Shown: in pieces, positions 1 to 45,475 of the stretch | How the letters are laid out: each line of letters opens with the position of its first letter | Position numbering within the stretch: position 1 is the stretch's first letter | Virus record (IMG/VR): IMGVR_UViG_3300032294_001387 | Span: 1-45,475 of that record | Origin: a virus | Length of the DNA: 45,475 bases | Strand: one strand, 5' to 3' | Notes under the pieces: model-generated | What the model was told of the DNA's origin: nothing | Database searches by the model: none | Seen by the model: the letters and a program-made list of their open reading frames with translations, nothing else | Program-made: the position numbers and the translations under genes

Positions 1-66
1 AATTATGATTATCCGTATTGGGCGGTTAATTTCTGGTTAATTCCGGGAACTTTTAGCGTAGATTAA
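1..66 (+). CDS. 3' end of an unidentified gene (partial)
   Basis: An open frame runs from the window edge to TAA at 64-66 and gives 21 codons rich in aromatic residues (ending GTFSVD). A hairpin terminator follows 12 bases later, which supports a true gene end. Too little is present to name a family. Confidence 0.45.
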   Translation, partial: NYDYPYWAVNFWLIPGTFSVD

Positions 67-78
67 TAATAAAAAAAT

Positions 79-110
79 AAGGCGGCGAGAAATTGCCGCC
101 TTATAATAAT
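79..110 (+). terminator. Rho-independent terminator
   Basis: Perfect 8-bp stem AAGGCGGC (79-86) / GCCGCCTT (95-102) with an 8-base loop, followed by TTATAATAAT. It sits just after the gene ending at 66. A-rich sequence on the other side could let it work in both directions. Confidence 0.7.
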
Positions 111-117
111 ATATTAT

Positions 118-250
118 ATGGTTTATTAGTTGGTGGTGTTGTTGGTGTTGTTGGTGTTTATTAGACACCAGGACCATCAGGACCATCAGGACCATCAGGA
201 GATATCAGGAGATATCAGGAGATTCCAGGATTTATGCACAACCAACAACG
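118..250. repeat. Low-complexity tandem repeat, collagen-like on both strands
   Basis: A GGT/GTT-rich stretch (131-158) is followed by three 9-base units GGACCATCA and three 10-base GGAGAT-type units up to about 231. GTTTATTAG occurs at both 121-129 and 156-164. The plus strand reads PGPSGPSGPSG in one frame; the minus strand reads GPDGPDGPDGPG before a stop. Stops bracket both readings and the 10-base units break the frame, so this looks like a decayed or recombinogenic collagen-like segment, not a gene. Confidence 0.5.
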
Positions 251-258
251 AGAGGATA

Positions 259-320
259 AAAAAAGAGGGATTTAAATCCATCCGAGCGGCAGCGGCCCAA
301 AGAGGGATTTAAAATCCCTC
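259..320 (-). terminator. Tandem terminators for the leftward gene block
   Basis: Read leftward, the perfect hairpin GAGGGATT-loop-AATCCCTC (302-320) comes right after the stop of the gene at 324. A second near-copy (GGATTTAAATCC, about 268-279) is followed by a T-run (CTCTTTTTTT, read leftward). The second copy carries the classical U-tract. Confidence 0.65.
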
Positions 321-323
321 CTA

Positions 324-536
324 TTAGGAACCATTATATACCCTCATAATATGATAACCAGCGTCTCTCATAATTTTAGTATAGCTATCTCTGATTGCCT
401 TAGCATCATCATAATTATAGGCGACGAATATCATATGAATTTCATCTGAGCTTTTACCTACTAGAGCATATCTAACACCCTCAATCCATTCATATTGAAG
501 TTCGTTATCAATCGGAATAAGTGTAATTTTAGACAT
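324..536 (-). CDS. Hypothetical protein, 70 aa
   Basis: Small soluble protein, no recognised family. Last gene of a four-gene leftward block (1278 to 324) starting at the promoter at 1311-1338, followed directly by tandem terminators. The start follows a GGGAGTAGTAAA Shine-Dalgarno region that overlaps the end of the gene ending at 541. It has an acidic, aromatic composition typical of accessory early phage proteins. Confidence 0.65.
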   Translation of the reverse strand: MSKITLIPIDNELQYEWIEGVRYALVGKSSDEIHMIFVAYNYDDAKAIRDSYTKIMRDAGYHIMRVYNGS

Positions 537-540
537 TTTA

Positions 541-750
541 CTACTCCCTGGACATAATGGTTATCAGGCGATGTTTATCAATTATTGCCTCGTCTTTAGT
601 CGAAAAAGGTATATACACTTCCTTATAATCGTGATCAATTAGGATTTTATAAAAGTATACGTTACTCTTTTCGTTATGTTCAACAGGGGTTATTAATACA
701 ATATAATCCGTGTTGATGTATACATCTCCGCTGGTTTTAATTAAAGCCAT
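541..750 (-). CDS. Hypothetical protein, 69 aa
   Basis: Unknown small protein. Alternating hydrophobic stretches (YINTDYIVLITPV, VYFYKILID) suggest a mainly beta fold. It ends in SRE four bases before the next gene and starts right after the upstream gene (752), so the three are probably translationally coupled. Upstream AGGAGAATAAG is a good ribosome binding site. Confidence 0.65.
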   Translation of the reverse strand: MALIKTSGDVYINTDYIVLITPVEHNEKSNVYFYKILIDHDYKEVYIPFSTKDEAIIDKHRLITIMSRE

Positions 751-751
751 C

Positions 752-1033
752 TTATTCTCCTACCTTCAATTCCACCCACCAGTGACTAGAATTAGCAATC
801 GTTGATCCGCCCTTAAACGGTTTCCATACCTCGCCATAATCAACTACGCTATACTTAATTCCCGCAGCGTTTAACCTTTCAGTTACATAATTACGCAATG
901 ACTCAGCGGTTACTCCGTTCTTATAAAAGTAACCACGGCGGACTAATATATTACCGTTACGCTTACGTGAAATAGAATCAGGATAACCGCCGAGAGCGTT
1001 TCGGGCCTTTTTGAGGTCGTTGATGGAGTTCAT
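752..1033 (-). CDS. Hypothetical protein, 93 aa
   Basis: Unknown. The N-terminal half is basic (KKARNALGG, SRKRNG) and the C-terminal half carries W and Y residues (SSHWWVELKVGE). It starts behind AAGGAGAGAG and lies in the middle of the 1278-324 leftward operon. A nucleic-acid-binding role is possible but not shown. Confidence 0.65.
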   Translation of the reverse strand: MNSINDLKKARNALGGYPDSISRKRNGNILVRRGYFYKNGVTAESLRNYVTERLNAAGIKYSVVDYGEVWKPFKGGSTIANSSHWWVELKVGE

Positions 1034-1047
1034 TTACTCTCTCCTTA

Positions 1048-1278
1048 TTAGGCCAGGCGATTAAGGTTATACATACGCCCACCGAATTCGTCCTCACAGT
1101 GAGAGACCGTAATATTCTCGCCGTCAATAACAATAGCGAGGCCCAGATTCTCCGAATAACCGATAAGCGGATTCTCGCTTTCACAACCCGCCCAGGTCTG
1201 ACGCTCAACGGCGTCCAGCGGCTTAAACTCGGTACGGGCGATAAGGGAGAACAGTTCAGCCTTAGTCGGGTAGTTCAT
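1048..1278 (-). CDS. Hypothetical protein, 76 aa
   Basis: First gene of the leftward operon driven by the promoter at 1311-1338, with an AGGAGAAAC ribosome binding site ahead of ATG at 1278. The product is acidic with a short beta-rich centre (LGLAIVIDGENITVSHCED). No family recognised. Open frames on the opposite strand here are longer in places, but only this frame has a Shine-Dalgarno and promoter. Confidence 0.65.
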   Translation of the reverse strand: MNYPTKAELFSLIARTEFKPLDAVERQTWAGCESENPLIGYSENLGLAIVIDGENITVSHCEDEFGGRMYNLNRLA

Positions 1279-1310
1279 GGGTTTCTCCTCAGTTTCAACC
1301 TTATGAACCT

Positions 1311-1338
1311 ATTATACCCTATTCTAGGAGAATGTCAA
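1311..1338 (-). promoter_or_regulatory. Sigma70-like promoter, leftward
   Basis: TTGACA (1333-1338) and TATAAT (1311-1316) on the minus strand with a 16-base spacer ending in GGG. Drives 1278 to 324. It is the mirror partner of the promoter at 1403-1430. Confidence 0.85.
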
Positions 1339-1402
1339 GCGGTATCTTAAGCATAAGGGAGATTTTTTTCAAAATATTTTTCTCTCCTATGGCCCAGCTG
1401 AC

Positions 1403-1430
1403 GCTTGACATTCTCGCAGGATAGGGTATA
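1403..1430 (+). promoter_or_regulatory. Sigma70-like promoter, rightward
   Basis: TTGACA (1403-1408), 16-base spacer ending AGGG, TATAAT (1425-1430). Drives the three genes from 1457 to 2151. Confidence 0.85.
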
Positions 1431-1456
1431 ATAAGTGTAGAATCAAGGAGAAAACT

Positions 1457-1627
1457 ATGACTCGTGCCGAACTTTTATTCGCCCTTAATAAATTCGCCCT
1501 TAATAGTGATTATTACGGTTATGACTGGGCCGAATTATATAATGATGATAGAATCTTTGAAGAATATAATAATGAAGAATTGCTAAACCTCTATAATCAC
1601 TATTTGAACTATGTTAAGGGAGAATAA
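1457..1627 (+). CDS. Hypothetical protein, 56 aa
   Basis: ATG at 1457 follows AAGGAGAAAACT, 27 bases after the -10 box of the divergent promoter. The product is acidic and very rich in Asn, Tyr and Leu (YNNEELLNLYNHYLNY) and probably helical. No family recognised. It ends two bases before the next start, whose ribosome binding site (GGGAG) lies inside this gene. Confidence 0.65.
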   Translation: MTRAELLFALNKFALNSDYYGYDWAELYNDDRIFEEYNNEELLNLYNHYLNYVKGE

Positions 1628-1629
1628 TA

Positions 1630-1857
1630 ATGCGCTATCATATCGACTGCACGAAATTTACCCGTGATAATATAGTTGCTATGCTAGAAGATCGCGGGTA
1701 TAATGAAACTAGTGAAGATATCTACTCGGTGAAATACGAATCTACTCACCAGGGTCAGGTCAAATATAAAATCAAATTCAATGAAGACGGCGTCGGTCAA
1801 ACGGGCTACGTCTATGTCTTTATTGATTATGACGGTAAACTGGTCTGTGATTACTAA
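1630..1857 (+). CDS. Hypothetical protein, 75 aa
   Basis: Second gene of the rightward trio. Mixed alpha/beta composition with Tyr-rich strands (YVYVFIDYDGKLVCDY at the C-terminus). No recognised domain. Start supported by AAGGGAGAATAATAATG. Confidence 0.65.
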   Translation: MRYHIDCTKFTRDNIVAMLEDRGYNETSEDIYSVKYESTHQGQVKYKIKFNEDGVGQTGYVYVFIDYDGKLVCDY

Positions 1858-1869
1858 TAGGAGAGCAAT

Positions 1870-2151
1870 ATGAAATATACAGTCACTAATAATCACCGTG
1901 ATGCTGGTATGACGGCTCTTATGGGCTATGTTAATACAACCTACGCTCGCCTAGTTGAAGTGTTCGGTCAGCCGATTAATGGATCCGGCGACGGTAAAGT
2001 CAATTCAGAATGGATTATTAAGTTCAACAACGGTGAAGTAGCTACCATTTATAACTATAAGACGGGAACGACGCCGACCGACGATTATGATTGGCATATC
2101 GGCGGTAATAAGAAATGGGTTGTCGCCGCGATATCGGCGTTGGTTGCCTAA
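1870..2151 (+). CDS. Conserved phage hypothetical protein, 93 aa
   Basis: The pattern LVEVFGQP...SEWIIKFNNGEVATIYNYKT...DWHIGG matches, from memory, a small protein family found across many unrelated phages; its function is unknown. Start behind TAGGAGAGCAAT. Last gene of the rightward trio, followed by a strong terminator at 2173. Family resemblance is recall only. Confidence 0.7.
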   Translation: MKYTVTNNHRDAGMTALMGYVNTTYARLVEVFGQPINGSGDGKVNSEWIIKFNNGEVATIYNYKTGTTPTDDYDWHIGGNKKWVVAAISALVA

Positions 2152-2172
2152 ACTAACCGTCTATAAAATAAA

Positions 2173-2196
2173 AGCCCGGATCTCTCCGGGCTTTTT
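2173..2196 (+). terminator. Rho-independent terminator
   Basis: Perfect 8-bp stem AGCCCGGA (2173-2180) / TCCGGGCT (2185-2192), TCTC tetraloop, then a T-run. It also has an A-run on the left and may stop leftward transcription. Confidence 0.9.
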
Positions 2197-2303
2197 CACG
2201 GGTATATACCGTATAATCCTCTTATTAACATATCCACTATGATAATAACAAATGTAATATACACTAATCCTATTAGGATACCTAGATAGTTTCTATTAAA
2301 CAT
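2196..2303 (-). CDS. Small membrane protein, 35 aa
   Basis: ATG at 2303 overlaps the stop of the upstream gene by eight bases and is preceded by GGAGTTG. The product is one hydrophobic segment (GILIGLVYITFVIIIVDML, residues 8-26) flanked by basic residues, so a single-span inner-membrane peptide. It ends at the edge of the shared terminator. Function unknown. Confidence 0.55.
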   Translation of the reverse strand: MFNRNYLGILIGLVYITFVIIIVDMLIRGLYGIYP

Positions 2304-2523
2304 CAACTCCTCCCATATATTTAATCCATTCATCCTCTGTAATACCATTCTGAATAAAGCGTAAAGCGTCGTCGGATAATTCAGGGAAAGCTTCTTGTAT
2401 TAAACATTTACCCGATTGCCAGGCTAAATAACGACTCTCAAATTCGTCCTGCTCATACAGGTCAAATTCCATAGTGTGTGTCTTATCTGTGAATGGAGAT
2501 TGACGGCTTATTCTGGCTGGCAT
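2296..2523 (-). CDS. Hypothetical protein, 75 aa
   Basis: Acidic small protein; the C-terminal half (AFPELSDDALRFIQNGITEDEWIKYMGG) looks like a short helical bundle. An internal Met at residue 18 (MEFDLYEQ) is a possible alternative start because the ribosome binding site for the first ATG is weak. Overlaps both neighbours by a few bases. Confidence 0.55.
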   Translation of the reverse strand: MPARISRQSPFTDKTHTMEFDLYEQDEFESRYLAWQSGKCLIQEAFPELSDDALRFIQNGITEDEWIKYMGGVDV

Positions 2524-2699
2524 TCTGGCGTCTCTTCGTAATGCATAGGGTAATGATACATTTGAGGGTAATCCTCATTTAGAACAATACAATAATTCTC
2601 TGCCTGCTCGTAGCTCATATAGGCGTCGCCATTGTATACCTTACCCTCGCTCGTTCGCCAGGCTATACAATATGCCTTATCGTTTCGCTTCTCTCGCAT
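2508..2699 (-). CDS. Hypothetical protein, 63 aa
   Basis: Tyr-rich small protein (DAYMSYEQAENYCIV, YPQMYHYPMHYEE). Its start overlaps the stop of the upstream gene by one base (TAATG), so translation is probably coupled. No family recognised. Confidence 0.6.
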   Translation of the reverse strand: MREKRNDKAYCIAWRTSEGKVYNGDAYMSYEQAENYCIVLNEDYPQMYHYPMHYEETPECQPE

Positions 2700-2890
2700 T
2701 AATATTTCTCCAGAGCGTCGAGCAGCAGCTTCGCCATATCAACTGATATTGCTACCTGCTCATATATTCTATTTCTATTGACTATATCATTCAGCTTATC
2801 ACGGAGATAATCAATACTACGGAGATAGGTATCGTCGAGATGCGCCGCTTTCTGCGCCTCTTCAAACCACTGTTTCTCTTGCGTCATCAT
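2699..2890 (-). CDS. Hypothetical helical protein, 63 aa
   Basis: Predicted mainly helical, with regular Leu/Ile spacing after residue 23 (YLRDKLNDIVNRNRIYEQ). Two consecutive ATG codons at 2890 and 2887; AAAGG lies just upstream. Part of the leftward run 3209 to 2196. Confidence 0.6.
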   Translation of the reverse strand: MMTQEKQWFEEAQKAAHLDDTYLRSIDYLRDKLNDIVNRNRIYEQVAISVDMAKLLLDALEKY

Positions 2891-2915
2891 TCGTGTACCT
2901 TTCGCTTAGACATAA

Positions 2916-3209
2916 TCAGTCCTCATGAACAATAAACACATGCCATACTAATGTTGTTAGGCGTCCCGTCTGAATAGTTTTAATATATTCATAATGCTTC
3001 TTATCATAGTCAGGCATTTCAAATCCTGTTCCGAATACGTGAAATACATATTTACGCATATCCTTCTTAGGATTTACAATAGCCCAAATAACAGGAGTAT
3101 AACCCTGTACCTGAATATCGAGAATCTCTGATCCTTTCGGCATCTCAATCTCGTATATAGAATTATGCCTAATATCTTCCCCGAGAGGGTATTTGAATAT
3201 CATTCTCAT
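2916..3209 (-). CDS. Hypothetical protein, 97 aa (DUF7352-like)
   Basis: The pattern EIEMPKGSEILDIQVQGYTPVIWAIV...FHVFGTGFEM resembles, from memory, the DUF7352 family of small phage and bacterial proteins of unknown function (hydrophobic beta-strand, VQ-x-W-A-V, GTG). First gene after the homing endonuclease insertion at 3335, reading away from it. Probably co-transcribed with the genes to 2196; I see no clear promoter in 3210-3265. Confidence 0.65.
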   Translation of the reverse strand: MRMIFKYPLGEDIRHNSIYEIEMPKGSEILDIQVQGYTPVIWAIVNPKKDMRKYVFHVFGTGFEMPDYDKKHYEYIKTIQTGRLTTLVWHVFIVHED

Positions 3210-3265
3210 TTATTACCTGCCTGTGTGGTTATAAGAATAAAAGTCATACTTTAATCTCTTTATCA

Positions 3266-3273
3266 TATAAATA
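3266..3273 (+). promoter_or_regulatory. T4-type late promoter (TATAAATA)
   Basis: Exact match to the T4 late promoter box, 62 bases upstream of the endonuclease start, in a region where all other genes read leftward. Gives this inserted gene its own expression. Confidence 0.75.
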
Positions 3274-3300
3274 GATTGCCCATCGCGATGCTTCAACATC

Positions 3301-3337
3301 CATGGGCTCTAATGCTAACAAGGAGCACCAGCCCATG
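3301..3337 (+). promoter_or_regulatory. Leader hairpin covering the endonuclease start codon
   Basis: CATGGGCT (3301-3308) pairs perfectly with AGCCCATG (3330-3337), which contains the ATG. The AGGAG ribosome binding site lies in the loop. The loop carries the box CTCTAATGCTAA...GGAGCACCAGC shared with the leaders at 17412-17436 and 44916-44943. Translation of this gene is probably damped by the stem. Confidence 0.6.
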
Positions 3338-3925
3338 TACTTATATTACGTATATGCATACATCAACAAGAAAACTAATCTTCCGTATTATATCGGTAAA
3401 GGCAAAGGCGACAGAGCATATGGTCGTCATGGCAGAATCAAAGTACCTAAAGATAAATCTAAGATACTAATATTAGAAAGTAACCTATCAAATGTAGGCG
3501 CATGTGCTATTGAACGCCGCCTGATCCGTTGGTATGGCAGAAAAGATATAGGCACAGGCATTCTCCTTAATATGACTAATGGTGGCGATGGCGTTGAACA
3601 GATTATATATTCAAAAGAGTCACGTCAAAAGATGTCGCTTGGTAATAAGAATAGGTTAGCCAGAGGCGAACACCCATTTGGTAAAGAAAACGCTCAGCGT
3701 CAGTTATCTGAAGGACGTCATCCATGGCAGGACTCAGAAGGCCAGAGAGAAAGAGGTAAAAGAGGAGGAGCCAGCAAATCCTCTAAAAAACTACAGTGGC
3801 TCAAAAAGCTCGGTGAACTCAACCGTAAACGCAGAGCAATATGCCCTCATTGTGGTAAAGAAGGCAATGCTAATATTATGCAAAGATGGCACTTCAATCG
3901 ATGCAAATCTCTTCTACCTCTTTAA
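3335..3925 (+). CDS. GIY-YIG homing endonuclease
   Basis: Selfish DNA endonuclease. The GIY-YIG domain is at residues 3-75: YVYAY (GIY equivalent), YYIGKG (YIG equivalent), then R and H residues of the active site. Residues about 105-150 hold NUMOD3-like helices ([24 protein letters not shown]). The C-terminus is a zinc finger (CPHCGKEG...RWHFNRC). ATG 3335 is chosen because the nuclease domain begins there and the ribosome binding site fits; an in-frame ATG at 3302 lies in the left arm of the leader hairpin. It is inserted against the local gene direction, and its 3' end overlaps the neighbour at 3894 by 32 bases. Confidence 0.88.
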
Positions 3926-4268
3926 CGTGTGAACATGTTCTCCTGTAAGAAAATGACGTACAGTTACATATAAGACCGCCACGAGAATTAAGAGAAACAG
4001 TGTAGGTCTTACCGTCACGTGGTATGCGAACAAAATTAGGCTCGGCGTCGCTATTAACGCTCCTATTAACCCGCCAACTGCGTATAACATTATCTTTAAA
4101 CAGGATTCTAACATTACCGTCCTCCTGAGTAAGTGTAAACCATTCGTCATTAAGATAAGGAGGAGCGTCGGATACTACGCCTATATAGTCGCTGTATTCT
4201 TTAACGACGCCAGCGGCATATCTATCTCTGGCGTCCCATCGTGGGTCACGCATTCTTACCTTATACAT
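3894..4268 (-). CDS. SWIM-type zinc finger protein, 124 aa
   Basis: The C-terminus reads YTVSL...[15 protein letters not shown]: the C-x-C...C-x-H pattern and hydrophobic frame of SWIM zinc fingers, which bind DNA or protein. The N-terminal 75 residues are unrecognised. Starts 12 bases downstream of the AAA+ ATPase gene, in the same operon from the promoter at 5129. Its last ten codons overlap the convergent homing endonuclease, so the tail may have been altered by that insertion. Confidence 0.65.
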
Positions 4269-4280
4269 AGTCGTCTCCTA

Positions 4281-5102
4281 TTAGCGACAACAAGTAACAC
4301 GGCAAAGTTTTTCCCAATTCGGATTAGAACGGCGGAGATTAGCAATCTTAATAGCGATACGAAGGCTCAACTCGCGAAGAGACTCAGCGTGGATTTCAAT
4401 AAAAGAAACCACATCGGCTCTCTCTTCAATCGTAAGGTTATTCAGCATACCGTCTTCAATAACCTGACGGATACGAATAAGATAGTCACGGCGAGTCTTA
4501 AGAGAGAGATCAATATAATGAGCACGAGAGATAAGAGCCTCAAGATGTGGCGCAATCTTATGCCCACGGTCAACCATACCGTCCATATCGAGATTAGTAA
4601 TAAAGATTACCGTCCCGTTAAAGTCAAAAGTCGACGGGATAATCTCTGCCGTCTCTTCGTCAATAAACTTAGCCTCCGAACGCCAGGACACACGGCGGCG
4701 ATCTGTGGTATCACAACAAGCCTTCAAAAGATTGAGGGCAACATCATCATACATAATAGCATCAGCGTCATCAAACACGATAACCTGACCCTCGTTACGG
4801 TATTGATAAAGCGTCTTATAAAGACCAGTCGCCTTAACATAACCCTTAATAATCGTGTGATTATTTTCGCTCGGATCCCAGGCGTTCAAAGCACGCTCAA
4901 CCGTAAAAGACTTACCTAATCCCGGAGGACCAGAGACGATAAGAGCACGGGCATCGCCCTTAATAGAAGTTTCGGTTAGCGTAGATAGGATTTCAAAACG
5001 CTCGCGGATACGCTCTTCAATAGCATCATCGCTTTCGGCGACAGCGTCAACGGCGGCGATAGCATCTGCTTTCGGACGGGTATTACGATAACCACGAGCC
5101 AT
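4281..5102 (-). CDS. AAA+ ATPase, 273 aa
   Basis: Walker A GPPGLGKS (residues 58-65), Walker B VIVFDDAD (107-114), sensor 1 Asn in VIFITN (170), and an arginine-rich segment about 190-205. The family is found in several large phages; the partner is not evident. Such ATPases remodel protein-DNA complexes, but the substrate here is unknown. First gene behind the promoter at 5129-5157, co-transcribed with the SWIM gene, so the zinc protein could be its adaptor (inference). Confidence 0.85.
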   Translation of the reverse strand: MARGYRNTRPKADAIAAVDAVAESDDAIEERIRERFEILSTLTETSIKGDARALIVSGPPGLGKSFTVERALNAWDPSENNHTIIKGYVKATGLYKTLYQYRNEGQVIVFDDADAIMYDDVALNLLKACCDTTDRRRVSWRSEAKFIDEETAEIIPSTFDFNGTVIFITNLDMDGMVDRGHKIAPHLEALISRAHYIDLSLKTRRDYLIRIRQVIEDGMLNNLTIEERADVVSFIEIHAESLRELSLRIAIKIANLRRSNPNWEKLCRVTCCR

Positions 5103-5128
5103 AATATATCTCCTTCAATCTATATTTC

Positions 5129-5157
5129 ATTATACCTCTGTTCGGAGAAAAAGTCAA
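5129..5157 (-). promoter_or_regulatory. Sigma70-like promoter, leftward
   Basis: TTGACT (5152-5157), 17-base spacer ending AGG, TATAAT (5129-5134) on the minus strand. Drives the AAA+ ATPase and SWIM genes. Confidence 0.85.
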
Positions 5158-5170
5158 CGTCTTTTTTCAC

Positions 5171-5200
5171 AAAAAAGAGCCCGACCTTATGGCCGAGCTC
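5171..5200 (-). terminator. Rho-independent terminator, leftward
   Basis: Read leftward, a 10-bp stem (5191-5200 with 5177-5186, two G-U pairs) and a 4-base loop, then TTTTTT. Ends the operon of the membrane protein at 5228 and insulates the promoter at 5129. Confidence 0.85.
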
Positions 5201-5227
5201 TCGTTTATATTCGAACGTAAACTAAGT

Positions 5228-5662
5228 TTACTTATCTGTCTTCATAGGACCGAAGATAGGGGCAGGAATAGGTAGAATAGGAAAGTTACCTCTATCAAGC
5301 GGCTTATCCTTACACTCCCGTGCCATTGTTATAACCCTATCATATAAGTCTGCTGTTTGCCTATCTTTATATGAAATATAAGCATATATTCTGTCGTCGT
5401 TACGCATCATATAGAATCCAAGGGCACCAATAATAGTAAGCAACAGAACAATCATACCCGTTAGGATAGGATTGAACTTATATACTTCAGCTGCCTTGTT
5501 TACTATATTCTCATACATTGATGTCTTATCCTCCTTTTGTGGAGGTGCCTCATCTATTATATTACCTTCCTCGTCAACTGGCACGTCCTCTGGGACTTCA
5601 CTCGCTTCATTAGGCGGCGATTTAGTCACCTTTGTTCTTGTTATTTTTGGTCTCAATGCCAT
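5228..5662 (-). CDS. Single-span membrane protein, 144 aa
   Basis: Residues 1-60 are Pro/Glu-rich and probably disordered. Residues about 66-87 (NPILTGMIVLLLTIIGALGF) form one transmembrane helix. The rest is a short soluble tail with a Pro-rich end (PILPIPAPIFGP). No lipobox or signal peptidase site. It lies downstream of the gene at 6176, sharing a transcript that ends at 5171. Function unknown. Confidence 0.7.
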   Translation of the reverse strand: MALRPKITRTKVTKSPPNEASEVPEDVPVDEEGNIIDEAPPQKEDKTSMYENIVNKAAEVYKFNPILTGMIVLLLTIIGALGFYMMRNDDRIYAYISYKDRQTADLYDRVITMARECKDKPLDRGNFPILPIPAPIFGPMKTDK

Positions 5663-5666
5663 ATTG

Positions 5667-6176
5667 TCATCCTGTCCAATTTATATAAACATTAAACTTC
5701 TTCGCATCTTCATCATCTACTTCTCTCTTGACGCGAAACTTCACGCCTTGAAACTCCCATATGTGAACATCGTTAGCTTCAAATTTTTGATAATTAGAAT
5801 CATCGCCAAATTTCTGACTCATAGCAAATGTTGGCCAACCAATACCGGGATTATTAGCATAAAAGTATACACCGAGATTAGCACCAGACTTATCGATACC
5901 AGATATATCTCCTCCGATATCACAACTACTCCAGGCATCGTGACCTATCCAGCATAATAGGTCTGGCTGTGGTTTCTTATTCTGAAACATGGCGGTTATG
6001 TTGTTATGTGAATAATCACTGCTACCGTTATCAAACATATGAACACGGAAACCGAAATCGCTGCTTTCTAAACCAAACTCACCTAGTCCATCATCGTCAT
6101 TCCACCAGTATGGCCATCCGTCTTCTCTTGAAGGCACTGTACCCCATTGAACACAAACTCTTACTGGCATTGACAT
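5667..6176 (-). CDS. Hypothetical Trp-rich protein, 169 aa
   Basis: Rich in Trp, Gly and Asp (WPYWWNDDDG near residue 21, IGHDAWSS, NPGIGWPTF), with beta-strand patterns toward the C-terminus. Resembles a compact beta-sandwich or binding domain, but no family is recognised. Starts behind AGGAGAATTCAA just after the terminator at 6191-6219, and is followed after four bases by the membrane protein at 5662, suggesting the two act together. Confidence 0.65.
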   Translation of the reverse strand: MSMPVRVCVQWGTVPSREDGWPYWWNDDDGLGEFGLESSDFGFRVHMFDNGSSDYSHNNITAMFQNKKPQPDLLCWIGHDAWSSCDIGGDISGIDKSGANLGVYFYANNPGIGWPTFAMSQKFGDDSNYQKFEANDVHIWEFQGVKFRVKREVDDEDAKKFNVYINWTG

Positions 6177-6190
6177 TTGAATTCTCCTAT

Positions 6191-6219
6191 GAAAAAGGGA
6201 GCAGTCGAAACTACTCCCT
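6191..6219 (-). terminator. Rho-independent terminator, leftward
   Basis: Read leftward: 10-bp stem AGGGAGTAGT/ACTGCTCCCT (one G-U pair) closed by a TTCG tetraloop, followed by TTTTT. Ends the methylase-helicase operon. Confidence 0.9.
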
Positions 6220-6246
6220 CTGGGCTACATCGCACTGCAGAACTAT

Positions 6247-6693
6247 TTAGGTTGAAAAGCTCGTCACATCTGTTGAACCGAACCATTCCCTCATCTTATT
6301 ATATTCGTAATCTGTTTGTTCAGATAGGCGTGTGTTAGGATCTAATGTGTTGCCCATAATAATATTGCCCCCACCCAGACGAGCAATGCACATATCTACG
6401 TTATCCCTCATAATATCTACACCATAGATATCCTTTAGAGCATCCTGTTCTGACATATTAAAGTGAAACATCTTTAGATACTTCACAGGCACCAGAAACT
6501 GACCATCACCACAAGCAGGATCAATAACAGTCTTACCTGGTGCGAATGTATTAATATCCATCTTTTGTAGAATCTCTATGACCAGATCTGTTGGTGTGAA
6601 TACCTCTCCGGTTTTCTTTACACGATCAGACATACGGTCTACGCCAGACATATATCCGTGTTGGTCAGCCAGTTCTTTAATCTTATCCCACAT
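6247..6693 (-). CDS. Short N6-adenine DNA methylase-like protein, 148 aa
   Basis: GEVFTPTDLVIEIL and DPACGDGQF (residues 58-66, SAM-binding motif I) then IYGVDI (motif II) are typical of N-6 adenine methylases. The catalytic NPPY motif is missing: the protein ends soon after GNTLDPN. It is therefore a SAM-binding half, possibly inactive alone, perhaps a regulatory partner of the full methylase just upstream, whose stop it overlaps by 11 bases. It could also be a truncated methylase; the intact ribosome binding site and frame argue it is still expressed. Confidence 0.75.
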   Translation of the reverse strand: MWDKIKELADQHGYMSGVDRMSDRVKKTGEVFTPTDLVIEILQKMDINTFAPGKTVIDPACGDGQFLVPVKYLKMFHFNMSEQDALKDIYGVDIMRDNVDMCIARLGGGNIIMGNTLDPNTRLSEQTDYEYNKMREWFGSTDVTSFST

Positions 6694-7756
6694 ACTTTAA
6701 TAATCCTACAATTTTTTTGTTGATAGGACCTACCCATCTACAATGTTTATTCAAAACATCTATAGAATCTATGATAACAGATCTAACTTTTTCTGCTTCT
6801 TCCATTGTATTGACATTAACGCCATACCACCATGTTTTATCGTTTTTGTCCAATGGTTCTGTTACAATCTTAATTATATCTGGTTTTAGAGTCTTAGTCA
6901 ACGGAAATATCACACGAGGATGTGTTCCATCTTCTACGTCTCCAATTTTAAATTGTTTTTTAAGATTATTATTAAGATCAATTTTATTTCTCACTTCATC
7001 AAGACCACTCTTTGGTAAGAATCCTAATTCGGTTGTCTCGCCATCGGAGAAAGTTAATCCATCTGCACCGGACTTATCAACAACTACATAACCGAATGTA
7101 GAACCAACTTTAAAATGTTTAGATACACTCTTAACATCTGCATATGTTGTTACACTGTTAAAATAATCCCACAATCTACCATAATTGTTTATCTTGTTAT
7201 TACCTTTTAAATCGTTAGAAGGAGATATCCACGTAGAAGGTGTTACCATAGCAATAATACCATTATCATTAGTCCATGTAGTAATTGACTTACTTAAAAA
7301 TATAGTCCAAAGATTCTCAGATAATACTTCACGCTGACCTTCTTTTTTATTTTTCTGATAAGGAGGATTACCAACAATTACATCAAACTTCATATCGTCA
7401 AACCCTCCCGCCAGTGCGTCTTCATTGTATATAGTAGTATCATTCTCTGCCAGCTTAGATATCAGAGATGCAGCAATAGTTGCTTTCTTCTTATCAATAT
7501 CATTTCCGTATAACATATTCTCTACAATATGCTTAGGCGAATGGCCATGCTGGCGCAATTTATCGTAAGCAACGATAAGAAACGTACCATATCCACAAGC
7601 AGGATCAAAGATAGTCAGATTAGGGTTAGACCAATCAACATCTAACTTATCTATCATCTCTTTAACAAGAGAAGTAGGTGTGTTATTGAGGGCACCAGAA
7701 CCGTAAACTCCGCTGATGCCTTCAATAACTTTTAGTGTGCTACTAACTGTAGGCAC
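6683..7756 (-). CDS. N6-adenine DNA methyltransferase, 357 aa
   Basis: SAM motif I DPACGYGTF (residues 51-59), LYGNDI (motif II) and catalytic NPPY (130-133) place it with gamma-class N6-adenine methylases of the Eco57I/type I M group. The C-terminal 200 residues would be target recognition. It lies 2 bases downstream of the helicase-nuclease gene, forming an R-M-like operon. It may modify phage DNA or act with the helicase. Confidence 0.88.
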   Translation of the reverse strand: MPTVSSTLKVIEGISGVYGSGALNNTPTSLVKEMIDKLDVDWSNPNLTIFDPACGYGTFLIVAYDKLRQHGHSPKHIVENMLYGNDIDKKKATIAASLISKLAENDTTIYNEDALAGGFDDMKFDVIVGNPPYQKNKKEGQREVLSENLWTIFLSKSITTWTNDNGIIAMVTPSTWISPSNDLKGNNKINNYGRLWDYFNSVTTYADVKSVSKHFKVGSTFGYVVVDKSGADGLTFSDGETTELGFLPKSGLDEVRNKIDLNNNLKKQFKIGDVEDGTHPRVIFPLTKTLKPDIIKIVTEPLDKNDKTWWYGVNVNTMEEAEKVRSVIIDSIDVLNKHCRWVGPINKKIVGLLKYVG

Positions 7757-7758
7757 GA

Positions 7759-9843
7759 TTAACCTCCGTAGATAAGATTCCAGTCTGTGATCTTACGATT
7801 GATGCTTTTCATATTGATAGCACCATTATAACATTTTTCTCTGAATAAGTCAAGCTCTATTTCTACAAAAGTAGAGAATTCATCTTCTGAGCAGTTCTCT
7901 ATAAGATCTTGTATAGACTCATACTTTCTACTGCTAACAGCGAGAAGAACGGGTATCTTACGTATAGCAGTAGAGATCCTCTTTTTCAATTCTGCTATCT
8001 CATCCTTAGTAACTGGTGCTCTTGCTCCTCTGTTAACAGAATTATATGTCTTACCTTCTTGTATACCAGAATTAGAGATATCTCCGTTCTTAGTCACACC
8101 ATTCTCAGCTACAATATTAGACCAGTCATCAACATCAAAACCGTTAATGTCGTAGTCCTTCTGCGAACCAAATGAATCAAAAGCAGATCCAAGTTCAGAT
8201 AGAACAGACATAACCTGTTCAATCTCTACCTTCTTAATCTTGTTACCTGTGTGATCAAGAATAGGAGCAACCTCTAAGAATGAACGCAGAACAGATGTAG
8301 TTGACTGATCGTTCTTCGCGATAATCTCAGCATAGAGCCATGACATCTCAAGGCAACGCTGCGGATGAAAGTCAATAACAACACAGCGATCTTTACCACG
8401 ACGCTGGTCTGGTGACTGAACACGGAATACAGTCTGAAAGTATGTTTCAGCGGCGCGACCGCCGTTCAACATAGCAACCATATCCCATTCAGGAACAGTA
8501 ACGCCAGTATTGAAACGACCACATGTAACTGTAATTGTCTTAGAATAATAAGCGATCTCCTTCTTAACCTGATCGAGATTATTAATGTTATCTCCTGCCA
8601 CATTGATTATATGATAACCGAGATCCATCTTATTCAGAAGATTACACATAGCATTCACAGGTGCTACGTTAGACATAACCCACAGCATATGATCCGGAGC
8701 CATAACACGAATGGCTGAATGATTATGTCTTACGTTACGACCGAAGAACTGGTCAACGAATAACTTAACCGATGCCTCTTCAATGAATGTCTCACCATCA
8801 TCAGAGGCGAACAGCTTATTCATAGTGAAGCCTTCGTCGTCTGTGTAATGATTCTGTAACTTCTTAGCTTCATCGCATACTTCGAATGTATGAAACTCCA
8901 TCGGAGGGAGCCAACGGTATACTTCAGTCTGCCAGTTGTTATCCTCTTCTGCCTTACGTTTAGTCTGTTCGTCGATATACGACCAGCTGAAAGTCTGTTC
9001 TTCTGTGAACTCGCCAGATGCTAACAACTCAAGCGGCGTACCAGACATGTGAAGTTCGTAATCATAAGAGATAGCATCAAGCGTAGTCTTAGCACGATTA
9101 GTATTAGCACCGTAATGAGTCTCATCAATAATTACGAGATCGTAATGATAGTTCTTAGCAATCTCCCACTTGGCTTTATCAAGATCATTTATATCTTGAA
9201 ATGAACTGAACAGTACCGCATTCTTAGTGTCATACGGTATGATAATAGGATCGTTCTTGTTACAATCCTTAGCATAGAAATAACGCCAGCCATCGAAGTC
9301 GATGTGTAATTCAAGATCGTCCTTCCAACCATCATTAGTTGCTGGTTTATATGTAAGAACGAGAACACGAAATTGGTCTGAACCTTCAGCAAGTCTCTTA
9401 GCAATCTGATAGCCAACGAATGTCTTACCGAAACGCATCTTAGCGTTAGTAAGAAATCTCTTACCACCGTTCTTGTAATATGTGACTGCTTTATCAACAC
9501 ATTCCTGCTGTTCATCGCGCATCGAATAAACATTAGGACGTAGAATGTTATAAATTAATCTGTTTATTACAGATGACACTTGATCGACAGTACACGTGAA
9601 CCATTCTCGGTTCTTATCAATACGTGCATCTGAACATCCCATCTTACGCAGATGGGCGTGAATCTGTTTATCTGTGATATGTTCTGGAACATCCCAGATA
9701 CGTTCAATCTCTAACGGTTCAGGATTAGATGTGCCGTCCTGTTGGGCGACACGTGCTTCAGCTGATTCCTGAGTTGTCTCTCCTACCTTGAGCCAACCTT
9801 TATCGCGATAGGTAGCAGTTGTATAGGCATAGATCTTTTTCAT
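7759..9843 (-). CDS. GIY-YIG-like nuclease fused to SF2 helicase, 694 aa
   Basis: Residues 1-85 resemble the T5orf172/MUG113 branch of GIY-YIG nucleases (IYAYTTATYRDKGWLKVGET, Arg at 31, a REWF Glu near 80). From about residue 105 an SF2 helicase/translocase follows: Walker A-like NAKMRFGKT, DETH box in VVIIDETHYG, motif III MSGTP, and motifs V-VI around TGVTVPEWD and VFRVQSPDQRRG. The end is a helical extension. A nuclease plus translocase next to adenine methylases is the layout of restriction enzymes. Start at 9843 overlaps the upstream stop by one base. Confidence 0.85.
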   Translation of the reverse strand: MKKIYAYTTATYRDKGWLKVGETTQESAEARVAQQDGTSNPEPLEIERIWDVPEHITDKQIHAHLRKMGCSDARIDKNREWFTCTVDQVSSVINRLIYNILRPNVYSMRDEQQECVDKAVTYYKNGGKRFLTNAKMRFGKTFVGYQIAKRLAEGSDQFRVLVLTYKPATNDGWKDDLELHIDFDGWRYFYAKDCNKNDPIIIPYDTKNAVLFSSFQDINDLDKAKWEIAKNYHYDLVIIDETHYGANTNRAKTTLDAISYDYELHMSGTPLELLASGEFTEEQTFSWSYIDEQTKRKAEEDNNWQTEVYRWLPPMEFHTFEVCDEAKKLQNHYTDDEGFTMNKLFASDDGETFIEEASVKLFVDQFFGRNVRHNHSAIRVMAPDHMLWVMSNVAPVNAMCNLLNKMDLGYHIINVAGDNINNLDQVKKEIAYYSKTITVTCGRFNTGVTVPEWDMVAMLNGGRAAETYFQTVFRVQSPDQRRGKDRCVVIDFHPQRCLEMSWLYAEIIAKNDQSTTSVLRSFLEVAPILDHTGNKIKKVEIEQVMSVLSELGSAFDSFGSQKDYDINGFDVDDWSNIVAENGVTKNGDISNSGIQEGKTYNSVNRGARAPVTKDEIAELKKRISTAIRKIPVLLAVSSRKYESIQDLIENCSEDEFSTFVEIELDLFREKCYNGAINMKSINRKITDWNLIYGG

Positions 9844-10139
9844 TATTCTTCCTCGTTATGATAACGATCCAGATGATCTTCGACACGACCGCCATCGCGA
9901 AGATAGAACACGTAGTTACCGATCTCTTTACGGTAATCCTTATCAACGTATTCAAACCCACCATAATACTGCAGCGTGCCATCGCGATACTTTTCAACTG
10001 CGATAGCATCTTCACTAATCATAACGCCTCCACAGCGATAGTCAAGTCCTAACTTATCTGCCTGAATCATCTCGAACTGGTTGTTCAGATGCTCTTCAAC
10101 CATCTCGTTGATACGCTCCAGAATATATTCAGTGCTCAT
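9843..10139 (-). CDS. Hypothetical protein, 98 aa
   Basis: First gene of the methylase-helicase operon. Start taken as ATG 10139 (MSTEYILERINEMVEE) because GGAGAG lies nine bases upstream; the frame is open further upstream but runs into the promoter at 10169. Helical N-terminus, then beta-rich and acidic. No family recognised; its position suggests a regulator or accessory of the operon. Confidence 0.65.
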   Translation of the reverse strand: MSTEYILERINEMVEEHLNNQFEMIQADKLGLDYRCGGVMISEDAIAVEKYRDGTLQYYGGFEYVDKDYRKEIGNYVFYLRDGGRVEDHLDRYHNEEE

Positions 10140-10168
10140 CTTTAAGATCCTCTCCTTATCATACATAT

Positions 10169-10197
10169 AGTATACCTCTGTTTTTTTCAAATGTAAA
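10169..10197 (-). promoter_or_regulatory. Sigma70-like promoter, leftward
   Basis: TTTACA (10192-10197), 17-base spacer ending AGG, TATACT (10169-10174) on the minus strand. Drives 10139 through 6247. Confidence 0.75.
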
Positions 10198-10268
10198 GTC
10201 TTTTTTCTCCTGAGTATCTTCTCGTAAGTCACTGATCTTAGTTTACTAATGTTTTTTGAAAAAAGTGC

Positions 10269-10296
10269 TTGACATTCTGGAAGAGACGGGTATAAT
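10269..10296 (+). promoter_or_regulatory. Sigma70-like promoter, rightward
   Basis: TTGACA (10269-10274), 16-base spacer ending GGG, TATAAT (10291-10296). Near-identical in design to 1403-1430. Drives the ligase gene block. Confidence 0.85.
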
Positions 10297-10328
10297 CATT
10301 ATTGAGGCTATGAAATAAGGATAAGAAA

Positions 10329-10442
10329 ATGTATAACCCTATTGCTCATGACTTAAAGAGTAAGAAATATAGACAGCGTATCGTTCGTAATAAAAAGAAA
10401 TATGATCGTAAAAGAATGAGGAAAGAAAATGAACGCCAATGA
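10329..10442 (+). CDS. Small highly basic protein, 37 aa
   Basis: MYNPIAHDLKSKKYRQRIV followed by a Lys/Arg run. Very small basic proteins of this form (N-P-x-A/H...KYRQRVV) are common in T4-type phages; they likely bind nucleic acid but have no assigned role. First gene behind the promoter at 10269; overlaps the next gene by 14 bases. Confidence 0.65.
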   Translation: MYNPIAHDLKSKKYRQRIVRNKKKYDRKRMRKENERQ

Positions 10443-10734
10443 TCTAATTGATGCTGGATATAAAAAGTTTCAGGATAGTTTTAAAAAAGCGGATTGTGCA
10501 TACCAAAAGAGAATTGGTAGCACTCGATATTTTATCAATGTCTATTACTATGACCTTCGAAAGTTAAATATCAATACCAAAGAAACTTTCGAATGTGAAT
10601 TGAATTTTGATATGGCAGAAGATAGACATGATTATATTCATCTTCTTTTTAATTGCACTGACTTGACTATTGAGCAGTTAGAGGCTAAAGCAGAGTGGTT
10701 GTTTACGACGCTTGGTTGTAGTGTCTATGAATGA
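10429..10734 (+). CDS. Hypothetical protein, 101 aa
   Basis: No family recognised. Mixed charge, Tyr-rich (YFINVYYYDLRKL), ending in a helix. Start behind GAGGAAAGAAA. Second gene of the block 10329-13048. Confidence 0.65.
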   Translation: MNANDLIDAGYKKFQDSFKKADCAYQKRIGSTRYFINVYYYDLRKLNINTKETFECELNFDMAEDRHDYIHLLFNCTDLTIEQLEAKAEWLFTTLGCSVYE

Positions 10735-10744
10735 GGATTGGAAA

Positions 10745-10942
10745 ATGGCTGAGTTTCTGAGCAAAAACGCTGACGAAGCGCTGGTTCAAGTTAAAGAAAA
10801 ACTTTACGAGCGACTGGGATGTCTTCGCGATTATATTGCAAAGATGGCTGAGTGGGGTTACGCTCCTGACGCTACAGAACATCAAATAATTAATGAGATA
10901 CAGTTTCTCGAATATGTGCTTGATATGTTCGAACGGAGTTGA
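10745..10942 (+). CDS. Hypothetical helical protein, 65 aa
   Basis: ATG 10745 is preferred over upstream ATG codons because GAGGATTGG sits seven bases before it and the upstream alternative overlaps the previous gene. Strongly helical with coiled-coil spacing. Unknown function. Confidence 0.6.
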   Translation: MAEFLSKNADEALVQVKEKLYERLGCLRDYIAKMAEWGYAPDATEHQIINEIQFLEYVLDMFERS

Positions 10943-10943
10943 T

Positions 10944-11396
10944 ATGATAAGAATTCACAACGAGTGCACATTTCTTAAACCAGATGGCATTGCTAAAGTC
11001 GAGAACATGTATGATGCCAAGTATGTGTTTGAGTCTTGTCTTAGAATGAAAGATGGTGGCTGGTGTAATATACCTGTGGCTATCTTTTATACCGAGAAGG
11101 CTCATCCAGAAGGTTCGAACTACTTTGGTCTTTATCGTACTGATTTTGGTGATCTAATGATCACAGACGGGATCTCTGCGATCGAACCATTTAATGCTTT
11201 ACAAATCGACGAAGATATTATATACTCTCGTTATCGTCATGATTATCGCGAATACAAAGGAGCGATGGTTGATGGTGGTAGAGATTACTTCAGGTGTAGT
11301 GCCGATCGAGGTGTGCCTGTAAAGTTGAAAGTTGTAAAAGATAAACTCGAGTTGTCTGAAAATGAAGATCGAAATACATTGGATATGGAATCCTAA
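10944..11396 (+). CDS. Hypothetical protein, 150 aa
   Basis: Starts at ATG 10944 one base after the previous stop, with CGGAG upstream. An alpha/beta protein with YFGLYRTDFGDLMITDG in the centre and an acidic tail. No family recognised. Its last 35 bases overlap the small gene at 11362. Confidence 0.65.
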   Translation: MIRIHNECTFLKPDGIAKVENMYDAKYVFESCLRMKDGGWCNIPVAIFYTEKAHPEGSNYFGLYRTDFGDLMITDGISAIEPFNALQIDEDIIYSRYRHDYREYKGAMVDGGRDYFRCSADRGVPVKLKVVKDKLELSENEDRNTLDMES

Positions 11397-11490
11397 ACAC
11401 TGGGCATTTCATATCGTGGAAAGGTTCAACAGTGGGAACCCATATAGAAGTTACAGATTTGGACCGTTGTTTGTGAGGAGATTTTGGTAA
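11362..11490 (+). CDS. Small basic Trp-rich protein, 42 aa
   Basis: Overlaps the previous gene (+1 frame) and shares one base with the ligase start (TAATG). Product IHWIWNPKHWAFHIVERF... then Arg/aromatic tail FVRRFW. No family known. The tight overlap on both sides supports translation, but it could be a chance open frame bridging two genes. Confidence 0.5.
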   Translation: MKIEIHWIWNPKHWAFHIVERFNSGNPYRSYRFGPLFVRRFW

Positions 11491-12605
11491 TGATTAGCCT
11501 TCCGAAACTATACAAGATTGACACCAAAGGTAAGACCCGTGTTTGGTGGATCGAACATGACAATGAGAAGTATCGAACACATTCTGGTATCGATGGTGGC
11601 AAGATTGTAGTTTCGGGTTGGCAGTATCCTACCGAAAAGAATGTTGGTCGTGCTAATGCGACCGACGTTGCTATGCAGGTTGCTAATGAAGTAAATGCTC
11701 ATTATGTAAAGAAGCAGTTTCAAGGCAAGTATTATACTAGCGTTACTGCTGCTAAGTCGAAGGATGATTTGTTCTATGAGTGTATGCTGGCCGACAAGTA
11801 TGATGTAAAGAAACATACCAAGTTTCCATATTATTCACAACCGAAACTGGATGGTGTTCGCTGCCTCGTTTCAAAAGATGGTATGCAGTCACGCAATGGC
11901 AAGCCTATTATCTCTGCTCCGCATATTCGTGAGACATTAGAACCATTCTTTCAGGCATTTCCTGATGCTGTGTTAGATGGTGAACTGTATAATCACGATC
12001 TAAAAGACAACTTTGAAAAGATCATTTCGCTTGCTCGTAAGACTAAGCCAACTGCCGCTGATTTGGAAGAGTCTAAGCAGATGATACAGTATTGGGTATA
12101 TGACTGTATAATGGATGGCACATTCGAAGAACGTTACGACTTTCTCTTTCCGAACCTTAAAATCCATTTTCAAAGTTGTATAAACTTGGTCAGGATATTC
12201 GAGGTTAAAAACGAAAATGAAATTGAAACAACGCTTGTTAAATATTTGGAAGGTGGATTTGAAGGACAGATGCTCCGTGTTCCAGACTCTCTTTATGAAG
12301 GTAAGCGTTCCAAGAACCTTATCAAGCATAAAGAGTTTGAGGATGACGAGTTCCAGATTGTCTCTATCGAAGAAGGAAAAGGTAACTGGGCAGGTGCTGC
12401 CAAGCGTGTGGAAATCCGTTTGAAAGATGGAACGACACAGTTTTCGGGAGTGCGTGGCTCATTTGACATGCTCAAGGACTTGCTGTATAATGCTAATGAT
12501 TATGTCGGCACGGACGTTACCGTGAGATATCAGAACAAAACGGAAGACGGCAAACTTCGTTTTCCTGTTATCGTTGCTTTCTGGAAAGGTGAGCGTGACC
12601 TATGA
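11490..12605 (+). CDS. lig: ATP-dependent DNA ligase, 371 aa
   Basis: Seals nicks in phage DNA during replication and repair. Adenylation motif I KLDGVRC with nucleophile Lys119, RNGKPI (motif Ia), LDGELY (motif III), EGQMLR (motif IV) and LIKHKEF (motif V) are all present. The N-terminal 80 residues (VWWIEHDNEKYRTHSG) resemble a WGR-like DNA-binding module. Length fits small phage ligases. Start at 11490 (MISLPKLYKI) has GAGGAG upstream. Confidence 0.93.
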   Translation: MISLPKLYKIDTKGKTRVWWIEHDNEKYRTHSGIDGGKIVVSGWQYPTEKNVGRANATDVAMQVANEVNAHYVKKQFQGKYYTSVTAAKSKDDLFYECMLADKYDVKKHTKFPYYSQPKLDGVRCLVSKDGMQSRNGKPIISAPHIRETLEPFFQAFPDAVLDGELYNHDLKDNFEKIISLARKTKPTAADLEESKQMIQYWVYDCIMDGTFEERYDFLFPNLKIHFQSCINLVRIFEVKNENEIETTLVKYLEGGFEGQMLRVPDSLYEGKRSKNLIKHKEFEDDEFQIVSIEEGKGNWAGAAKRVEIRLKDGTTQFSGVRGSFDMLKDLLYNANDYVGTDVTVRYQNKTEDGKLRFPVIVAFWKGERDL

Positions 12606-12730
12606 AACTGGCATGGATTTGTTATGAATATGATAACGGTGATGAAACGGTCAATATCGTTTTTATCGAACCTGATCCATATCGTTGGCACAAGGTTGTT
12701 CCTATCGTATATGCGGAGATTGTAGAATGA
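12602..12730 (+). CDS. Hypothetical protein, 42 aa
   Basis: ATG overlaps the ligase stop (CTATGA), a classic coupled junction. Aromatic, probably a small beta hairpin protein (WICYEYDNGDETVNIVFIEP). Unknown. Confidence 0.55.
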   Translation: MKLAWICYEYDNGDETVNIVFIEPDPYRWHKVVPIVYAEIVE

Positions 12731-12906
12731 CTGACGACTATTACGAGAGAATGTATTGGGAATGTAAAAGTGAAATCATCTTTCTGGAAGCGGAAATCGC
12801 CCGTCTAGAAAAAATAAACAAAATGCTTAGCATAGAGAATGCTTCTTATGTGGAACAATTTTTGCATTGGGAACAGCGAGAAGGACATCTTAAAGATGAC
12901 CGATGA
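12727..12906 (+). CDS. Coiled-coil protein, 59 aa
   Basis: Start ATG 12727 overlaps the previous stop by four bases. Residues about 15-45 (IIFLEAEIARLEKINKMLSI) follow a heptad pattern, so a short coiled coil. No family recognised. Confidence 0.6.
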   Translation: MTDDYYERMYWECKSEIIFLEAEIARLEKINKMLSIENASYVEQFLHWEQREGHLKDDR

Positions 12907-13048
12907 AATGAAACAAATCGCATATAATGAAGGCGCAGAAGCATTTGTAGATGGTGTAATGTGTGTTGACTGTCCTTATTATGGTGTTTCAGATACTCTT
13001 GCCAAGATGTGGGAAGAAGGTTGGTGGGATATGTGGTATTCAGAATAA
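12896..13048 (+). CDS. RMF/CrpP-like small protein, 50 aa
   Basis: The spacing A9-Y10, G13, G20, C26-P27-Y28, W39, G42-W43 matches the ribosome modulation factor/CrpP pattern (AYxxG...G...CPY...W..GW). RMF dimerises and silences 70S ribosomes in E. coli; phage versions have unproven roles. Start 12896 overlaps the previous gene by 11 bases with AAGGA upstream; an upstream in-frame ATG (12839) would lie inside the previous gene and is rejected. Unlike RMF it is acidic, so ribosome binding is not assured. Confidence 0.65.
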   Translation: MTDEMKQIAYNEGAEAFVDGVMCVDCPYYGVSDTLAKMWEEGWWDMWYSE

Positions 13049-13053
13049 AAGTA

Positions 13054-13082
13054 TTTACTTTTCATAAAATATAGGTTATACT
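13054..13082 (+). promoter_or_regulatory. Sigma70-like promoter
   Basis: TTTACT (13054-13059), 17-base spacer ending AGGT, TATACT (13077-13082). Precedes the ClpP-fold gene. Confidence 0.7.
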
Positions 13083-13109
13083 ATATGTATAATATGAAAA
13101 GAGGATAAG

Positions 13110-13517
13110 ATGTCTGCTTTCTTAGATGTTCCGCCTAACCATGCTCCTGTTGTTATTACAGAAGACGGTGGCGGTCTTGTTCAAAAGTATATTGATGCTG
13201 CTCTGAAGTATGCTCTTGAAAAGAGAGAAGTTCAAATCGCAGGATCGTGTCGCTCTGCTTGTATGTTAGCTCTGGCTGTTAAGAATGTATGTGTTTGGCC
13301 TAATGCTGAAGTCGCAGTGCATCATGCCTATGACGCTGATACTGGTAAGATTAGATACGATGTTACTGCTTTGATGACATCAGCTCTTCCTACTAATATT
13401 CAAAAGAGGCTTAAAGGTAAGATACGACAAGATTACTGGCCAGGAGCAACAATGAAAGCTGATGAACTAGTTTCTCTTGGTATTAGGAGATGTGACTTAA
13501 CTTCTGAACAAAAATAA
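13110..13517 (+). CDS. ClpP-fold serine peptidase-like protein, 135 aa
   Basis: Small ClpP/crotonase-type fold: GGGLVQKYIDAALKY, VQIAGSCRSACMLAL with a candidate nucleophile Ser49, and VAVHHAY with candidate catalytic His71/72. The form (G-x-C-x-SAC...) recurs in phage-borne ClpP-like proteins of about this length, shorter than ClpP itself (about 200 aa). It has no signal peptide and its own promoter (13054). It may be a protease or an inactive relative; it is far from the virion genes, so a prohead protease role is unlikely. Confidence 0.65.
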   Translation: MSAFLDVPPNHAPVVITEDGGGLVQKYIDAALKYALEKREVQIAGSCRSACMLALAVKNVCVWPNAEVAVHHAYDADTGKIRYDVTALMTSALPTNIQKRLKGKIRQDYWPGATMKADELVSLGIRRCDLTSEQK

Positions 13518-13526
13518 GGCTATACT
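13497..13526 (+). promoter_or_regulatory. Weak sigma70-like promoter
   Basis: TTAACT (13497-13502), 18-base spacer, TATACT (13521-13526), overlapping the end of the previous gene and 38 bases before ATG 13564. Confidence 0.4.
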
Positions 13527-13563
13527 GACTATATAATATGTTCCTAACCAAAAGGAGAACATT

Positions 13564-13734
13564 ATGTCTACTCGTAAGAACAAATACCGTGTGCTTTATA
13601 CTGTAAAGAGCGAAAATGGTTTTCTCATTGAGAAAAGCCAGCAGTTTCCCTCTTACAATGACGTCCGCACATTTATATCTGTTCTACAAACGGGCGGACA
13701 TCTGGTTGGTAAACCTATTGTAGAGATAGGATAA
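13564..13734 (+). CDS. Hypothetical protein, 56 aa
   Basis: ATG 13564 follows AAAAGGAGAACATT. Basic N-terminus (STRKNKYRVLYTVKS), then mixed. No family recognised. Last rightward gene before the convergent spanins. Confidence 0.65.
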   Translation: MSTRKNKYRVLYTVKSENGFLIEKSQQFPSYNDVRTFISVLQTGGHLVGKPIVEIG

Positions 13735-13754
13735 GGACTTACATATCAGTCCTT
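13733..13754. terminator. Hairpin between convergent genes
   Basis: AAGGACT (13733-13739) pairs with AGTCCTT (13748-13754) over an 8-base loop. The flanking T content is modest (ATCTCTTG), so it is a weak or bidirectional terminator for the converging transcripts. Confidence 0.45.
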
Positions 13755-13778
13755 ATCTCTTGTAACGACTTATGAAGG

Positions 13779-14066
13779 TTACTGACTGTCCAGCTGCAGT
13801 TGAGCATCGTTTAGAAACTTTCTAATACTTTCGATGCTCGACTTACATGTAATGTTATTCTTGTATAGAACAGCAAGAGTTCTTGCTACTTCAGCATCTG
13901 TTAGCGTTTGCCATTTAGGAAACTGCTTCAATACGGGACACTCATACATTGCTTCTGCTGGATGAACAACAAGATATTTGTAAGTTGTTACAACGCTCGC
14001 TGGGTCGTTAGCGTTACATGCTGCTAAACCTAAAGCAGCAGCTAAAATCAACACAATCTTTTTCAT
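13779..14066 (-). CDS. o-spanin-like outer-membrane lipoprotein, 95 aa
   Basis: Signal peptide MKKIVLILAAALGLAAC with a lipobox LAAC (Cys17 lipidated), then a short periplasmic domain. It starts four bases inside the end of the coiled-coil membrane gene (ATGA overlap): together they have the two-gene spanin layout that fuses inner and outer membranes at lysis of a Gram-negative host. Longer than many o-spanins and not notably Pro-rich, so the assignment rests on context. Confidence 0.75.
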   Translation of the reverse strand: MKKIVLILAAALGLAACNANDPASVVTTYKYLVVHPAEAMYECPVLKQFPKWQTLTDAEVARTLAVLYKNNITCKSSIESIRKFLNDAQLQLDSQ

Positions 14067-14425
14067 GGGATAACACCCTCCAGTTCTCTAATAGTTTCTT
14101 TCAATAGATCTGATGCCTGACGATCAGACAACTTAGGATCGTTACGTATTCTTTTCTCTATTTCTACGAGACTCTGCTCAACAGCATTGCGCTGTTTGGT
14201 TAGCTCTTGAACAATATTCTCTTTATCTTTATTGATAGCCTGCAGATCTTTTATCATTTTATTTTGATCGGCTATAACTTGCTGGGCTTGTTTCAGATTA
14301 TACTCTGCCAGAGCGGAAGCACGAATAGTATCATCGTAATGTTTTATAAAGGTACCAATAACTACTGCTAACACAACAGCAATAAGACCATACAGAAATC
14401 CCTTGCTAAATATCCAGTCGAACAT
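14063..14425 (-). CDS. i-spanin-like inner-membrane protein, 120 aa
   Basis: N-terminal membrane anchor (residues 9-27, GFLYGLIAVVLAVVIGTFI), then a long periplasmic coiled coil (about 45-100, QAQQVIADQNKMIKDLQ...) as in Rz-type spanins. Upstream AAGGAGG ribosome binding site and TATAAATA late promoter at 14453-14460. Late expression fits a lysis role. Confidence 0.8.
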   Translation of the reverse strand: MFDWIFSKGFLYGLIAVVLAVVIGTFIKHYDDTIRASALAEYNLKQAQQVIADQNKMIKDLQAINKDKENIVQELTKQRNAVEQSLVEIEKRIRNDPKLSDRQASDLLKETIRELEGVIP

Positions 14426-14452
14426 TACATCCTCCTTGTGAGTTATATCCTA

Positions 14453-14460
14453 TATTTATA
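14453..14460 (-). promoter_or_regulatory. T4-type late promoter, leftward
   Basis: TATAAATA on the minus strand, 28 bases upstream of the i-spanin start, inside the palindrome CCTATATTTATAGG-like sequence 14449-14462. Confidence 0.75.
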
Positions 14461-14479
14461 GGATTTTGAAGGATACAAA

Positions 14480-15022
14480 ATGAGTAGAATACTTAAAGTA
14501 AAATACGCTGAATGTGAAGAACTAAAAGAAAAAGTATTATCTAAAATATATGATATAACAAATAAACCTAATAAACTTAGTATGTTTATTGAAGGTGGTT
14601 CTTGTTCTTATCACAATGTTGATGAAGAAGGCAAGAACATCAATGCATGGCCAGAGTTAGAACATCTAATAACATTCATCAGATCAAACTTAGATACTTT
14701 TGCTGAACTTATAAATGTTCCTAAAGATTTTGAGTTTCAAGCTATGTGGGCGAACAGATATCCACCAGGTACATGTGTTATGAAACACAATCATACATAC
14801 CTCGGTGGAGATAAATATCTTATTAGTGCTTTGTTGTATATTCAGAAACCTTTTAACTCAGGAAATCTTGTTGTAGAAAATGAAGAGATTGATATAGAAG
14901 AAGGAGATGTAGTTTTCTTCGAAAGTTTTAGAGATCACTGGTCAATCCCTAACGAAAGTAACGAAGACAGACTTCTTATTGGTATGGAATATGTAGCAAC
15001 TAAAGGAGATGACAATGTTTAA
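14480..15022 (+). CDS. 2OG-Fe(II) oxygenase-like protein, 180 aa
   Basis: The double-stranded beta-helix pattern of the phage 2OG-Fe(II) oxygenase group with an H-x-H iron motif: WANRYPPGTCVMKHNHT (His103, His105), SGNLVV, GDVVFFESF, distal His153 in RDHWSIPN and Arg164 in EDRLLI for 2-oxoglutarate. T4-type phages often carry such enzymes; the substrate (protein or base) is unknown. ATG 14480 follows GAAGGATACAAA. First of a rightward run to 15376. It is a metabolic-looking gene placed close to pmoC. Confidence 0.7.
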   Translation: MSRILKVKYAECEELKEKVLSKIYDITNKPNKLSMFIEGGSCSYHNVDEEGKNINAWPELEHLITFIRSNLDTFAELINVPKDFEFQAMWANRYPPGTCVMKHNHTYLGGDKYLISALLYIQKPFNSGNLVVENEEIDIEEGDVVFFESFRDHWSIPNESNEDRLLIGMEYVATKGDDNV

Positions 15023-15155
15023 TATTTCAGAAGAAACAAAGGCAGCGGCGGTTGAAGCAATGCGTAAGATTCTAGGCGATAATCCTACAGATAATCAGTT
15101 GGAAGAAGCATTTGAAGCGGCAGTTGCTATTGTAAAGAAGCAGTTTGGGCTATGA
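15015..15155 (+). CDS. Hypothetical helical protein, 46 aa
   Basis: Overlaps the oxygenase stop by eight bases, with AAAGGAGATGACA as ribosome binding site. Ala/Glu-rich helices throughout (EETKAAAVEAMRKIL, LEEAFEAAVAIVKKQ). Unknown. Confidence 0.6.
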   Translation: MFNISEETKAAAVEAMRKILGDNPTDNQLEEAFEAAVAIVKKQFGL

Positions 15156-15376
15156 CAAAGGCTGTTAGAACCCAGAATCTTATTCATGTACCGGAACAGA
15201 TTATTATTGATGCCTGGGAAGCTATAGGATACGAAGAAGATTCTGGGTTCAAAGTTGTATTAGATGCCGCTGCAGTATATAAAGAAGCAGGTATGACTCC
15301 TATGTTCATATTTGACAGCTACAATGGTAACGTATATTGTTTGGCCAAAGAGACGTTCGGAAAAAAACTTCACTGA
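15152..15376 (+). CDS. Hypothetical protein, 74 aa
   Basis: ATGA overlap with the previous stop. Unknown alpha/beta protein (IIIDAWEAIGYEED, VVLDAAAVYKEAG, MFIFDSYNGNVYCL). Last gene before the pmoC promoter. Confidence 0.6.
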   Translation: MTKAVRTQNLIHVPEQIIIDAWEAIGYEEDSGFKVVLDAAAVYKEAGMTPMFIFDSYNGNVYCLAKETFGKKLH

Positions 15377-15390
15377 AGATAAAATAGTAT

Positions 15391-15421
15391 TTGACTTTCT
15401 AATGAGGGTATTATATAAATA
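15391..15421 (+). promoter_or_regulatory. Fused early and late promoter of pmoC
   Basis: TTGACT (15391-15396), 17-base spacer and TATAAA (15414-15419) form a sigma70-like promoter. The same bases are the start of TATAAATA (15414-15421), an exact T4-type late promoter. Both predict a transcript start near 15426. Confidence 0.7.
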
Positions 15422-15430
15422 ATGATAAGA

Positions 15431-15477
15431 GTGGCAGTTTCACTGTCACAGATTATAACTAAGGCGAAACTGACCAC
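15431..15477 (+). promoter_or_regulatory. Switch-like 5' leader of pmoC
   Basis: Two mutually exclusive hairpins share the left arm at 15431. Short form: 15431-15438 with 15442-15449, 8 bp (one G-U), TTC loop. Long form: GTGGCAGTTTC (15431-15441) with GAAACTGACCAC (15466-15477), 11 bp with one bulge. Only about 32 bases separate the long form from pmoC. Could stabilise the mRNA 5' end or control translation. Confidence 0.5.
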
Positions 15478-15509
15478 TTGATTTTATTTCCTACTAAGGA
15501 GAATAATTG

Positions 15510-16271
15510 ATGAGTACAGTAACTACTACCGCTGTTGCGGAAAAGTCAGATGTCGTTGATCTTCGTGGAATGTGGATAGGACTTGGACTCCTAAACGTAT
15601 TCTATCTAATTGTCAGAGTTTATGAGCAGGTATACGGCTGGAGGGCTGGACTTGATTCATTCGCACCAGAGTTTCAGACATATTGGATGTCTATTCTCTG
15701 GACAGAGATTCCACTTGAGCTTGTATCAGGACTCGCTCTTGCTGGTTATCTTTGGAAGACAAGAGATCGTGACATTGATGCAGTTGCTCCCCGTGAAGAG
15801 ATGCGTCGTCTTGTAACCCTTGTTCAGTGGCTCGTTGTATACGCAGTAGCAATTTACTGGGGCGCTTCGTTCTTTACTGAACAGGACGGTACCTGGCATA
15901 TGACTGTTATTCGTGATACTGACTTTACTCCAAGTCATATCATTGAGTTCTATATGTCATATCCAATTTACTCAATCATCGCAGTTGGTGCTTTCTTTTA
16001 TGCTCGTACCCGTATTCCATATTTCTCTCATGGATACAGTCTGGCATTCTTGATTGTAGCTATCGGACCATTTATGATTATCCCTAATGTTGGTCTCAAC
16101 GAATGGGGTCATACATTCTGGTTCATGGAAGAGCTGTTCGTTGCTCCGCTTCACTGGGGCTTCGTGTTCTTCGGCTGGATGGCTCTGGGTGTATTTGGTG
16201 TTGTCCTACAGATTCTCGGACGTGTTCATGCCCTAGTTGGTCGTGAAGGCGTTAGACTTCTGACTGAATAA
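15510..16271 (+). CDS. pmoC: Particulate methane monooxygenase subunit C (PmoC), 253 aa
   Basis: Membrane subunit of the copper enzyme that oxidises methane to methanol. Ligands are intact: Asp126, His130, His143 (EQDGTWH...DFTPSH) and Asn197, His201, His215 (LNEWGH...APLH), matching Asp156/His160/His173 and Asn227/His231/His245 of M. capsulatus PmoC. Signature GWRAGLDSFAPEFQTYW and WKTRDR are present; six or so membrane helices. ATG 15510 follows AAGGAG; a TTG just before is less likely. No pmoA or pmoB nearby, so it must join host subunits. Wording is closest, from memory, to alphaproteobacterial PmoC. AmoC is the related alternative but the motif wording fits PmoC. Confidence 0.95.
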   Translation: MSTVTTTAVAEKSDVVDLRGMWIGLGLLNVFYLIVRVYEQVYGWRAGLDSFAPEFQTYWMSILWTEIPLELVSGLALAGYLWKTRDRDIDAVAPREEMRRLVTLVQWLVVYAVAIYWGASFFTEQDGTWHMTVIRDTDFTPSHIIEFYMSYPIYSIIAVGAFFYARTRIPYFSHGYSLAFLIVAIGPFMIIPNVGLNEWGHTFWFMEELFVAPLHWGFVFFGWMALGVFGVVLQILGRVHALVGREGVRLLTE

Positions 16272-16282
16272 GAAAAAAAATA

Positions 16283-16312
16283 AAGGGAGAGGTATTGACT
16301 TCTCCCTTTTTC
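16283..16312 (+). terminator. Terminator after pmoC
   Basis: AAGGGAGA (16283-16290) / TCTCCCTT (16301-16308), 10-base loop, then TTTTT. The loop holds the -35 box of the next promoter. Confidence 0.85.
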
Positions 16313-16324
16313 ATATTATATTAT
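16295..16324 (+). promoter_or_regulatory. Promoter of hsp20 nested in the terminator loop
   Basis: TTGACT (16295-16300) lies in the loop of the pmoC terminator; 18 bases later TATTAT (16319-16324) in an AT-only stretch. Gives hsp20 independent expression. Confidence 0.6.
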
Positions 16325-16379
16325 ATAAGCGTTGCCTCAAAGGAACGCTAATACAAATCTCGCTGAAAAGGAGAAACAT

Positions 16380-16817
16380 ATGACTGATTATCTGTTTGAT
16401 ACTAAAAATATGAATAAGTACCTGGTAGGGTTTGATAAGGTTTTTGATACTCTCAACAATGTGAGTAGCAACTATGTGAAAGCGGCTCAAGCATGGCCGT
16501 TCTATAATATTGTAAAGGTCGATAAAGACAAATACAGAGTAGATCTTGCAGTGGCAGGTTTTGGTAAGAATGAAATCGACATTGAGCTTGCAAATAATAC
16601 TCTCGTGGTCAAAGGCTCCCTGAACTCAGAAGAAACTGAAGATTCGCCTGTTGAATATCTGTTCAAAGGTATTGCGGATCGTTCGTTCACTCGCTCATTT
16701 ACATTAGCCGATCATGTTGAAGTGAAAAACGCTGAGTTAGTGAATGGCGTTCTCAGAATCTGGCTCGAGCATCTGCTTCCGTTGGAGAAGCAATCAAAGA
16801 AAATCAATATTGAATAA
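16380..16817 (+). CDS. hsp20: Small heat shock protein (Hsp20/IbpA-like), 145 aa
   Basis: ATP-independent holdase chaperone. The alpha-crystallin domain (about residues 38-135) shows AVAGFGKNEIDIELANNTL, VVKG, GIADRSFTRSFTLADHVEV and GVLRIWLEH, close to the IbpA group of proteobacteria. ATG 16380 follows AAAGGAGAAAC. Hsp20 genes are also known in T4-type cyanophages. Its place right behind pmoC suggests it may protect a membrane enzyme or virion assembly under stress (inference). Confidence 0.92.
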   Translation: MTDYLFDTKNMNKYLVGFDKVFDTLNNVSSNYVKAAQAWPFYNIVKVDKDKYRVDLAVAGFGKNEIDIELANNTLVVKGSLNSEETEDSPVEYLFKGIADRSFTRSFTLADHVEVKNAELVNGVLRIWLEHLLPLEKQSKKINIE

Positions 16818-16821
16818 CATT

Positions 16822-16842
16822 GGGGGCTTCATGCCCCCTTTT
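16822..16842. terminator. Bidirectional terminator
   Basis: Perfect GGGGGC (16822-16827) / GCCCCC (16833-16838) stem, 5-base loop, TTTTTTC on the right. It ends hsp20 rightward; the stop codon of the leftward endonuclease lies inside it. Confidence 0.85.
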
Positions 16843-17410
16843 TCTTGCATTTATCTCCGTGCCATCTGATGTAGTTTATTTGGTTATGACCCTCTTTGCT
16901 ACAATGTTCACAAGTCCAGGAGACGGTAAAGTTATGAGTTCCGTTCTGTAGACGGGCGTTATTATTTCTTATTGTTAGCTCTCTCTGCTTATCGCTATCC
17001 TGCCACGGATGAATACCTTTTTTGGATTTGACCTTGGATGGATTATTCTCTCCGCAGAATAAATGATCTCCGCTGGCTACACGTTCGCGTTGGCGCTTGC
17101 TTACAATAGTTGAGTCGATAGAGATGTTATCTGTCTTATTGAGCCATTTATCTTCAGTAACTACTTTCATCCTGACCAGTACTTTTCTTTCATGATCTCT
17201 GGCAGCATCCTTATTATCGAATACTTTTCTTATCTGGATAACGTCTGGCTCTCCGTTCAGTTTTCTGAAACGCTCTACGTATTTTGATGAAGTGAAATAG
17301 GTTTGCCATAGTTCATCGGGGTGACAGTCTTGTCCGTATCTTACTCCATAATACCATATATTATGTTTGGACCAACCGATTAGATATGTGTACGGCTTAT
17401 AAATATACAT
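16829..17410 (-). CDS. GIY-YIG-type homing endonuclease, 193 aa
   Basis: N-terminus YTYLIGW...IWYYGVRYG is the GIY-YIG core of SegA-like phage endonucleases, with Arg and Glu residues following (ARDHERKVLV). Middle: NUMOD3-like helices (GIHPWQDSDKQRE). C-terminus: zinc finger CEHCSKEG...RWHGDKC, closely related to that of the endonuclease at 3335. Start 17410 (MYIYKPYTYL) is preferred over an ATG five codons upstream because GAGGAGCGCC is correctly spaced and the leader box ends there. Inserted leftward between rightward hsp20 and endolysin. Confidence 0.85.
   Translation of the reverse strand: MYIYKPYTYLIGWSKHNIWYYGVRYGQDCHPDELWQTYFTSSKYVERFRKLNGEPDVIQIRKVFDNKDAARDHERKVLVRMKVVTEDKWLNKTDNISIDSTIVSKRQRERVASGDHLFCGENNPSKVKSKKGIHPWQDSDKQRELTIRNNNARLQNGTHNFTVSWTCEHCSKEGHNQINYIRWHGDKCKKKGA
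17398..17405 (+). promoter_or_regulatory. T4-type late promoter for the endolysin
   Basis: Exact TATAAATA on the plus strand, 86 bases upstream of the endolysin ATG. It lies inside codons 2-5 of the leftward endonuclease (Tyr-Ile-Tyr-Lys). Confidence 0.65.
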
Positions 17411-17411
17411 G

Positions 17412-17472
17412 CTGGCGCTCCTCATTAGCGTTAGAGTAGGTAGGACTGCAATCCGTGACCTACACCTATTTA
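17412..17472 (-). promoter_or_regulatory. Late promoter and leader of the leftward endonuclease
   Basis: Leftward CTAAATA (17466-17472), then hairpin GTAGGT/ACCTAC (17458-17463 with 17436-17441), then the shared box CTCTAACGCTAAT...GGAGCGCCAGC ending two bases before... the ATG at 17410. Its promoter faces the endolysin promoter at 17398. Confidence 0.55.
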
Positions 17473-17490
17473 GTCAAAAGGATTATTGAC

Positions 17491-18090
17491 ATGGCATACG
17501 AAATTACACCAGACCTACTAAGAAGAGTTGCTGGTCTTAAGACTGTAACTCCAGTAATGGTAGGACTTGCGGAACATCTTCCGCCAGTTTTAGAAAAATA
17601 TAACATAGACACACTTCTTCGTTTGTCTCATTTCCTGGCACAGATAGGACACGAGAGCGATCATTTCAAAACACTCAGAGAATATGCTTCAGGCGCTGCA
17701 TATGAAGGTAGAAAAGATCTAGGTAATACACGTCCTGGTGATGGCAAAAGATTTCGTGGCCGTGGTGCTATTCAGCTTACAGGTAGAGCTAATTACAGAA
17801 AATTTGGCGCTTTAATAGGCGTTGACTTAGAAGCAAATCCTTTATTAGCTGAACAACCAGAACACTCAGCAATGTTGGCTGGTGCTTACTGGAACGACCG
17901 TAAACTAAATCAGTTCGCCGATAAAGATGATATTAGAACTATCACCAAGAGAATCAACGGCGGATACAACGGTCTTGAATCTCGCAAGGCAATGTATGCT
18001 CGTGCTAAACTACATCTGGCTGCACAGGCTAAGAAGCAAGTTGCTGAGTTAGAGCAAGAAATAAAGGATTCAGATACAAGTATTGCTTGA
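17491..18090 (+). CDS. Endolysin, GH19 chitinase-like muramidase, 199 aa
   Basis: Cleaves peptidoglycan at the end of infection. GH19 fold: FLAQIGHES with catalytic Glu55, REYASG with Glu64, YEGRKDLGN, and the signature RGRGAIQLTGRANY (89-102). No signal peptide, so a holin is expected elsewhere. Start 17491 has AAAAGGA nine bases upstream; the open frame extends back to a GTG at 17455 with no good ribosome binding site. Probably late, from TATAAATA at 17398. A helical tail follows the enzymatic domain. Confidence 0.9.
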   Translation: MAYEITPDLLRRVAGLKTVTPVMVGLAEHLPPVLEKYNIDTLLRLSHFLAQIGHESDHFKTLREYASGAAYEGRKDLGNTRPGDGKRFRGRGAIQLTGRANYRKFGALIGVDLEANPLLAEQPEHSAMLAGAYWNDRKLNQFADKDDIRTITKRINGGYNGLESRKAMYARAKLHLAAQAKKQVAELEQEIKDSDTSIA

Positions 18091-18115
18091 CTTTTTGGAC
18101 ATTTAGTAGTAAACT
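18087..18115 (+). promoter_or_regulatory. Sigma70-like promoter of the polymerase gene
   Basis: TTGACT (18087-18092), overlapping the endolysin stop, 17-base spacer, TAAACT (18110-18115). 57 bases of leader before the polymerase ATG. Confidence 0.65.
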
Positions 18116-18172
18116 AAATGATATTTGTTGGTGTTGTGAGTCATTGACCGAACACCGTATTATGGAGGTTTT

Positions 18173-20650
18173 ATGTCAAGATTTTATACAAGTGTCTTAA
18201 GACGTGGTAATGAGTTATATTACAGAGGATATGATAAGGGTCTTCGTGTAAAAGAAAAAATAAAATATAAACCTTATCTCTTCCTTCCTAAAGCGGATGG
18301 TAAATACAGAACTATCGACGGCAAGCCTGTCGATAGGATAGATTTTGATTCTATCTCAGATGCTAACGATTTTATCAGCCGCTATCAAGACGTATCAAAC
18401 ATGGATATGTATGGATATGAAGTTTTTTCATATGTATACATATATGACAACTTCAAAGGAGATATTGATTATGACCCTAAAATGGTCAAAGTTGGTATTC
18501 TCGATATCGAGTGTGCTGCTGACGACGGTTTTCCTGATATTCAAAGAGCTGATAAGCCTCTTACAGCTATCACTCTTCGCTCTCGTGGCCGTAATTATGT
18601 TTTCGGCTGTGGCGAGTTTCATAGCAGAGACGATCAAACTTATTATATTAAGTGTGAAAACGAGCATGAGCTAATCTATCAGTTCATAGATTGCTGGCAA
18701 AAACTCGATATTGATCTTTTAACAGGATGGAATATCGAGTTTTTCGACATCCCTTATCTTATCAATCGTATGAATATTGTTGTTGGTGAAGGTGTTTCTC
18801 GTAAACTTTCGCCATGGAACATTATTCATGAGAAGAGCGTAGAATTCCGTGGCAAGTTAAACCAGAGTTATCATATCTTTGGTCTTGCTGTAATGGATTA
18901 TTATCAGCTTTATCGTAAGTTCACTTTTGGTAATCAAGAATCTTATAAACTTGACTACATTTGTTCTATCGAAATTGGTGAAAAGAAACTTGATTATTCT
19001 GAATACGGTAATCTGTTAGAGCTCTATAAAAACAATCATCAAAAGTTTATTGAGTATAATATTCGAGATTGTGAACTTGTAGACAGACTCGATGACAAGA
19101 TGAAATTTCTTGAGCAGATTATGGCGATCGCCTATGATGCTAAGATCAATATTGCTGATACTCTTACAACTGTTCGTGGCTGGGATGTTATTATTCATAA
19201 CTATCTTAGAGAACAGAATATTGTTATTCCCAGACTAAAGAAGCAGGAGATGACAGAGTCTCTTGTTGGTGGTTATGTTAAAGAGCCTAAGATTGGGTTG
19301 AGTAAATGGGTTGTGTCTTTTGACTTGAACAGCCTGTATCCTCATCTCATTATGCAATATAATATTTCACCAGAGACATTTGTAGAGAGATTACATGATT
19401 TTCCTTCAGTGGATTCTCTGTTGAAAAAAACAAGCGATTATGAATATAATGACGAATGGTCTTATGCTGCCAATGGCTGTTGTTATCGTAAAGACAAGCA
19501 GGGATTTCTTCCTGCTCTGATGGAGAAGATGTATAACGATAGAACCAAGTATAAAAAGTTGATGCTTGAAGCGAAGCAGCGTTATGCAGATAATCCTAAT
19601 GAAGAGGATTCTAAGTTAATTGCTCGTTATCACAACATGCAAATGGCGAAAAAAATCCAGCTAAACTCTGCTTATGGCGCATTAGGTAATCAATATTTCA
19701 GATGGTTCAACTTTGATCATGCAGAAGCTATTACAACTTCTGGACAGCTGTCTATTCGTTGGATTGAAAACAAAATCAATGAATATATGAATCGTCTACT
19801 CAAAACTGATAAAGTAGATTATGTTATAGCATCAGATACAGATTCTATCTATGTTACAATGGAATCGTTAGTCGAGCGTTTGCCTTCTAAGGATGAGAAG
19901 GTTATTGTAAACGCTATTGACAAATTCTGTGAGAATAAGATTCAGCCTTATATTGATAATTGTTATCAAGAGCTCGCAGAATATATGAATGCGTATCAGC
20001 AGAAGATGCAGATGAAGCGTGAAACTATCGCCAACAAAGGTATCTGGCGTGGTAAGAAAATGTATATTCTGAATGCTTGGAATATTGAAGGCGTTCAGTA
20101 TAATGAACCTGTTCTTAAGATGCAGGGCATTGAAGCGGTTAGATCTTCAACTCCTCATGCTTGTCGTGAGAATATCAAAAAAGCGTTGAATATTATTATG
20201 AATGAAGACGAAGAGACTCTTATCAAGTTCATTGAAGATTTTAGAAAAGAGTTTATGCAGATGCCTTTTGAACAAGTAGCGTTCCCGAGAAGCGTAAAAG
20301 GGTTTAGAAAATATACTAAGACGAGTGGTTTGCTTTATGATAAGGGCACACCTATTCATGTTAAGGCAGCGTTGGTGTTTAATAGTATGTTGATTAAGCA
20401 TAATGTGAAAAACATTCAACCTATTGCTGATGGAGATAAAGTAAGATTCGCTTATTTAAAAGTTCCTAATCCTATTGGTGAAACTGTTATCGCTGCTCCT
20501 GATGAAATGCCTAAGGAGTTCGATATTGACAAGTATATTGATAGAGAGTTACAGTTTACTAAGTCTTTCTTAGATCCTCTTACGTCTATTGCGGATGTTA
20601 TTGGTTGGAAAACTGAACATATCTGCACATTAGAAGATTTCTTTTCATAA
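18173..20650 (+). CDS. 43: DNA polymerase, family B (T4 gp43-like), 825 aa
   Basis: Replicative polymerase with proofreading. Exonuclease motifs: DIE (Asp111-Glu113), GWNIEFFDIPYL (about 185), YNIRDCELVDRL (about 295). Polymerase motifs: DLNSLYPHLIM (from 384), QLNSAYGALGN (from 496), SDTDSIYV (Asp555 and Asp557). Length is slightly shorter than T4 gp43 (898 aa). GGAGG ribosome binding site before ATG 18173. Next to uvsX and the helicase, as in T4-type phages. No intein or split seen. Confidence 0.97.
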   Translation: MSRFYTSVLRRGNELYYRGYDKGLRVKEKIKYKPYLFLPKADGKYRTIDGKPVDRIDFDSISDANDFISRYQDVSNMDMYGYEVFSYVYIYDNFKGDIDYDPKMVKVGILDIECAADDGFPDIQRADKPLTAITLRSRGRNYVFGCGEFHSRDDQTYYIKCENEHELIYQFIDCWQKLDIDLLTGWNIEFFDIPYLINRMNIVVGEGVSRKLSPWNIIHEKSVEFRGKLNQSYHIFGLAVMDYYQLYRKFTFGNQESYKLDYICSIEIGEKKLDYSEYGNLLELYKNNHQKFIEYNIRDCELVDRLDDKMKFLEQIMAIAYDAKINIADTLTTVRGWDVIIHNYLREQNIVIPRLKKQEMTESLVGGYVKEPKIGLSKWVVSFDLNSLYPHLIMQYNISPETFVERLHDFPSVDSLLKKTSDYEYNDEWSYAANGCCYRKDKQGFLPALMEKMYNDRTKYKKLMLEAKQRYADNPNEEDSKLIARYHNMQMAKKIQLNSAYGALGNQYFRWFNFDHAEAITTSGQLSIRWIENKINEYMNRLLKTDKVDYVIASDTDSIYVTMESLVERLPSKDEKVIVNAIDKFCENKIQPYIDNCYQELAEYMNAYQQKMQMKRETIANKGIWRGKKMYILNAWNIEGVQYNEPVLKMQGIEAVRSSTPHACRENIKKALNIIMNEDEETLIKFIEDFRKEFMQMPFEQVAFPRSVKGFRKYTKTSGLLYDKGTPIHVKAALVFNSMLIKHNVKNIQPIADGDKVRFAYLKVPNPIGETVIAAPDEMPKEFDIDKYIDRELQFTKSFLDPLTSIADVIGWKTEHICTLEDFFS

Positions 20651-20659
20651 GGAGAACAT

Positions 20660-20902
20660 ATGTCAGAAGATATTAACTTTGACTTTGGATTCACATCCGA
20701 AGATCAACTCGCTGCTGAAGAAAAAGCGAGAACAGCCGAACAGAGAGATAAACTACTCGGACTAAGAAACATGATGATGCCTTTGTTGAATAATCTATTG
20801 AAAAATCCAGATATGGATATTATTAAATGGGAAGGAAAAGCCAGAGTTTCTCAGATAAAAGCGTTCATAAAAAAGATGGATGATTACATAGAAAAGAATT
20901 GA
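20660..20902 (+). CDS. Conserved small T4-type phage protein, 80 aa
   Basis: Begins SEDINFDFGFTSEDQ, then a helical body (AEEKARTAEQRDKLLGL...). Proteins starting with this DFGFT pattern lie next to polymerase/uvsX in several T4-type phages (recall). Function unknown; the position suggests a replication accessory. AAGGAGAACAT before the ATG. Confidence 0.7.
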   Translation: MSEDINFDFGFTSEDQLAAEEKARTAEQRDKLLGLRNMMMPLLNNLLKNPDMDIIKWEGKARVSQIKAFIKKMDDYIEKN

Positions 20903-20927
20903 CTTTTATTCGAAGATAAGGTATATT
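20899..20927 (+). promoter_or_regulatory. Sigma70-like promoter of uvsX
   Basis: TTGACT (20899-20904), 17-base spacer ending AAGG, TATATT (20922-20927), 24 bases before ATG 20952. Confidence 0.75.
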
Positions 20928-20951
20928 TGGAATATATTATAGGAGTATTGC

Positions 20952-21995
20952 ATGTCGCTAAAAGAAAAACTTATCAAAAACTCAACAATTGAACTAACAT
21001 CAACTCTTACAGATTCAAAAGTATATACTAAGAAAGATATGATTCAAACACCTGTGCCTATGATTAACGTGGCACTGTCTGGCTCTATTGATGGTGGTAT
21101 TACTCCTGGTCTGACTATGCTTGCTGGGCCATCTAAGCATTTCAAGACTGGCTTCGCTCTTCTACTAGCTTCTTCGTTCTTGAAGAAGTATGCTGATGGT
21201 GTTATTCTGTTCTATGATTCAGAGTTCGGTACACCTCAGTCTTATTTCAATAAGTTTAACATCCCATTAGACTCTGTTGTTCATACACCTATCACTGATG
21301 TTGAAGAACTGAAGTTTGATATTATGAAGCAGCTGAAAGAGATTACTCGTGAAGATAAGGTTCTTATCATCATTGATTCTATCGGTAATCTTGCTTCTAA
21401 GAAAGAAGTTGAAGATGCTCTGAACGAGAAGTCTGTTGCGGATATGTCTCGTGCTAAGCAGTTGAAGTCATTGTTCCGTATGATTACACCGCATCTTACA
21501 CTCAAGGATATTCCTCTTGTTGCAGTTAATCATACTTATAAAGAAATCGGCATGTTCCCTAAAGACGTTGTCGGCGGTGGAACTGGTGCTTACTATGGCG
21601 CTGATAATATTTGGATTCTAGGAAGGCAGCAGGATAAAGATGGCACAGAGATTCAAGGGTACCATTTTGTCATCAATATTGAGAAATCCCGTTATGTTCG
21701 TGAAAAATCTAAGGTTCCGATTACCGTCAGTTATGAAGGCGGCATTAATCGTTGGAGCGGTCTTCTCGATATTGCCATCGAAGGCGGTTATGTGGCTAAA
21801 CCGAAAGTTGGGTGGTACGCCAAAGTGGATAGAACCACTGGGGAAGTGGATGGAAAGAACTTCCGAGCGGCTGATATCGTGGACAGTAAAGAATTTTGGT
21901 TGACAATCTTCAAGGAAACTGATTTTGCTGCTTACATCAAGCGTAAGTATTCGCTTGATACAGAAGGTTCATTAGTTTATGATGAGGAAGAATAA
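20952..21995 (+). CDS. uvsX: UvsX-type RecA recombinase, 347 aa
   Basis: Forms filaments on single-stranded DNA for recombination-dependent replication. Walker A-like GPSKHFKT (residues 59-66) is the form typical of T4-type UvsX; ILFYDSEFGTP and LIIIDSIGNLA are the Glu-containing and Walker B segments; VVGGGTGAYYGADNIW lies in loop 2. Length fits UvsX (about 390 in T4, shorter in cyanophages). Its stop overlaps the next ATG by one base. Confidence 0.95.
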   Translation: MSLKEKLIKNSTIELTSTLTDSKVYTKKDMIQTPVPMINVALSGSIDGGITPGLTMLAGPSKHFKTGFALLLASSFLKKYADGVILFYDSEFGTPQSYFNKFNIPLDSVVHTPITDVEELKFDIMKQLKEITREDKVLIIIDSIGNLASKKEVEDALNEKSVADMSRAKQLKSLFRMITPHLTLKDIPLVAVNHTYKEIGMFPKDVVGGGTGAYYGADNIWILGRQQDKDGTEIQGYHFVINIEKSRYVREKSKVPITVSYEGGINRWSGLLDIAIEGGYVAKPKVGWYAKVDRTTGEVDGKNFRAADIVDSKEFWLTIFKETDFAAYIKRKYSLDTEGSLVYDEEE

Positions 21996-22657
21996 TGCGA
22001 GTAAAAATCGGACCATATAAGAATTGGTATGGACCATATCAGATTGCTGAATGGGTTCCGTTTCTAAACGACGACCAGAAAGACAGACTAGGTGAATGGT
22101 TGTCAAAAACTTGGATTGCCGATATCTGCGATTGGATTTATAAAATTCGTGGTGAACGCACCATCAAAGTTCGTATTGATCCATATGATACTTGGAATAT
22201 GGACAATACTCTTGCTCACATCATTCTACCTATGCTCAAGCAGCTAAGAGATACCAAGCATGGTTCTCCTATGGTTGATGATGAGGATCTTCCTCCACAT
22301 ATGCGTTATAGTGATCCTAAATTTGATGAAAATGGTTGGGACATGGGTGACAACTGGGTTCACTATAAGTGGGAATGGGTTCTCAACGAAATGATTTGGG
22401 CGTTTGAGCAGGAACTTGATGAAAACTGGGAGGATCAGTTCTATCATGGTACTGCTAATTATGTAGAAATTCCTGTGCCTTGCGATGATGATGGATTCAA
22501 GATACACAAAAATGTAGATGATTCTGAGGATTGTTTCAAACTAGAACAAACAAACCCTGATTATTGGGTTGACTATGAAGGCATGAAGCGTTATAATGAA
22601 CGCATTCAGAACGGCTTCCGACTATTCGGAAAGTATTATCAGAACCTGTGGGACTAA
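21995..22657 (+). CDS. Conserved phage hypothetical protein, 220 aa
   Basis: Starts MRVKIGPYKNWYGPYQIAE and is very rich in Trp and Asp. Proteins opening with this K-I-x-x-Y-x-N-W-x-G-P-x-Q pattern are widespread in tailed phages but have no known function (recall). Lies between uvsX and the helicase, coupled to both (one-base overlap upstream, 9 bases downstream). Possibly a replication accessory protein; it does not resemble T4 gp40, gp59 or UvsY by eye. Confidence 0.75.
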   Translation: MRVKIGPYKNWYGPYQIAEWVPFLNDDQKDRLGEWLSKTWIADICDWIYKIRGERTIKVRIDPYDTWNMDNTLAHIILPMLKQLRDTKHGSPMVDDEDLPPHMRYSDPKFDENGWDMGDNWVHYKWEWVLNEMIWAFEQELDENWEDQFYHGTANYVEIPVPCDDDGFKIHKNVDDSEDCFKLEQTNPDYWVDYEGMKRYNERIQNGFRLFGKYYQNLWD

Positions 22658-22666
22658 GGAGAATAA

Positions 22667-24082
22667 ATGAGCATCGAAAGAATAATTCTTTCTAATTTAT
22701 TATTCAATAATGATTATAACAGAAAAGTAATTCCTTTTCTTAAAAGCGAATATTTTCAAAATTATCCAGAGCGTGTTGTCTTTGATATTGTCGATGAATA
22801 TGTTAAGAAGTATAATTCTTTCCCTTCGATAGAAGCATTGGCTATAGATCTCTCTAACAAAGAAGGTCTAAACGATCAAGTATTCAAAGATAGCAAAGAT
22901 ATTATTTCTTCTTTGAATAACGATTCAACTACTAAGTTAGATTGGCTTCTTGATCAGACAGAGAAGTTCTGTCAGGATAAATCGCTTTATCTTGCGATCA
23001 TGAAGTCTATTAAAATAATGGATGAAAAAGATGGATCAATCTCCAAAGGAAGTATACCAGGAATCCTTACGGACGCTCTCGCTGTCTCTTTTGATACCCA
23101 TATTGGTCATGACTTTCTGGCTGATGCAGATGAGAGATACGAGTTCTACCATCGTAAAGAGAAAAGAATTCCCTTCGATCTTGACTACTTTAACGTCATT
23201 ACCAATGGTGGATTGCCGAACAAAACTCTCAATATCGCACTCGCAGGTACAGGTGTGGGTAAATCGTTATTCATGTGTCACTGTGCCGCAGCAAACCTAT
23301 CAAAAGGTCTCAATGTATTATACATTACATTAGAGATGGCTGAGGAGAGGATTGCAGAACGTATAGACTCTAATCTTCTGGATATTAGTATTGAAGAACT
23401 TGAACTCATTCCGAAGCAATCTTATGATACTAAGATAGAAAAACTCAGATCAAAGACACAAGGCAAGTTGATTATTAAAGAATATCCTACTGCTTGTGCT
23501 GGGTCCGCGAACTTTCGTCATCTCCTGAATGAATTGAAGATTAAGAAAAACTTTGAACCTGATATCATCTACATTGATTATCTAAATATATGTTTGTCAT
23601 CAAGGATTCGTCATGGAGCCAACGTCAATTCTTATACCCTTGTCAAAGCAATCGCAGAAGAACTCCGTGGGTTGGCAGTTGAGTGCGACGTCCCTATCGT
23701 CTCGGCAACTCAAACAACTCGAGGAGGCTATTCGAACTCAGACGTGGGACTGGAAGATACATCGGAATCCTTTGGACTCCCAGCCACAGCTGATTTTATG
23801 TTTGCACTCATCTCCAGTGAAGAACTTGAAAGTCTCAACCAGATCATGGTTAAGCAACTCAAGAATCGCTATAATGATCCTGGGACTAATCGTAGGTTTA
23901 TTGTTGGGATTGACCGTAGCAAAATGCGATTATATGACGTTGATCAATCCGCTCAAGAAGGTCTTACAGATGGACCAAATATAAGACCAGTCTTTGATAA
24001 TAGTAAGTTTGGTGAAGAAGAAAATGAGCGAGGAAAACCGAAAACGAAATTCGATAAAGCGAAGTTTGCAAATTTTAAATAG
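22667..24082 (+). CDS. 41: Replicative DNA helicase (T4 gp41/DnaB-like), 471 aa
   Basis: Hexameric 5'-3' helicase of the phage replisome. N-terminal helical domain (1-150), then RecA-like core with Walker A GTGVGKS (194-200), VLYITLEMAEERIAERID (H1a), DIIYIDYLNIC (Walker B) and VSATQT (H3). Pairs with the primase at 41283. AAGGAGAATAA before the ATG. The acidic-basic tail (KPKTKFDKAKFANFK) may contact partners. Confidence 0.95.
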   Translation: MSIERIILSNLLFNNDYNRKVIPFLKSEYFQNYPERVVFDIVDEYVKKYNSFPSIEALAIDLSNKEGLNDQVFKDSKDIISSLNNDSTTKLDWLLDQTEKFCQDKSLYLAIMKSIKIMDEKDGSISKGSIPGILTDALAVSFDTHIGHDFLADADERYEFYHRKEKRIPFDLDYFNVITNGGLPNKTLNIALAGTGVGKSLFMCHCAAANLSKGLNVLYITLEMAEERIAERIDSNLLDISIEELELIPKQSYDTKIEKLRSKTQGKLIIKEYPTACAGSANFRHLLNELKIKKNFEPDIIYIDYLNICLSSRIRHGANVNSYTLVKAIAEELRGLAVECDVPIVSATQTTRGGYSNSDVGLEDTSESFGLPATADFMFALISSEELESLNQIMVKQLKNRYNDPGTNRRFIVGIDRSKMRLYDVDQSAQEGLTDGPNIRPVFDNSKFGEEENERGKPKTKFDKAKFANFK

Positions 24083-24157
24083 TCTGCATTCAGAAACTCT
24101 AAAAGCGTTAGCTAATTCTGAACAAAAGACATTGATTTCCAATCACAAGGAGAATAA

Positions 24158-24262
24158 ATGGAACAGATACCTAACTGGATTAAAATTTTCGTTCCTTCTA
24201 TGCTGTTGGCTGGTCTTGCTCATAGTATTCTGAAGTCTTTTGTTCCACTCTTTATCAAATGA
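24158..24262 (+). CDS. Small membrane protein, 34 aa
   Basis: CACAAGGAGAATAA gives a strong ribosome binding site. Product is one hydrophobic helix (IFVPSMLLAGLAHSIL) with aromatic ends. Followed by a one-base overlap with a second tiny membrane protein. Function unknown; holin-like size but too short and in the replication region. Confidence 0.65.
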   Translation: MEQIPNWIKIFVPSMLLAGLAHSILKSFVPLFIK

Positions 24263-24363
24263 TGTTCAATCCTATAGCAGTAGCAGCTTTTAGAGCAGCA
24301 GTAATCTCGCAAGTCTTTTATATTCTGATGAGAGTGTTTATGCATTTTATGGGAAACCCATGA
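24262..24363 (+). CDS. Small membrane protein, 33 aa
   Basis: Starts within the previous stop (TGATG) and ends within the start of the Bfd-like gene. Sequence FNPIAVAAFRAAVISQVFYI then a short amphipathic tail. No close ribosome binding site of its own, so it depends on coupling. Unknown. Confidence 0.5.
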   Translation: MFNPIAVAAFRAAVISQVFYILMRVFMHFMGNP

Positions 24364-24551
24364 TGATCGTATGTAGTTGTAATGAAATTGATACAAAAAA
24401 GATTCAGGCGGCAGTTCAACATGTTCACGAGCCTAATGAAAGGCTGGTTCTAAATATGATGAATTGGACGCCAGAATGCGCCACTTGTGGTAAACTGTTG
24501 GTTGAGGAAATCAGGAAGGTTCTAAAGGAGGCAACAAATGTCGTTCAGTAA
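24360..24551 (+). CDS. Bfd-like [2Fe-2S] protein, 63 aa
   Basis: Cys5, Cys7, Cys40, Cys43 give C-x-C-x32-C-x2-C, the exact ligand spacing of bacterioferritin-associated ferredoxin; VCSCNEI at the start and CATCGK at the end also match. Bfd reduces and releases iron stored in bacterioferritin. Length (64 aa in E. coli) is the same. It could instead be an Fe-S regulator. The overlap with the membrane proteins suggests one transcript. See Dps at 30392 for a possible partner. Confidence 0.8.
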   Translation: MMIVCSCNEIDTKKIQAAVQHVHEPNERLVLNMMNWTPECATCGKLLVEEIRKVLKEATNVVQ

Positions 24552-24741
24552 TTATAAGATCGTTGAAGCTGAAAATAAGACTCTGTATCACATCAAAGAA
24601 GTAAAGACTGAACATATAATTAAGACATTTAGCAATTTCTCAGAAGCTCGCAAATTCCTAACTCACCTTAATAAAGGCGGTGGATTTGCTGGTTGGTCGC
24701 CTAATTTTATTGTAAAAAGTTATGAAAATCCGAATTCTTAG
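24538..24741 (+). CDS. Hypothetical protein, 67 aa
   Basis: AAAGGAGGCAACAA ribosome binding site, overlapping the Bfd-like gene by 14 bases. YHIKEVKTEHIIKTFSNFSEARKFLTHLNKGGGF looks like a small alpha/beta protein of the type with a strand pair and a helix (phage 'transit' of KTF-x-F-x-EA). No family named. Last gene before the structured RNA. Confidence 0.6.
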   Translation: MSFSNYKIVEAENKTLYHIKEVKTEHIIKTFSNFSEARKFLTHLNKGGGFAGWSPNFIVKSYENPNS

Positions 24742-24742
24742 A

Positions 24743-24749
24743 CTAAATA
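24743..24749 (+). promoter_or_regulatory. Late-type promoter of the structured RNA
   Basis: CTAAATA, seven of eight positions shared with the late box counted as NTAAATA, 8 bases before the predicted RNA start at about 24757. Confidence 0.5.
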
Positions 24750-24756
24750 ATAACAT

Positions 24757-24897
24757 GAGAAATATGTAGTCCCTGCAATCGGGACAGCGGCAAGTGCCAC
24801 AGTATGGAGGGCATCGGAAAAGTCTGGAGTAAACGGTGGGGTTCCGCCAGACCATATTTCTATCTATATTACAGGGGAGGGCGAAAGCCTTCCCCTT
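24757..24897 (+). ncRNA. Candidate stand-alone structured RNA, about 140 nt
   Basis: No gene fits 24742-24939. Ends pair in a perfect 9-bp stem, AGAAATATG (24758-24766) with CATATTTCT (24853-24861). Inside: GTCCC/GGGAC (24769-24773, 24781-24785), GGC/GCC (24789-24791, 24796-24798), and GTCTGG/CCAGAC (24822-24827, 24847-24852) enclosing CGG/CCG. A terminator closes it and a late-type promoter starts it. Pieces such as GGCAAGTGCCAC and AGTCTGGAG faintly recall cobalamin riboswitches, but key parts are absent. Not a tRNA. Confidence 0.65.
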
Positions 24898-24900
24898 TTT
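24874..24900 (+). terminator. Rho-independent terminator with GAAA loop
   Basis: GGGGAGGGC (24874-24882) / GCCTTCCCC (24887-24895), 9 bp with one G-U pair, GAAA tetraloop, then TTTTT. Separates the structured RNA from the virion genes. Confidence 0.9.
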
Positions 24901-24906
24901 CATTAT

Positions 24907-24914
24907 TATAAATA
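24907..24914 (+). promoter_or_regulatory. T4-type late promoter of the virion block
   Basis: Exact TATAAATA, 26 bases before the first virion gene (24940), right after the terminator. Confidence 0.8.
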
Positions 24915-24939
24915 TGTAAAAACTCTGTGAGAGGAACTC

Positions 24940-25575
24940 ATGAAGAAATTTACTGATCATATCTTTGAAGAGAAAAAGGATCCTACGTCCGATACATTTC
25001 ATGCTTTTGACATCGATGATACTTTATTTCATCATGACAAGAACAAACTCCGTATACATGTTAAAAATCCTAATGGTCGCCGTGTAAGAACTCTTACTAC
25101 AAAAGAATACGCAAACCATACACTGGATCCTGGGCATACTTATGATTTCACAGAGTTCAAATCCGCAGACACTTTCAAAAAATCAGCCAAACCTATTCGT
25201 AAGATGATTGCGAAGCTGAAAGCGATTCATAAAAACAATAAAAATGTAGAGCTACTTACAGCAAGATCAGACCTTGACGACAAGGACAAATTCGGTCATT
25301 ATATGAATCAGTTCGGTATAGATACCAACGAGATTCATGTTCGTCGAGCAGGTAATCACGAAGAAGTTCCAGGTCATGTAGCAAAAGCAATGATTATGAG
25401 CGACCAGATAAATAAGAATGGATATAAAAAAGTTCACTTATACGACGATTCAGAGGCAAACTTAAAAGAGTTTCTCAGGCTCAAAAAGAAACACCCAGAG
25501 GTGGAGTTTCATGCCCATCATGTTCAACACGATCCTGAGACTGATAGAGTCGTTGTAACTACAAGGAAAGTATGA
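24940..25575 (+). CDS. HAD-like phosphatase with capsid-targeting N-terminus, 211 aa
   Basis: HAD motif I FDIDDT (Asp24, Asp26), motif II region VELLTARSD, motif IV HLYDDSE, so a phosphatase or phosphohydrolase; the substrate is not evident. Residues 1-10 (MKKFTDHIFE) match the T4 internal-protein targeting signature, with predicted cleavage after Glu10. The same gene order with a HAD protein in the late region occurs in cyanophages (recall). GAGGAACTC before ATG. Overlaps the next gene by four bases. Confidence 0.8.
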   Translation: MKKFTDHIFEEKKDPTSDTFHAFDIDDTLFHHDKNKLRIHVKNPNGRRVRTLTTKEYANHTLDPGHTYDFTEFKSADTFKKSAKPIRKMIAKLKAIHKNNKNVELLTARSDLDDKDKFGHYMNQFGIDTNEIHVRRAGNHEEVPGHVAKAMIMSDQINKNGYKKVHLYDDSEANLKEFLRLKKKHPEVEFHAHHVQHDPETDRVVVTTRKV

Positions 25576-26975
25576 TGCACAGTTTCTCTGAATATCTTCA
25601 AGAAGCGGCTAAGAAGAAAGCAGCTAAAAAAACAAGTGGATTTAGTACTGGAGATACAGCGGGTAAGTTGTTTGAACTTCTTAAAGGGTATCATCAGAGT
25701 AGAAATGAATTTCCTAAACATTACAGAGCCGAAGGAAAAACTCCTAAAGATATTCATGATACAATGGCAAAGAAAATGTTTGGCGATGATTTTGAAAACA
25801 ATGAAGAATATAAAAATTTGGTTCAAACAGCGAAGATAGCTTCAGAACATAATACAAGATACAACGAATTAGAACATGGCCATGATCCTTCTCAGGGATA
25901 TCAAAAAGTTGCCTGGACTTCACAACCTTCAGATCACGAATCAGAAACAGGCGTTAATGATCCAAACTCTGTTGCAGATTCTATTGCTACTCTGCATCAT
26001 GGTCAGAAAGTTGGTCATTCTGACAAATTAACCGCTGTCAATAAGCCTGTCAATTACAAGAATCCTGGAGTAAAAACTTTTTCTGCTATGTCAGGCGCTG
26101 ATCTTTCTGGTGTTGGCGACGCTCACGCTGAGTTGCTTAGAAAACATGATATAAACAGTGGCGATAAAGGATATCTGAAATGGGCTCAATGGAAAGGTAA
26201 AAGACAAGACGAAAAGGCTAAGAAAAAAGGAATATACTACGAACCAAGTGATGAAGAAAGAAAAAAAGCAGAAGAAATAGAAAAGTCATCTGCTCTTGTG
26301 AATCAAGAAGTTGCCAGAAGAATGCATGGTGGATTTTCTTCTATAGCTGCAGCCGATCGTCAAAATGGCACTACAAATCTTAGAGATGCTATTGAAAAAG
26401 CTGTTGCTGGTCCAACACACTTAAGAACTTCGGTTACTCATACTGAAGCAAATCCTGATGGTTCTCATCATAGAACAACAGTATACGATTTGCATGATCA
26501 TGTAAATCAATATCTAAACCATTTCGATAACTATCATGTTGAACCAGAACACAAAAAAGGTTTGTCTTCTGTAGCTATTTACGGTCATTTTAGACACCCA
26601 ACAGACCCTAACCATCCAATGAATGGTAAAAGAATGAGGGTTGCAAATATTTCTGTGTACTCTGGTGGAAGACCAAACAACGTCAGTCCTCGTGGTGCAA
26701 TAACATTGCCAAGCGAACACCATAAAGAAATAGTTTATCAAAATCATGTAAGTAGCGATCCACAGATGCATACTTATAATGAACCAAAGGGTAAAACACC
26801 AATAAGAACTTTTTCTCAACAAACAGCTGCAGTTCCTGCCAAAACAAAAAAAGTTTCTCCGGGTGGTTTCGGAGAACATAGAGGAGATGGTCCATATGTA
26901 TTTGACCCACACGAGCACAAGATGCATCGTGTCGATGAAGTTGGTGGACTTTCATGGAGAGGACCAGGAGAATAA
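25572..26975 (+). CDS. Virion-associated protein with capsid-targeting N-terminus, 467 aa
   Basis: No catalytic family recognised. Starts MMHSFSEYLQE; from the second Met (25575) the first ten residues HSFSEYLQE fit the targeting signature with cleavage after Glu. A Lys/Ala-rich linker follows (AAKKKAAKK), then a His- and Asn-rich body (DPSQGYQKVAWTSQPSDHESE) and a long region with conserved-looking strands (LSSVAIYGHFRHPTDPNHP). Likely packaged in the head, by its signal and position. Confidence 0.7.
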   Translation: MMHSFSEYLQEAAKKKAAKKTSGFSTGDTAGKLFELLKGYHQSRNEFPKHYRAEGKTPKDIHDTMAKKMFGDDFENNEEYKNLVQTAKIASEHNTRYNELEHGHDPSQGYQKVAWTSQPSDHESETGVNDPNSVADSIATLHHGQKVGHSDKLTAVNKPVNYKNPGVKTFSAMSGADLSGVGDAHAELLRKHDINSGDKGYLKWAQWKGKRQDEKAKKKGIYYEPSDEERKKAEEIEKSSALVNQEVARRMHGGFSSIAAADRQNGTTNLRDAIEKAVAGPTHLRTSVTHTEANPDGSHHRTTVYDLHDHVNQYLNHFDNYHVEPEHKKGLSSVAIYGHFRHPTDPNHPMNGKRMRVANISVYSGGRPNNVSPRGAITLPSEHHKEIVYQNHVSSDPQMHTYNEPKGKTPIRTFSQQTAAVPAKTKKVSPGGFGEHRGDGPYVFDPHEHKMHRVDEVGGLSWRGPGE

Positions 26976-26976
26976 T

Positions 26977-28173
26977 ATGTTAGATTTCAGAACGTTCTTA
27001 ACAGAAGCTGAGGCAGAAGGTAAAAAGCTAAAGCATCTTACTCATGTCGAAGATCATATATTTGATGGTCACGAAGGAGTAGGTAGAGCAGACGCCCACC
27101 TCCGTGGAATGCATGATATGCTGATGGGAAAGAAAGCACCGCTTCATGTCTCTGACAAATACGATGGCGCTCCTTCTATTATCTTCGGTCAGCATCCAGA
27201 GACTGGCCAGTTCTTTGTATCAACTAAATCAGCTCATAATAAGAATCCAAAGATAAACTATACAGAAGAAGATATTGATCGCAATCACGGTCACGCTCCT
27301 GGCCTCGCTGAAAAACTAAAACATGCTCTTAGACATTTACCTAAGATTATGCCTAAAAATGGTGGTGTATATCAAGGCGATCTTATGCACACTGAAGGGG
27401 ATGCTAAGACTAAAGATGGTATGACAACAGTCACTCCTAATACCATTACTTATGGAGCTCCTGCTGATTCTGAAGAAGGTAAAGCATTCAACAAGAAATT
27501 AGGTATAGTTGTTCATACTCAAAATGCATTGAAAGATGCTCGACCATTAGATGCAAAAACAAGAGCTTCTTTTGGTCAGAGTTCTGATGTCAATAACATT
27601 GATCCCACAATGCAAATGAACCCAGAAAACTATACAGAAGAAGAAAGAAAACAGTTTCTTGCTCATATGCATGCTGCTAGAAAAACCTATGCTTCAATGA
27701 AACCAGAAGCAATGGAGGCTCTGGAAGGTCATTCAGTGCCTATTCAAGCACATATTAATAATATGGTAAGAACTGATGGCACTCCTTCTGTTGACGGATA
27801 TATACAGCATCTATCTGATAGACATAATAAAGAAGTAGAAAAGCTAAAGACTCCTGCTGCCAGAGAACGTAAAACTGCTGCACATGCACAAGTACTTGAT
27901 CATATTATGCAGAACAGAGAACATTTTGATAAAGCTCTGCAGCTGCATAATCATCTAACAAACGCTAAGAACGTTCTTGTAAATGTCATGGAAAAGAATG
28001 CTCCATACGCTCATTCTATTGGCGATCAACCAACAGGCAAAGAAGGAACTGTTGTAGTAGATAGAGAAGGCAATGCTTCGAAACTAAACAACAGACAAGT
28101 ATTCAATAAACTAAATGCACTGAAAGGCGCATTCTCTCAGAAGAAACAACCAGAGGCGTTTGACGAAGAATGA
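26977..28173 (+). CDS. Ligase-like nucleotidyltransferase with capsid-targeting N-terminus, 398 aa
   Basis: Start 26977 (MLDFRTFLTEAEAEGKK) follows AGGAGAATAAT; the targeting signature occupies residues 1-10. Then KYDGAPS (Lys61, Asp63, Gly64) looks like the KxDG nucleophile motif of ATP-dependent nucleic acid ligases, followed by FFVSTKS, GVYQGDLM (motif III-like), EGTVVV (motif IV-like) and ASKLNN (motif V-like). The family appears to be the DUF6267 group of T4-type phages (recall). Enzyme activity is unproven; motif order supports the fold. Confidence 0.7.
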   Translation: MLDFRTFLTEAEAEGKKLKHLTHVEDHIFDGHEGVGRADAHLRGMHDMLMGKKAPLHVSDKYDGAPSIIFGQHPETGQFFVSTKSAHNKNPKINYTEEDIDRNHGHAPGLAEKLKHALRHLPKIMPKNGGVYQGDLMHTEGDAKTKDGMTTVTPNTITYGAPADSEEGKAFNKKLGIVVHTQNALKDARPLDAKTRASFGQSSDVNNIDPTMQMNPENYTEEERKQFLAHMHAARKTYASMKPEAMEALEGHSVPIQAHINNMVRTDGTPSVDGYIQHLSDRHNKEVEKLKTPAARERKTAAHAQVLDHIMQNREHFDKALQLHNHLTNAKNVLVNVMEKNAPYAHSIGDQPTGKEGTVVVDREGNASKLNNRQVFNKLNALKGAFSQKKQPEAFDEE

Positions 28174-29096
28174 AAAGATTCAAATATCATCTAAAAGAAA
28201 ACGCTGTAGTTGGGCACCATATCACATTTGGTAGAGGCAATCCATTTCATGAGATGCATGCTCAGCTTGGTAATCATGTAAAGAATTCTGCTGAAGATGA
28301 GGGCGCTGGGCACTCTGTTATTCTTTCTGGTAGTTCTGGTGATATCAAAAACCCACTAACTCCTGAACAGAAACTAAAACATGCGCAAAGAGCCATGCCA
28401 GGCGTGAATGTAGTTGTTGCTGATAAAGCTGCTCCTACATTGTTGCATCATGCGGCAAAACTACATCAAGAAGGTGTGAATGATCTTGCTGTTCATGTTG
28501 GTTCTGATCGTGTAAACGAGTTTCAGGATCTATTGAACAAATATAACGGGACTCATGATAAAGCTCTGTATAACTTCAATAGAATCCGTGTTCTACCATT
28601 CGGAGACGAACGAGCAGATAGCGATGAAGGAGCCGCTGGATTTTCTGCCTCGAAAATGAGAGCTCTGGCGGCTGTTGCATCAGATACATCTCCGGAAGGT
28701 ATTTCGGCTCGTAAACAGTTTCATGCGATGGCTCCACAGGCTATGACTCCTGAGCAGAAAGATGAAATGCTTCGCGACACTCAGGCAGGTCTACAGGCAG
28801 CAGCTGTTCCTAAACCCAGAAAGAAAAAAGTAGTAGCCGAATCAACTACTACTGCAGATGTTGCTGGTATGACAGACGACAGTGGATTTGATGCTATGCC
28901 AGACGATGTGAACGCTGGCTTTGCTGGTATGGTAAATAAAATGAACGGTATGTCTTCTGTCAAGTTCAATCAGACTTATGACCCTGAGACTCGTATGCCC
29001 AGCGCAATCTCTAAGAATGTTAGGCAATTATTCTCAAGAGGTCATGGACCAGCAGCTGCAAGAGCTTTTTCGAGAAAAAAGAAGCAAGACTCTTAA
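28170..29096 (+). CDS. Cytidylyltransferase-like protein with capsid-targeting N-terminus, 308 aa
   Basis: MKRFKYHLKE (targeting signature), then GRGNPFHEMH (21-30), the GxxNPxHxxH form of the nucleotidylyltransferase superfamily, and FSASKMR (about residue 166), the matching ISxTxxR motif. Such 'cytitidyltransferase' proteins are standard late-region genes of T4-type cyanophages. The substrate is unknown. The C-terminal third (after 215) is unrelated and may be structural. ATGA overlap with the previous gene. Confidence 0.78.
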   Translation: MKRFKYHLKENAVVGHHITFGRGNPFHEMHAQLGNHVKNSAEDEGAGHSVILSGSSGDIKNPLTPEQKLKHAQRAMPGVNVVVADKAAPTLLHHAAKLHQEGVNDLAVHVGSDRVNEFQDLLNKYNGTHDKALYNFNRIRVLPFGDERADSDEGAAGFSASKMRALAAVASDTSPEGISARKQFHAMAPQAMTPEQKDEMLRDTQAGLQAAAVPKPRKKKVVAESTTTADVAGMTDDSGFDAMPDDVNAGFAGMVNKMNGMSSVKFNQTYDPETRMPSAISKNVRQLFSRGHGPAAARAFSRKKKQDS

Positions 29097-29100
29097 ATAA

Positions 29101-29107
29101 CTAAATA
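29101..29107 (+). promoter_or_regulatory. Late-type promoter (CTAAATA)
   Basis: CTAAATA right behind the nucleotidylyltransferase stop; its last base is the A of an in-frame ATG at 29107, which would therefore lie upstream of the transcript start. Confidence 0.5.
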
Positions 29108-29172
29108 TGTCTGTCAGTGCGAGTATAGGCTACGGCAGACCTCGTAATAAATTGGAACCCAAGGGAAACTCC

Positions 29173-30399
29173 ATGTATAAAGACGATAATGATCCTCAGC
29201 TAAACTGTGAGAAGTCTGCCGTAGACTTACTTGATAACAAAGCGAAACTATCGCTATATAAAAAATCGTCAGAAACAGGTATTCCGATCAATGTCCTGGA
29301 AGAAGTCTTTATCAGAGGCTATGCTTCCTGGGACGGAGATTTTTCTAGAAATCCAGTACAATTAGGATTCAATCGCGTCAACTCATTCGTGGCTGGCGGA
29401 TACGCATCACAGCTGGATGAAGACCTAAAGAAAGCCTGTTGGAAAGGTTACGAAGCCGTTGGTATGAAAAATAAAAACGGCAAAAAAGTTCCTAACTGCG
29501 TTCCTGTAAAAGAAGGAATCGCCGACAATCCTATGAAAAAGCCAGAACTACCTAATCTTGCTAAGAAAGCAGCACAGGGTGGTGGTATAGGTAATATAAT
29601 CAACAAAGGCCCTGGTCAAAGTATAGCTGCATCGCAAGGCAGAATAAAAGGCAAACTTGCTCCTCAACCTATAGAAAATATGAAAAATCCTATGCAACGC
29701 GAAGAAACCGTTGACGAGGCAATGTATCAGGGCAGAAGCGTTGAACTCAATAAACCAATGAAAGGCGACGTAAAGAAATCTAAAGTATACGTCAAGGATC
29801 CTTCAACAGGTAACGTAAAGAAAGTCAATTTCGGAGACAAGACTCTATCAATCAAGAAAGATCAGCCAGACCGTAAAAAATCCTATTGCGCAAGATCTGG
29901 TGGTCAAGGAAATCTTAGAGATAAAACTTCAGCAAACTATTGGTCAAGAAAAGCATGGAACTGTTCAGAAGAAACAGTTGATGAAGGAATGAAAGATAAT
30001 GCTAAGAAAGTTGCTCGTACTCTTGGTACTGTCGCTGCTCTTACTGCTCCTCATGCTATGAAACATGCTGGTAAAGGTTCAGACGCTGCATTCATAGCAG
30101 CCAAAAATCAAGCACCCTATGCTCTTGCAACCGCTGCTTCTTACCTCAATCCGCATTCAGCTGTAATGAACGCTCTTCCTGGCGTTGTTTCTTCTACTGA
30201 GATAGGTAAAGAAGATGAGTTCGCTCGTCAGAAAAAATACGGAAACAAAAAACCAGTCAAAGAAGAAGAGATTGAACAGACAAAGAAGAATCTTCTGGAT
30301 GGCACCAAACAACGTGCAGATTGGTTGAAGAACTCAACACCAGGTCAGACAACAAAGGTCATCAAAAAAGTTGTGAAAGAGGCGTTAGATAATGAGTAA
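29173..30399 (+). CDS. Virion-associated protein, 408 aa
   Basis: Start 29173 (MYKDDNDPQLNCEKSA) has AAGGGA upstream; the ATG at 29107 is rejected because it overlaps a late promoter. Two modules look familiar from other T4-type phages: ACWKGYEAVGMKNKNGKKVP (residues about 90-110) and KKSYCARSGGQGNLRDK...SRKAWNC (about 235-270, DUF6321-like, recall). The C-terminus ends in a basic helix. Located between packaged proteins and Dps, so probably virion related. Confidence 0.7.
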   Translation: MYKDDNDPQLNCEKSAVDLLDNKAKLSLYKKSSETGIPINVLEEVFIRGYASWDGDFSRNPVQLGFNRVNSFVAGGYASQLDEDLKKACWKGYEAVGMKNKNGKKVPNCVPVKEGIADNPMKKPELPNLAKKAAQGGGIGNIINKGPGQSIAASQGRIKGKLAPQPIENMKNPMQREETVDEAMYQGRSVELNKPMKGDVKKSKVYVKDPSTGNVKKVNFGDKTLSIKKDQPDRKKSYCARSGGQGNLRDKTSANYWSRKAWNCSEETVDEGMKDNAKKVARTLGTVAALTAPHAMKHAGKGSDAAFIAAKNQAPYALATAASYLNPHSAVMNALPGVVSSTEIGKEDEFARQKKYGNKKPVKEEEIEQTKKNLLDGTKQRADWLKNSTPGQTTKVIKKVVKEALDNE

Positions 30400-30832
30400 A
30401 GAACTAGTTCAAACAATGAAAGTTGCTCTTGCTGATACATTTTCTTTCTATCTGAAAGCTCATAACTTTCATTGGAATGTTACTGGTCCTGATTTTGAAG
30501 AATATCATACATTTCTTGGTAGATTGTGGGAAGAAACCTTTACAGCTGTAGATTTAATCGCCGAAGGAATAAGAACCTTAGATGCTTTTGCTCCGGGTTC
30601 TCTTACAAGATTTAAAGAACTATCTACTATAGAAGACGATACAAGAATCCCAGAAGCTTCTGAAATGATAGCTATCTTAGAAAGAGACAATGAGAAACTA
30701 CTCGTGTCTCTTAATAAAGCATATTTACAAGCCGAAAAAGATAAAAAGTTTGGCATTTCTAACTTTATACAAGATCGTATCACAGCCCATGACAAACACG
30801 GTTGGATGCTTAGATCATTTAAAAAGGCGTAA
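30392..30832 (+). CDS. dps: Dps-like ferritin, 146 aa
   Basis: Dodecameric iron-oxidising, DNA-protecting ferritin relative. The ferroxidase site is complete: His27 (FHWNV), His39 (EYHTFL), Asp54 and Glu58 (AVDLIAEGI), with the spacing 12/15/4 of bacterial Dps. Length fits Dps (about 150-165). No DNA-binding Lys tail is obvious. Overlaps the previous stop by eight bases and has no own promoter, so it is made late with virion proteins and may be packaged or protect phage DNA from oxidants. Confidence 0.93.
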   Translation: MSKELVQTMKVALADTFSFYLKAHNFHWNVTGPDFEEYHTFLGRLWEETFTAVDLIAEGIRTLDAFAPGSLTRFKELSTIEDDTRIPEASEMIAILERDNEKLLVSLNKAYLQAEKDKKFGISNFIQDRITAHDKHGWMLRSFKKA

Positions 30833-30834
30833 CA

Positions 30835-31974
30835 ATGACAAAATACGTTAGTCTAGAACATTCAATCAGATTGGTTTGTGAAGATAAAGTAGAACGTTTT
30901 CACAAAGTCGGCGTTACATATACTGATGCTGGCGAAAAGACAATGAAGCATGTTCGTGTAAAAGCTAAGAGCGAAGCACATGCTCTTGAAAAGGCAAAAG
31001 CTCACTTCAAGAAAAAAGGTTATCGTATTCATGATGCTATTCATGCTGGTGTTATGAAAGAAGATATTAGTAACACTGATAAGTTTGTTGGTGATAAGAA
31101 ACCAGTAGCCAGACCACCTGTTCGTATTACACCAGATGCAACTAGAGACGCTCAAGATAAATCAGTTTCGTTTTCAAGAGCTAATCAAAAAACAAGTCAA
31201 ACTGCAGGTAATAATGTAGAAGAAGGAGTCATTGGCGACACTATTGAAAAAGGTCGTAAATGGGTTCAGGATAAAGTAAAAGATTCACCTACATTTAAAG
31301 CTGCTCAAGAGTTTGGTCATAACCTTCCGGGTTATGAAGATGCTAAAGATGCTAAACAGCATTTTGCAAAAGGCGAATATGTTGATGCTGCAAAAAGCAC
31401 TCTTCACTCTTTAGGAAAAGCAGCTGCCACTGGAGCAGCAGTAGCCGCTGGTGGTTACGCAGCTTCAAAAGCTATCCCAGCTTTAGCTACTGGGGCTGCT
31501 GTTAACGCTCTAACGGGTTCTGGAGGATCAACAGCTAATCCAAGTAATCAACAAAGTAATGCGCCCAATGCAAAGGGTCAAGATTATCACCGTCCTAAAA
31601 CTGGTGTTTCTAGAGTTAAGAGACATAGAGTTCATGAATCCGTAGGCACTGAAGAGCGAGAAGAAATTAAAAACGTACCACGTAAAGAAAATAATTCTCG
31701 TGATAAAGTTGAATACGTTGATCGTGAAACATTACCAACTTCAAGAAATGAAAAGCTAACAAGACAATCAGAAATACAACGTAAAGTTATTGATGAAGAG
31801 TCTAAGAGAAAAGCTGACATTGTTAAAGAAGTCAGAAAAGAAAAACTAGGAGCGGATCCTCTAAGATCAAAAAACGTAAATGATCCACTCGGCGATGGTA
31901 AAACAAGAAAATATGGTGAAGTTGTGATCAACCCTCCTCTTGATTATAAAAATTTGTTGAACACTTCTAACTAA
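30835..31974 (+). CDS. Virion-associated protein, 379 aa
   Basis: N-terminal module (residues about 22-75: FHKVGVTYTDAGEKTMKHV, then SEAHALEKAKAHFKKKGYR) recalls a repeated small domain in T4-type virion proteins. The middle has a hydrophobic Ala/Gly segment (about 195-220, AAATGAAVAAGGYAASKAIP) that could be membrane-active; the tail is charged and likely disordered. Starts two bases after Dps. Function unknown. Confidence 0.65.
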   Translation: MTKYVSLEHSIRLVCEDKVERFHKVGVTYTDAGEKTMKHVRVKAKSEAHALEKAKAHFKKKGYRIHDAIHAGVMKEDISNTDKFVGDKKPVARPPVRITPDATRDAQDKSVSFSRANQKTSQTAGNNVEEGVIGDTIEKGRKWVQDKVKDSPTFKAAQEFGHNLPGYEDAKDAKQHFAKGEYVDAAKSTLHSLGKAAATGAAVAAGGYAASKAIPALATGAAVNALTGSGGSTANPSNQQSNAPNAKGQDYHRPKTGVSRVKRHRVHESVGTEEREEIKNVPRKENNSRDKVEYVDRETLPTSRNEKLTRQSEIQRKVIDEESKRKADIVKEVRKEKLGADPLRSKNVNDPLGDGKTRKYGEVVINPPLDYKNLLNTSN

Positions 31975-31980
31975 TAAATA
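31974..31980 (+). promoter_or_regulatory. Late-type promoter (ATAAATA)
   Basis: ATAAATA overlapping the previous stop, 26 bases before ATG 32007. Confidence 0.55.
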
Positions 31981-32006
31981 TATGGTATTTAACACAGGAA
32001 ATTAAA

Positions 32007-34739
32007 ATGGCTAAAACATTCGCAGAAGCAATGGCTGAAGTTCAAAATAGAGCCAACATGCTACGTAAAGAAATTCATGCAGAAGCATGGGGTGGTGAAC
32101 TTGCGCCAGGTGGTAGAGGTATTATTGTAAATGAAAAACCTCTCCCTTCTAGTGAATTAGAAGCTCAAATTGCTGAAGTTCATGCTCAGAGAAACCAGTC
32201 AGTTAAAGATATGACTAAAGAAAACTGGGATGAGACTATACCAGTTACTGATATCGCTTCTGTAGAACATATCAACAAAGTTGAAGAGGCTAAGAAAGCT
32301 ATGACTGTAAATAAATCATCTAATCTTTTAGATCAGTGGAAAAAGAATAACATCCCACAGTCTGGTGCTTTAAATGTGCCTATTCCTACTATGAAAGAGC
32401 CACCATTGGTTAAAGAAGATGATGTCAATGAATGGAAATTGAGTGATATTTATGAACCTATGCTCAAGAAAGCACAGGATTCTATAAGTTCAAGCAATTT
32501 GGACAAAAGAGCAGATGATTTCAAAAACATTCCAAGAACAATAACAAGAGAACCTGGTTCTCCGGAGGCAAAACAAGCTGCCGCTGAACTGAAAAGAGAT
32601 AAAGCTGCTCCTTCTGTTGGTGTCGGTTCTGGTACCAGAGAAATTCAGCGTCTTGCCAATCGTGGAGATACGAACGCACAAAACGCTATCGCTGATGCTA
32701 AAAAGTTTATGCAAGATAACCCTGAGGGAGCAAAGGCAGCAAAGGCTATCGCAGCAGAGGCTCCAAAACCAACTAAATCATCTCCTACAAAGAATGTTGT
32801 AGCCCGAGATAAAGCTGCTCCTTCTGCGGCTAAACCTGCAGGATCAAGCGGATCTTCTTATAAAATAAACAGAGGAGACACTCTTTCTTCTATTTCTAGA
32901 AAAACAGGTCTTTCTATTCAACAGATAGCTAAACAGAATAATATCAAAGACGTAAATAAAATAGCTGCGGGTAGAACATTAAATCTTAGCGGTTCAAAAC
33001 CTGCTGCTCCTGCCTCTCCTTCTGGTGCACTGGGATTACGTGGTCCAAGTTCAAGTGCAATGGCCACACCACGTCCAAGCACTGCTGGTGCCGTAGCACA
33101 AGATACAAAGCCAAAAGTTACGACTGCACCGCTTCCACCGAGACGTCCTGCGCCTAAAGTGAACACTACACCATCTGGTGGCACTGGTGCTGCTGGTGGT
33201 AATCCAACTCCTGTTGGTGGTAGCATCATCGATCGTCAGAACAGAAACACTACACCAAATCAGAGCCGTCCAGCACCTGCTCCTGCTCCTGTTCCAAAAA
33301 TCGAGCGTCAGCAGAGAAATACTGCTCCTTCTCAGAACAGAGGCGTTGTAGCTCCTCCTGTTGGTGGTTCTGTACCTCCACAAACATCAACATCATCAAC
33401 AGCTATATCTCGCCCACAAGACACCAGAGGCCAAGAAAAATTCATGAAAAAAGAACTGAACAATTCTTATGAGAATCCACTAATCGCCGCTTTCTTTGCA
33501 CTTCAGGAAAAAGAAGGTAATATGTTTGCTGAAGCTAAGAAGAAAACAAGTTCGCAGGCTAAGAAATATTCAGAAGGCGACAAAGACGAGATCAACGACG
33601 ATCCAGGTAGCCCAGGAGCAGTGCCAACTGGAGGCTCAGCTATCGCGGAAAGCATTCAGAAAGCTGCTCGTGTTTCTATGTTTGATCCTGCACAGGGGTA
33701 TTCAAGAACAGCAGGATCAGCTGATGGAGCTGCATCGCTGAAAGATAGAATCGCAGCAGCATGGAATAATCTTTCAACTGGTTTTCCTGCAACTCAGCCA
33801 GCTGTTAATGGTATGACAGATGAAATGGCTGCAGATGCTGCTGCTTTGAAAGAAGAGACTGAAGTTCTCGACGAAGCTCCAAAGAAGAAAGAGCATGAGC
33901 TTGCCAGACTTGCAGCTGCAGCTATTTCAAGAGGTCATAAGGTAACTAAGTTACCAGCTGGTAAGGCTGAAGGTTGGGCTGATAACAATGTCAAGTCTTC
34001 AATGGGTGGTGGTGTTGCTAAAGTCAACTCACAATCAGGAACTAAGACTAAAGCTCGTTTTAGAGAAGAAGTTGAAGTTGAAGAAGAAACTCTTGAAGAG
34101 AAGCATGTGTATCACGTTTCATGGGGTGTTGGATTAGATCACGAAGTGACTGCTCGTCATGGCGATGAAGCAGTCAAGAAAGCTAAATCGGCTCTTATTG
34201 CAAAAACTCCTAAACTAAAAGATCCTAAGTACGCCGATACTTTTAATAAGAAACCAACTGTTCATAATATGTCAAAAGAGCGTACTTCACAGAGAATGAG
34301 TAATAATGTTCAAGAAGAACAGATCGAAGAAGGTAAAGCTAACGGTCACAAGATGACTGATATGGATAAACACCTGAAGGGTTATTATAACGTATTCGGT
34401 AGACATCCTATTCAGAAGAACGATAAGCTCGCTTCAAAAGTATGGAATAAACCCGCTGCTGACATGAGAATGACTAAGTCTGGTAAGATTCATGGTCAGG
34501 ATCAGAAAGCTAAAGCTAATGAAATCAAGGGTCGTCTTGGTTATCATACTAAGGCTAAACTCCCAGAGGGTGTTGAGTTTTCTGAAGAAGAACTGAATCA
34601 TATCTACAATATTATGGAAAACAACCCAGAGGGTAATGCTATCGCTGGTAGAGATCCTAACACTAAACAAGGTGATTCGGATAAGTCAACAGTTGGTGGC
34701 ATAGCTAACGAAAGCAAAAAGAATGGCATTCGTCGTTAA
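32007..34739 (+). CDS. Large LysM-containing virion protein, 910 aa
   Basis: One LysM domain (about residues 283-327: YKINRGDTLSSISRKTGLSI...), which binds peptidoglycan. Around it are long Pro/Ala/Thr-rich linkers (about 330-480) with repeats of DRQ/ERQ-NR-NT and RDKAAPS. C-terminal modules (HELARLAAAAISRGHKV, HVYHVSWGVGLDHEV) look like small folded domains found in other T4-type virion proteins. No catalytic residues seen. Could anchor the particle to the host wall or be packaged. AGGAAATTAAA before the ATG. Confidence 0.7.
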   Translation: MAKTFAEAMAEVQNRANMLRKEIHAEAWGGELAPGGRGIIVNEKPLPSSELEAQIAEVHAQRNQSVKDMTKENWDETIPVTDIASVEHINKVEEAKKAMTVNKSSNLLDQWKKNNIPQSGALNVPIPTMKEPPLVKEDDVNEWKLSDIYEPMLKKAQDSISSSNLDKRADDFKNIPRTITREPGSPEAKQAAAELKRDKAAPSVGVGSGTREIQRLANRGDTNAQNAIADAKKFMQDNPEGAKAAKAIAAEAPKPTKSSPTKNVVARDKAAPSAAKPAGSSGSSYKINRGDTLSSISRKTGLSIQQIAKQNNIKDVNKIAAGRTLNLSGSKPAAPASPSGALGLRGPSSSAMATPRPSTAGAVAQDTKPKVTTAPLPPRRPAPKVNTTPSGGTGAAGGNPTPVGGSIIDRQNRNTTPNQSRPAPAPAPVPKIERQQRNTAPSQNRGVVAPPVGGSVPPQTSTSSTAISRPQDTRGQEKFMKKELNNSYENPLIAAFFALQEKEGNMFAEAKKKTSSQAKKYSEGDKDEINDDPGSPGAVPTGGSAIAESIQKAARVSMFDPAQGYSRTAGSADGAASLKDRIAAAWNNLSTGFPATQPAVNGMTDEMAADAAALKEETEVLDEAPKKKEHELARLAAAAISRGHKVTKLPAGKAEGWADNNVKSSMGGGVAKVNSQSGTKTKARFREEVEVEEETLEEKHVYHVSWGVGLDHEVTARHGDEAVKKAKSALIAKTPKLKDPKYADTFNKKPTVHNMSKERTSQRMSNNVQEEQIEEGKANGHKMTDMDKHLKGYYNVFGRHPIQKNDKLASKVWNKPAADMRMTKSGKIHGQDQKAKANEIKGRLGYHTKAKLPEGVEFSEEELNHIYNIMENNPEGNAIAGRDPNTKQGDSDKSTVGGIANESKKNGIRR

Positions 34740-34932
34740 GACAACCCCAACAAAAGATAATCCAGAGACTCTTGTTGTAAAACAGGAGCCTCTGACAAAG
34801 GTTGAAGTGGTAGAAGATAAACCTAAAAAATGTTCCAACCCCGATTGTTATAAACATCAATATGAGGGCGATCTGCATAAGTTGTATAACTCTAAATCAG
34901 ATTATCTCATGGATATTATGTTCAAAGATTAA
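34723..34932 (+). CDS. Small protein with Cys pair, 69 aa
   Basis: Overlaps the previous gene by 17 bases. A basic/acidic linker then CSNPDCYKH, a two-Cys knuckle with a following His that could bind zinc. Unknown. No strong ribosome binding site; translation probably coupled. Confidence 0.55.
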   Translation: MAFVVKTTPTKDNPETLVVKQEPLTKVEVVEDKPKKCSNPDCYKHQYEGDLHKLYNSKSDYLMDIMFKD

Positions 34933-34938
34933 TAAATA
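34932..34938 (+). promoter_or_regulatory. Late-type promoter (ATAAATA)
   Basis: ATAAATA starting at the last base of the previous stop, 23 bases before ATG 34961; an AGGAGATAAC ribosome binding site follows. Confidence 0.6.
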
Positions 34939-34960
34939 AAAGAAAAAACAGGAGATAACA

Positions 34961-35917
34961 ATGGCTCAATGGGGCAACAAAAGACAACCAGTTAGTGTAA
35001 ATGCCACTTCAACTGTAGAAACATCTGAGGGTGCGCCAATCGGTACTTACACATTAGTACGTGCTGGTGGTGGTCCTAATGCTCACTTTGGTAATACTTC
35101 AGGTACACGTGCTAAAACTGACCTGGATATGTATAAAGCACAGAATCCATTCCCAACACTACCAGGAATGAAAGTTTCTGTTATTCCAGTATCTGTCAAT
35201 GAGATGAGCAATCCGAACAGTCAGCCTGTTCCAGTTCTTACTCAGAGTCTTTCTATTACTATCACAGATAACGGTCAGGGTTATGTGGCACCTGTTACTG
35301 CTGATGCTGTGTTTGGTAACGGTTTCACTGCTGCAGCGTTTTTCACAGCAACAGTTGCTAATGGTAATCTTACATCTTTTAATCAGACTGTTCCAAGTGC
35401 AAGAGGCACAGTTTATTCAAGCGTACCAACAGCAAATAACGTAACACCTACTCGTCGTATGAATATAACTGCAGCCAACGGCGTTGGATTTAATACTGCA
35501 ACTGATATGATTCTTGTTCCTAATGCTAATCAGTGGCTAAATCTAAACGATACTGTGTTTTACGAAGTTGGTGCAGGCGAAACTGCAATCACTCCGTTAG
35601 TTGCAAACACTAACTATTTGATTGCTTTAGCAAACTCCACTGGCTTTACTTTAAAGTCTACAGTTGCAGGAGCAACAATCAACATTACTGACACCAGAAC
35701 AACTGGCACTGAACAGCATACATTCTATGGTAGAGCAGCAACCCTCGGCGCTGTTACAGTAACAAACACCTTTGTAAGTTCTGTTGGTGCTCCTGATGGC
35801 AATGCTTCGCCTGTTGCTCACGCTGGTTGGGTTGTTCGTAGAGAGGGCACTGGTGGCCGTGCTGGTCGTGTTCATTATGAAACTCTCGTTGCTATGCATT
35901 CGCTGGCAAACACCTAA
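34961..35917 (+). CDS. Virion protein, paralogue 1 of 3, 318 aa
   Basis: Shares with the next two genes an N-terminal block (MAQWGNK...ST.E..EGAPIGTY...NAHFGNTSGTRAKTDLDMY) and a C-terminal block (HAGWVVRREGTGGRAGRVHYETLVAM). The C-terminal wording is typical of T4-type cyanophage virion structural proteins (recall). The middle is beta-rich and differs among the three. Likely a decoration, fibre or neck component. Confidence 0.8.
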   Translation: MAQWGNKRQPVSVNATSTVETSEGAPIGTYTLVRAGGGPNAHFGNTSGTRAKTDLDMYKAQNPFPTLPGMKVSVIPVSVNEMSNPNSQPVPVLTQSLSITITDNGQGYVAPVTADAVFGNGFTAAAFFTATVANGNLTSFNQTVPSARGTVYSSVPTANNVTPTRRMNITAANGVGFNTATDMILVPNANQWLNLNDTVFYEVGAGETAITPLVANTNYLIALANSTGFTLKSTVAGATINITDTRTTGTEQHTFYGRAATLGAVTVTNTFVSSVGAPDGNASPVAHAGWVVRREGTGGRAGRVHYETLVAMHSLANT

Positions 35918-35935
35918 CAGATAAGAAGGTAAGTT

Positions 35936-36907
35936 ATGGCTCAGTGGGGTAGAAATAAAGCATCTGTAAATGTAACTCCTACTTCTACTGTGGAGACTAC
36001 AGAAGGTGCACCAATAGGCGTTTGGGCTCTCGTCAACAAAGGCGGCGGTCCAAACGCCCATTTTGGTAACACATCAGGTACACGTGCAAGAACTGATCTT
36101 GATATGTATACCAGCAACGACTTTAGTCAGTTCGTTAACAATATGGCTATTGGCGTTTACGGTTTTACTCCAGGAGATACTAAACTTCCAGGTAGAGTTG
36201 ATGATATTGTTCTTAATATCAATATAAGAGGCGGTTTATACGATCCACGTAATGGATACGAACCAAGAATGAATATTGTTATGGCTAACGGGTTTGTTAA
36301 TCGCACATGGGCATATGGTGCTGTTGCTAACTCTTATTATGTGTTTGACGTTCCTGGCGAAGTAAGTACTATATTTACTGGCAACAGTGCACTTGAAGAT
36401 GTTAATGAAGGTGCACCTATATGGGCAGACGAAAGTCCAAAGAGACCAGTATACGCAAATAGTACTTCTATTGTAAGAGGCAATGCAGCTTCAGGAACTT
36501 TTGGTGGATTCAGATTTACTAATCTTGGATACGCTGTTGCTGAGTTTGCTGCAATAAATGATGATGTATATTATACTGTACCGTTTGGTGAAACACCAAT
36601 AGCTCCTCTTACAGCTAATACATGGTATAGAGTAGCAGCTATTGAAAACGGCGACACTATTGTTATTGGAACTCGCAGATCTTCTGATAAAATAAGAATA
36701 ACAGATTTCAGAGCAACTGTTACTGCTCCAGCGCCAACACATTTTATTAATGGTGAGACGTTTGCTTTTCGTGTAGAGTTTACTCCTGGCGCTAAGATCA
36801 AAAGTTCTCATCCAGGTTGGAATATAAGAAAAGAAGGAACTGGTGGAAGAAAAGGCAGAGTCCAGTATGAATGTTTAGTGGCAATGGGCACTATTTCTAA
36901 CACATAA
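35936..36907 (+). CDS. Virion protein, paralogue 2 of 3, 323 aa
   Basis: Same N-terminal (MAQWGRNKASVNV...NAHFGNTSGTRARTDLDMY) and C-terminal (HPGWNIRKEGTGGRKGRVQYECLVAM) blocks as its neighbours. The middle shares VPFGETPIAPLTANTWYRV with the corresponding stretch of paralogue 1 (GAGETAITPLVANTNYLI) and paralogue 3. Starts 18 bases after paralogue 1 behind AAGAAGGTAAGTT. Confidence 0.8.
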   Translation: MAQWGRNKASVNVTPTSTVETTEGAPIGVWALVNKGGGPNAHFGNTSGTRARTDLDMYTSNDFSQFVNNMAIGVYGFTPGDTKLPGRVDDIVLNINIRGGLYDPRNGYEPRMNIVMANGFVNRTWAYGAVANSYYVFDVPGEVSTIFTGNSALEDVNEGAPIWADESPKRPVYANSTSIVRGNAASGTFGGFRFTNLGYAVAEFAAINDDVYYTVPFGETPIAPLTANTWYRVAAIENGDTIVIGTRRSSDKIRITDFRATVTAPAPTHFINGETFAFRVEFTPGAKIKSSHPGWNIRKEGTGGRKGRVQYECLVAMGTISNT

Positions 36908-36913
36908 TAAATA
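36907..36913 (+). promoter_or_regulatory. Late-type promoter (ATAAATA)
   Basis: ATAAATA overlapping the previous stop, 30 bases before ATG 36943. Confidence 0.6.
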
Positions 36914-36942
36914 TCAGGTAATCAATAATATAAGGATTTAGC

Positions 36943-39900
36943 ATGCCACTCTGGGGTAATAAGAATCAGCCTGTAACCGCTAACCTAACAACAACTTTCG
37001 AATCGACTGAGGGAGCACCACTGGGCACTTATGTGCATGTAAAGGGTGATCAGATCGATCGTAAGGGTTCGGCTAATGCTCATGCTGGTAACACTGTTCC
37101 AGGGTCAAGAGCTCGTACTGATTTTGATATGTTCGAGTCGAGCATCTTCAATGAGTTTATGCCCAACATGGCTGTTGGTGTTTATGGAGTATATGCTAAC
37201 TCTCCTGACCTGGGTAAGAATAAAGAATACCACGATTATGTAAACGATATTCATGCCCGTAAGAAACATCTAAAGAAATATAAAGAACTACCAGATGGCG
37301 AGCAACTAAAGTATAAAGTTGTAAACGAAGGTTGTGGGTATTCTGGTGGTCCACAAAGACGTGGTGTTCCTATAAGACTTTATTTCGCAAATGGATATGT
37401 CGATACAACTTCTGTTCAAGGAGATATCTATTTCAGTGGAGTCATTGACCCACCCGATCCAAAGAATGGTAAGATTACAGGCTACACAGTAAATCAAGAA
37501 CTGTTCGTTGATGAACCGCCTAACTGTGATATTGATCCTCCAGAGAACTTTTACATAGCTTGTAATAAAAATCAACTATTACCAGCAGGGTTTGCTATTG
37601 ATTATGCACAATCTGTATTTGGTAAAGGCGATAAAGTATTCTATTATGTTCCTTCTGGCAACACACCTGTTGCTCCTCTTACTGGCAATACATATTATTA
37701 TATTGCCGATGTAAATGTTGAATATGTAGCATTTTCTGAAACACCTAATGGCACACCTATTGTCATCACAGATCCAAGATTAAACTCTGATGATCCAGCT
37801 GCAGAACAGCATACGCTTCAAGGAGAACAGGCTCAGATAGAAGCATATATTGAACGTGCTAATAATATTGGTTCATCTCATGCTGGCTGGATTCTTAGAA
37901 AAGAGTTCAAGGGTGGTAGACAGGGTCGAGTTCAGACTGAATGTCTTGTTGCTATGTCTTCTCTTGAAGAGGGTGTTATTCCTCCTGGAGAACCAGAACC
38001 TATTGTATATGACATAAATCCAGATTATGGCACAGAGTTCGGTGGTGATACTATTACTATCACTGGAGAAAACTTTATCTCATTCGAACCAGAAAATCCT
38101 ATGGAGCATGTTGGTGACACGTATGCTACACGTGTTCTGTTTGGTAATGTGTTTGCCAATGATGCAACTGTTCATGTAGCAAATAATACATCTCTTACTG
38201 TTGTTACTCCAAAGGCTAACAAACCAGAGACTGTTGATGTTCGTGTTCAGACTGGTTATGGTATCAGCCGAGTTGGTCCAAAAACAAAGTTCACTTACTA
38301 TATCACAGAACCATATATCAAAAGCGTAACACCTAATCGTGGTGGATATTTGGGTCAGACAAATGTAGATATTATCGGATTTAACTTTGGTTCGACTACA
38401 CAGGTTCAATTTGATAATATCAATGCTCTTAGTTTCAATGTTGTGAGCAATGAATATATCAGAGCTGTTTCTCCTCCGCACCCAAATGGCACTGTTAATA
38501 TTATTGTAACGGGCGCTAATGGAGCCAGCGATCCAGATCCAACTTCGGAGTTCACATATTATTCTGCTATTCCTACTGTTAGCAACGTAGATCCTACTTT
38601 TGGAACTTTAGATCCTGCTTCAGCAACTATTAATGGCACTGGTTTCATTCAATATAACACAAAATACGTTGGGGATACATCAGGATTAAAAGTATATTTT
38701 GGAGATTATGAAGCAAATATTACATCTGTTGTTTCTGATACACAACTTATTGTCGATCCTCCTGCTGTTCTAAGACCTAATACTGTTAATGTTATTGTTA
38801 GAAACGTATACGGTAACAGTGTTCCTAATGCAAACAGCAAGTTCAGATATTACGCAGATGGTCCAACAGTTTCTAACTGTTCTCCAAAAGAAGTTTCTGC
38901 TCTTGTTCCTGTAGATGTTACTGTTTATGGTAACAATCTATGGGATGCTACAGAAGTTCGCTATGGCGGTGTGTTCTTCGTAAAAAATAATATTCGTGTT
39001 GCTGCTGATGGTAAATCTCTTGTATTCACCACAATACCAGATGCTAATGTAAATAGATATATGACAATCGCGGTAGACACTCCATCAGGAATGACACCAG
39101 ATGTTTATAACTGTGGTATAAACTATATCAACTTCCCATTTATTGATGATCTTTCTATTCACGCTATTGATTACCGTTTTACTAATACTGTAACAGTAAC
39201 GGGAATGAACTTTAACAATCCATCTTTCAAAGTTGACAATGTCTATTTACAGAGACAAGGCACTGGGCCATTTGCTACTAAGTATTATGCTAATAGTTCT
39301 ACTATTAAAATAGCTAATAACACAAGCCTAACTTTTCAATTTCCAAATTTTGCTCAGCTTGGAGCTCCTATATTCACCACATATGTCACTGTCCTTAGTG
39401 CTAACAACAATTTGTTGAGCACTAATACTGCTGGTTCTGAAGTATATGTTGATAATTGGACACCGTTTATTGAAAGAGTTGATCCTAAAATTGGACCAGT
39501 AAAAGGGTTTACCGAGATTTATTGTTATGGTAAAAACTTTGCTCAATCAACTATAGCTAATGCTCAGCTTGGAGAAGGACCAAGTGGATTAAGAGCAAAA
39601 AGCGTAAGAGTAATAAACAACAACGTAGCTGTTGTTGTTGCTCCTACTGTAGATGCAAATACAGTAGGTAAAAACTATAATGTCATTCTTAATTCTACAA
39701 CATGTGGTTCTTCGCCTGTTGGTGCAAATACAATATTCACATATACTAACAACTCTGGTACTATTCAGTCATTTACATTGAATTACCCAGGTTGTGGTTA
39801 CAATAACAACCATCTTCCTATTAAAATTACTGCACGTCTGGTCAGTAATGGTATGATTGATAATAGAGCTGGTACAGCTGGAGCTGAAACTTCAGGAGCA

Positions 39901-40353
39901 AATAGAGGTAGAATCACAAGCGTTGTTGCTAATACTAACTTCCCTGTTCTGTTCAGAGGTTTTGATAACACTCCTCTTATAACTATTGAAGAACCAGAAA
40001 AATATTCTTTTGCTGCTAATCAGTCTGGATTCTCTGGTTGGCCTTCTTCTACAAGAGCGTTTGCTTTGTTTGGCGCACAAGATATTTTCCAACCAGGAGA
40101 CAAAGTTCTTTATACTGCTGTTGGTCCTGGTGGTCCGCTTAGACCTCTAAAGAATCAAACATATTATTATGTCACTCAGATTCAATCAGGTTGGCCACAA
40201 AGCACATTCCAGTTAGCAGAAACTAAAGCTGACGCTCTTGCTAATGTTGCTTTATTCATTAATGATACTCGATTGAACAGTAATCAAGCAACAAACGATA
40301 TATCATTTGTTCAGGGCGAAACAGCTAATCTAACATATACATTGGTACCATAA
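36943..40353 (+). CDS. Giant virion protein, paralogue 3 with IPT/TIG repeats, 1136 aa
   Basis: Residues 1-345 repeat the plan of paralogues 1 and 2 (MPLWGNKNQPV...NAHAGNT...; SHAGWILRKEFKGGRQGRV). After that come about six Ig-like IPT/TIG repeats, each opening with P-x-(I/V)-x-x-(V/I)-x-P and ending in a V-x-G-x-N/F strand (for example PIVYDINPDYGTEFGGD, PYIKSVTPNRGG, PTVSNVDPTFG). The C-terminus repeats the FxPGD(K)V...LTGNTYYY pattern. Probably a fibre or surface adhesin that contacts the host. Confidence 0.82.
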   Translation: MPLWGNKNQPVTANLTTTFESTEGAPLGTYVHVKGDQIDRKGSANAHAGNTVPGSRARTDFDMFESSIFNEFMPNMAVGVYGVYANSPDLGKNKEYHDYVNDIHARKKHLKKYKELPDGEQLKYKVVNEGCGYSGGPQRRGVPIRLYFANGYVDTTSVQGDIYFSGVIDPPDPKNGKITGYTVNQELFVDEPPNCDIDPPENFYIACNKNQLLPAGFAIDYAQSVFGKGDKVFYYVPSGNTPVAPLTGNTYYYIADVNVEYVAFSETPNGTPIVITDPRLNSDDPAAEQHTLQGEQAQIEAYIERANNIGSSHAGWILRKEFKGGRQGRVQTECLVAMSSLEEGVIPPGEPEPIVYDINPDYGTEFGGDTITITGENFISFEPENPMEHVGDTYATRVLFGNVFANDATVHVANNTSLTVVTPKANKPETVDVRVQTGYGISRVGPKTKFTYYITEPYIKSVTPNRGGYLGQTNVDIIGFNFGSTTQVQFDNINALSFNVVSNEYIRAVSPPHPNGTVNIIVTGANGASDPDPTSEFTYYSAIPTVSNVDPTFGTLDPASATINGTGFIQYNTKYVGDTSGLKVYFGDYEANITSVVSDTQLIVDPPAVLRPNTVNVIVRNVYGNSVPNANSKFRYYADGPTVSNCSPKEVSALVPVDVTVYGNNLWDATEVRYGGVFFVKNNIRVAADGKSLVFTTIPDANVNRYMTIAVDTPSGMTPDVYNCGINYINFPFIDDLSIHAIDYRFTNTVTVTGMNFNNPSFKVDNVYLQRQGTGPFATKYYANSSTIKIANNTSLTFQFPNFAQLGAPIFTTYVTVLSANNNLLSTNTAGSEVYVDNWTPFIERVDPKIGPVKGFTEIYCYGKNFAQSTIANAQLGEGPSGLRAKSVRVINNNVAVVVAPTVDANTVGKNYNVILNSTTCGSSPVGANTIFTYTNNSGTIQSFTLNYPGCGYNNNHLPIKITARLVSNGMIDNRAGTAGAETSGANRGRITSVVANTNFPVLFRGFDNTPLITIEEPEKYSFAANQSGFSGWPSSTRAFALFGAQDIFQPGDKVLYTAVGPGGPLRPLKNQTYYYVTQIQSGWPQSTFQLAETKADALANVALFINDTRLNSNQATNDISFVQGETANLTYTLVP

Positions 40354-40362
40354 GGATAAACT

Positions 40363-40635
40363 ATGCCAGACGACAGTAAAAAAGTATCGCAACTACCAAC
40401 AACTTCTAATGTTGCGCCCACAGATAAACTTCTTGTTCTCAGAGATCCATTGGGAGATAAGAAACTTAATACAGTTAATGTAGCTACTTTAGCTGCAAAC
40501 CTTACACTATCTGTAGGCACTCCAGCTAACTCATCAGCAAACGGTGTTGCTGGGATGATTAAAATAGATGACAAATACATTTATGTTTGTGTATCTAAAA
40601 ATGACTGGAAAAGAGTCGCCTTAGAAATCTGGTAA
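40363..40635 (+). CDS. Tail-fibre-associated small protein, 90 aa
   Basis: KVSQLPTTSNVAPTDKLLVLRDP is a motif repeatedly found at the start of phage tail fibres and neck fibres. The body is short (TLAANLTLSVGTPA), so it is a stand-alone module. Behind AAGGATAAACT, 9 bases after the giant protein, so it probably assembles with it. Confidence 0.7.
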   Translation: MPDDSKKVSQLPTTSNVAPTDKLLVLRDPLGDKKLNTVNVATLAANLTLSVGTPANSSANGVAGMIKIDDKYIYVCVSKNDWKRVALEIW

Positions 40636-40638
40636 GAA

Positions 40639-41028
40639 ATGAACGATAAATTGACTGAAGATAACTTTATATTATTTTGCGCATCTCATTATGATAACGC
40701 TCGTTATGCTACAACAGAAGAGTTTATTGAAGATTTAAACCGCATTAAGTATATTAAGAAGCTCATAACAAGATACGTTGAGAATGGTGATTTGAAAGAA
40801 AGACTTATTTTAAATCATATTATTGTTCTGAACAATTGTTTTGGCCCAGAAGCTCTTTGTAAAATTTTATATTTTAAACTAAAACCACAAATGAAATATA
40901 TAAAACCTTTTATGGTTTTGTTAGAAATAATGCCGGAGAGAGTTTATAATGTAGGCGATGAGGAAATAATAGATACTAATCTAATAGATATGGATGCTGG
41001 TATAATATCAAAGTTAAGGAAAGTATAA
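40639..41028 (+). CDS. Conserved T4-type phage protein, 129 aa
   Basis: Pattern NFILFCASHYDNA...EFIEDLNRIKYIKKLITRY...GDLKERLILNHIIVLNNCFG matches a family present in most T4-type cyanophages and relatives (recall); function unknown. All-helical. One-base overlap with the next gene. Confidence 0.75.
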   Translation: MNDKLTEDNFILFCASHYDNARYATTEEFIEDLNRIKYIKKLITRYVENGDLKERLILNHIIVLNNCFGPEALCKILYFKLKPQMKYIKPFMVLLEIMPERVYNVGDEEIIDTNLIDMDAGIISKLRKV

Positions 41029-41219
41029 TGTTAGAAGAAGATGCAGTAGGGACTAGTTCAGCTATACCAGCAGTAAACACTCAATCAACAGGAGAAGCTG
41101 AGATCTCTGCTAATCCTCCTGTGAAAAAGAAAAAGAGATTAGAATTTGGTATTTTGACAAGAACCGATCCCGGTCAAGTACCAAGAAAACTAAGAGATAT
41201 TATCTCTAAAGAAAAATAA
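41028..41219 (+). CDS. Conserved small T4-type phage protein, 63 aa
   Basis: Disordered N-terminus rich in Ser/Thr/Ala/Gly (VGTSSAIPAVNTQSTGEAE), a KKKKR patch, and a short tail. A protein of this type follows the 129-residue gene in other T4-type phages (recall). Function unknown. Confidence 0.6.
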   Translation: MLEEDAVGTSSAIPAVNTQSTGEAEISANPPVKKKKRLEFGILTRTDPGQVPRKLRDIISKEK

Positions 41220-41222
41220 TGC

Positions 41223-41250
41223 TTGCCTTCTTCTAAGTTTCAGGTATAAT
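41223..41250 (+). promoter_or_regulatory. Sigma70-like promoter of the primase block
   Basis: TTGCCT (41223-41228), 16-base spacer ending AGG, TATAAT (41245-41250), 33 bases before the primase ATG. Confidence 0.7.
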
Positions 41251-41282
41251 CATAACTGTGACTATGAAGATAAGGATTTATT

Positions 41283-42317
41283 ATGGCTTGGTTAGATCAG
41301 AAATATATTGGTATCGTTGGAACACGACTAGAACGATTCAAGAAAAAGAGTAGCACACTATATAACTTTCGCTGTCCTGTTTGCGGAGACTCAGAATCCA
41401 ATAAGACAAAGGCCAGAGGATATATCTACCAGAAAGAAGGTAAGGCGATGTTCCACTGTCATAACTGTGGGACTACTTTAGGATTGCCTAACTTTCTTAA
41501 GATGATTGACATCAATATTTATAATGACTATCAGTTAGAAAAACTACAAGACTTTAAAGATACACATAAGAAAAAAGAAGATGACTTTCAGTCTATGGTA
41601 GAAAAGATGAGAAAGCCTGTCTTCATGACCAGTGGTCCTTTGAAGGGATTGAAGAAGGTTAGTCAGTTGTCTCCTGATGATCCTGTAAAGAAGTTAGTTG
41701 CAGACAGAAAGATACCGAATCCTTATCATGCTAAACTATTTGCTTGTCCTAATTTTTATCGTTTCGTCAATAATCTTGTTCCCAATAAGTTTTCAAGTGA
41801 AACTTTGGTTCGTGATGAGACGAGGCTTCTTATCCCTTTTCTGGATGCTAATAAGACTGTTCATGCCTTTCAAGGACGGTCTCTTAGATCAAACAGCAAA
41901 GTTAAATACATTACAATCGTTCTTAATGAAGATGTACCTAAAGTGTTCGGTCTGGACACTGTACGCTTTAACAGACCTGTATATGTTGTTGAAGGTCCGT
42001 TGGATTCTATGTTTCTTACTAATTCTATTGCTACAGCAGGCGGCGATCTTATATCTGCAGTAAAGAGTTTTGACAAAGAAAATCTTATCATAGTATATGA
42101 TAACGAGCCGAGGTCTAAAGATACAAAAAAGAAGCTTGAAAAAGCTATCTATAACGGTTATAATGTATGTATCTGGCCCGAGAACATCGAACATAAAGAT
42201 ATAAACGATATGTTTATTGCAGGTATGTCTTCGGAGTTCATCGAACATATTATCAAAACAAACACATACCGAGATTTGGCAGCAAAGCTGGCCCTGCAGA
42301 AATGGAGTAAAGTATGA
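41283..42317 (+). CDS. 61: DNA primase (T4 gp61-like), 344 aa
   Basis: Makes RNA primers for lagging-strand synthesis with the gp41-type helicase. N-terminal zinc ribbon CPVCGDS...FHCHNCG (Cys31, Cys34, Cys59, Cys62), then a TOPRIM domain with VYVVEGPLDSMF (Glu237) and LIIVYDNEP (Asp about 261). Length matches T4 gp61 (342). AAGGATTT before the ATG; ends with a four-base overlap to the next gene. Confidence 0.93.
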   Translation: MAWLDQKYIGIVGTRLERFKKKSSTLYNFRCPVCGDSESNKTKARGYIYQKEGKAMFHCHNCGTTLGLPNFLKMIDINIYNDYQLEKLQDFKDTHKKKEDDFQSMVEKMRKPVFMTSGPLKGLKKVSQLSPDDPVKKLVADRKIPNPYHAKLFACPNFYRFVNNLVPNKFSSETLVRDETRLLIPFLDANKTVHAFQGRSLRSNSKVKYITIVLNEDVPKVFGLDTVRFNRPVYVVEGPLDSMFLTNSIATAGGDLISAVKSFDKENLIIVYDNEPRSKDTKKKLEKAIYNGYNVCIWPENIEHKDINDMFIAGMSSEFIEHIIKTNTYRDLAAKLALQKWSKV

Positions 42318-42568
42318 AAGTTCGCAAGAAACCTGTGATTGTTGAAGCGTATCAGCTCACAGAAGATACAGCTGGTATGCTGGCAGACTGGTGTAATGGT
42401 CTGCTTATCAAGCGAGGAGATAAATTCGAACCATCTATTCAGATTGTTACTCTTGAAGGCGTTATGACTGCCCGTAAGAACGATTGGATTATCAAAGGCG
42501 TTCATGGCGAGTTCTACCCATGCGCTCCTGCTATCTTTAATAAGACCTATGAGGTAATCGAAGAATGA
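42314..42568 (+). CDS. Conserved phage hypothetical protein, 84 aa
   Basis: MKVRKKPVIVEAYQLTED followed by DWIIKGVHGEFYPCAPAIFNKTY is a widespread small phage protein pattern of unknown function (recall). Coupled to primase by ATGA. Beta-rich. Confidence 0.75.
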   Translation: MKVRKKPVIVEAYQLTEDTAGMLADWCNGLLIKRGDKFEPSIQIVTLEGVMTARKNDWIIKGVHGEFYPCAPAIFNKTYEVIEE

Positions 42569-42723
42569 ACGACGCTAAGATTGAAGAAATCGCTAAGTGG
42601 GCTGCTAATAAGTTAAACGGCGGCGACTGGTATGATACCAAGTTTTATCAAGCGGGTCATAAACAAGCATGGATGAATATGATCAAAGAATTGATCGAAA
42701 GGTTAGAAGATGAACGACGCTAA
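42565..42723 (+). CDS. Hypothetical protein, 52 aa
   Basis: MNDAKIEEIAKWAANKLNGG..., helical and amphipathic, ending just inside the ThyX start. Its first 18 bases are repeated exactly at the start of thyX (42710-42727). ATGA overlap upstream. No family recognised, but the A-KWAANKL form recurs in small phage proteins. Confidence 0.6.
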   Translation: MNDAKIEEIAKWAANKLNGGDWYDTKFYQAGHKQAWMNMIKELIERLEDERR

Positions 42724-43543
42724 GATTATTGCTATTACACAACCGCTTATGAAAACTACTGTTGAACAGACTAAATTTTGTAAAGCAACGGGCAGAAACC
42801 ATACATCTAGTCATCAAAAAGATATGTCTGCCGAAGAGTTTATCGCATACACAGCCAGAGTATCTAATCCATCTAATCAACACAACACACTAACCGCACC
42901 AAAACTTCTAAAGTATCTCATTGAACATAAGCACTGGTCTCCGTTTGAGATGGTTTCTATCACAATGGAAATCAATACAACCCGTGATATCTCGCACCAG
43001 ATCATTCGCCATCGTTCATTCTCATTCCAGGAGTTTAGCCAGCGTTATGCTGATCCGACTAAAGACATGCAGTTTGTAACGAGAGAGGCAAGACTACAGG
43101 ACGCCAAGAACCGTCAGAATAGTATTGAGACGGATGATGAGGTCTTAGAGAAAGAATGGAAATCCAGACAAGAATATTCTCAATATGTGGCAAAGGAGTT
43201 CTATCAGTGGGGTATTGATAATGGTATTGCTAAAGAGCAAGCAAGAGCAGTTCTTCCAGAAGGTCTAACCACAACCCGTCTATATATGTCAGGGACACTT
43301 CGTTCCTGGATTCACTATATCGATGTTAGAGCCGAAGCAGGAACACAGAAAGAACACCGTCAGGTTGCTATTGCTGCACAGGAAGAGATTCTAAAACACT
43401 TCCCGTCATTGCGTGAGTATTGGTTTACTTCTGTTGCTATGGAATGGGGAAAAGATAGACTGGTAACAGAAGAACCTATTAGTGAGAAAGACGTTAAAGA
43501 ATGGTATGGCATTTCTGACAAACCTTGGTGGAAGTTTTGGTGA
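42710..43543 (+). CDS. thyX: Flavin-dependent thymidylate synthase (ThyX), 277 aa
   Basis: Makes dTMP from dUMP using FAD, feeding phage DNA synthesis. Signature RHRSFSFQEFSQRY (residues 100-113) is intact; upstream HKHWSPFEMVSITMEI and downstream LPEGLTTTRLYMSGTLRSW are conserved ThyX segments. The C-terminus ends in PWWKFW, as does the gene at 43832. Starts 14 bases inside the previous gene behind AGGTTAGAAG. Confidence 0.95.
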   Translation: MNDAKIIAITQPLMKTTVEQTKFCKATGRNHTSSHQKDMSAEEFIAYTARVSNPSNQHNTLTAPKLLKYLIEHKHWSPFEMVSITMEINTTRDISHQIIRHRSFSFQEFSQRYADPTKDMQFVTREARLQDAKNRQNSIETDDEVLEKEWKSRQEYSQYVAKEFYQWGIDNGIAKEQARAVLPEGLTTTRLYMSGTLRSWIHYIDVRAEAGTQKEHRQVAIAAQEEILKHFPSLREYWFTSVAMEWGKDRLVTEEPISEKDVKEWYGISDKPWWKFW

Positions 43544-43845
43544 TTAGTAACTATAATCCAGGATTCTATTGGGTCTTCCAGTATGAGGGATCACAGAAAC
43601 CAACTATTGCAAAGTTGAAAAAGAACAGTGGTTGGGAATATATGAATAGTGAACATTCAACTAAATGTATTAGTAATGCTCCATATAAAGTGATCAATCG
43701 TATTGAAGAACCTAAAGATGAGCGAAAATATAGTGATAGCAGCTTGCTCAAAGACATTCAAGCTATTCATGGCAAGGAAGAAGGTCTGAAACAGTACAAA
43801 CAGATTATGGAAATGGAAAGAAAGATAAAGAATGATGAAATATAA
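43540..43845 (+). CDS. Hypothetical protein, 101 aa
   Basis: Taken to start at GTG 43540 overlapping the ThyX stop (GGTGA), with GGAAG of the WWKFW codons as ribosome binding site; the frame is open upstream only inside thyX. ISNYNPGFYWVFQYEG then a charged helical tail. No family recognised. Confidence 0.5.
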   Translation: MISNYNPGFYWVFQYEGSQKPTIAKLKKNSGWEYMNSEHSTKCISNAPYKVINRIEEPKDERKYSDSSLLKDIQAIHGKEEGLKQYKQIMEMERKIKNDEI

Positions 43846-44140
43846 AGAATATACATTTAAAGCAACAGTTATCGAGACTAAAGAACAACTTGATAATATT
43901 ATGAAAAGAGACAAGTATCGTAACTGGACCGAAGACGATTTTCTGACTGTAAGCACATTTATGGATAAGACAACATTTCAACCGTGGGTTGTTCTCGCTC
44001 TAAAGAAACCAGGAGTGCCATTTATGGATTGGTTGAAGTTTGCCATGCCTATGGAATTGGCTATAAAAGAAGATTCAAAAGAAAAAGATGTAATGGATAA
44101 CTTTGAGATTGAAAAGAAGCCTTGGTGGAAGTTCTGGTAA
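43832..44140 (+). CDS. Hypothetical protein with C-terminal WWKFW, 102 aa
   Basis: Start at the first of two consecutive ATGs (43832), overlapping the previous gene by 14 bases. Alpha/beta protein ending KKPWWKFW, the same end as ThyX. Lacks any ThyX motif, so only the tail is shared. The tail could be a common docking peptide or a membrane-touching patch. Confidence 0.65.
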   Translation: MMKYKEYTFKATVIETKEQLDNIMKRDKYRNWTEDDFLTVSTFMDKTTFQPWVVLALKKPGVPFMDWLKFAMPMELAIKEDSKEKDVMDNFEIEKKPWWKFW

Positions 44141-44388
44141 TGAAAATTTCTAAAGAATCAAAGCTACTAGCCGCTTTATATGAAAAGTGTCCAGAGTTGC
44201 TACCGCTTGCCTATGAAATGCAGAAAGAACACATTGAAGAAGTTGTCCCTCTCCGAGAGTATGTGAAGTGGTTGGAAATTTGGCTTCAAGATAGGACAAG
44301 ACAAAGAGGCGTAGTGCATAAAGATTGGTCAGTATGTTGGGATGGTAAGGAACTGCATCACAAGGTGAAAACAAATGCTGTTCGATAG
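44140..44388 (+). CDS. Hypothetical protein, 82 aa
   Basis: Starts at ATG 44140 sharing one base with the upstream stop (GGTAATG); GGAAG of the WWKFW codons is the ribosome binding site. Helical, with AALYEKCPELLPLAYEM and a short basic middle. No family recognised. Confidence 0.6.
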   Translation: MKISKESKLLAALYEKCPELLPLAYEMQKEHIEEVVPLREYVKWLEIWLQDRTRQRGVVHKDWSVCWDGKELHHKVKTNAVR

Positions 44389-44530
44389 ATACGACTTTAA
44401 GAAATTCGCCAGAGCCGTTCACAGAGTGAATATTAGGTTCAAGGGTAAAGAAATTAGACAGCTATATTCTGGTTATTTGTATCCAGAATTGCCTTTATAT
44501 TTGAAAATTACGGAGATTCTTGATGCCTAA
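44375..44530 (+). CDS. Hypothetical basic protein, 51 aa
   Basis: Overlaps the previous gene by 14 bases and the next by eight. AAGGTGAAAACAA lies upstream. Basic N-terminal half (FKKFARAVHRVNIRFKGKE), Tyr/Leu-rich end. Unknown. Confidence 0.5.
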   Translation: MLFDRYDFKKFARAVHRVNIRFKGKEIRQLYSGYLYPELPLYLKITEILDA

Positions 44531-44858
44531 AATCGTATTAGTTGAAACCGTGTCCACGTTCAAGCATATATATGCAGTCGAGCTCGATGACAACGAGCCA
44601 AATGAATATGCGCTTGATGATGTTGCTTGTGAACTGTATCCTAATGGGTCTCTTGAAGAGTTTGCGCAGGAACACATTAGCGAAGATATTTTTTCACATA
44701 GAGTGATTTCAGAAGAAGAATATATAAAGCTGTTCGATGAGATGAATGGTTATATGTCTGGATGGGCAGCAGAAGAAAAGAAAAAGTTTATTTATAAGAG
44801 AGAAAATCATAGAGAAGTGGACTTTGGTCCAGACGTAGGCAAAGAGGTAGTAGAATAA
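44523..44858 (+). CDS. Hypothetical acidic protein, 111 aa
   Basis: ATG 44523 behind CGGAGATTCTT. Very acidic (VELDDNEPNEYALDDVACELYPNG). No family recognised. Last gene before the HNH endonuclease; its read-through transcript would carry the left arm of the hairpin at 44863. Confidence 0.6.
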   Translation: MPKIVLVETVSTFKHIYAVELDDNEPNEYALDDVACELYPNGSLEEFAQEHISEDIFSHRVISEEEYIKLFDEMNGYMSGWAAEEKKKFIYKRENHREVDFGPDVGKEVVE

Positions 44859-44862
44859 AATG

Positions 44863-44943
44863 AGGCTGGCACTAAATAGTAATAATGTCCGTCGCGGAAC
44901 GCCAATTCCCACGGACTCTAACGCTAATTGGGAGCGCCAGCCT
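44863..44943 (+). promoter_or_regulatory. Late promoter inside a ribosome-binding-site hairpin
   Basis: AGGCTGGC (44863-44870) pairs perfectly with GCCAGCCT (44936-44943), just before the ATG. CTAAATA (44872-44878) lies right after the left arm, so a late transcript starting near 44886 lacks that arm and keeps the ribosome site free. Inside is GTCCGT/ACGGAC (44887-44892, 44911-44916) and the shared endonuclease leader box 44916-44943. Confidence 0.6.
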
Positions 44944-45475
44944 ATGACTATTTATCGTCGTATTTACGAACAACATTTTGGGCCTATTCCAAAAGGTCAT
45001 CATATCCATCATAAAGATGGGAATCATGAAAACAACGATCCTAATAACCTGGCATGTGTAACTGCACAGGAGCATTTTGACGCCCATTGGGAGATGGGTG
45101 ATTACGGTTCATGCTGGGCGCTATACGTTACAGGACATATTGATCTGACGCCAGAAGAAAGATCAGATTTAGTAAGCAAGCAGCAGAAGGCGCTGGTTGA
45201 AAAGGGCACACATCCATGGCTGAGGAGAGCAGACGGTTCATCACAGTCTGGTGATATAGCTGAAGAGAGAGCTAAATCTGTTAGTAAGAAAAACAGAGAG
45301 ATGGTCGAAAACGGCGAACATCATTTTTTGAAAAAGAACCGTGACCCAGAAATGGAAAAGAAGAGATCAGAGACTCTGATTGATAAGTATAAAGACCCTG
45401 AGTTTGCAGAGTTCATGAGGCAGCGAAGTATAGGTAGAACCTGGACGCTCGACCCAGAAACTGCGAAGAAGGTAG
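44944..45475 (+). CDS. HNH homing endonuclease (truncated by window end)
   Basis: HNH core at residues 18-37: GHHIHHKDGN then NDPNNLACVTAQEHF, with the His and Asn residues of the active site. After about residue 80 come NUMOD3-like helices (GTHPWLRRADG, GEHHFLKKN), as in the two GIY-YIG endonucleases of this window. Start ATG 44944, with GGGAGCGCC upstream. The frame is open to the window edge (177 codons seen). Its leader marks it as part of the same endonuclease group. Confidence 0.85.
   Translation, partial: MTIYRRIYEQHFGPIPKGHHIHHKDGNHENNDPNNLACVTAQEHFDAHWEMGDYGSCWALYVTGHIDLTPEERSDLVSKQQKALVEKGTHPWLRRADGSSQSGDIAEERAKSVSKKNREMVENGEHHFLKKNRDPEMEKKRSETLIDKYKDPEFAEFMRQRSIGRTWTLDPETAKKV

Follow-up and report, generated by a model that had tools for sequence, protein, structure and literature searches.

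We identified a complete, stand-alone gene for subunit C of particulate methane monooxygenase (pmoC) at positions 15510–16271 (+ strand) of a 45,475-nucleotide virus record (IMG/VR IMGVR_UViG_3300032294_001387; hereafter the window), preceded by a T4-type late promoter box and a conserved leader. It is fairly probable that the gene serves a T4-like phage, one that infects a Methylocystis-like methanotroph, as an auxiliary metabolic gene, and that it would replenish PmoC in the host particulate methane monooxygenase (pMMO) late in infection. Phage-borne, stand-alone pmoC is already known (Chen et al. 2020, PMC7674155; PMC10904782) and the window phage belongs to the pmoC-phages described in 2020, while the description of its promoter and leader goes beyond both accounts.

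The open reading frame runs from an ATG through 253 codons with no internal stop, and its product matches Pfam AmoC (E = 7e-109), aligns over the full length of PF04896 (PmoC/AmoC; 363 bits against a curated cut-off of 26.7, residues 5–245) and exceeds the cut-offs of both NCBIfam models, TIGR03078 and NF041641. The nearest solved structures are Methylocystis/Methylosinus-type PmoC chains (3rfr, 4phz, 7s4m and 3chx). A first-pass annotation of this DNA, made from the letters alone, was right to call a complete PmoC. The same annotation had matched six metal ligands to the crystallised enzyme. All six are present and correspond in a gap-free alignment with a constant offset of 30, in which D126, H130 and H143 equal M. 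capsulatus D156/H160/H173 (CuC) and N197, H201 and H215 equal N227/H231/H245 (CuD), but the CuD site was observed by cryo-EM (7s4h) and not in the crystal. These ligands are invariant across 80 phage PmoC proteins, that of the window included. The protein is 93% identical over residues 15–253 to its counterpart in Methylocystis sp. JZJ.7 (L082), and the N terminus is unlike those of hosts. A search of an annotated phage collection found no relative of the protein. The top-scoring Methylocystis chains (3rfr, 4phz, 7s4m) share its family and ligands; the phage gene differs in lying outside a pmoCAB operon and in having its own codon use, N terminus, promoter and leader.

The window also carries a T4-like gene set, as first annotated, comprising DNA polymerase gp43, UvsX, a DnaB-like helicase and primase, together with thymidylate synthase, DNA ligase, endolysin and Hsp20. 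Its gp43 is ~50% identical to cyanophage homologues, and the order hsp20, a few genes, gp43, uvsX is common to the window and Prochlorococcus phage P-SSM4. In most relatives within this lineage the small heat shock gene hsp20 (16380–16817, +, in the window) adjoins pmoC, lying ~100–160 bases 3′ of it. Homologues of pmoA and pmoB, likewise reported missing at first reading, were found neither in the window, which is a genome fragment, nor in 80 related viral loci, nor in twelve records from related viruses (108–372 kb); as positive controls, the searches recovered pmoA and pmoB from two Methylocystis genomes. An intron-like DNA endonuclease homologue (16829–17425, −) is encoded on the opposite strand in the interval from hsp20 to the endolysin gene, near a frequently recombining gene. 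Four other large open reading frames, at 36943–40353 (1136 aa), 35936–36907 (323 aa), 30835–31974 (379 aa) and 25572–26975 (467 aa), had no PHROG match at E 0.001.

Upstream of pmoC lies the box TATAAATA (15414–15421, +), the T4 late promoter sequence. Among 45 distinct regions upstream of phage pmoC, 31 have it no more than 150 nt 5′ of the gene, against 0 of 73 bacterial ones, and it also precedes pmoC in phages with a separately acquired gamma-type gene. Across nine records of the window lineage, 25 of 29 boxes stood in the correct orientation before open reading frames (2.2 expected), and the box precedes the capsid gene gp23 in L245 and L246; three phages of another lineage (L248–L250) have none before gp23, and that lineage has none before pmoC either. 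The box is common to late genes of the same lineage, as expected of a T4-type late promoter. T4 late transcription starts 6 nt past the late box, and the predicted start here falls at about 15427.

A −35-like hexamer, TTGACT (15391–15396, +), lies 17 bp 5′ of the late box and may serve a second promoter. TTGACA-like hexamers (at most one mismatch) were found 16–18 bp 5′ of the box at 15 of 30 pmoC boxes versus 3 of 83 others, an enrichment that suggests an overlapping host-type (sigma-70-like) promoter whose start would coincide with that of the late promoter. At the other end, a terminator-like hairpin followed by a T-rich tract (16282–16309, +) stands 3′ of pmoC. With its late-type box, leader and hairpin, pmoC looks like its own transcription unit, and the phage-style promoter, leader and terminator mentioned in the first-pass annotation can now be assigned to definite positions. 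A generic promoter scan of the window was uninformative (18 found, 14.9 expected).

The conserved leader extends from the predicted +1 to the start codon (15427–15509, +). Nineteen distinct leaders were aligned, and in every one exactly five variable bases separate the box from an invariant AAGAGTGG. Folding and alignment give two hairpins: the first (15429–15479, +) has a GAGUGG/CCACUU stem in which one A is bulged, and its top varies; the second (15487–15502, +) covers the Shine-Dalgarno GGAG (15498–15501). Mean folding z of the pmoC leaders is −3.1. The modelled probability that the Shine-Dalgarno is unpaired averages 0.16, against 0.37 in 81 control genes, a modest difference (~30th percentile), and the leader probably hides the ribosome-binding site. 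Covariation was sought across the aligned leaders and none was found; in hairpin 1 there is no compensatory change because the GAGUGG/CCACUU stem is invariant. We regard RNA structure in the leader as likely rather than proven.

The leader is tied to one gene. Six of the eight phage records searched with its model have a single strong copy, always at pmoC, and collection matches that combined the box with a complete leader all ran into pmoC, whether whole, truncated where the contig stops or carrying an internal deletion. A general late-gene leader is ruled out by that single strong copy per genome in six of eight records and by the other collection matches, which have no remainder of the leader. 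Capture from a host pmoC operon is ruled out as well: nothing similar lies 5′ of bacterial pmoC, and the model found nothing in five Methylocystis host genomes. Searched against Rfam 15 at E up to 1, the leader matched no family; weak Rfam matches at 16269–16390 (preQ1-II, SpF39 and others) fell far under gathering scores. A two-state attenuator with alternative AGUGG pairing was dropped, as a competing fold came within 2.5 kcal/mol only in L025. One reading, which we offer tentatively, is that the phage makes the leader as a regulatory RNA specific to this gene, in which a shared late/sigma-70 start, a long hairpin and a masked ribosome-binding site would tune PmoC output during infection; the invariant stem of hairpin 1, with its bulged A, would then be a likely site for a protein or small RNA. 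If so, it would be a riboregulator, hitherto unreported, acting on a viral metabolic gene. A second phage lineage (L031, L032, L034, L035, L038, L046, L051 and L052) has a different structured leader in the 150 nt 5′ of pmoC, unrelated in appearance, with two hairpin-like repeats (for example, GACCGGG..CCCGG..CCGGTC) and no TATAAATA.

These elements are compatible with a role in replenishing the host enzyme. Late in infection, the phage's late transcription, aided by the overlapping sigma-70-type promoter that shares its start, would yield a short pmoC mRNA, and the leader may stabilize this message or meter its translation. Phage PmoC would insert in the host membrane and join or replace the PmoC of host PmoABC, and the fresh CuC and CuD sites could let methane oxidation and energy supply persist as host expression fails. 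T4-like cyanophages carry psbA, whose product D1 is a single core subunit of an energy complex of the host, and phage PmoC may work as PsbA does in replacing host D1, although the complex is another one and replacement is far better shown for D1-type genes than for pmoC, where we infer it. In transcripts of other pmoC-phages, pmoC was expressed with structural genes, which supports late co-expression (Chen et al. 2020, PMC7674155). Against the proposed role we count the few transcripts seen in that study from the three smaller pmoC-phages of alpha and gamma hosts in Lake Rotsee, the N terminus unlike that of hosts and the losses of pmoC in related phages. The first-pass annotation described a true stand-alone, phage-borne PmoC, but its statements that the protein must exchange into host complexes and that the phage controls methane oxidation are both overstated.

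Because phage PmoC is made without PmoA and PmoB, it might instead be non-catalytic, acting as a decoy that dismantles pMMO, as a copper carrier or as a rearranger of intracytoplasmic membranes. We consider this unlikely: the protein has retained the six ligands and almost all of the membrane core, at 93% identity to a host subunit, and a decoy would need neither, an argument that bears on the decoy and not on a copper carrier.

Replenishment also has to be weighed against the losses. In two groups of contigs, one of five (L169, L188, L190, L191 and L195) and one of three (L183, L184 and L193), the middle of pmoC is deleted at two different junctions, leaving the leader, start codon, ~36 N-terminal codons and the C-terminal end, and in L238 pmoC is wholly lost, with the promoter and first part of the leader remaining directly 5′ of the hsp20 promoter and leader. 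As several related phages have lost the middle or all of the gene, pmoC must be dispensable at times. A single deletion variant (CB_5) within a population and fragmented pmoC copies had been described before (Chen et al. 2020, PMC7674155). Both sets of observations would suit a passenger gained from hosts by recombination, often lost and of small benefit to the phage. That account seems to us improbable, slightly more so than a non-catalytic role. Selection for the protein is shown by dN/dS of 0.02–0.12 between the window gene and 19 phage relatives over large synonymous distances, by the invariant ligands, and by the promoter and leader that many phages conserve specifically for this gene.

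In a protein tree of 118 rows, the window sequence falls in a phage-only clade of 14 (support 99/98) inside the Methylocystis group, and the 34 phage sequences of alpha type all group together, weakly supported (85/67), beside Methylocystis sp. JZJ.7. A placement outside PmoC, which the first-pass annotation had named as grounds for rejection, was not seen. Other phages carry gammaproteobacterial PmoC types and the host/phage labels on the tree require at least three changes, which implies repeated capture of pmoC. Third-codon GC is phage-like (GC3 0.37 versus 0.75–0.79 in host pmoC) and synonymous sites are saturated against hosts; with the low dN/dS, this identifies an old, selected phage gene rather than a chimaera. 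The gene is intact, long resident in phages and held by purifying selection. A methanotroph host had been proposed at first reading: the tree supports a Methylocystis-like source for the gene, and the host itself is predicted to be a Methylocystis-like methanotroph solely from that ancestry. Where the pmoC genes of host and phage are almost the same, they are known to confuse assembly (Chen et al. 2020, PMC7674155), but the objection, raised in the first-pass annotation, that phage flanks were joined to a host gene is very hard to sustain against this codon use and divergence, the many phage-only kin that share leader, pmoC and neighbours at ~71–83% DNA identity, and a separate contig, L001, identical over 10,298 bases, which may derive from the same sample.

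The neighbouring hsp20 has its own sigma-70-like promoter (16295–16324, +), whose −35 box lies within the terminator hairpin; similar TTGACT and TATAAT-like boxes occur in many relatives. Its leader (16327–16382) has a covarying hairpin followed by UYGCU pairing with the Shine-Dalgarno AGGAG, and the same type was seen in L267 (~4918–4965), L269 (~2912–2958), L259, L260 and L263–L266. Among 19 pmoC-phage leaders, 31 cells showed compensatory changes versus 9.3 in shuffles (0 of 500 reached 31), and 18 of the 19 pair UCGCU or UUGCU with AGGAG, a motif that recurs in cyanophages (P-SSM4 and metaG-MbCM1). As in ROSE elements, a UYGCU anti-Shine-Dalgarno upstream of a small heat shock gene pairs AGGA and leaves a G unpaired; Rfam ROSE models were not reached in the window (ROSE_3, 17.1 bits versus gathering 43), and there was no match in six relatives. 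The hsp20 leader is a candidate ROSE-type RNA thermometer that pmoC-phages share with cyanophages. We found no paper linking cyanophage hsp20 to an RNA thermometer, and this may be newer than the pmoC finding itself.

The window phage resembles the pmoC-phages of freshwater lakes (PMC7674155) in its stand-alone pmoC (no pmoA or pmoB found in this genome fragment or the twelve long related records), T4-/cyanophage-related backbone, hsp20 beside pmoC, conserved CuC ligands, Methylocystis-type PmoC and deletion variants among its kin. As in those phages, phage core genes accompany pmoC, and PmoC groups with proteobacterial methanotrophs at >90% identity (93% to L082). There is no difference in kind, while the late box, overlapping −35, leader and its gene specificity are absent from that account, in which neither 'promoter' nor 'leader' occurs, and we found no report of viral pmoC with a late promoter in the open-access literature. 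Viral amoC of viruses of ammonia-oxidising archaea (cited in PMC7674155) is similarly a case in which a copper membrane monooxygenase is represented by its C subunit alone, but belongs to archaeal ammonia monooxygenase; PDB AmoC chains are much poorer matches to the window protein (~214–225 bits against 524).

With a defined late promoter, start site and leader, the timing and strength of phage pmoC expression become directly testable, and the leader, present once per genome and persisting as a scar after pmoC loss, offers a DNA marker for pmoC-phages. Through such genes, viral pmoC could alter the amount of methane consumed by freshwater bacteria.

Follow-up and report, generated by a model that had tools for sequence, protein, structure and literature searches.

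A conserved RNA beside the helicase gene of uncultured T4-like phages, probably transcribed as a stand-alone unit

Structured RNA genes are few in lytic phages, and most of them have no known purpose. T4 itself makes two stable RNA species, 1 and 2, from rnaC and rnaD; they are late, and their function is unknown (PMC9697503). Other RNA elements described in T4-like phages, namely, the wcaG, manA, glnA, and PhotoRC RNAs and the CfrI antisense RNA of cyanophages, are cis-regulatory or antisense (PMC9964418, PMC12197685). Here, we describe an RNA element found in a 45,475-nucleotide stretch of an uncultured viral record (IMGVR_UViG_3300032294_001387), which we refer to in its entirety as the window. 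In the window, the element is preceded by T4-type replication genes (PolB, a UvsX-like recombinase, and a DnaB-like helicase) and followed by genes for a HAD-like/polynucleotide-kinase-related protein and a cytidyltransferase, with more genes beyond; no tRNA genes and no Rfam RNAs were found in it. We propose that the element likely encodes a structured RNA of about 140 nt that stands alone, acts in trans, and has its own promoter and terminator, a proposal made without expression data, and that it likely represents an RNA family inherited within a clade of uncultured T4-like phages.

A conserved four-way-junction fold

By inspection of the sequence, a promoter-like CTAAATA, a roughly 105-nt folded RNA, and an intrinsic terminator follow one another within positions 24743 to 24900 of the window (Table 1). 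A perfect 9-bp stem, AGAAATATG / CATATTTCT, closes the folded domain, which has three helices inside. The original prediction, made from the sequence alone, had named a late-type promoter, this closing stem, at least three inner stems, and a terminator with a GAAA loop; all of these held, with the inner structure slightly corrected by relatives. The right-arm fold suggested by the single sequence (GGUGG/CCGCC) was rejected, as CGA/UCG and CAC/GUG in relatives support P4 plus P4b, and a mini-hairpin (GGC-ACGA-GCC) was dropped in favor of P3. The single-sequence fold has an energy of -54.4 kcal/mol, versus -41.5 +/- 3.7 kcal/mol for shuffled sequences (z = -3.5), and beats 199 of 200 dinucleotide shuffles. 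On its own this test is weak because the terminator contributes part of the stability, and it is the comparative evidence, not single-sequence energy, that decides the question of the fold.

Table 1. Positions of the RNA element's parts and of neighboring features in the window
Feature	Position	Strand	Basis or remark
DnaB-like replicative helicase gene	22667..24082	+	Fixed landmark near the RNA across the family
Conserved small gene (67 aa), function unknown	24538..24741	+	Usual neighbor of the RNA; also occurs without it
Late-type promoter element of the RNA, CTAAATA	24743..24749	+	Sequence; equivalent element upstream in relatives
P1, 5' strand, AGAAATATG	24758..24766	+	Sequence and fold; covaries
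P2 hairpin, GUCCC UGCAAUC GGGAC	24769..24785	+	Every pair changed on both sides in the 30-sequence alignment
J23, conserved unpaired block, GCGGCAAG (family GNGGCAMG)	24787..24794	+	Kept in 38/39 members retrieved via a different part of the RNA
P3, GUGCC (24794-24798) / GGCAU (24810-24814)	24794..24814	+	Sequence; pair types in relatives
J34, conserved unpaired block, CGGAAAA (family GGAANA)	24815..24821	+	Conserved across relatives
P4, GUCUGG (24822-24827) / CCAGAC (24847-24852), bulge AGUAAA	24822..24852	+	100% paired, many pair types
P4b, apical, CGG (24834-24836) / CCG (24844-24846)	within P4	+	Paired in 101/101 members, 10 sequence combinations
Apical loop UGGGGUU (UGGUGGUU in one subgroup)	24837..24843	+	Conserved in relatives
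P1, 3' strand, CAUAUUUCU	24853..24861	+	Sequence, fold, and covariation
Intrinsic terminator, AGGGGAGGGC-GAAA-GCCTTCCCCT-TTTTT (GAAA tetraloop and T tract)	24873..24900	+	Sequence; inferred 3' end of the transcript
Distinct late-type promoter, belonging to the next gene, TATAAATA, outside the RNA	24907..24914	+	Sequence

The first relatives were retrieved with DNA patterns taken from the window together with one neighboring-protein search, and they include diverged members in the corresponding gap, with the helicase side at one end and the HAD gene at the other. A pattern for the P4 arm matched 36 contigs and its inner 16 nt matched 66, a few of the hits in these two scans being due to chance, and a free-spacing pattern of the conserved unpaired blocks matched 95 contigs against about 5 expected by our own estimate. 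In all, scanning viral contigs by pattern and searching them through the helicase yielded 101 distinct sequences on 164 contigs, many of which are fragments; each long matching contig carries a single copy of the RNA. Three covariance models were built stepwise, and their E values are rough, given the short calibration. The second model, trained without the L003/L004 group, nonetheless recovered that group at E values of 7e-5 to 3e-3, and the whole-family model recovered 51 of the 53 sequences in the last set at E < 0.01.

Could the family be an artifact of the patterns used to collect it? The patterns do favor the conserved arm, and the invariance of UGGGGUU/GGGGUU is partly built into them. 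A route that relied on the helicase only (80 loci) gave the RNA again in L144, L147, L148, L153, L161, L165, and L191, and the family is therefore not a pattern artifact. Two measures of conservation are also free of search bias: among members found through P4, all but 1 of 39 keep J23, and among those found through J23/J34, all 59 have a paired P4b, built from nine different sequence combinations. One possible remote member was excluded. In L168 (approximately positions 6279 to 6540), after the helicase, there follow TATAAATA, a stem AGGTGTC/GACACCT, GGAAAA, a stem GCGGGT/ACCCGC with the loop TAGGGGTTT, and a terminator; this arrangement resembles a member by eye, but the covariance model gave no match.

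The family fold is a four-way junction in which P1 closes the domain and P2, P3, and P4 form hairpins. An alignment of all subgroups with MAFFT misaligned the 5' half, and the lineages were aligned separately. In lineage 1 (30 sequences, aligned with MAFFT and not fitted to the structure), 87% of cells pair and 21 of 28 pairs changed on both sides; the covariation score is 0.433, versus 0.185 when shuffled (0/500) and about 0.08 when slid. Lineage 2 behaves similarly, with 19 of 29 pairs changed on both sides and a covariation of 0.360 versus 0.177. No cell of either alignment leaves P4 unpaired; P1 and P3 of lineage 2 are less uniform (76 to 79% of cells), in part owing to alignment shifts. 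In relatives, P3 appears as GCC/GGC, GUC/GAC, GAC/GUC, or UGUGA/UCACA, and the P4 bulge differs by lineage: one has 3 to 6 nt there, and the other has an additional hairpin, P4a. The helices hold 57 G-U against 16 A-C combinations, a pointer that the sense strand acts as RNA. In total, these computations show that the four-way-junction fold is conserved and that its helices undergo compensatory change. The original prediction would have fallen had homologues lacked conserved pairing or had Rfam identified a known element; pairing is conserved and an Rfam match is absent, and both outcomes favor a structured RNA.

Transcription unit and genomic address

The promoter-like element upstream of the RNA is one that we take to be of the T4 late promoter type (TATAAATA), and the transcript is inferred to start at about 24755 to 24757. 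Among the 94 members with full context, a TAAATA-type promoter lies upstream within a narrow range of distances in 93 (versus 4.6% of random windows), and a terminator follows in all 94 (versus 2.8% of the background), such that both flank every complete copy except one. Two criteria for a stand-alone T4-type late unit, promoter spacing and an intrinsic terminator, are thus met, in the absence of expression data. The proposed independent transcript of about 140 nt is accordingly supported by conserved pairing, promoter, and terminator, and no transcript data bear on it. Similar promoter elements lie no more than a few tens of bases before the window genes starting at 24940, 29107, 32007, 34961, and 36943, for which late-promoter activity is not demonstrated. 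As a separate observation, NTAAATA elements at 29093-29101, 31974, 34932, and 36907 lie shortly before open reading frames (ORFs) of the presumed virion block, a placement that fits T4-type late promoters.

The gap had been described as gene free. This holds for the plus strand, where it lies between ORFs 24538-24741 and 24940-25575; on the minus strand, an ORF of 114 aa (24658-25002) runs antisense across the RNA. A coding role for this ORF is disfavored because the differences in RNA length among relatives are not divisible by three.

The element had also been placed before the virion block, which is true in the window and not general: the constant neighbor is the helicase side, and one clade is reversed. 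In same-strand phages, the helicase is followed, often via a small gene with the motif LNxGGGFxGxTPxF, by the RNA and then by one of at least 12 unrelated genes. In the other lineage, the RNA lies in this gap too, but on the opposite strand, directed toward the small gene and the helicase, with no codirectional gene behind it. A tree of the helicases places the opposite-strand phages together in a single clade (support, 0.999), next to the same-strand phages. Because most loci in this tree were fetched through the RNA, it speaks to the inheritance of orientation and not to the frequency of the RNA; the label "none" for L147 and L153 reflects pattern-based labeling, and the covariance model finds the RNA in both. 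The split of the tree by strand depicts an RNA gene that keeps its place while changing direction. The RNA's own start and stop, its variable downstream gene, and its presence on either strand at the same address make a leader very unlikely and support a trans-acting RNA.

Several side observations concern this neighborhood. The site past the RNA terminator looks like a frequent point of gene exchange, given the at least 12 unrelated followers in same-strand contigs, and in the opposite-strand clade (L191, L161, and L229 to L308) the RNA gene has switched strand relative to its neighbors and stayed in the gap. The LNxGGGFxGxTPxF gene, of 60 to 75 aa, lies between the helicase and the RNA in most members and is present without the RNA in L149, L150, and L156; comparison with PHROG and, by tblastn, with cultured phages returned no match for it. 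In L002 (1500 to 2700), a close relative of the window whose HAD protein is 90% identical, the corresponding gap holds other genes and terminators and no RNA, and in L155 the gap after the helicase holds several apparent tRNA-like stretches in place of the RNA.

How widespread is the RNA? Two helicase relatives, L149 and L150, carry the small gene and lack the RNA, which is therefore dispensable in some phages. The covariance model did not find it in ten cultured or single-cell T4-like genomes (T4, P-SSM2, DSL-LC02, DSL-LC03, S-SRM01, Melnitz, HTVC008M, phiM9, Cr30, and AG-345-F15), and when seven members or stretches were compared by blastn with 50,697 phage records, only terminator-like or chance pieces came back. 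A set of 52 pattern matches in bacterial genomes was dismissed as chance, none of them fitting the covariance model. No cultured phage carrying the RNA was found in these searches, and no host is known.

Possible function and rival explanations

What might such an RNA do? The helices compensate while the unpaired blocks stay constant, which suggests a recognized three-dimensional core. This pattern, together with the lack of enrichment of the loop complement, leads us to favor, with modest confidence, a function exerted with protein or with the ribosome. In our model, the RNA would be made late in infection, an inference from the late-type promoter, as no transcript has been seen. It would work as an RNA-protein particle in which GNGGCAMG, GGAANA, and the UGGGGUU loop form a binding surface; the partner, inferred without binding data, may be the ribosome or a protein of phage or host origin, and the particle would modulate late gene expression or assembly. 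That the RNA is a protein-bound regulator or scaffold of late infection is thus an inference that we hold tentatively and that could well prove wrong. A bolder reading, which we offer as no more than a possibility, is that the family represents a new class of RNA-protein particle, long carried by environmental T4-like phages, made late in infection, and needed for takeover of host gene expression or for virion assembly; as part of the same speculation, its active surface would consist of the invariant junction blocks and the UGGGGUU loop.

The best surviving rival, which we nonetheless judge unlikely, is a base-pairing small RNA in which the UGGGGUU loop or a junction strand serves as the seed for phage or host mRNAs and the rest is a scaffold for stability. 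In its favor, the RNA is short and stand-alone, ends in an intrinsic terminator, and exposes a loop that hardly varies. However, the loop complement AACCCCA occurs 215 times in 2.8 Mb of phage sequence against 188 expected, which is hardly an enrichment, and the RNA genes must themselves account for most of these occurrences; the window holds a single sense AACCCCA outside the RNA, and conservation of the junction blocks roughly equals that of the loop.

Three further rivals seem to us very unlikely. By analogy with the phi29 pRNA, the RNA could serve in DNA packaging or be carried in the virion, a role consistent with its late-type promoter, its junction-rich fold, its similar size, and its vertical inheritance. 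T4-type packaging, however, is known to proceed without RNA; moreover, the family has no Rfam match and adjoins the helicase gene, not the terminase gene. A catalytic RNA, whether self-cleaving or processing, would account for the compact multihelix junction and the conserved unpaired cores, but there are no matches to Rfam catalytic families and no evidence of cleavage. Finally, the element could act as DNA, that is, as a replication origin with an RNA primer, a cruciform, or a recombination site; it adjoins the replicative helicase gene in either orientation, and its position is conserved. Against this reading stand the excess of G-U over A-C on one strand and the promoter and terminator that flank nearly all complete copies.

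A cis-regulatory leader or riboswitch whose terminator controls virion genes is, in our view, the least likely reading: although the RNA in the window lies upstream of a virion-side gene and its terminator follows the folded domain, the window and most same-strand members have a fresh TATAAATA promoter after that terminator, the downstream genes are diverse or, in the opposite-strand clade, missing, and the terminator sequences diverge between close relatives whose folded domains are nearly identical.

Whatever its function, a consensus drawn from about 100 distinct sequences, together with its promoter, its terminator, and a constant genomic position, provides a defined RNA that can be searched for in metatranscriptomes and used as bait. 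The question of what a late phage RNA does thereby becomes directly testable.

Relation to known phage RNAs

To our knowledge, no described stand-alone phage RNA family among those tested includes this RNA, although the loose category itself is known. When the window and ten relatives, chosen to span different subgroups, were searched against Rfam 15, the RNA matched no family above the cutoff, the only hit being an unrelated tRNA elsewhere in L042, and no description was found in the open-access literature searched (subscription papers were outside the scope).

The original prediction had pointed to fragments resembling the cobalamin riboswitch. This part failed: the Rfam search gave no match to the cobalamin family at the gathering score, and none up to E = 10. 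The two RNAs have a few short strings in common, but the window RNA is not the leader of a linked gene set and has a different junction architecture.

The phi29 packaging RNA is likewise a short, junction-containing phage RNA; the family described here differs in phage type, place, and promoter, and the Rfam search did not link the two. The wcaG, manA, glnA, PhotoRC, and CfrI RNAs are, like the present family, RNA elements of T4-like phages. In contrast to them, the family RNA carries a promoter and terminator of its own and is absent from the tested cyanophages, and those of the five that are in Rfam give no match.

The nearest likeness is to T4 rnaC and rnaD, with which the family shares the form of a stand-alone small RNA of 120 to 140 nt, a T4-like phage as its carrier, a late class (here inferred from the promoter alone), and an unknown function. 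The best model score in the T4 rnaC/rnaD region is noise, and the whole T4 genome holds no match. The addresses differ as well, in that rnaC and rnaD sit in a tRNA cluster, whereas the family RNA adjoins the helicase gene in a window without tRNA genes. Given the negative results from Rfam 15, T4 rnaC/rnaD, and the literature, we consider it likely that this RNA family is new to the catalogues, while its function may prove to be of a known sort.

Follow-up and report, generated by a model that had tools for sequence, protein, structure and literature searches.

The closest described counterparts of the peptides reported here are those of the T4 internal proteins IPII and IPIII, both of which start MKTYQEFIAEA (ipII and ipIII; AF158101). 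Like the peptides of the present locus, this sequence spans ten residues, with aromatic residues at positions 4 and 7, Ile at 8 and Glu at 10, and has an (L/I)-x-E site for the prohead protease gp21; in the available part of the published description, positions 4 and 7 are important in T4 targeting and positions 8 and 10 in processing (PMC9026906). Ejected head cargo that is likewise cut by a prohead protease is described there for the giant phages phiKZ and SPN3US (PMC9026906). The phiKZ cleavage motif, S/A-x-E, is unlike that of the present locus, and so is the cargo of the giant phages and of P1, whose DarA and Hdf are named as further ejected head proteins.

Cyanophage virion proteomes repeatedly contain enzymes, and their authors could not separate presence from contamination. 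A ten-residue sorting signal common with T4 would tell which of these enzymes are true cargo, would make cargo readable from any T4-like genome and would predict precisely where cleavage falls, so that existing data could be searched for the matching peptides. The notion of T4 internal proteins, which are small and basic, would moreover be broadened to take in the phosphatases, kinases, SAM hydrolases, ligase-fold enzymes and nucleotidyltransferases of common aquatic phages. Among open-licence papers on capsid targeting and on DUF6267, the domain of one of the proteins described below, we found none that ties such a peptide to these enzymes.

Four N-terminal peptides in the gp41-gp61 interval

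The window, that is, the whole stretch of DNA analyzed here, comprises 45,475 nt and is the entire source record, a fragment of a T4-like virus of bacteria without head genes. Between the gp41 helicase and gp61 primase genes, and surrounded by replication genes, it carries four consecutive plus-strand genes whose first ten residues resemble a capsid-targeting peptide. These are MKKFTDHIFE (24940..24969) on a HAD-type phosphatase gene, MHSFSEYLQE (25575..25604) on gene 2, MLDFRTFLTE (26977..27006) on a DUF6267 gene and MKRFKYHLKE (28170..28199) on a cytidylyl/NMN-transferase-like gene. All four share an aromatic residue at position 4, an aromatic residue or His at 7, Ile or Leu at 8 and Glu at 10. 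An earlier note on this DNA had proposed a rule of aromatic 4, Ile/Leu 8 and Glu 10; position 7, which reads H, Y, F and H (His in two), was absent from it, and we define a strict pattern as that rule plus F/Y/H at position 7. A simple gene caller blind to the motif picked the same four starts, placing that of gene 2 at 25572, an upstream ATG that would add one Met, and the gene 3 orthologues in the related loci L008 and L009 have no start codon further upstream. The T4-like signature that the note had claimed for four consecutive genes is thus confirmed at 4/4 starts, with the gene caller in agreement. Orthologues from L007-L009, the closest relatives, retain the key residues while other residues and codons differ, and the gene 2 peptide fits the strict pattern in 5/6 relatives, the sixth (L017) being a near-match. 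Because codons vary at the key positions, conservation acts on the protein rather than on the RNA.

The T4 gene 61.1 is like the window genes in its start, MKTFKEFIKE, and in its location between gp61 and gp41, and differs from them in its length of 54 aa; we know of no enzyme domain in it. Cultured T4-like phages that have the island include Melnitz, a non-cyanobacterial member. The tagged T4 internal proteins are small and basic, with no known catalysis. Unlike them, the window has a late-type operon of four genes in the gp41-gp61 interval, and, in its candidate cargo, three genes have enzyme motifs while the fourth has a predicted nuclease fold. T4 ipI and Alt are packaged yet lack the pattern, which is therefore not the whole signal.

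A structured RNA stretch precedes the operon (24742..24906, plus strand; fold z -3.67, with 0/200 shuffles as stable), and an Rfam scan of it returned nothing at gathering score. Sequence and fold identify an intrinsic terminator at 24873..24900 on the plus strand, GGGGAGGGC-GAAA-GCCTTCCCC plus a T run, and relatives have a similar hairpin and T run. At 24907..24914 on the same strand, 25 nt from the first motif gene, stands a T4-type late-promoter-like TATAAATA, a sequence that serves as late promoter in T4; the operon begins directly downstream of these two elements. L007, L008, L009, L010 and L017 likewise have TATAAATA, 31-37 nt ahead of their first motif gene. A late-promoter-like element lies upstream of 13/47 motif genes compared with 35/386 others (P 0.0006), with a weak enrichment in a wide set (15/89 versus 101/1067, P 0.026) and a slight excess of TATAAATA in the whole window (7 versus 4.35 by chance). 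These data suggest that the operon may be made late, from its own promoter-like site.

Frequency of the pattern at gene starts and in background sequence

The pattern of the earlier note had been chosen after seeing these genes, and independent tests therefore weigh more; its rule was fixed before the present ones. We applied the rule to S-CREM2, T4, the window and L010-L088, which are DUF6267 loci from the best 80 of at least 599 (L008 is one of those 80); S-SZBM1 and T7, lambda and N4 were scored with the strict pattern. The rule matched 4/72 called genes in the window, 3/273 T4 CDS (ipII, ipIII and 61.1) and, in L010-L088, 68/1245 gene starts against 2/5776 internal methionines. The strict pattern occurred at 0/262 internal methionines in the window and at 7/5776 in L010-L088, again within the best 80 of at least 599 loci. 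Gene starts match at a rate of 5-7% against an internal-Met background of 0.03-0.12%; the gene-caller counts are approximate, since the caller recovered 138/183 annotated S-CREM2 starts. With 72 genes, four or more matches have a probability of 2e-6 at the 7/5776 rate and of 0.008 at T4's own 3/273, and none of 175 annotated CDS in T7, lambda and N4 (1-50000) carries the strict pattern.

The N-terminal extensions of DUF6267 proteins were chosen by domain alone, leaving out 28 loci without an anchored DUF6267 gene. Among these, 36 of 55 distinct extensions carry the strict pattern, compared with a mean of 0.053 and a maximum of 2 matches in 2000 rounds of shuffling. An [LI].E site is present in 48/55 (shuffled mean 14.8), and Ser or Ala directly follows the Glu in 22 of the 36 motif-bearing extensions. 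The DUF6267 proteins of Syn9, S-SM1, S-PM2 and S-SZBM1 are without the peptide. Short N-termini rich in K, F and E might simply be common in such genomes, these being common residues and the pattern having been picked after it was seen, but this explanation is highly improbable: it is contradicted by the internal-Met background of 0.03-0.12% versus 5-7% at starts, by the 0/175 in T7, lambda and part of N4, and by the shuffled extensions (0.05 versus 36).

The motif sits on unrelated enzyme families. PADLOC assigned 0 families among 54 tagged proteins. A search for copies of the motif at C-termini gave an unconvincing 5 matches among all called genes; the C-terminus of S-SCSM1_93 reads RTFKEFLEYIE.

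Families and predicted folds of the four proteins

Gene 1 (24940..25575, plus strand) encodes a PNK-like, HAD-type phosphatase candidate of 211 aa. The protein matches phrog_415, polynucleotide kinase (E 1.1e-6), and its DxD (D24, D26), within FDIDDTLF, is invariant in 6/6 aligned sequences; Pfam gave no HAD match and a profile search of solved structures nothing useful. Family match and DxD together point to a HAD/PNK-type 3′ phosphatase.

Gene 2 (25575..26975, plus strand; 466 aa) is predicted from its AlphaFold2 model (pLDDT 72.6) to have a HinP1I/MspI-like PD-(D/E)xK nuclease fold. Comparison of the model with known structures gave VIA Z scores of 10.3 (HinP1I), 9.3 and 8.7 (MspI), the next unrelated structure scoring 4.2, and Foldseek returned nothing at E <= 0.001. 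An acidic residue followed by x-K on the next strand (D135, S149-x-K151) is kept in 6/7 sequences and lost in L008. These relatives were collected via the DUF6267 loci; searching phage records with the protein and viral contigs with back-translated patterns gave no match, and a profile search of solved structures nothing useful. Many palindromes are scarce in the window against expectation (CCGG 17 versus 41, CTAG 31 versus 101, GCGC 43 versus 68). Site avoidance gave no clear sign of the gene 2 nuclease, since many palindromes are rare, yet 0 of 16 tetramers are absent.

Gene 3 (26977..28173, plus strand; 398 aa) matches DUF6267 (PF19782, E 2.1e-81; 274.6 bits against a curated cut-off of 27). 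K61xDG, E356-G-x-V and K369 are invariant in 18/18 DUF6267 proteins; we take them to be ligase motif I, motif IV and the motif V lysine, respectively. The best VIA match of the DUF6267 model is the Naegleria RNA ligase (Z 8.6, 3.8 A over 184 residues), and all 50 VIA matches listed are RNA or DNA ligases; the best Foldseek match, an RNA ligase, reached an E of only 0.15, and no ligase was among the results of a profile search against solved structures. From its motifs, the protein is likely to belong to the RNA/DNA ligase superfamily of covalent nucleotidyltransferases. Gene 4 (28170..29096, plus strand; 308 aa) encodes a cytidylyl/NMN-transferase-like protein (phrog_3041, E 2.3e-36) with an FGRxNPxxxxH-type motif whose G21, R22, P25 and H30 are invariant in 11/11 sequences. 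The protein itself had no Pfam match and a weak one in the profile search of solved structures; family and motif suggest an NMNAT/cytidylyltransferase. The earlier expectation of enzymes as cargo (HAD, ligase-like, nucleotidyltransferase-like) is supported by these family matches and motifs and is extended by the predicted nuclease fold.

Conservation of these motifs bears on what the peptide does. The signal proves docking at most, and the proteins could bind the scaffold core, aid assembly or line the head and then be degraded or left behind rather than delivered as working enzymes; the accessible part of one source describes gp21 as fragmenting the core proteins of T4 (PMC9026906). We consider this unlikely, given the catalytic motifs retained (DUF6267 18/18, HAD DxD 6/6), the tag on unrelated enzymes and, in the available parts of two virion lists, the 2 or 3 peptides recorded for each transferase. 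Packaging for delivery remains our preferred reading, and a possible, still tentative, extension of it is that a capsid-targeting code is common to T4-like phages of environmental bacteria, with the old gp41-gp61 locus (61.1 in T4) as a loading dock. In this lineage the dock might then load a complete break-and-mend kit of restriction-nuclease-like protein, PNK-type phosphatase, RNA-ligase-fold enzyme and NMNAT-like transferase. Injected along with the phage DNA, the kit would cleave nucleic acid of the host and repair tRNA or DNA severed by the host's first line of defence, ahead of any phage gene expression.

Tagged homologues in cyanophage virions and a proposed route

Gene 4 homologues have been reported by mass spectrometry in virions of four cyanophages that infect Synechococcus, in papers whose available parts make no mention of a targeting peptide. 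All of the transferases examined (4/4) bear the same N-terminal peptide, with starts of MKNFSSFLTEA (S-CREM2), MRFRQFIIEAV (S-SZBM1), MKSFLQFLKEA (S-SCSM1) and MKKFSAFLNEA (S-SM1); the Glu behind which cleavage is predicted is residue 9 in S-SZBM1_140 and residue 10 in the others. S-CBWM1 was left out of the counts (source PMC10665884, PMC9602691); the other papers cited are PMC3037559, PMC9146016, PMC9391042 and PMC7674155. By the S-CREM2 virion list, as far as available, all three genes matching the earlier rule (SAM hydrolase, APH-like kinase and cytidylyltransferase) are virion proteins, with P 0.013 given 52 virion ORFs of 219, and P 0.0027 within 195 ORFs after removal of 24 virion-detected structural ones. 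A looser first pattern matched seven genes, three of them not virion proteins (P 0.057 over all ORFs; 0.009 within the non-structural set). The strict pattern matched 4/4 virion proteins, a count partly after the fact because this pattern was defined once the loose-pattern matches had been seen. These results support, through homologues, the capsid targeting that the earlier note had proposed.

The peptide could instead be an N-terminal helix that serves elsewhere, for example by docking to the replisome, to a membrane or to a late transcription complex, with homologues in virions as carry-over. The island lies among replication genes, the S-CREM2 and S-SCSM1 authors themselves caution, in the text available, that CsCl purification may have left enzymes of this kind in the preparations as carry-over, and in S-SZBM1 two (191, 192) of the three strict-pattern genes among 218 are missing from the virion list as accessible. 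We nevertheless think this improbable, since the peptides match T4 ipII/ipIII position by position, including the protease-type Glu with mostly Ser or Ala next, all four examined virion transferases are tagged, and, in the same partial S-CREM2 data, the motif-bearing virion proteins ORF6 and ORF14 are encoded far from the replication island.

Taken with the promoter-like site, these observations make it likely that the peptides are T4-type capsid-targeting propeptides on a late enzyme kit that would be docked, cut by gp21, packaged and injected with the DNA. As tagged relatives are found inside virus particles, this virus probably delivers preformed enzymes to its host. We propose that the operon would be transcribed late from its own TATAAATA promoter, and that each enzyme would attach to the scaffold core of the prohead through residues 4 and 7. 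The protease gp21 would then cleave behind Glu10 at (L/I)-x-E, leaving mature HAD phosphatase, nuclease-like, RNA-ligase-fold and NMNAT-like proteins alongside the DNA inside the head. For the phage studied here, packaging is suggested through its homologues and delivery by analogy with T4; the enzymes would enter the next host together with the DNA and may act at time zero on nucleic acid (host or phage) or nucleotides.

With the S-SCSM1 protease as query, 0 matches were found in the window, a fragment without head genes; the Pfam prohead protease profile PF03420 matched neither the window nor the controls. Both gp21 and a capsid gene are present in 4/11 longer related contigs. The T4 gp23 cleavage region, FGSFLTE/AE with Glu at 65 (slash, cleavage position), resembles the (L/I)-x-E of the peptides, and cyanophage capsid proteins carry GSFLAE/AP, GLLTE/AP and GILTE/AA close by; a gp21 cut after Glu10 in this phage would be consistent with these sequences.

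Two further S-CREM2 proteins were excluded from the count: ORF12, a Cas9-like virion protein, narrowly misses the pattern with its LRFASFMAEA at residues 17-26, and ORF13 has Leu at position 4.

The N-terminal peptide of four consecutive genes

The 45,475-base window, which comprises a whole IMG/VR virus record yet is a fragment, holds T4-type replication genes, namely a DNA polymerase B (18173-20650), UvsX (20952-21995), a DnaB-like gp41 helicase (22667-24082) and the gp61 primase (41283-42317); the last two flank genes 1-4, which start at 24940, 25575, 26977 and 28170. Translation of the window returned the first ten residues as an earlier note had given them (MKKFTDHIFE, MHSFSEYLQE, MLDFRTFLTE and MKRFKYHLKE), and gene calling without reference to the motif gave identical starts, except 25572 for gene 2. 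The rule previously fixed from these genes (an aromatic residue at position 4, Ile or Leu at 8, Glu at 10) fits 4 of the window's 72 called genes, 3 of 273 CDS in T4 (ipII, ipIII and 61.1, the first two being known head proteins) and 3 of 219 in cyanophage S-CREM2. Among the DUF6267 loci L010-L088 (with L008, the best 80 of at least 599), it fits 68 of 1245 genes versus 2 of 5776 internal methionines. A strict pattern, set after hits of a loose one were seen and also demanding F, Y or H at position 7, was found in none of the 175 annotated CDS of T7, lambda and N4 (1-50000). As a test set independent of the motif, DUF6267 proteins were anchored by their domain, giving 55 distinct extensions of at least 13 residues; 36 contain the strict pattern (residue shuffles: mean 0.053, maximum 2), and 48 have an [LI].E site, versus 14.8 in shuffles. 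In orthologues from the three closest relatives (L007-L009), adjacent residues and synonymous codons have changed while the key residues are kept, and therefore the peptide, not the RNA, is under selection.

The N-terminal signal of genes 1-4 is real and is most simply read as a T4-type capsid-targeting propeptide. T4 gp23 reads FGSFLTE/AE, its first Glu being Glu65, and the slash in it marks the exact cut position. The matching region of three cyanophage capsid proteins reads GSFLAE/AP, GLLTE/AP and GILTE/AA, and four related contigs have capsid genes with L-N-E, the Glu standing at residue 52. The gp21 protease site rule is (L/I)-x-E, and the gp23 propeptide has 65 residues (PMC9026906). Because of the site sequence, the tagged proteins would be cleaved after Glu10. 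Of 11 long contigs from relatives, 4 have both gp21 and a capsid gene and 7 have neither, as expected of fragments.

Probable enzyme cargo and spread of the tag

The earlier note described the cargo as HAD, ligase-like and nucleotidyltransferase-like enzymes, and family matches, motifs and predicted fold support this for genes 1, 3 and 4. Gene 1 is a HAD-type phosphatase whose closest family is polynucleotide kinases, and gene 4 groups with cytidylyl/NMN transferases. Gene 3 is DUF6267, with KxDG, EGxV and a later Lys invariant in 18 of 18 aligned; its model (pLDDT 87.7) aligned best to RNA ligases, with a Z of 8.6, and each of the 50 rows was an RNA or DNA ligase; Foldseek alone gave a weak match (E 0.15). 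For gene 2, phage records yielded no sequence match. Its model (pLDDT 72.6) aligned to HinP1I (Z 10.3) and MspI (8.7), the next unrelated row scoring 4.2, and a D135, S149-x-K151 pattern recurs in 6 of 7 aligned; we are moderately sure of the predicted PD-(D/E)xK nuclease. A little 3′ of the operon, 30392-30832 (+) encodes a Ferritin/Dps-like protein without the peptide (PF00210, E 1.9e-18; phrog_3636).

Pfam families on 54 tagged proteins, whose memberships overlap, were cytidylyltransferase-like (8), AAA_33 (5), zeta-toxin-type (4), DUF6321 (4) and DUF5824 (3), with one match each to adenylate kinase, SAM lyase, protein kinase and HAD. Comparison of HAD and DUF6267 relatives indicates that the tag is gained and lost within families: HAD relatives in three loci (L015, L016, L056) lack it, and in Syn9, S-SM1 and S-SZBM1 the DUF6267 proteins are untagged and the transferases tagged. 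A sorting signal would be expected to shift among unrelated folds in this way. Tagged genes lie immediately 3′ of gp41 in Melnitz-3 and in the gp41-primase interval in Syn9, S-SM1, S-SZBM1 and S-SCSM1; T4 likewise has there the tagged hypothetical gene 61.1 (L095 18966-19130; MKTFKEFIKE). In S-CREM2 the transferase lies a few genes ahead of the primase, and ORF6, 14 and 136 lie elsewhere.

Tagged proteins in published virion proteomes

In S-CREM2, virions yielded 52 of the 219 ORFs (Table 3, PMC10665884). These include all three genes fitting the prior rule, a SAM hydrolase, an APH-like kinase and a cytidylyltransferase (P 0.013 over all ORFs; P 0.0027 among 195, with 24 detected structural ones taken out). 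The strict pattern gains ORF136, also detected, and the loose pattern takes in 7 genes, 3 of them undetected. In S-SZBM1, the strict pattern occurs in 3 of 218 genes; the transferase alone is among the 30 detected proteins, and 191 and 192 fit the pattern yet are absent. Pooled over these two phages, 5 of 7 strict matches were virion-detected (P 0.0035). All four examined transferases reported from virions (S-CREM2, S-SZBM1, S-SCSM1, S-SM1) bear the peptide. The S-SCSM1 record labels genes 89-93, 95 and 97 of the gp41-primase interval as virion proteins; of these, the NMNAT-like 91 alone carries the strict motif at its N-terminus, and therefore other routes into the particle exist.

It is likely that the tagged enzymes are packaged into heads; we infer their injection, as previously proposed, and likewise their biochemical task. 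Capsid targeting is established in T4 and has already been suggested as a route for T4-like phages to load varied proteins (PMC9026906). Virion enzymes of cyanophages are known already; new here are their link to T4 capsid targeting, for which we found no paper in the open-licence literature searched, the late-type enzyme operon, and a cargo with predicted nuclease and ligase fold.

Two variants were also seen. The virion-labelled S-SCSM1_93 (L100 46627-46836) carries a version of the motif at its C-terminus, where it ends in RTFKEFLEYIE. S-CREM2 ORF12 (L092 7704-10313), a virion-detected Cas9-like nuclease, has LRFASFMAEA at residues 17-26, either a displaced targeting peptide or a sign of a wrongly called start.

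Transcription and other genes of the window

Upstream of gene 1 lies a terminator (24873-24900) and, 3′ of it, a late-promoter-like TATAAATA (24907-24914), 25 bases from the first tagged gene. The same element stands 31-37 bases ahead of the first base of the first tagged gene in five related loci (L007-L010, L017) and is absent within 60 bases in L012. ATAAATA occurs at most 60 bases upstream of 13 of 47 tagged versus 35 of 386 other genes in the near set (window, L007-L028; P 0.0006), and of 15 of 89 versus 101 of 1067 in L010-L088 (with L008, the best 80 of at least 599 loci; P 0.026). The core also lies 29-36 bases ahead of 32007, 34961 and 36943 in the window. These promoter-like elements are consistent with late expression of the tagged genes amid early genes, as head cargo needs.

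A stable structured RNA lies 5′ of the operon (24742-24906, +), with no match in Rfam; its stretch around AAACGGTGGGGTTCCGCC is common to L010, near-identical in L017 and poorer in L008 and L009. The 910-aa LysM-domain protein at 32007-34739 (+) has its own late-promoter-like ATAAATA, and its N-terminus, MAKTFAEAMAE, differs from the capsid-targeting starts.

The gene at 15510-16271 (+) encodes a methane/ammonia monooxygenase subunit of the PmoC/AmoC type (PF04896, E 7.4e-109); among solved structures it matches PmoC from particulate methane monooxygenase best (E 7e-157). Published work describes pmoC-phages that infect methanotrophs in fresh water (PMC7674155), and this phage may likewise have a methanotroph as its host. 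At 6247-9843 (-), two N6-adenine methylase-like genes (Eco57I/N6_Mtase) adjoin a helicase that carries T5orf172 and ResIII domains, an arrangement resembling a phage-borne modification or restriction-modification module in split form.
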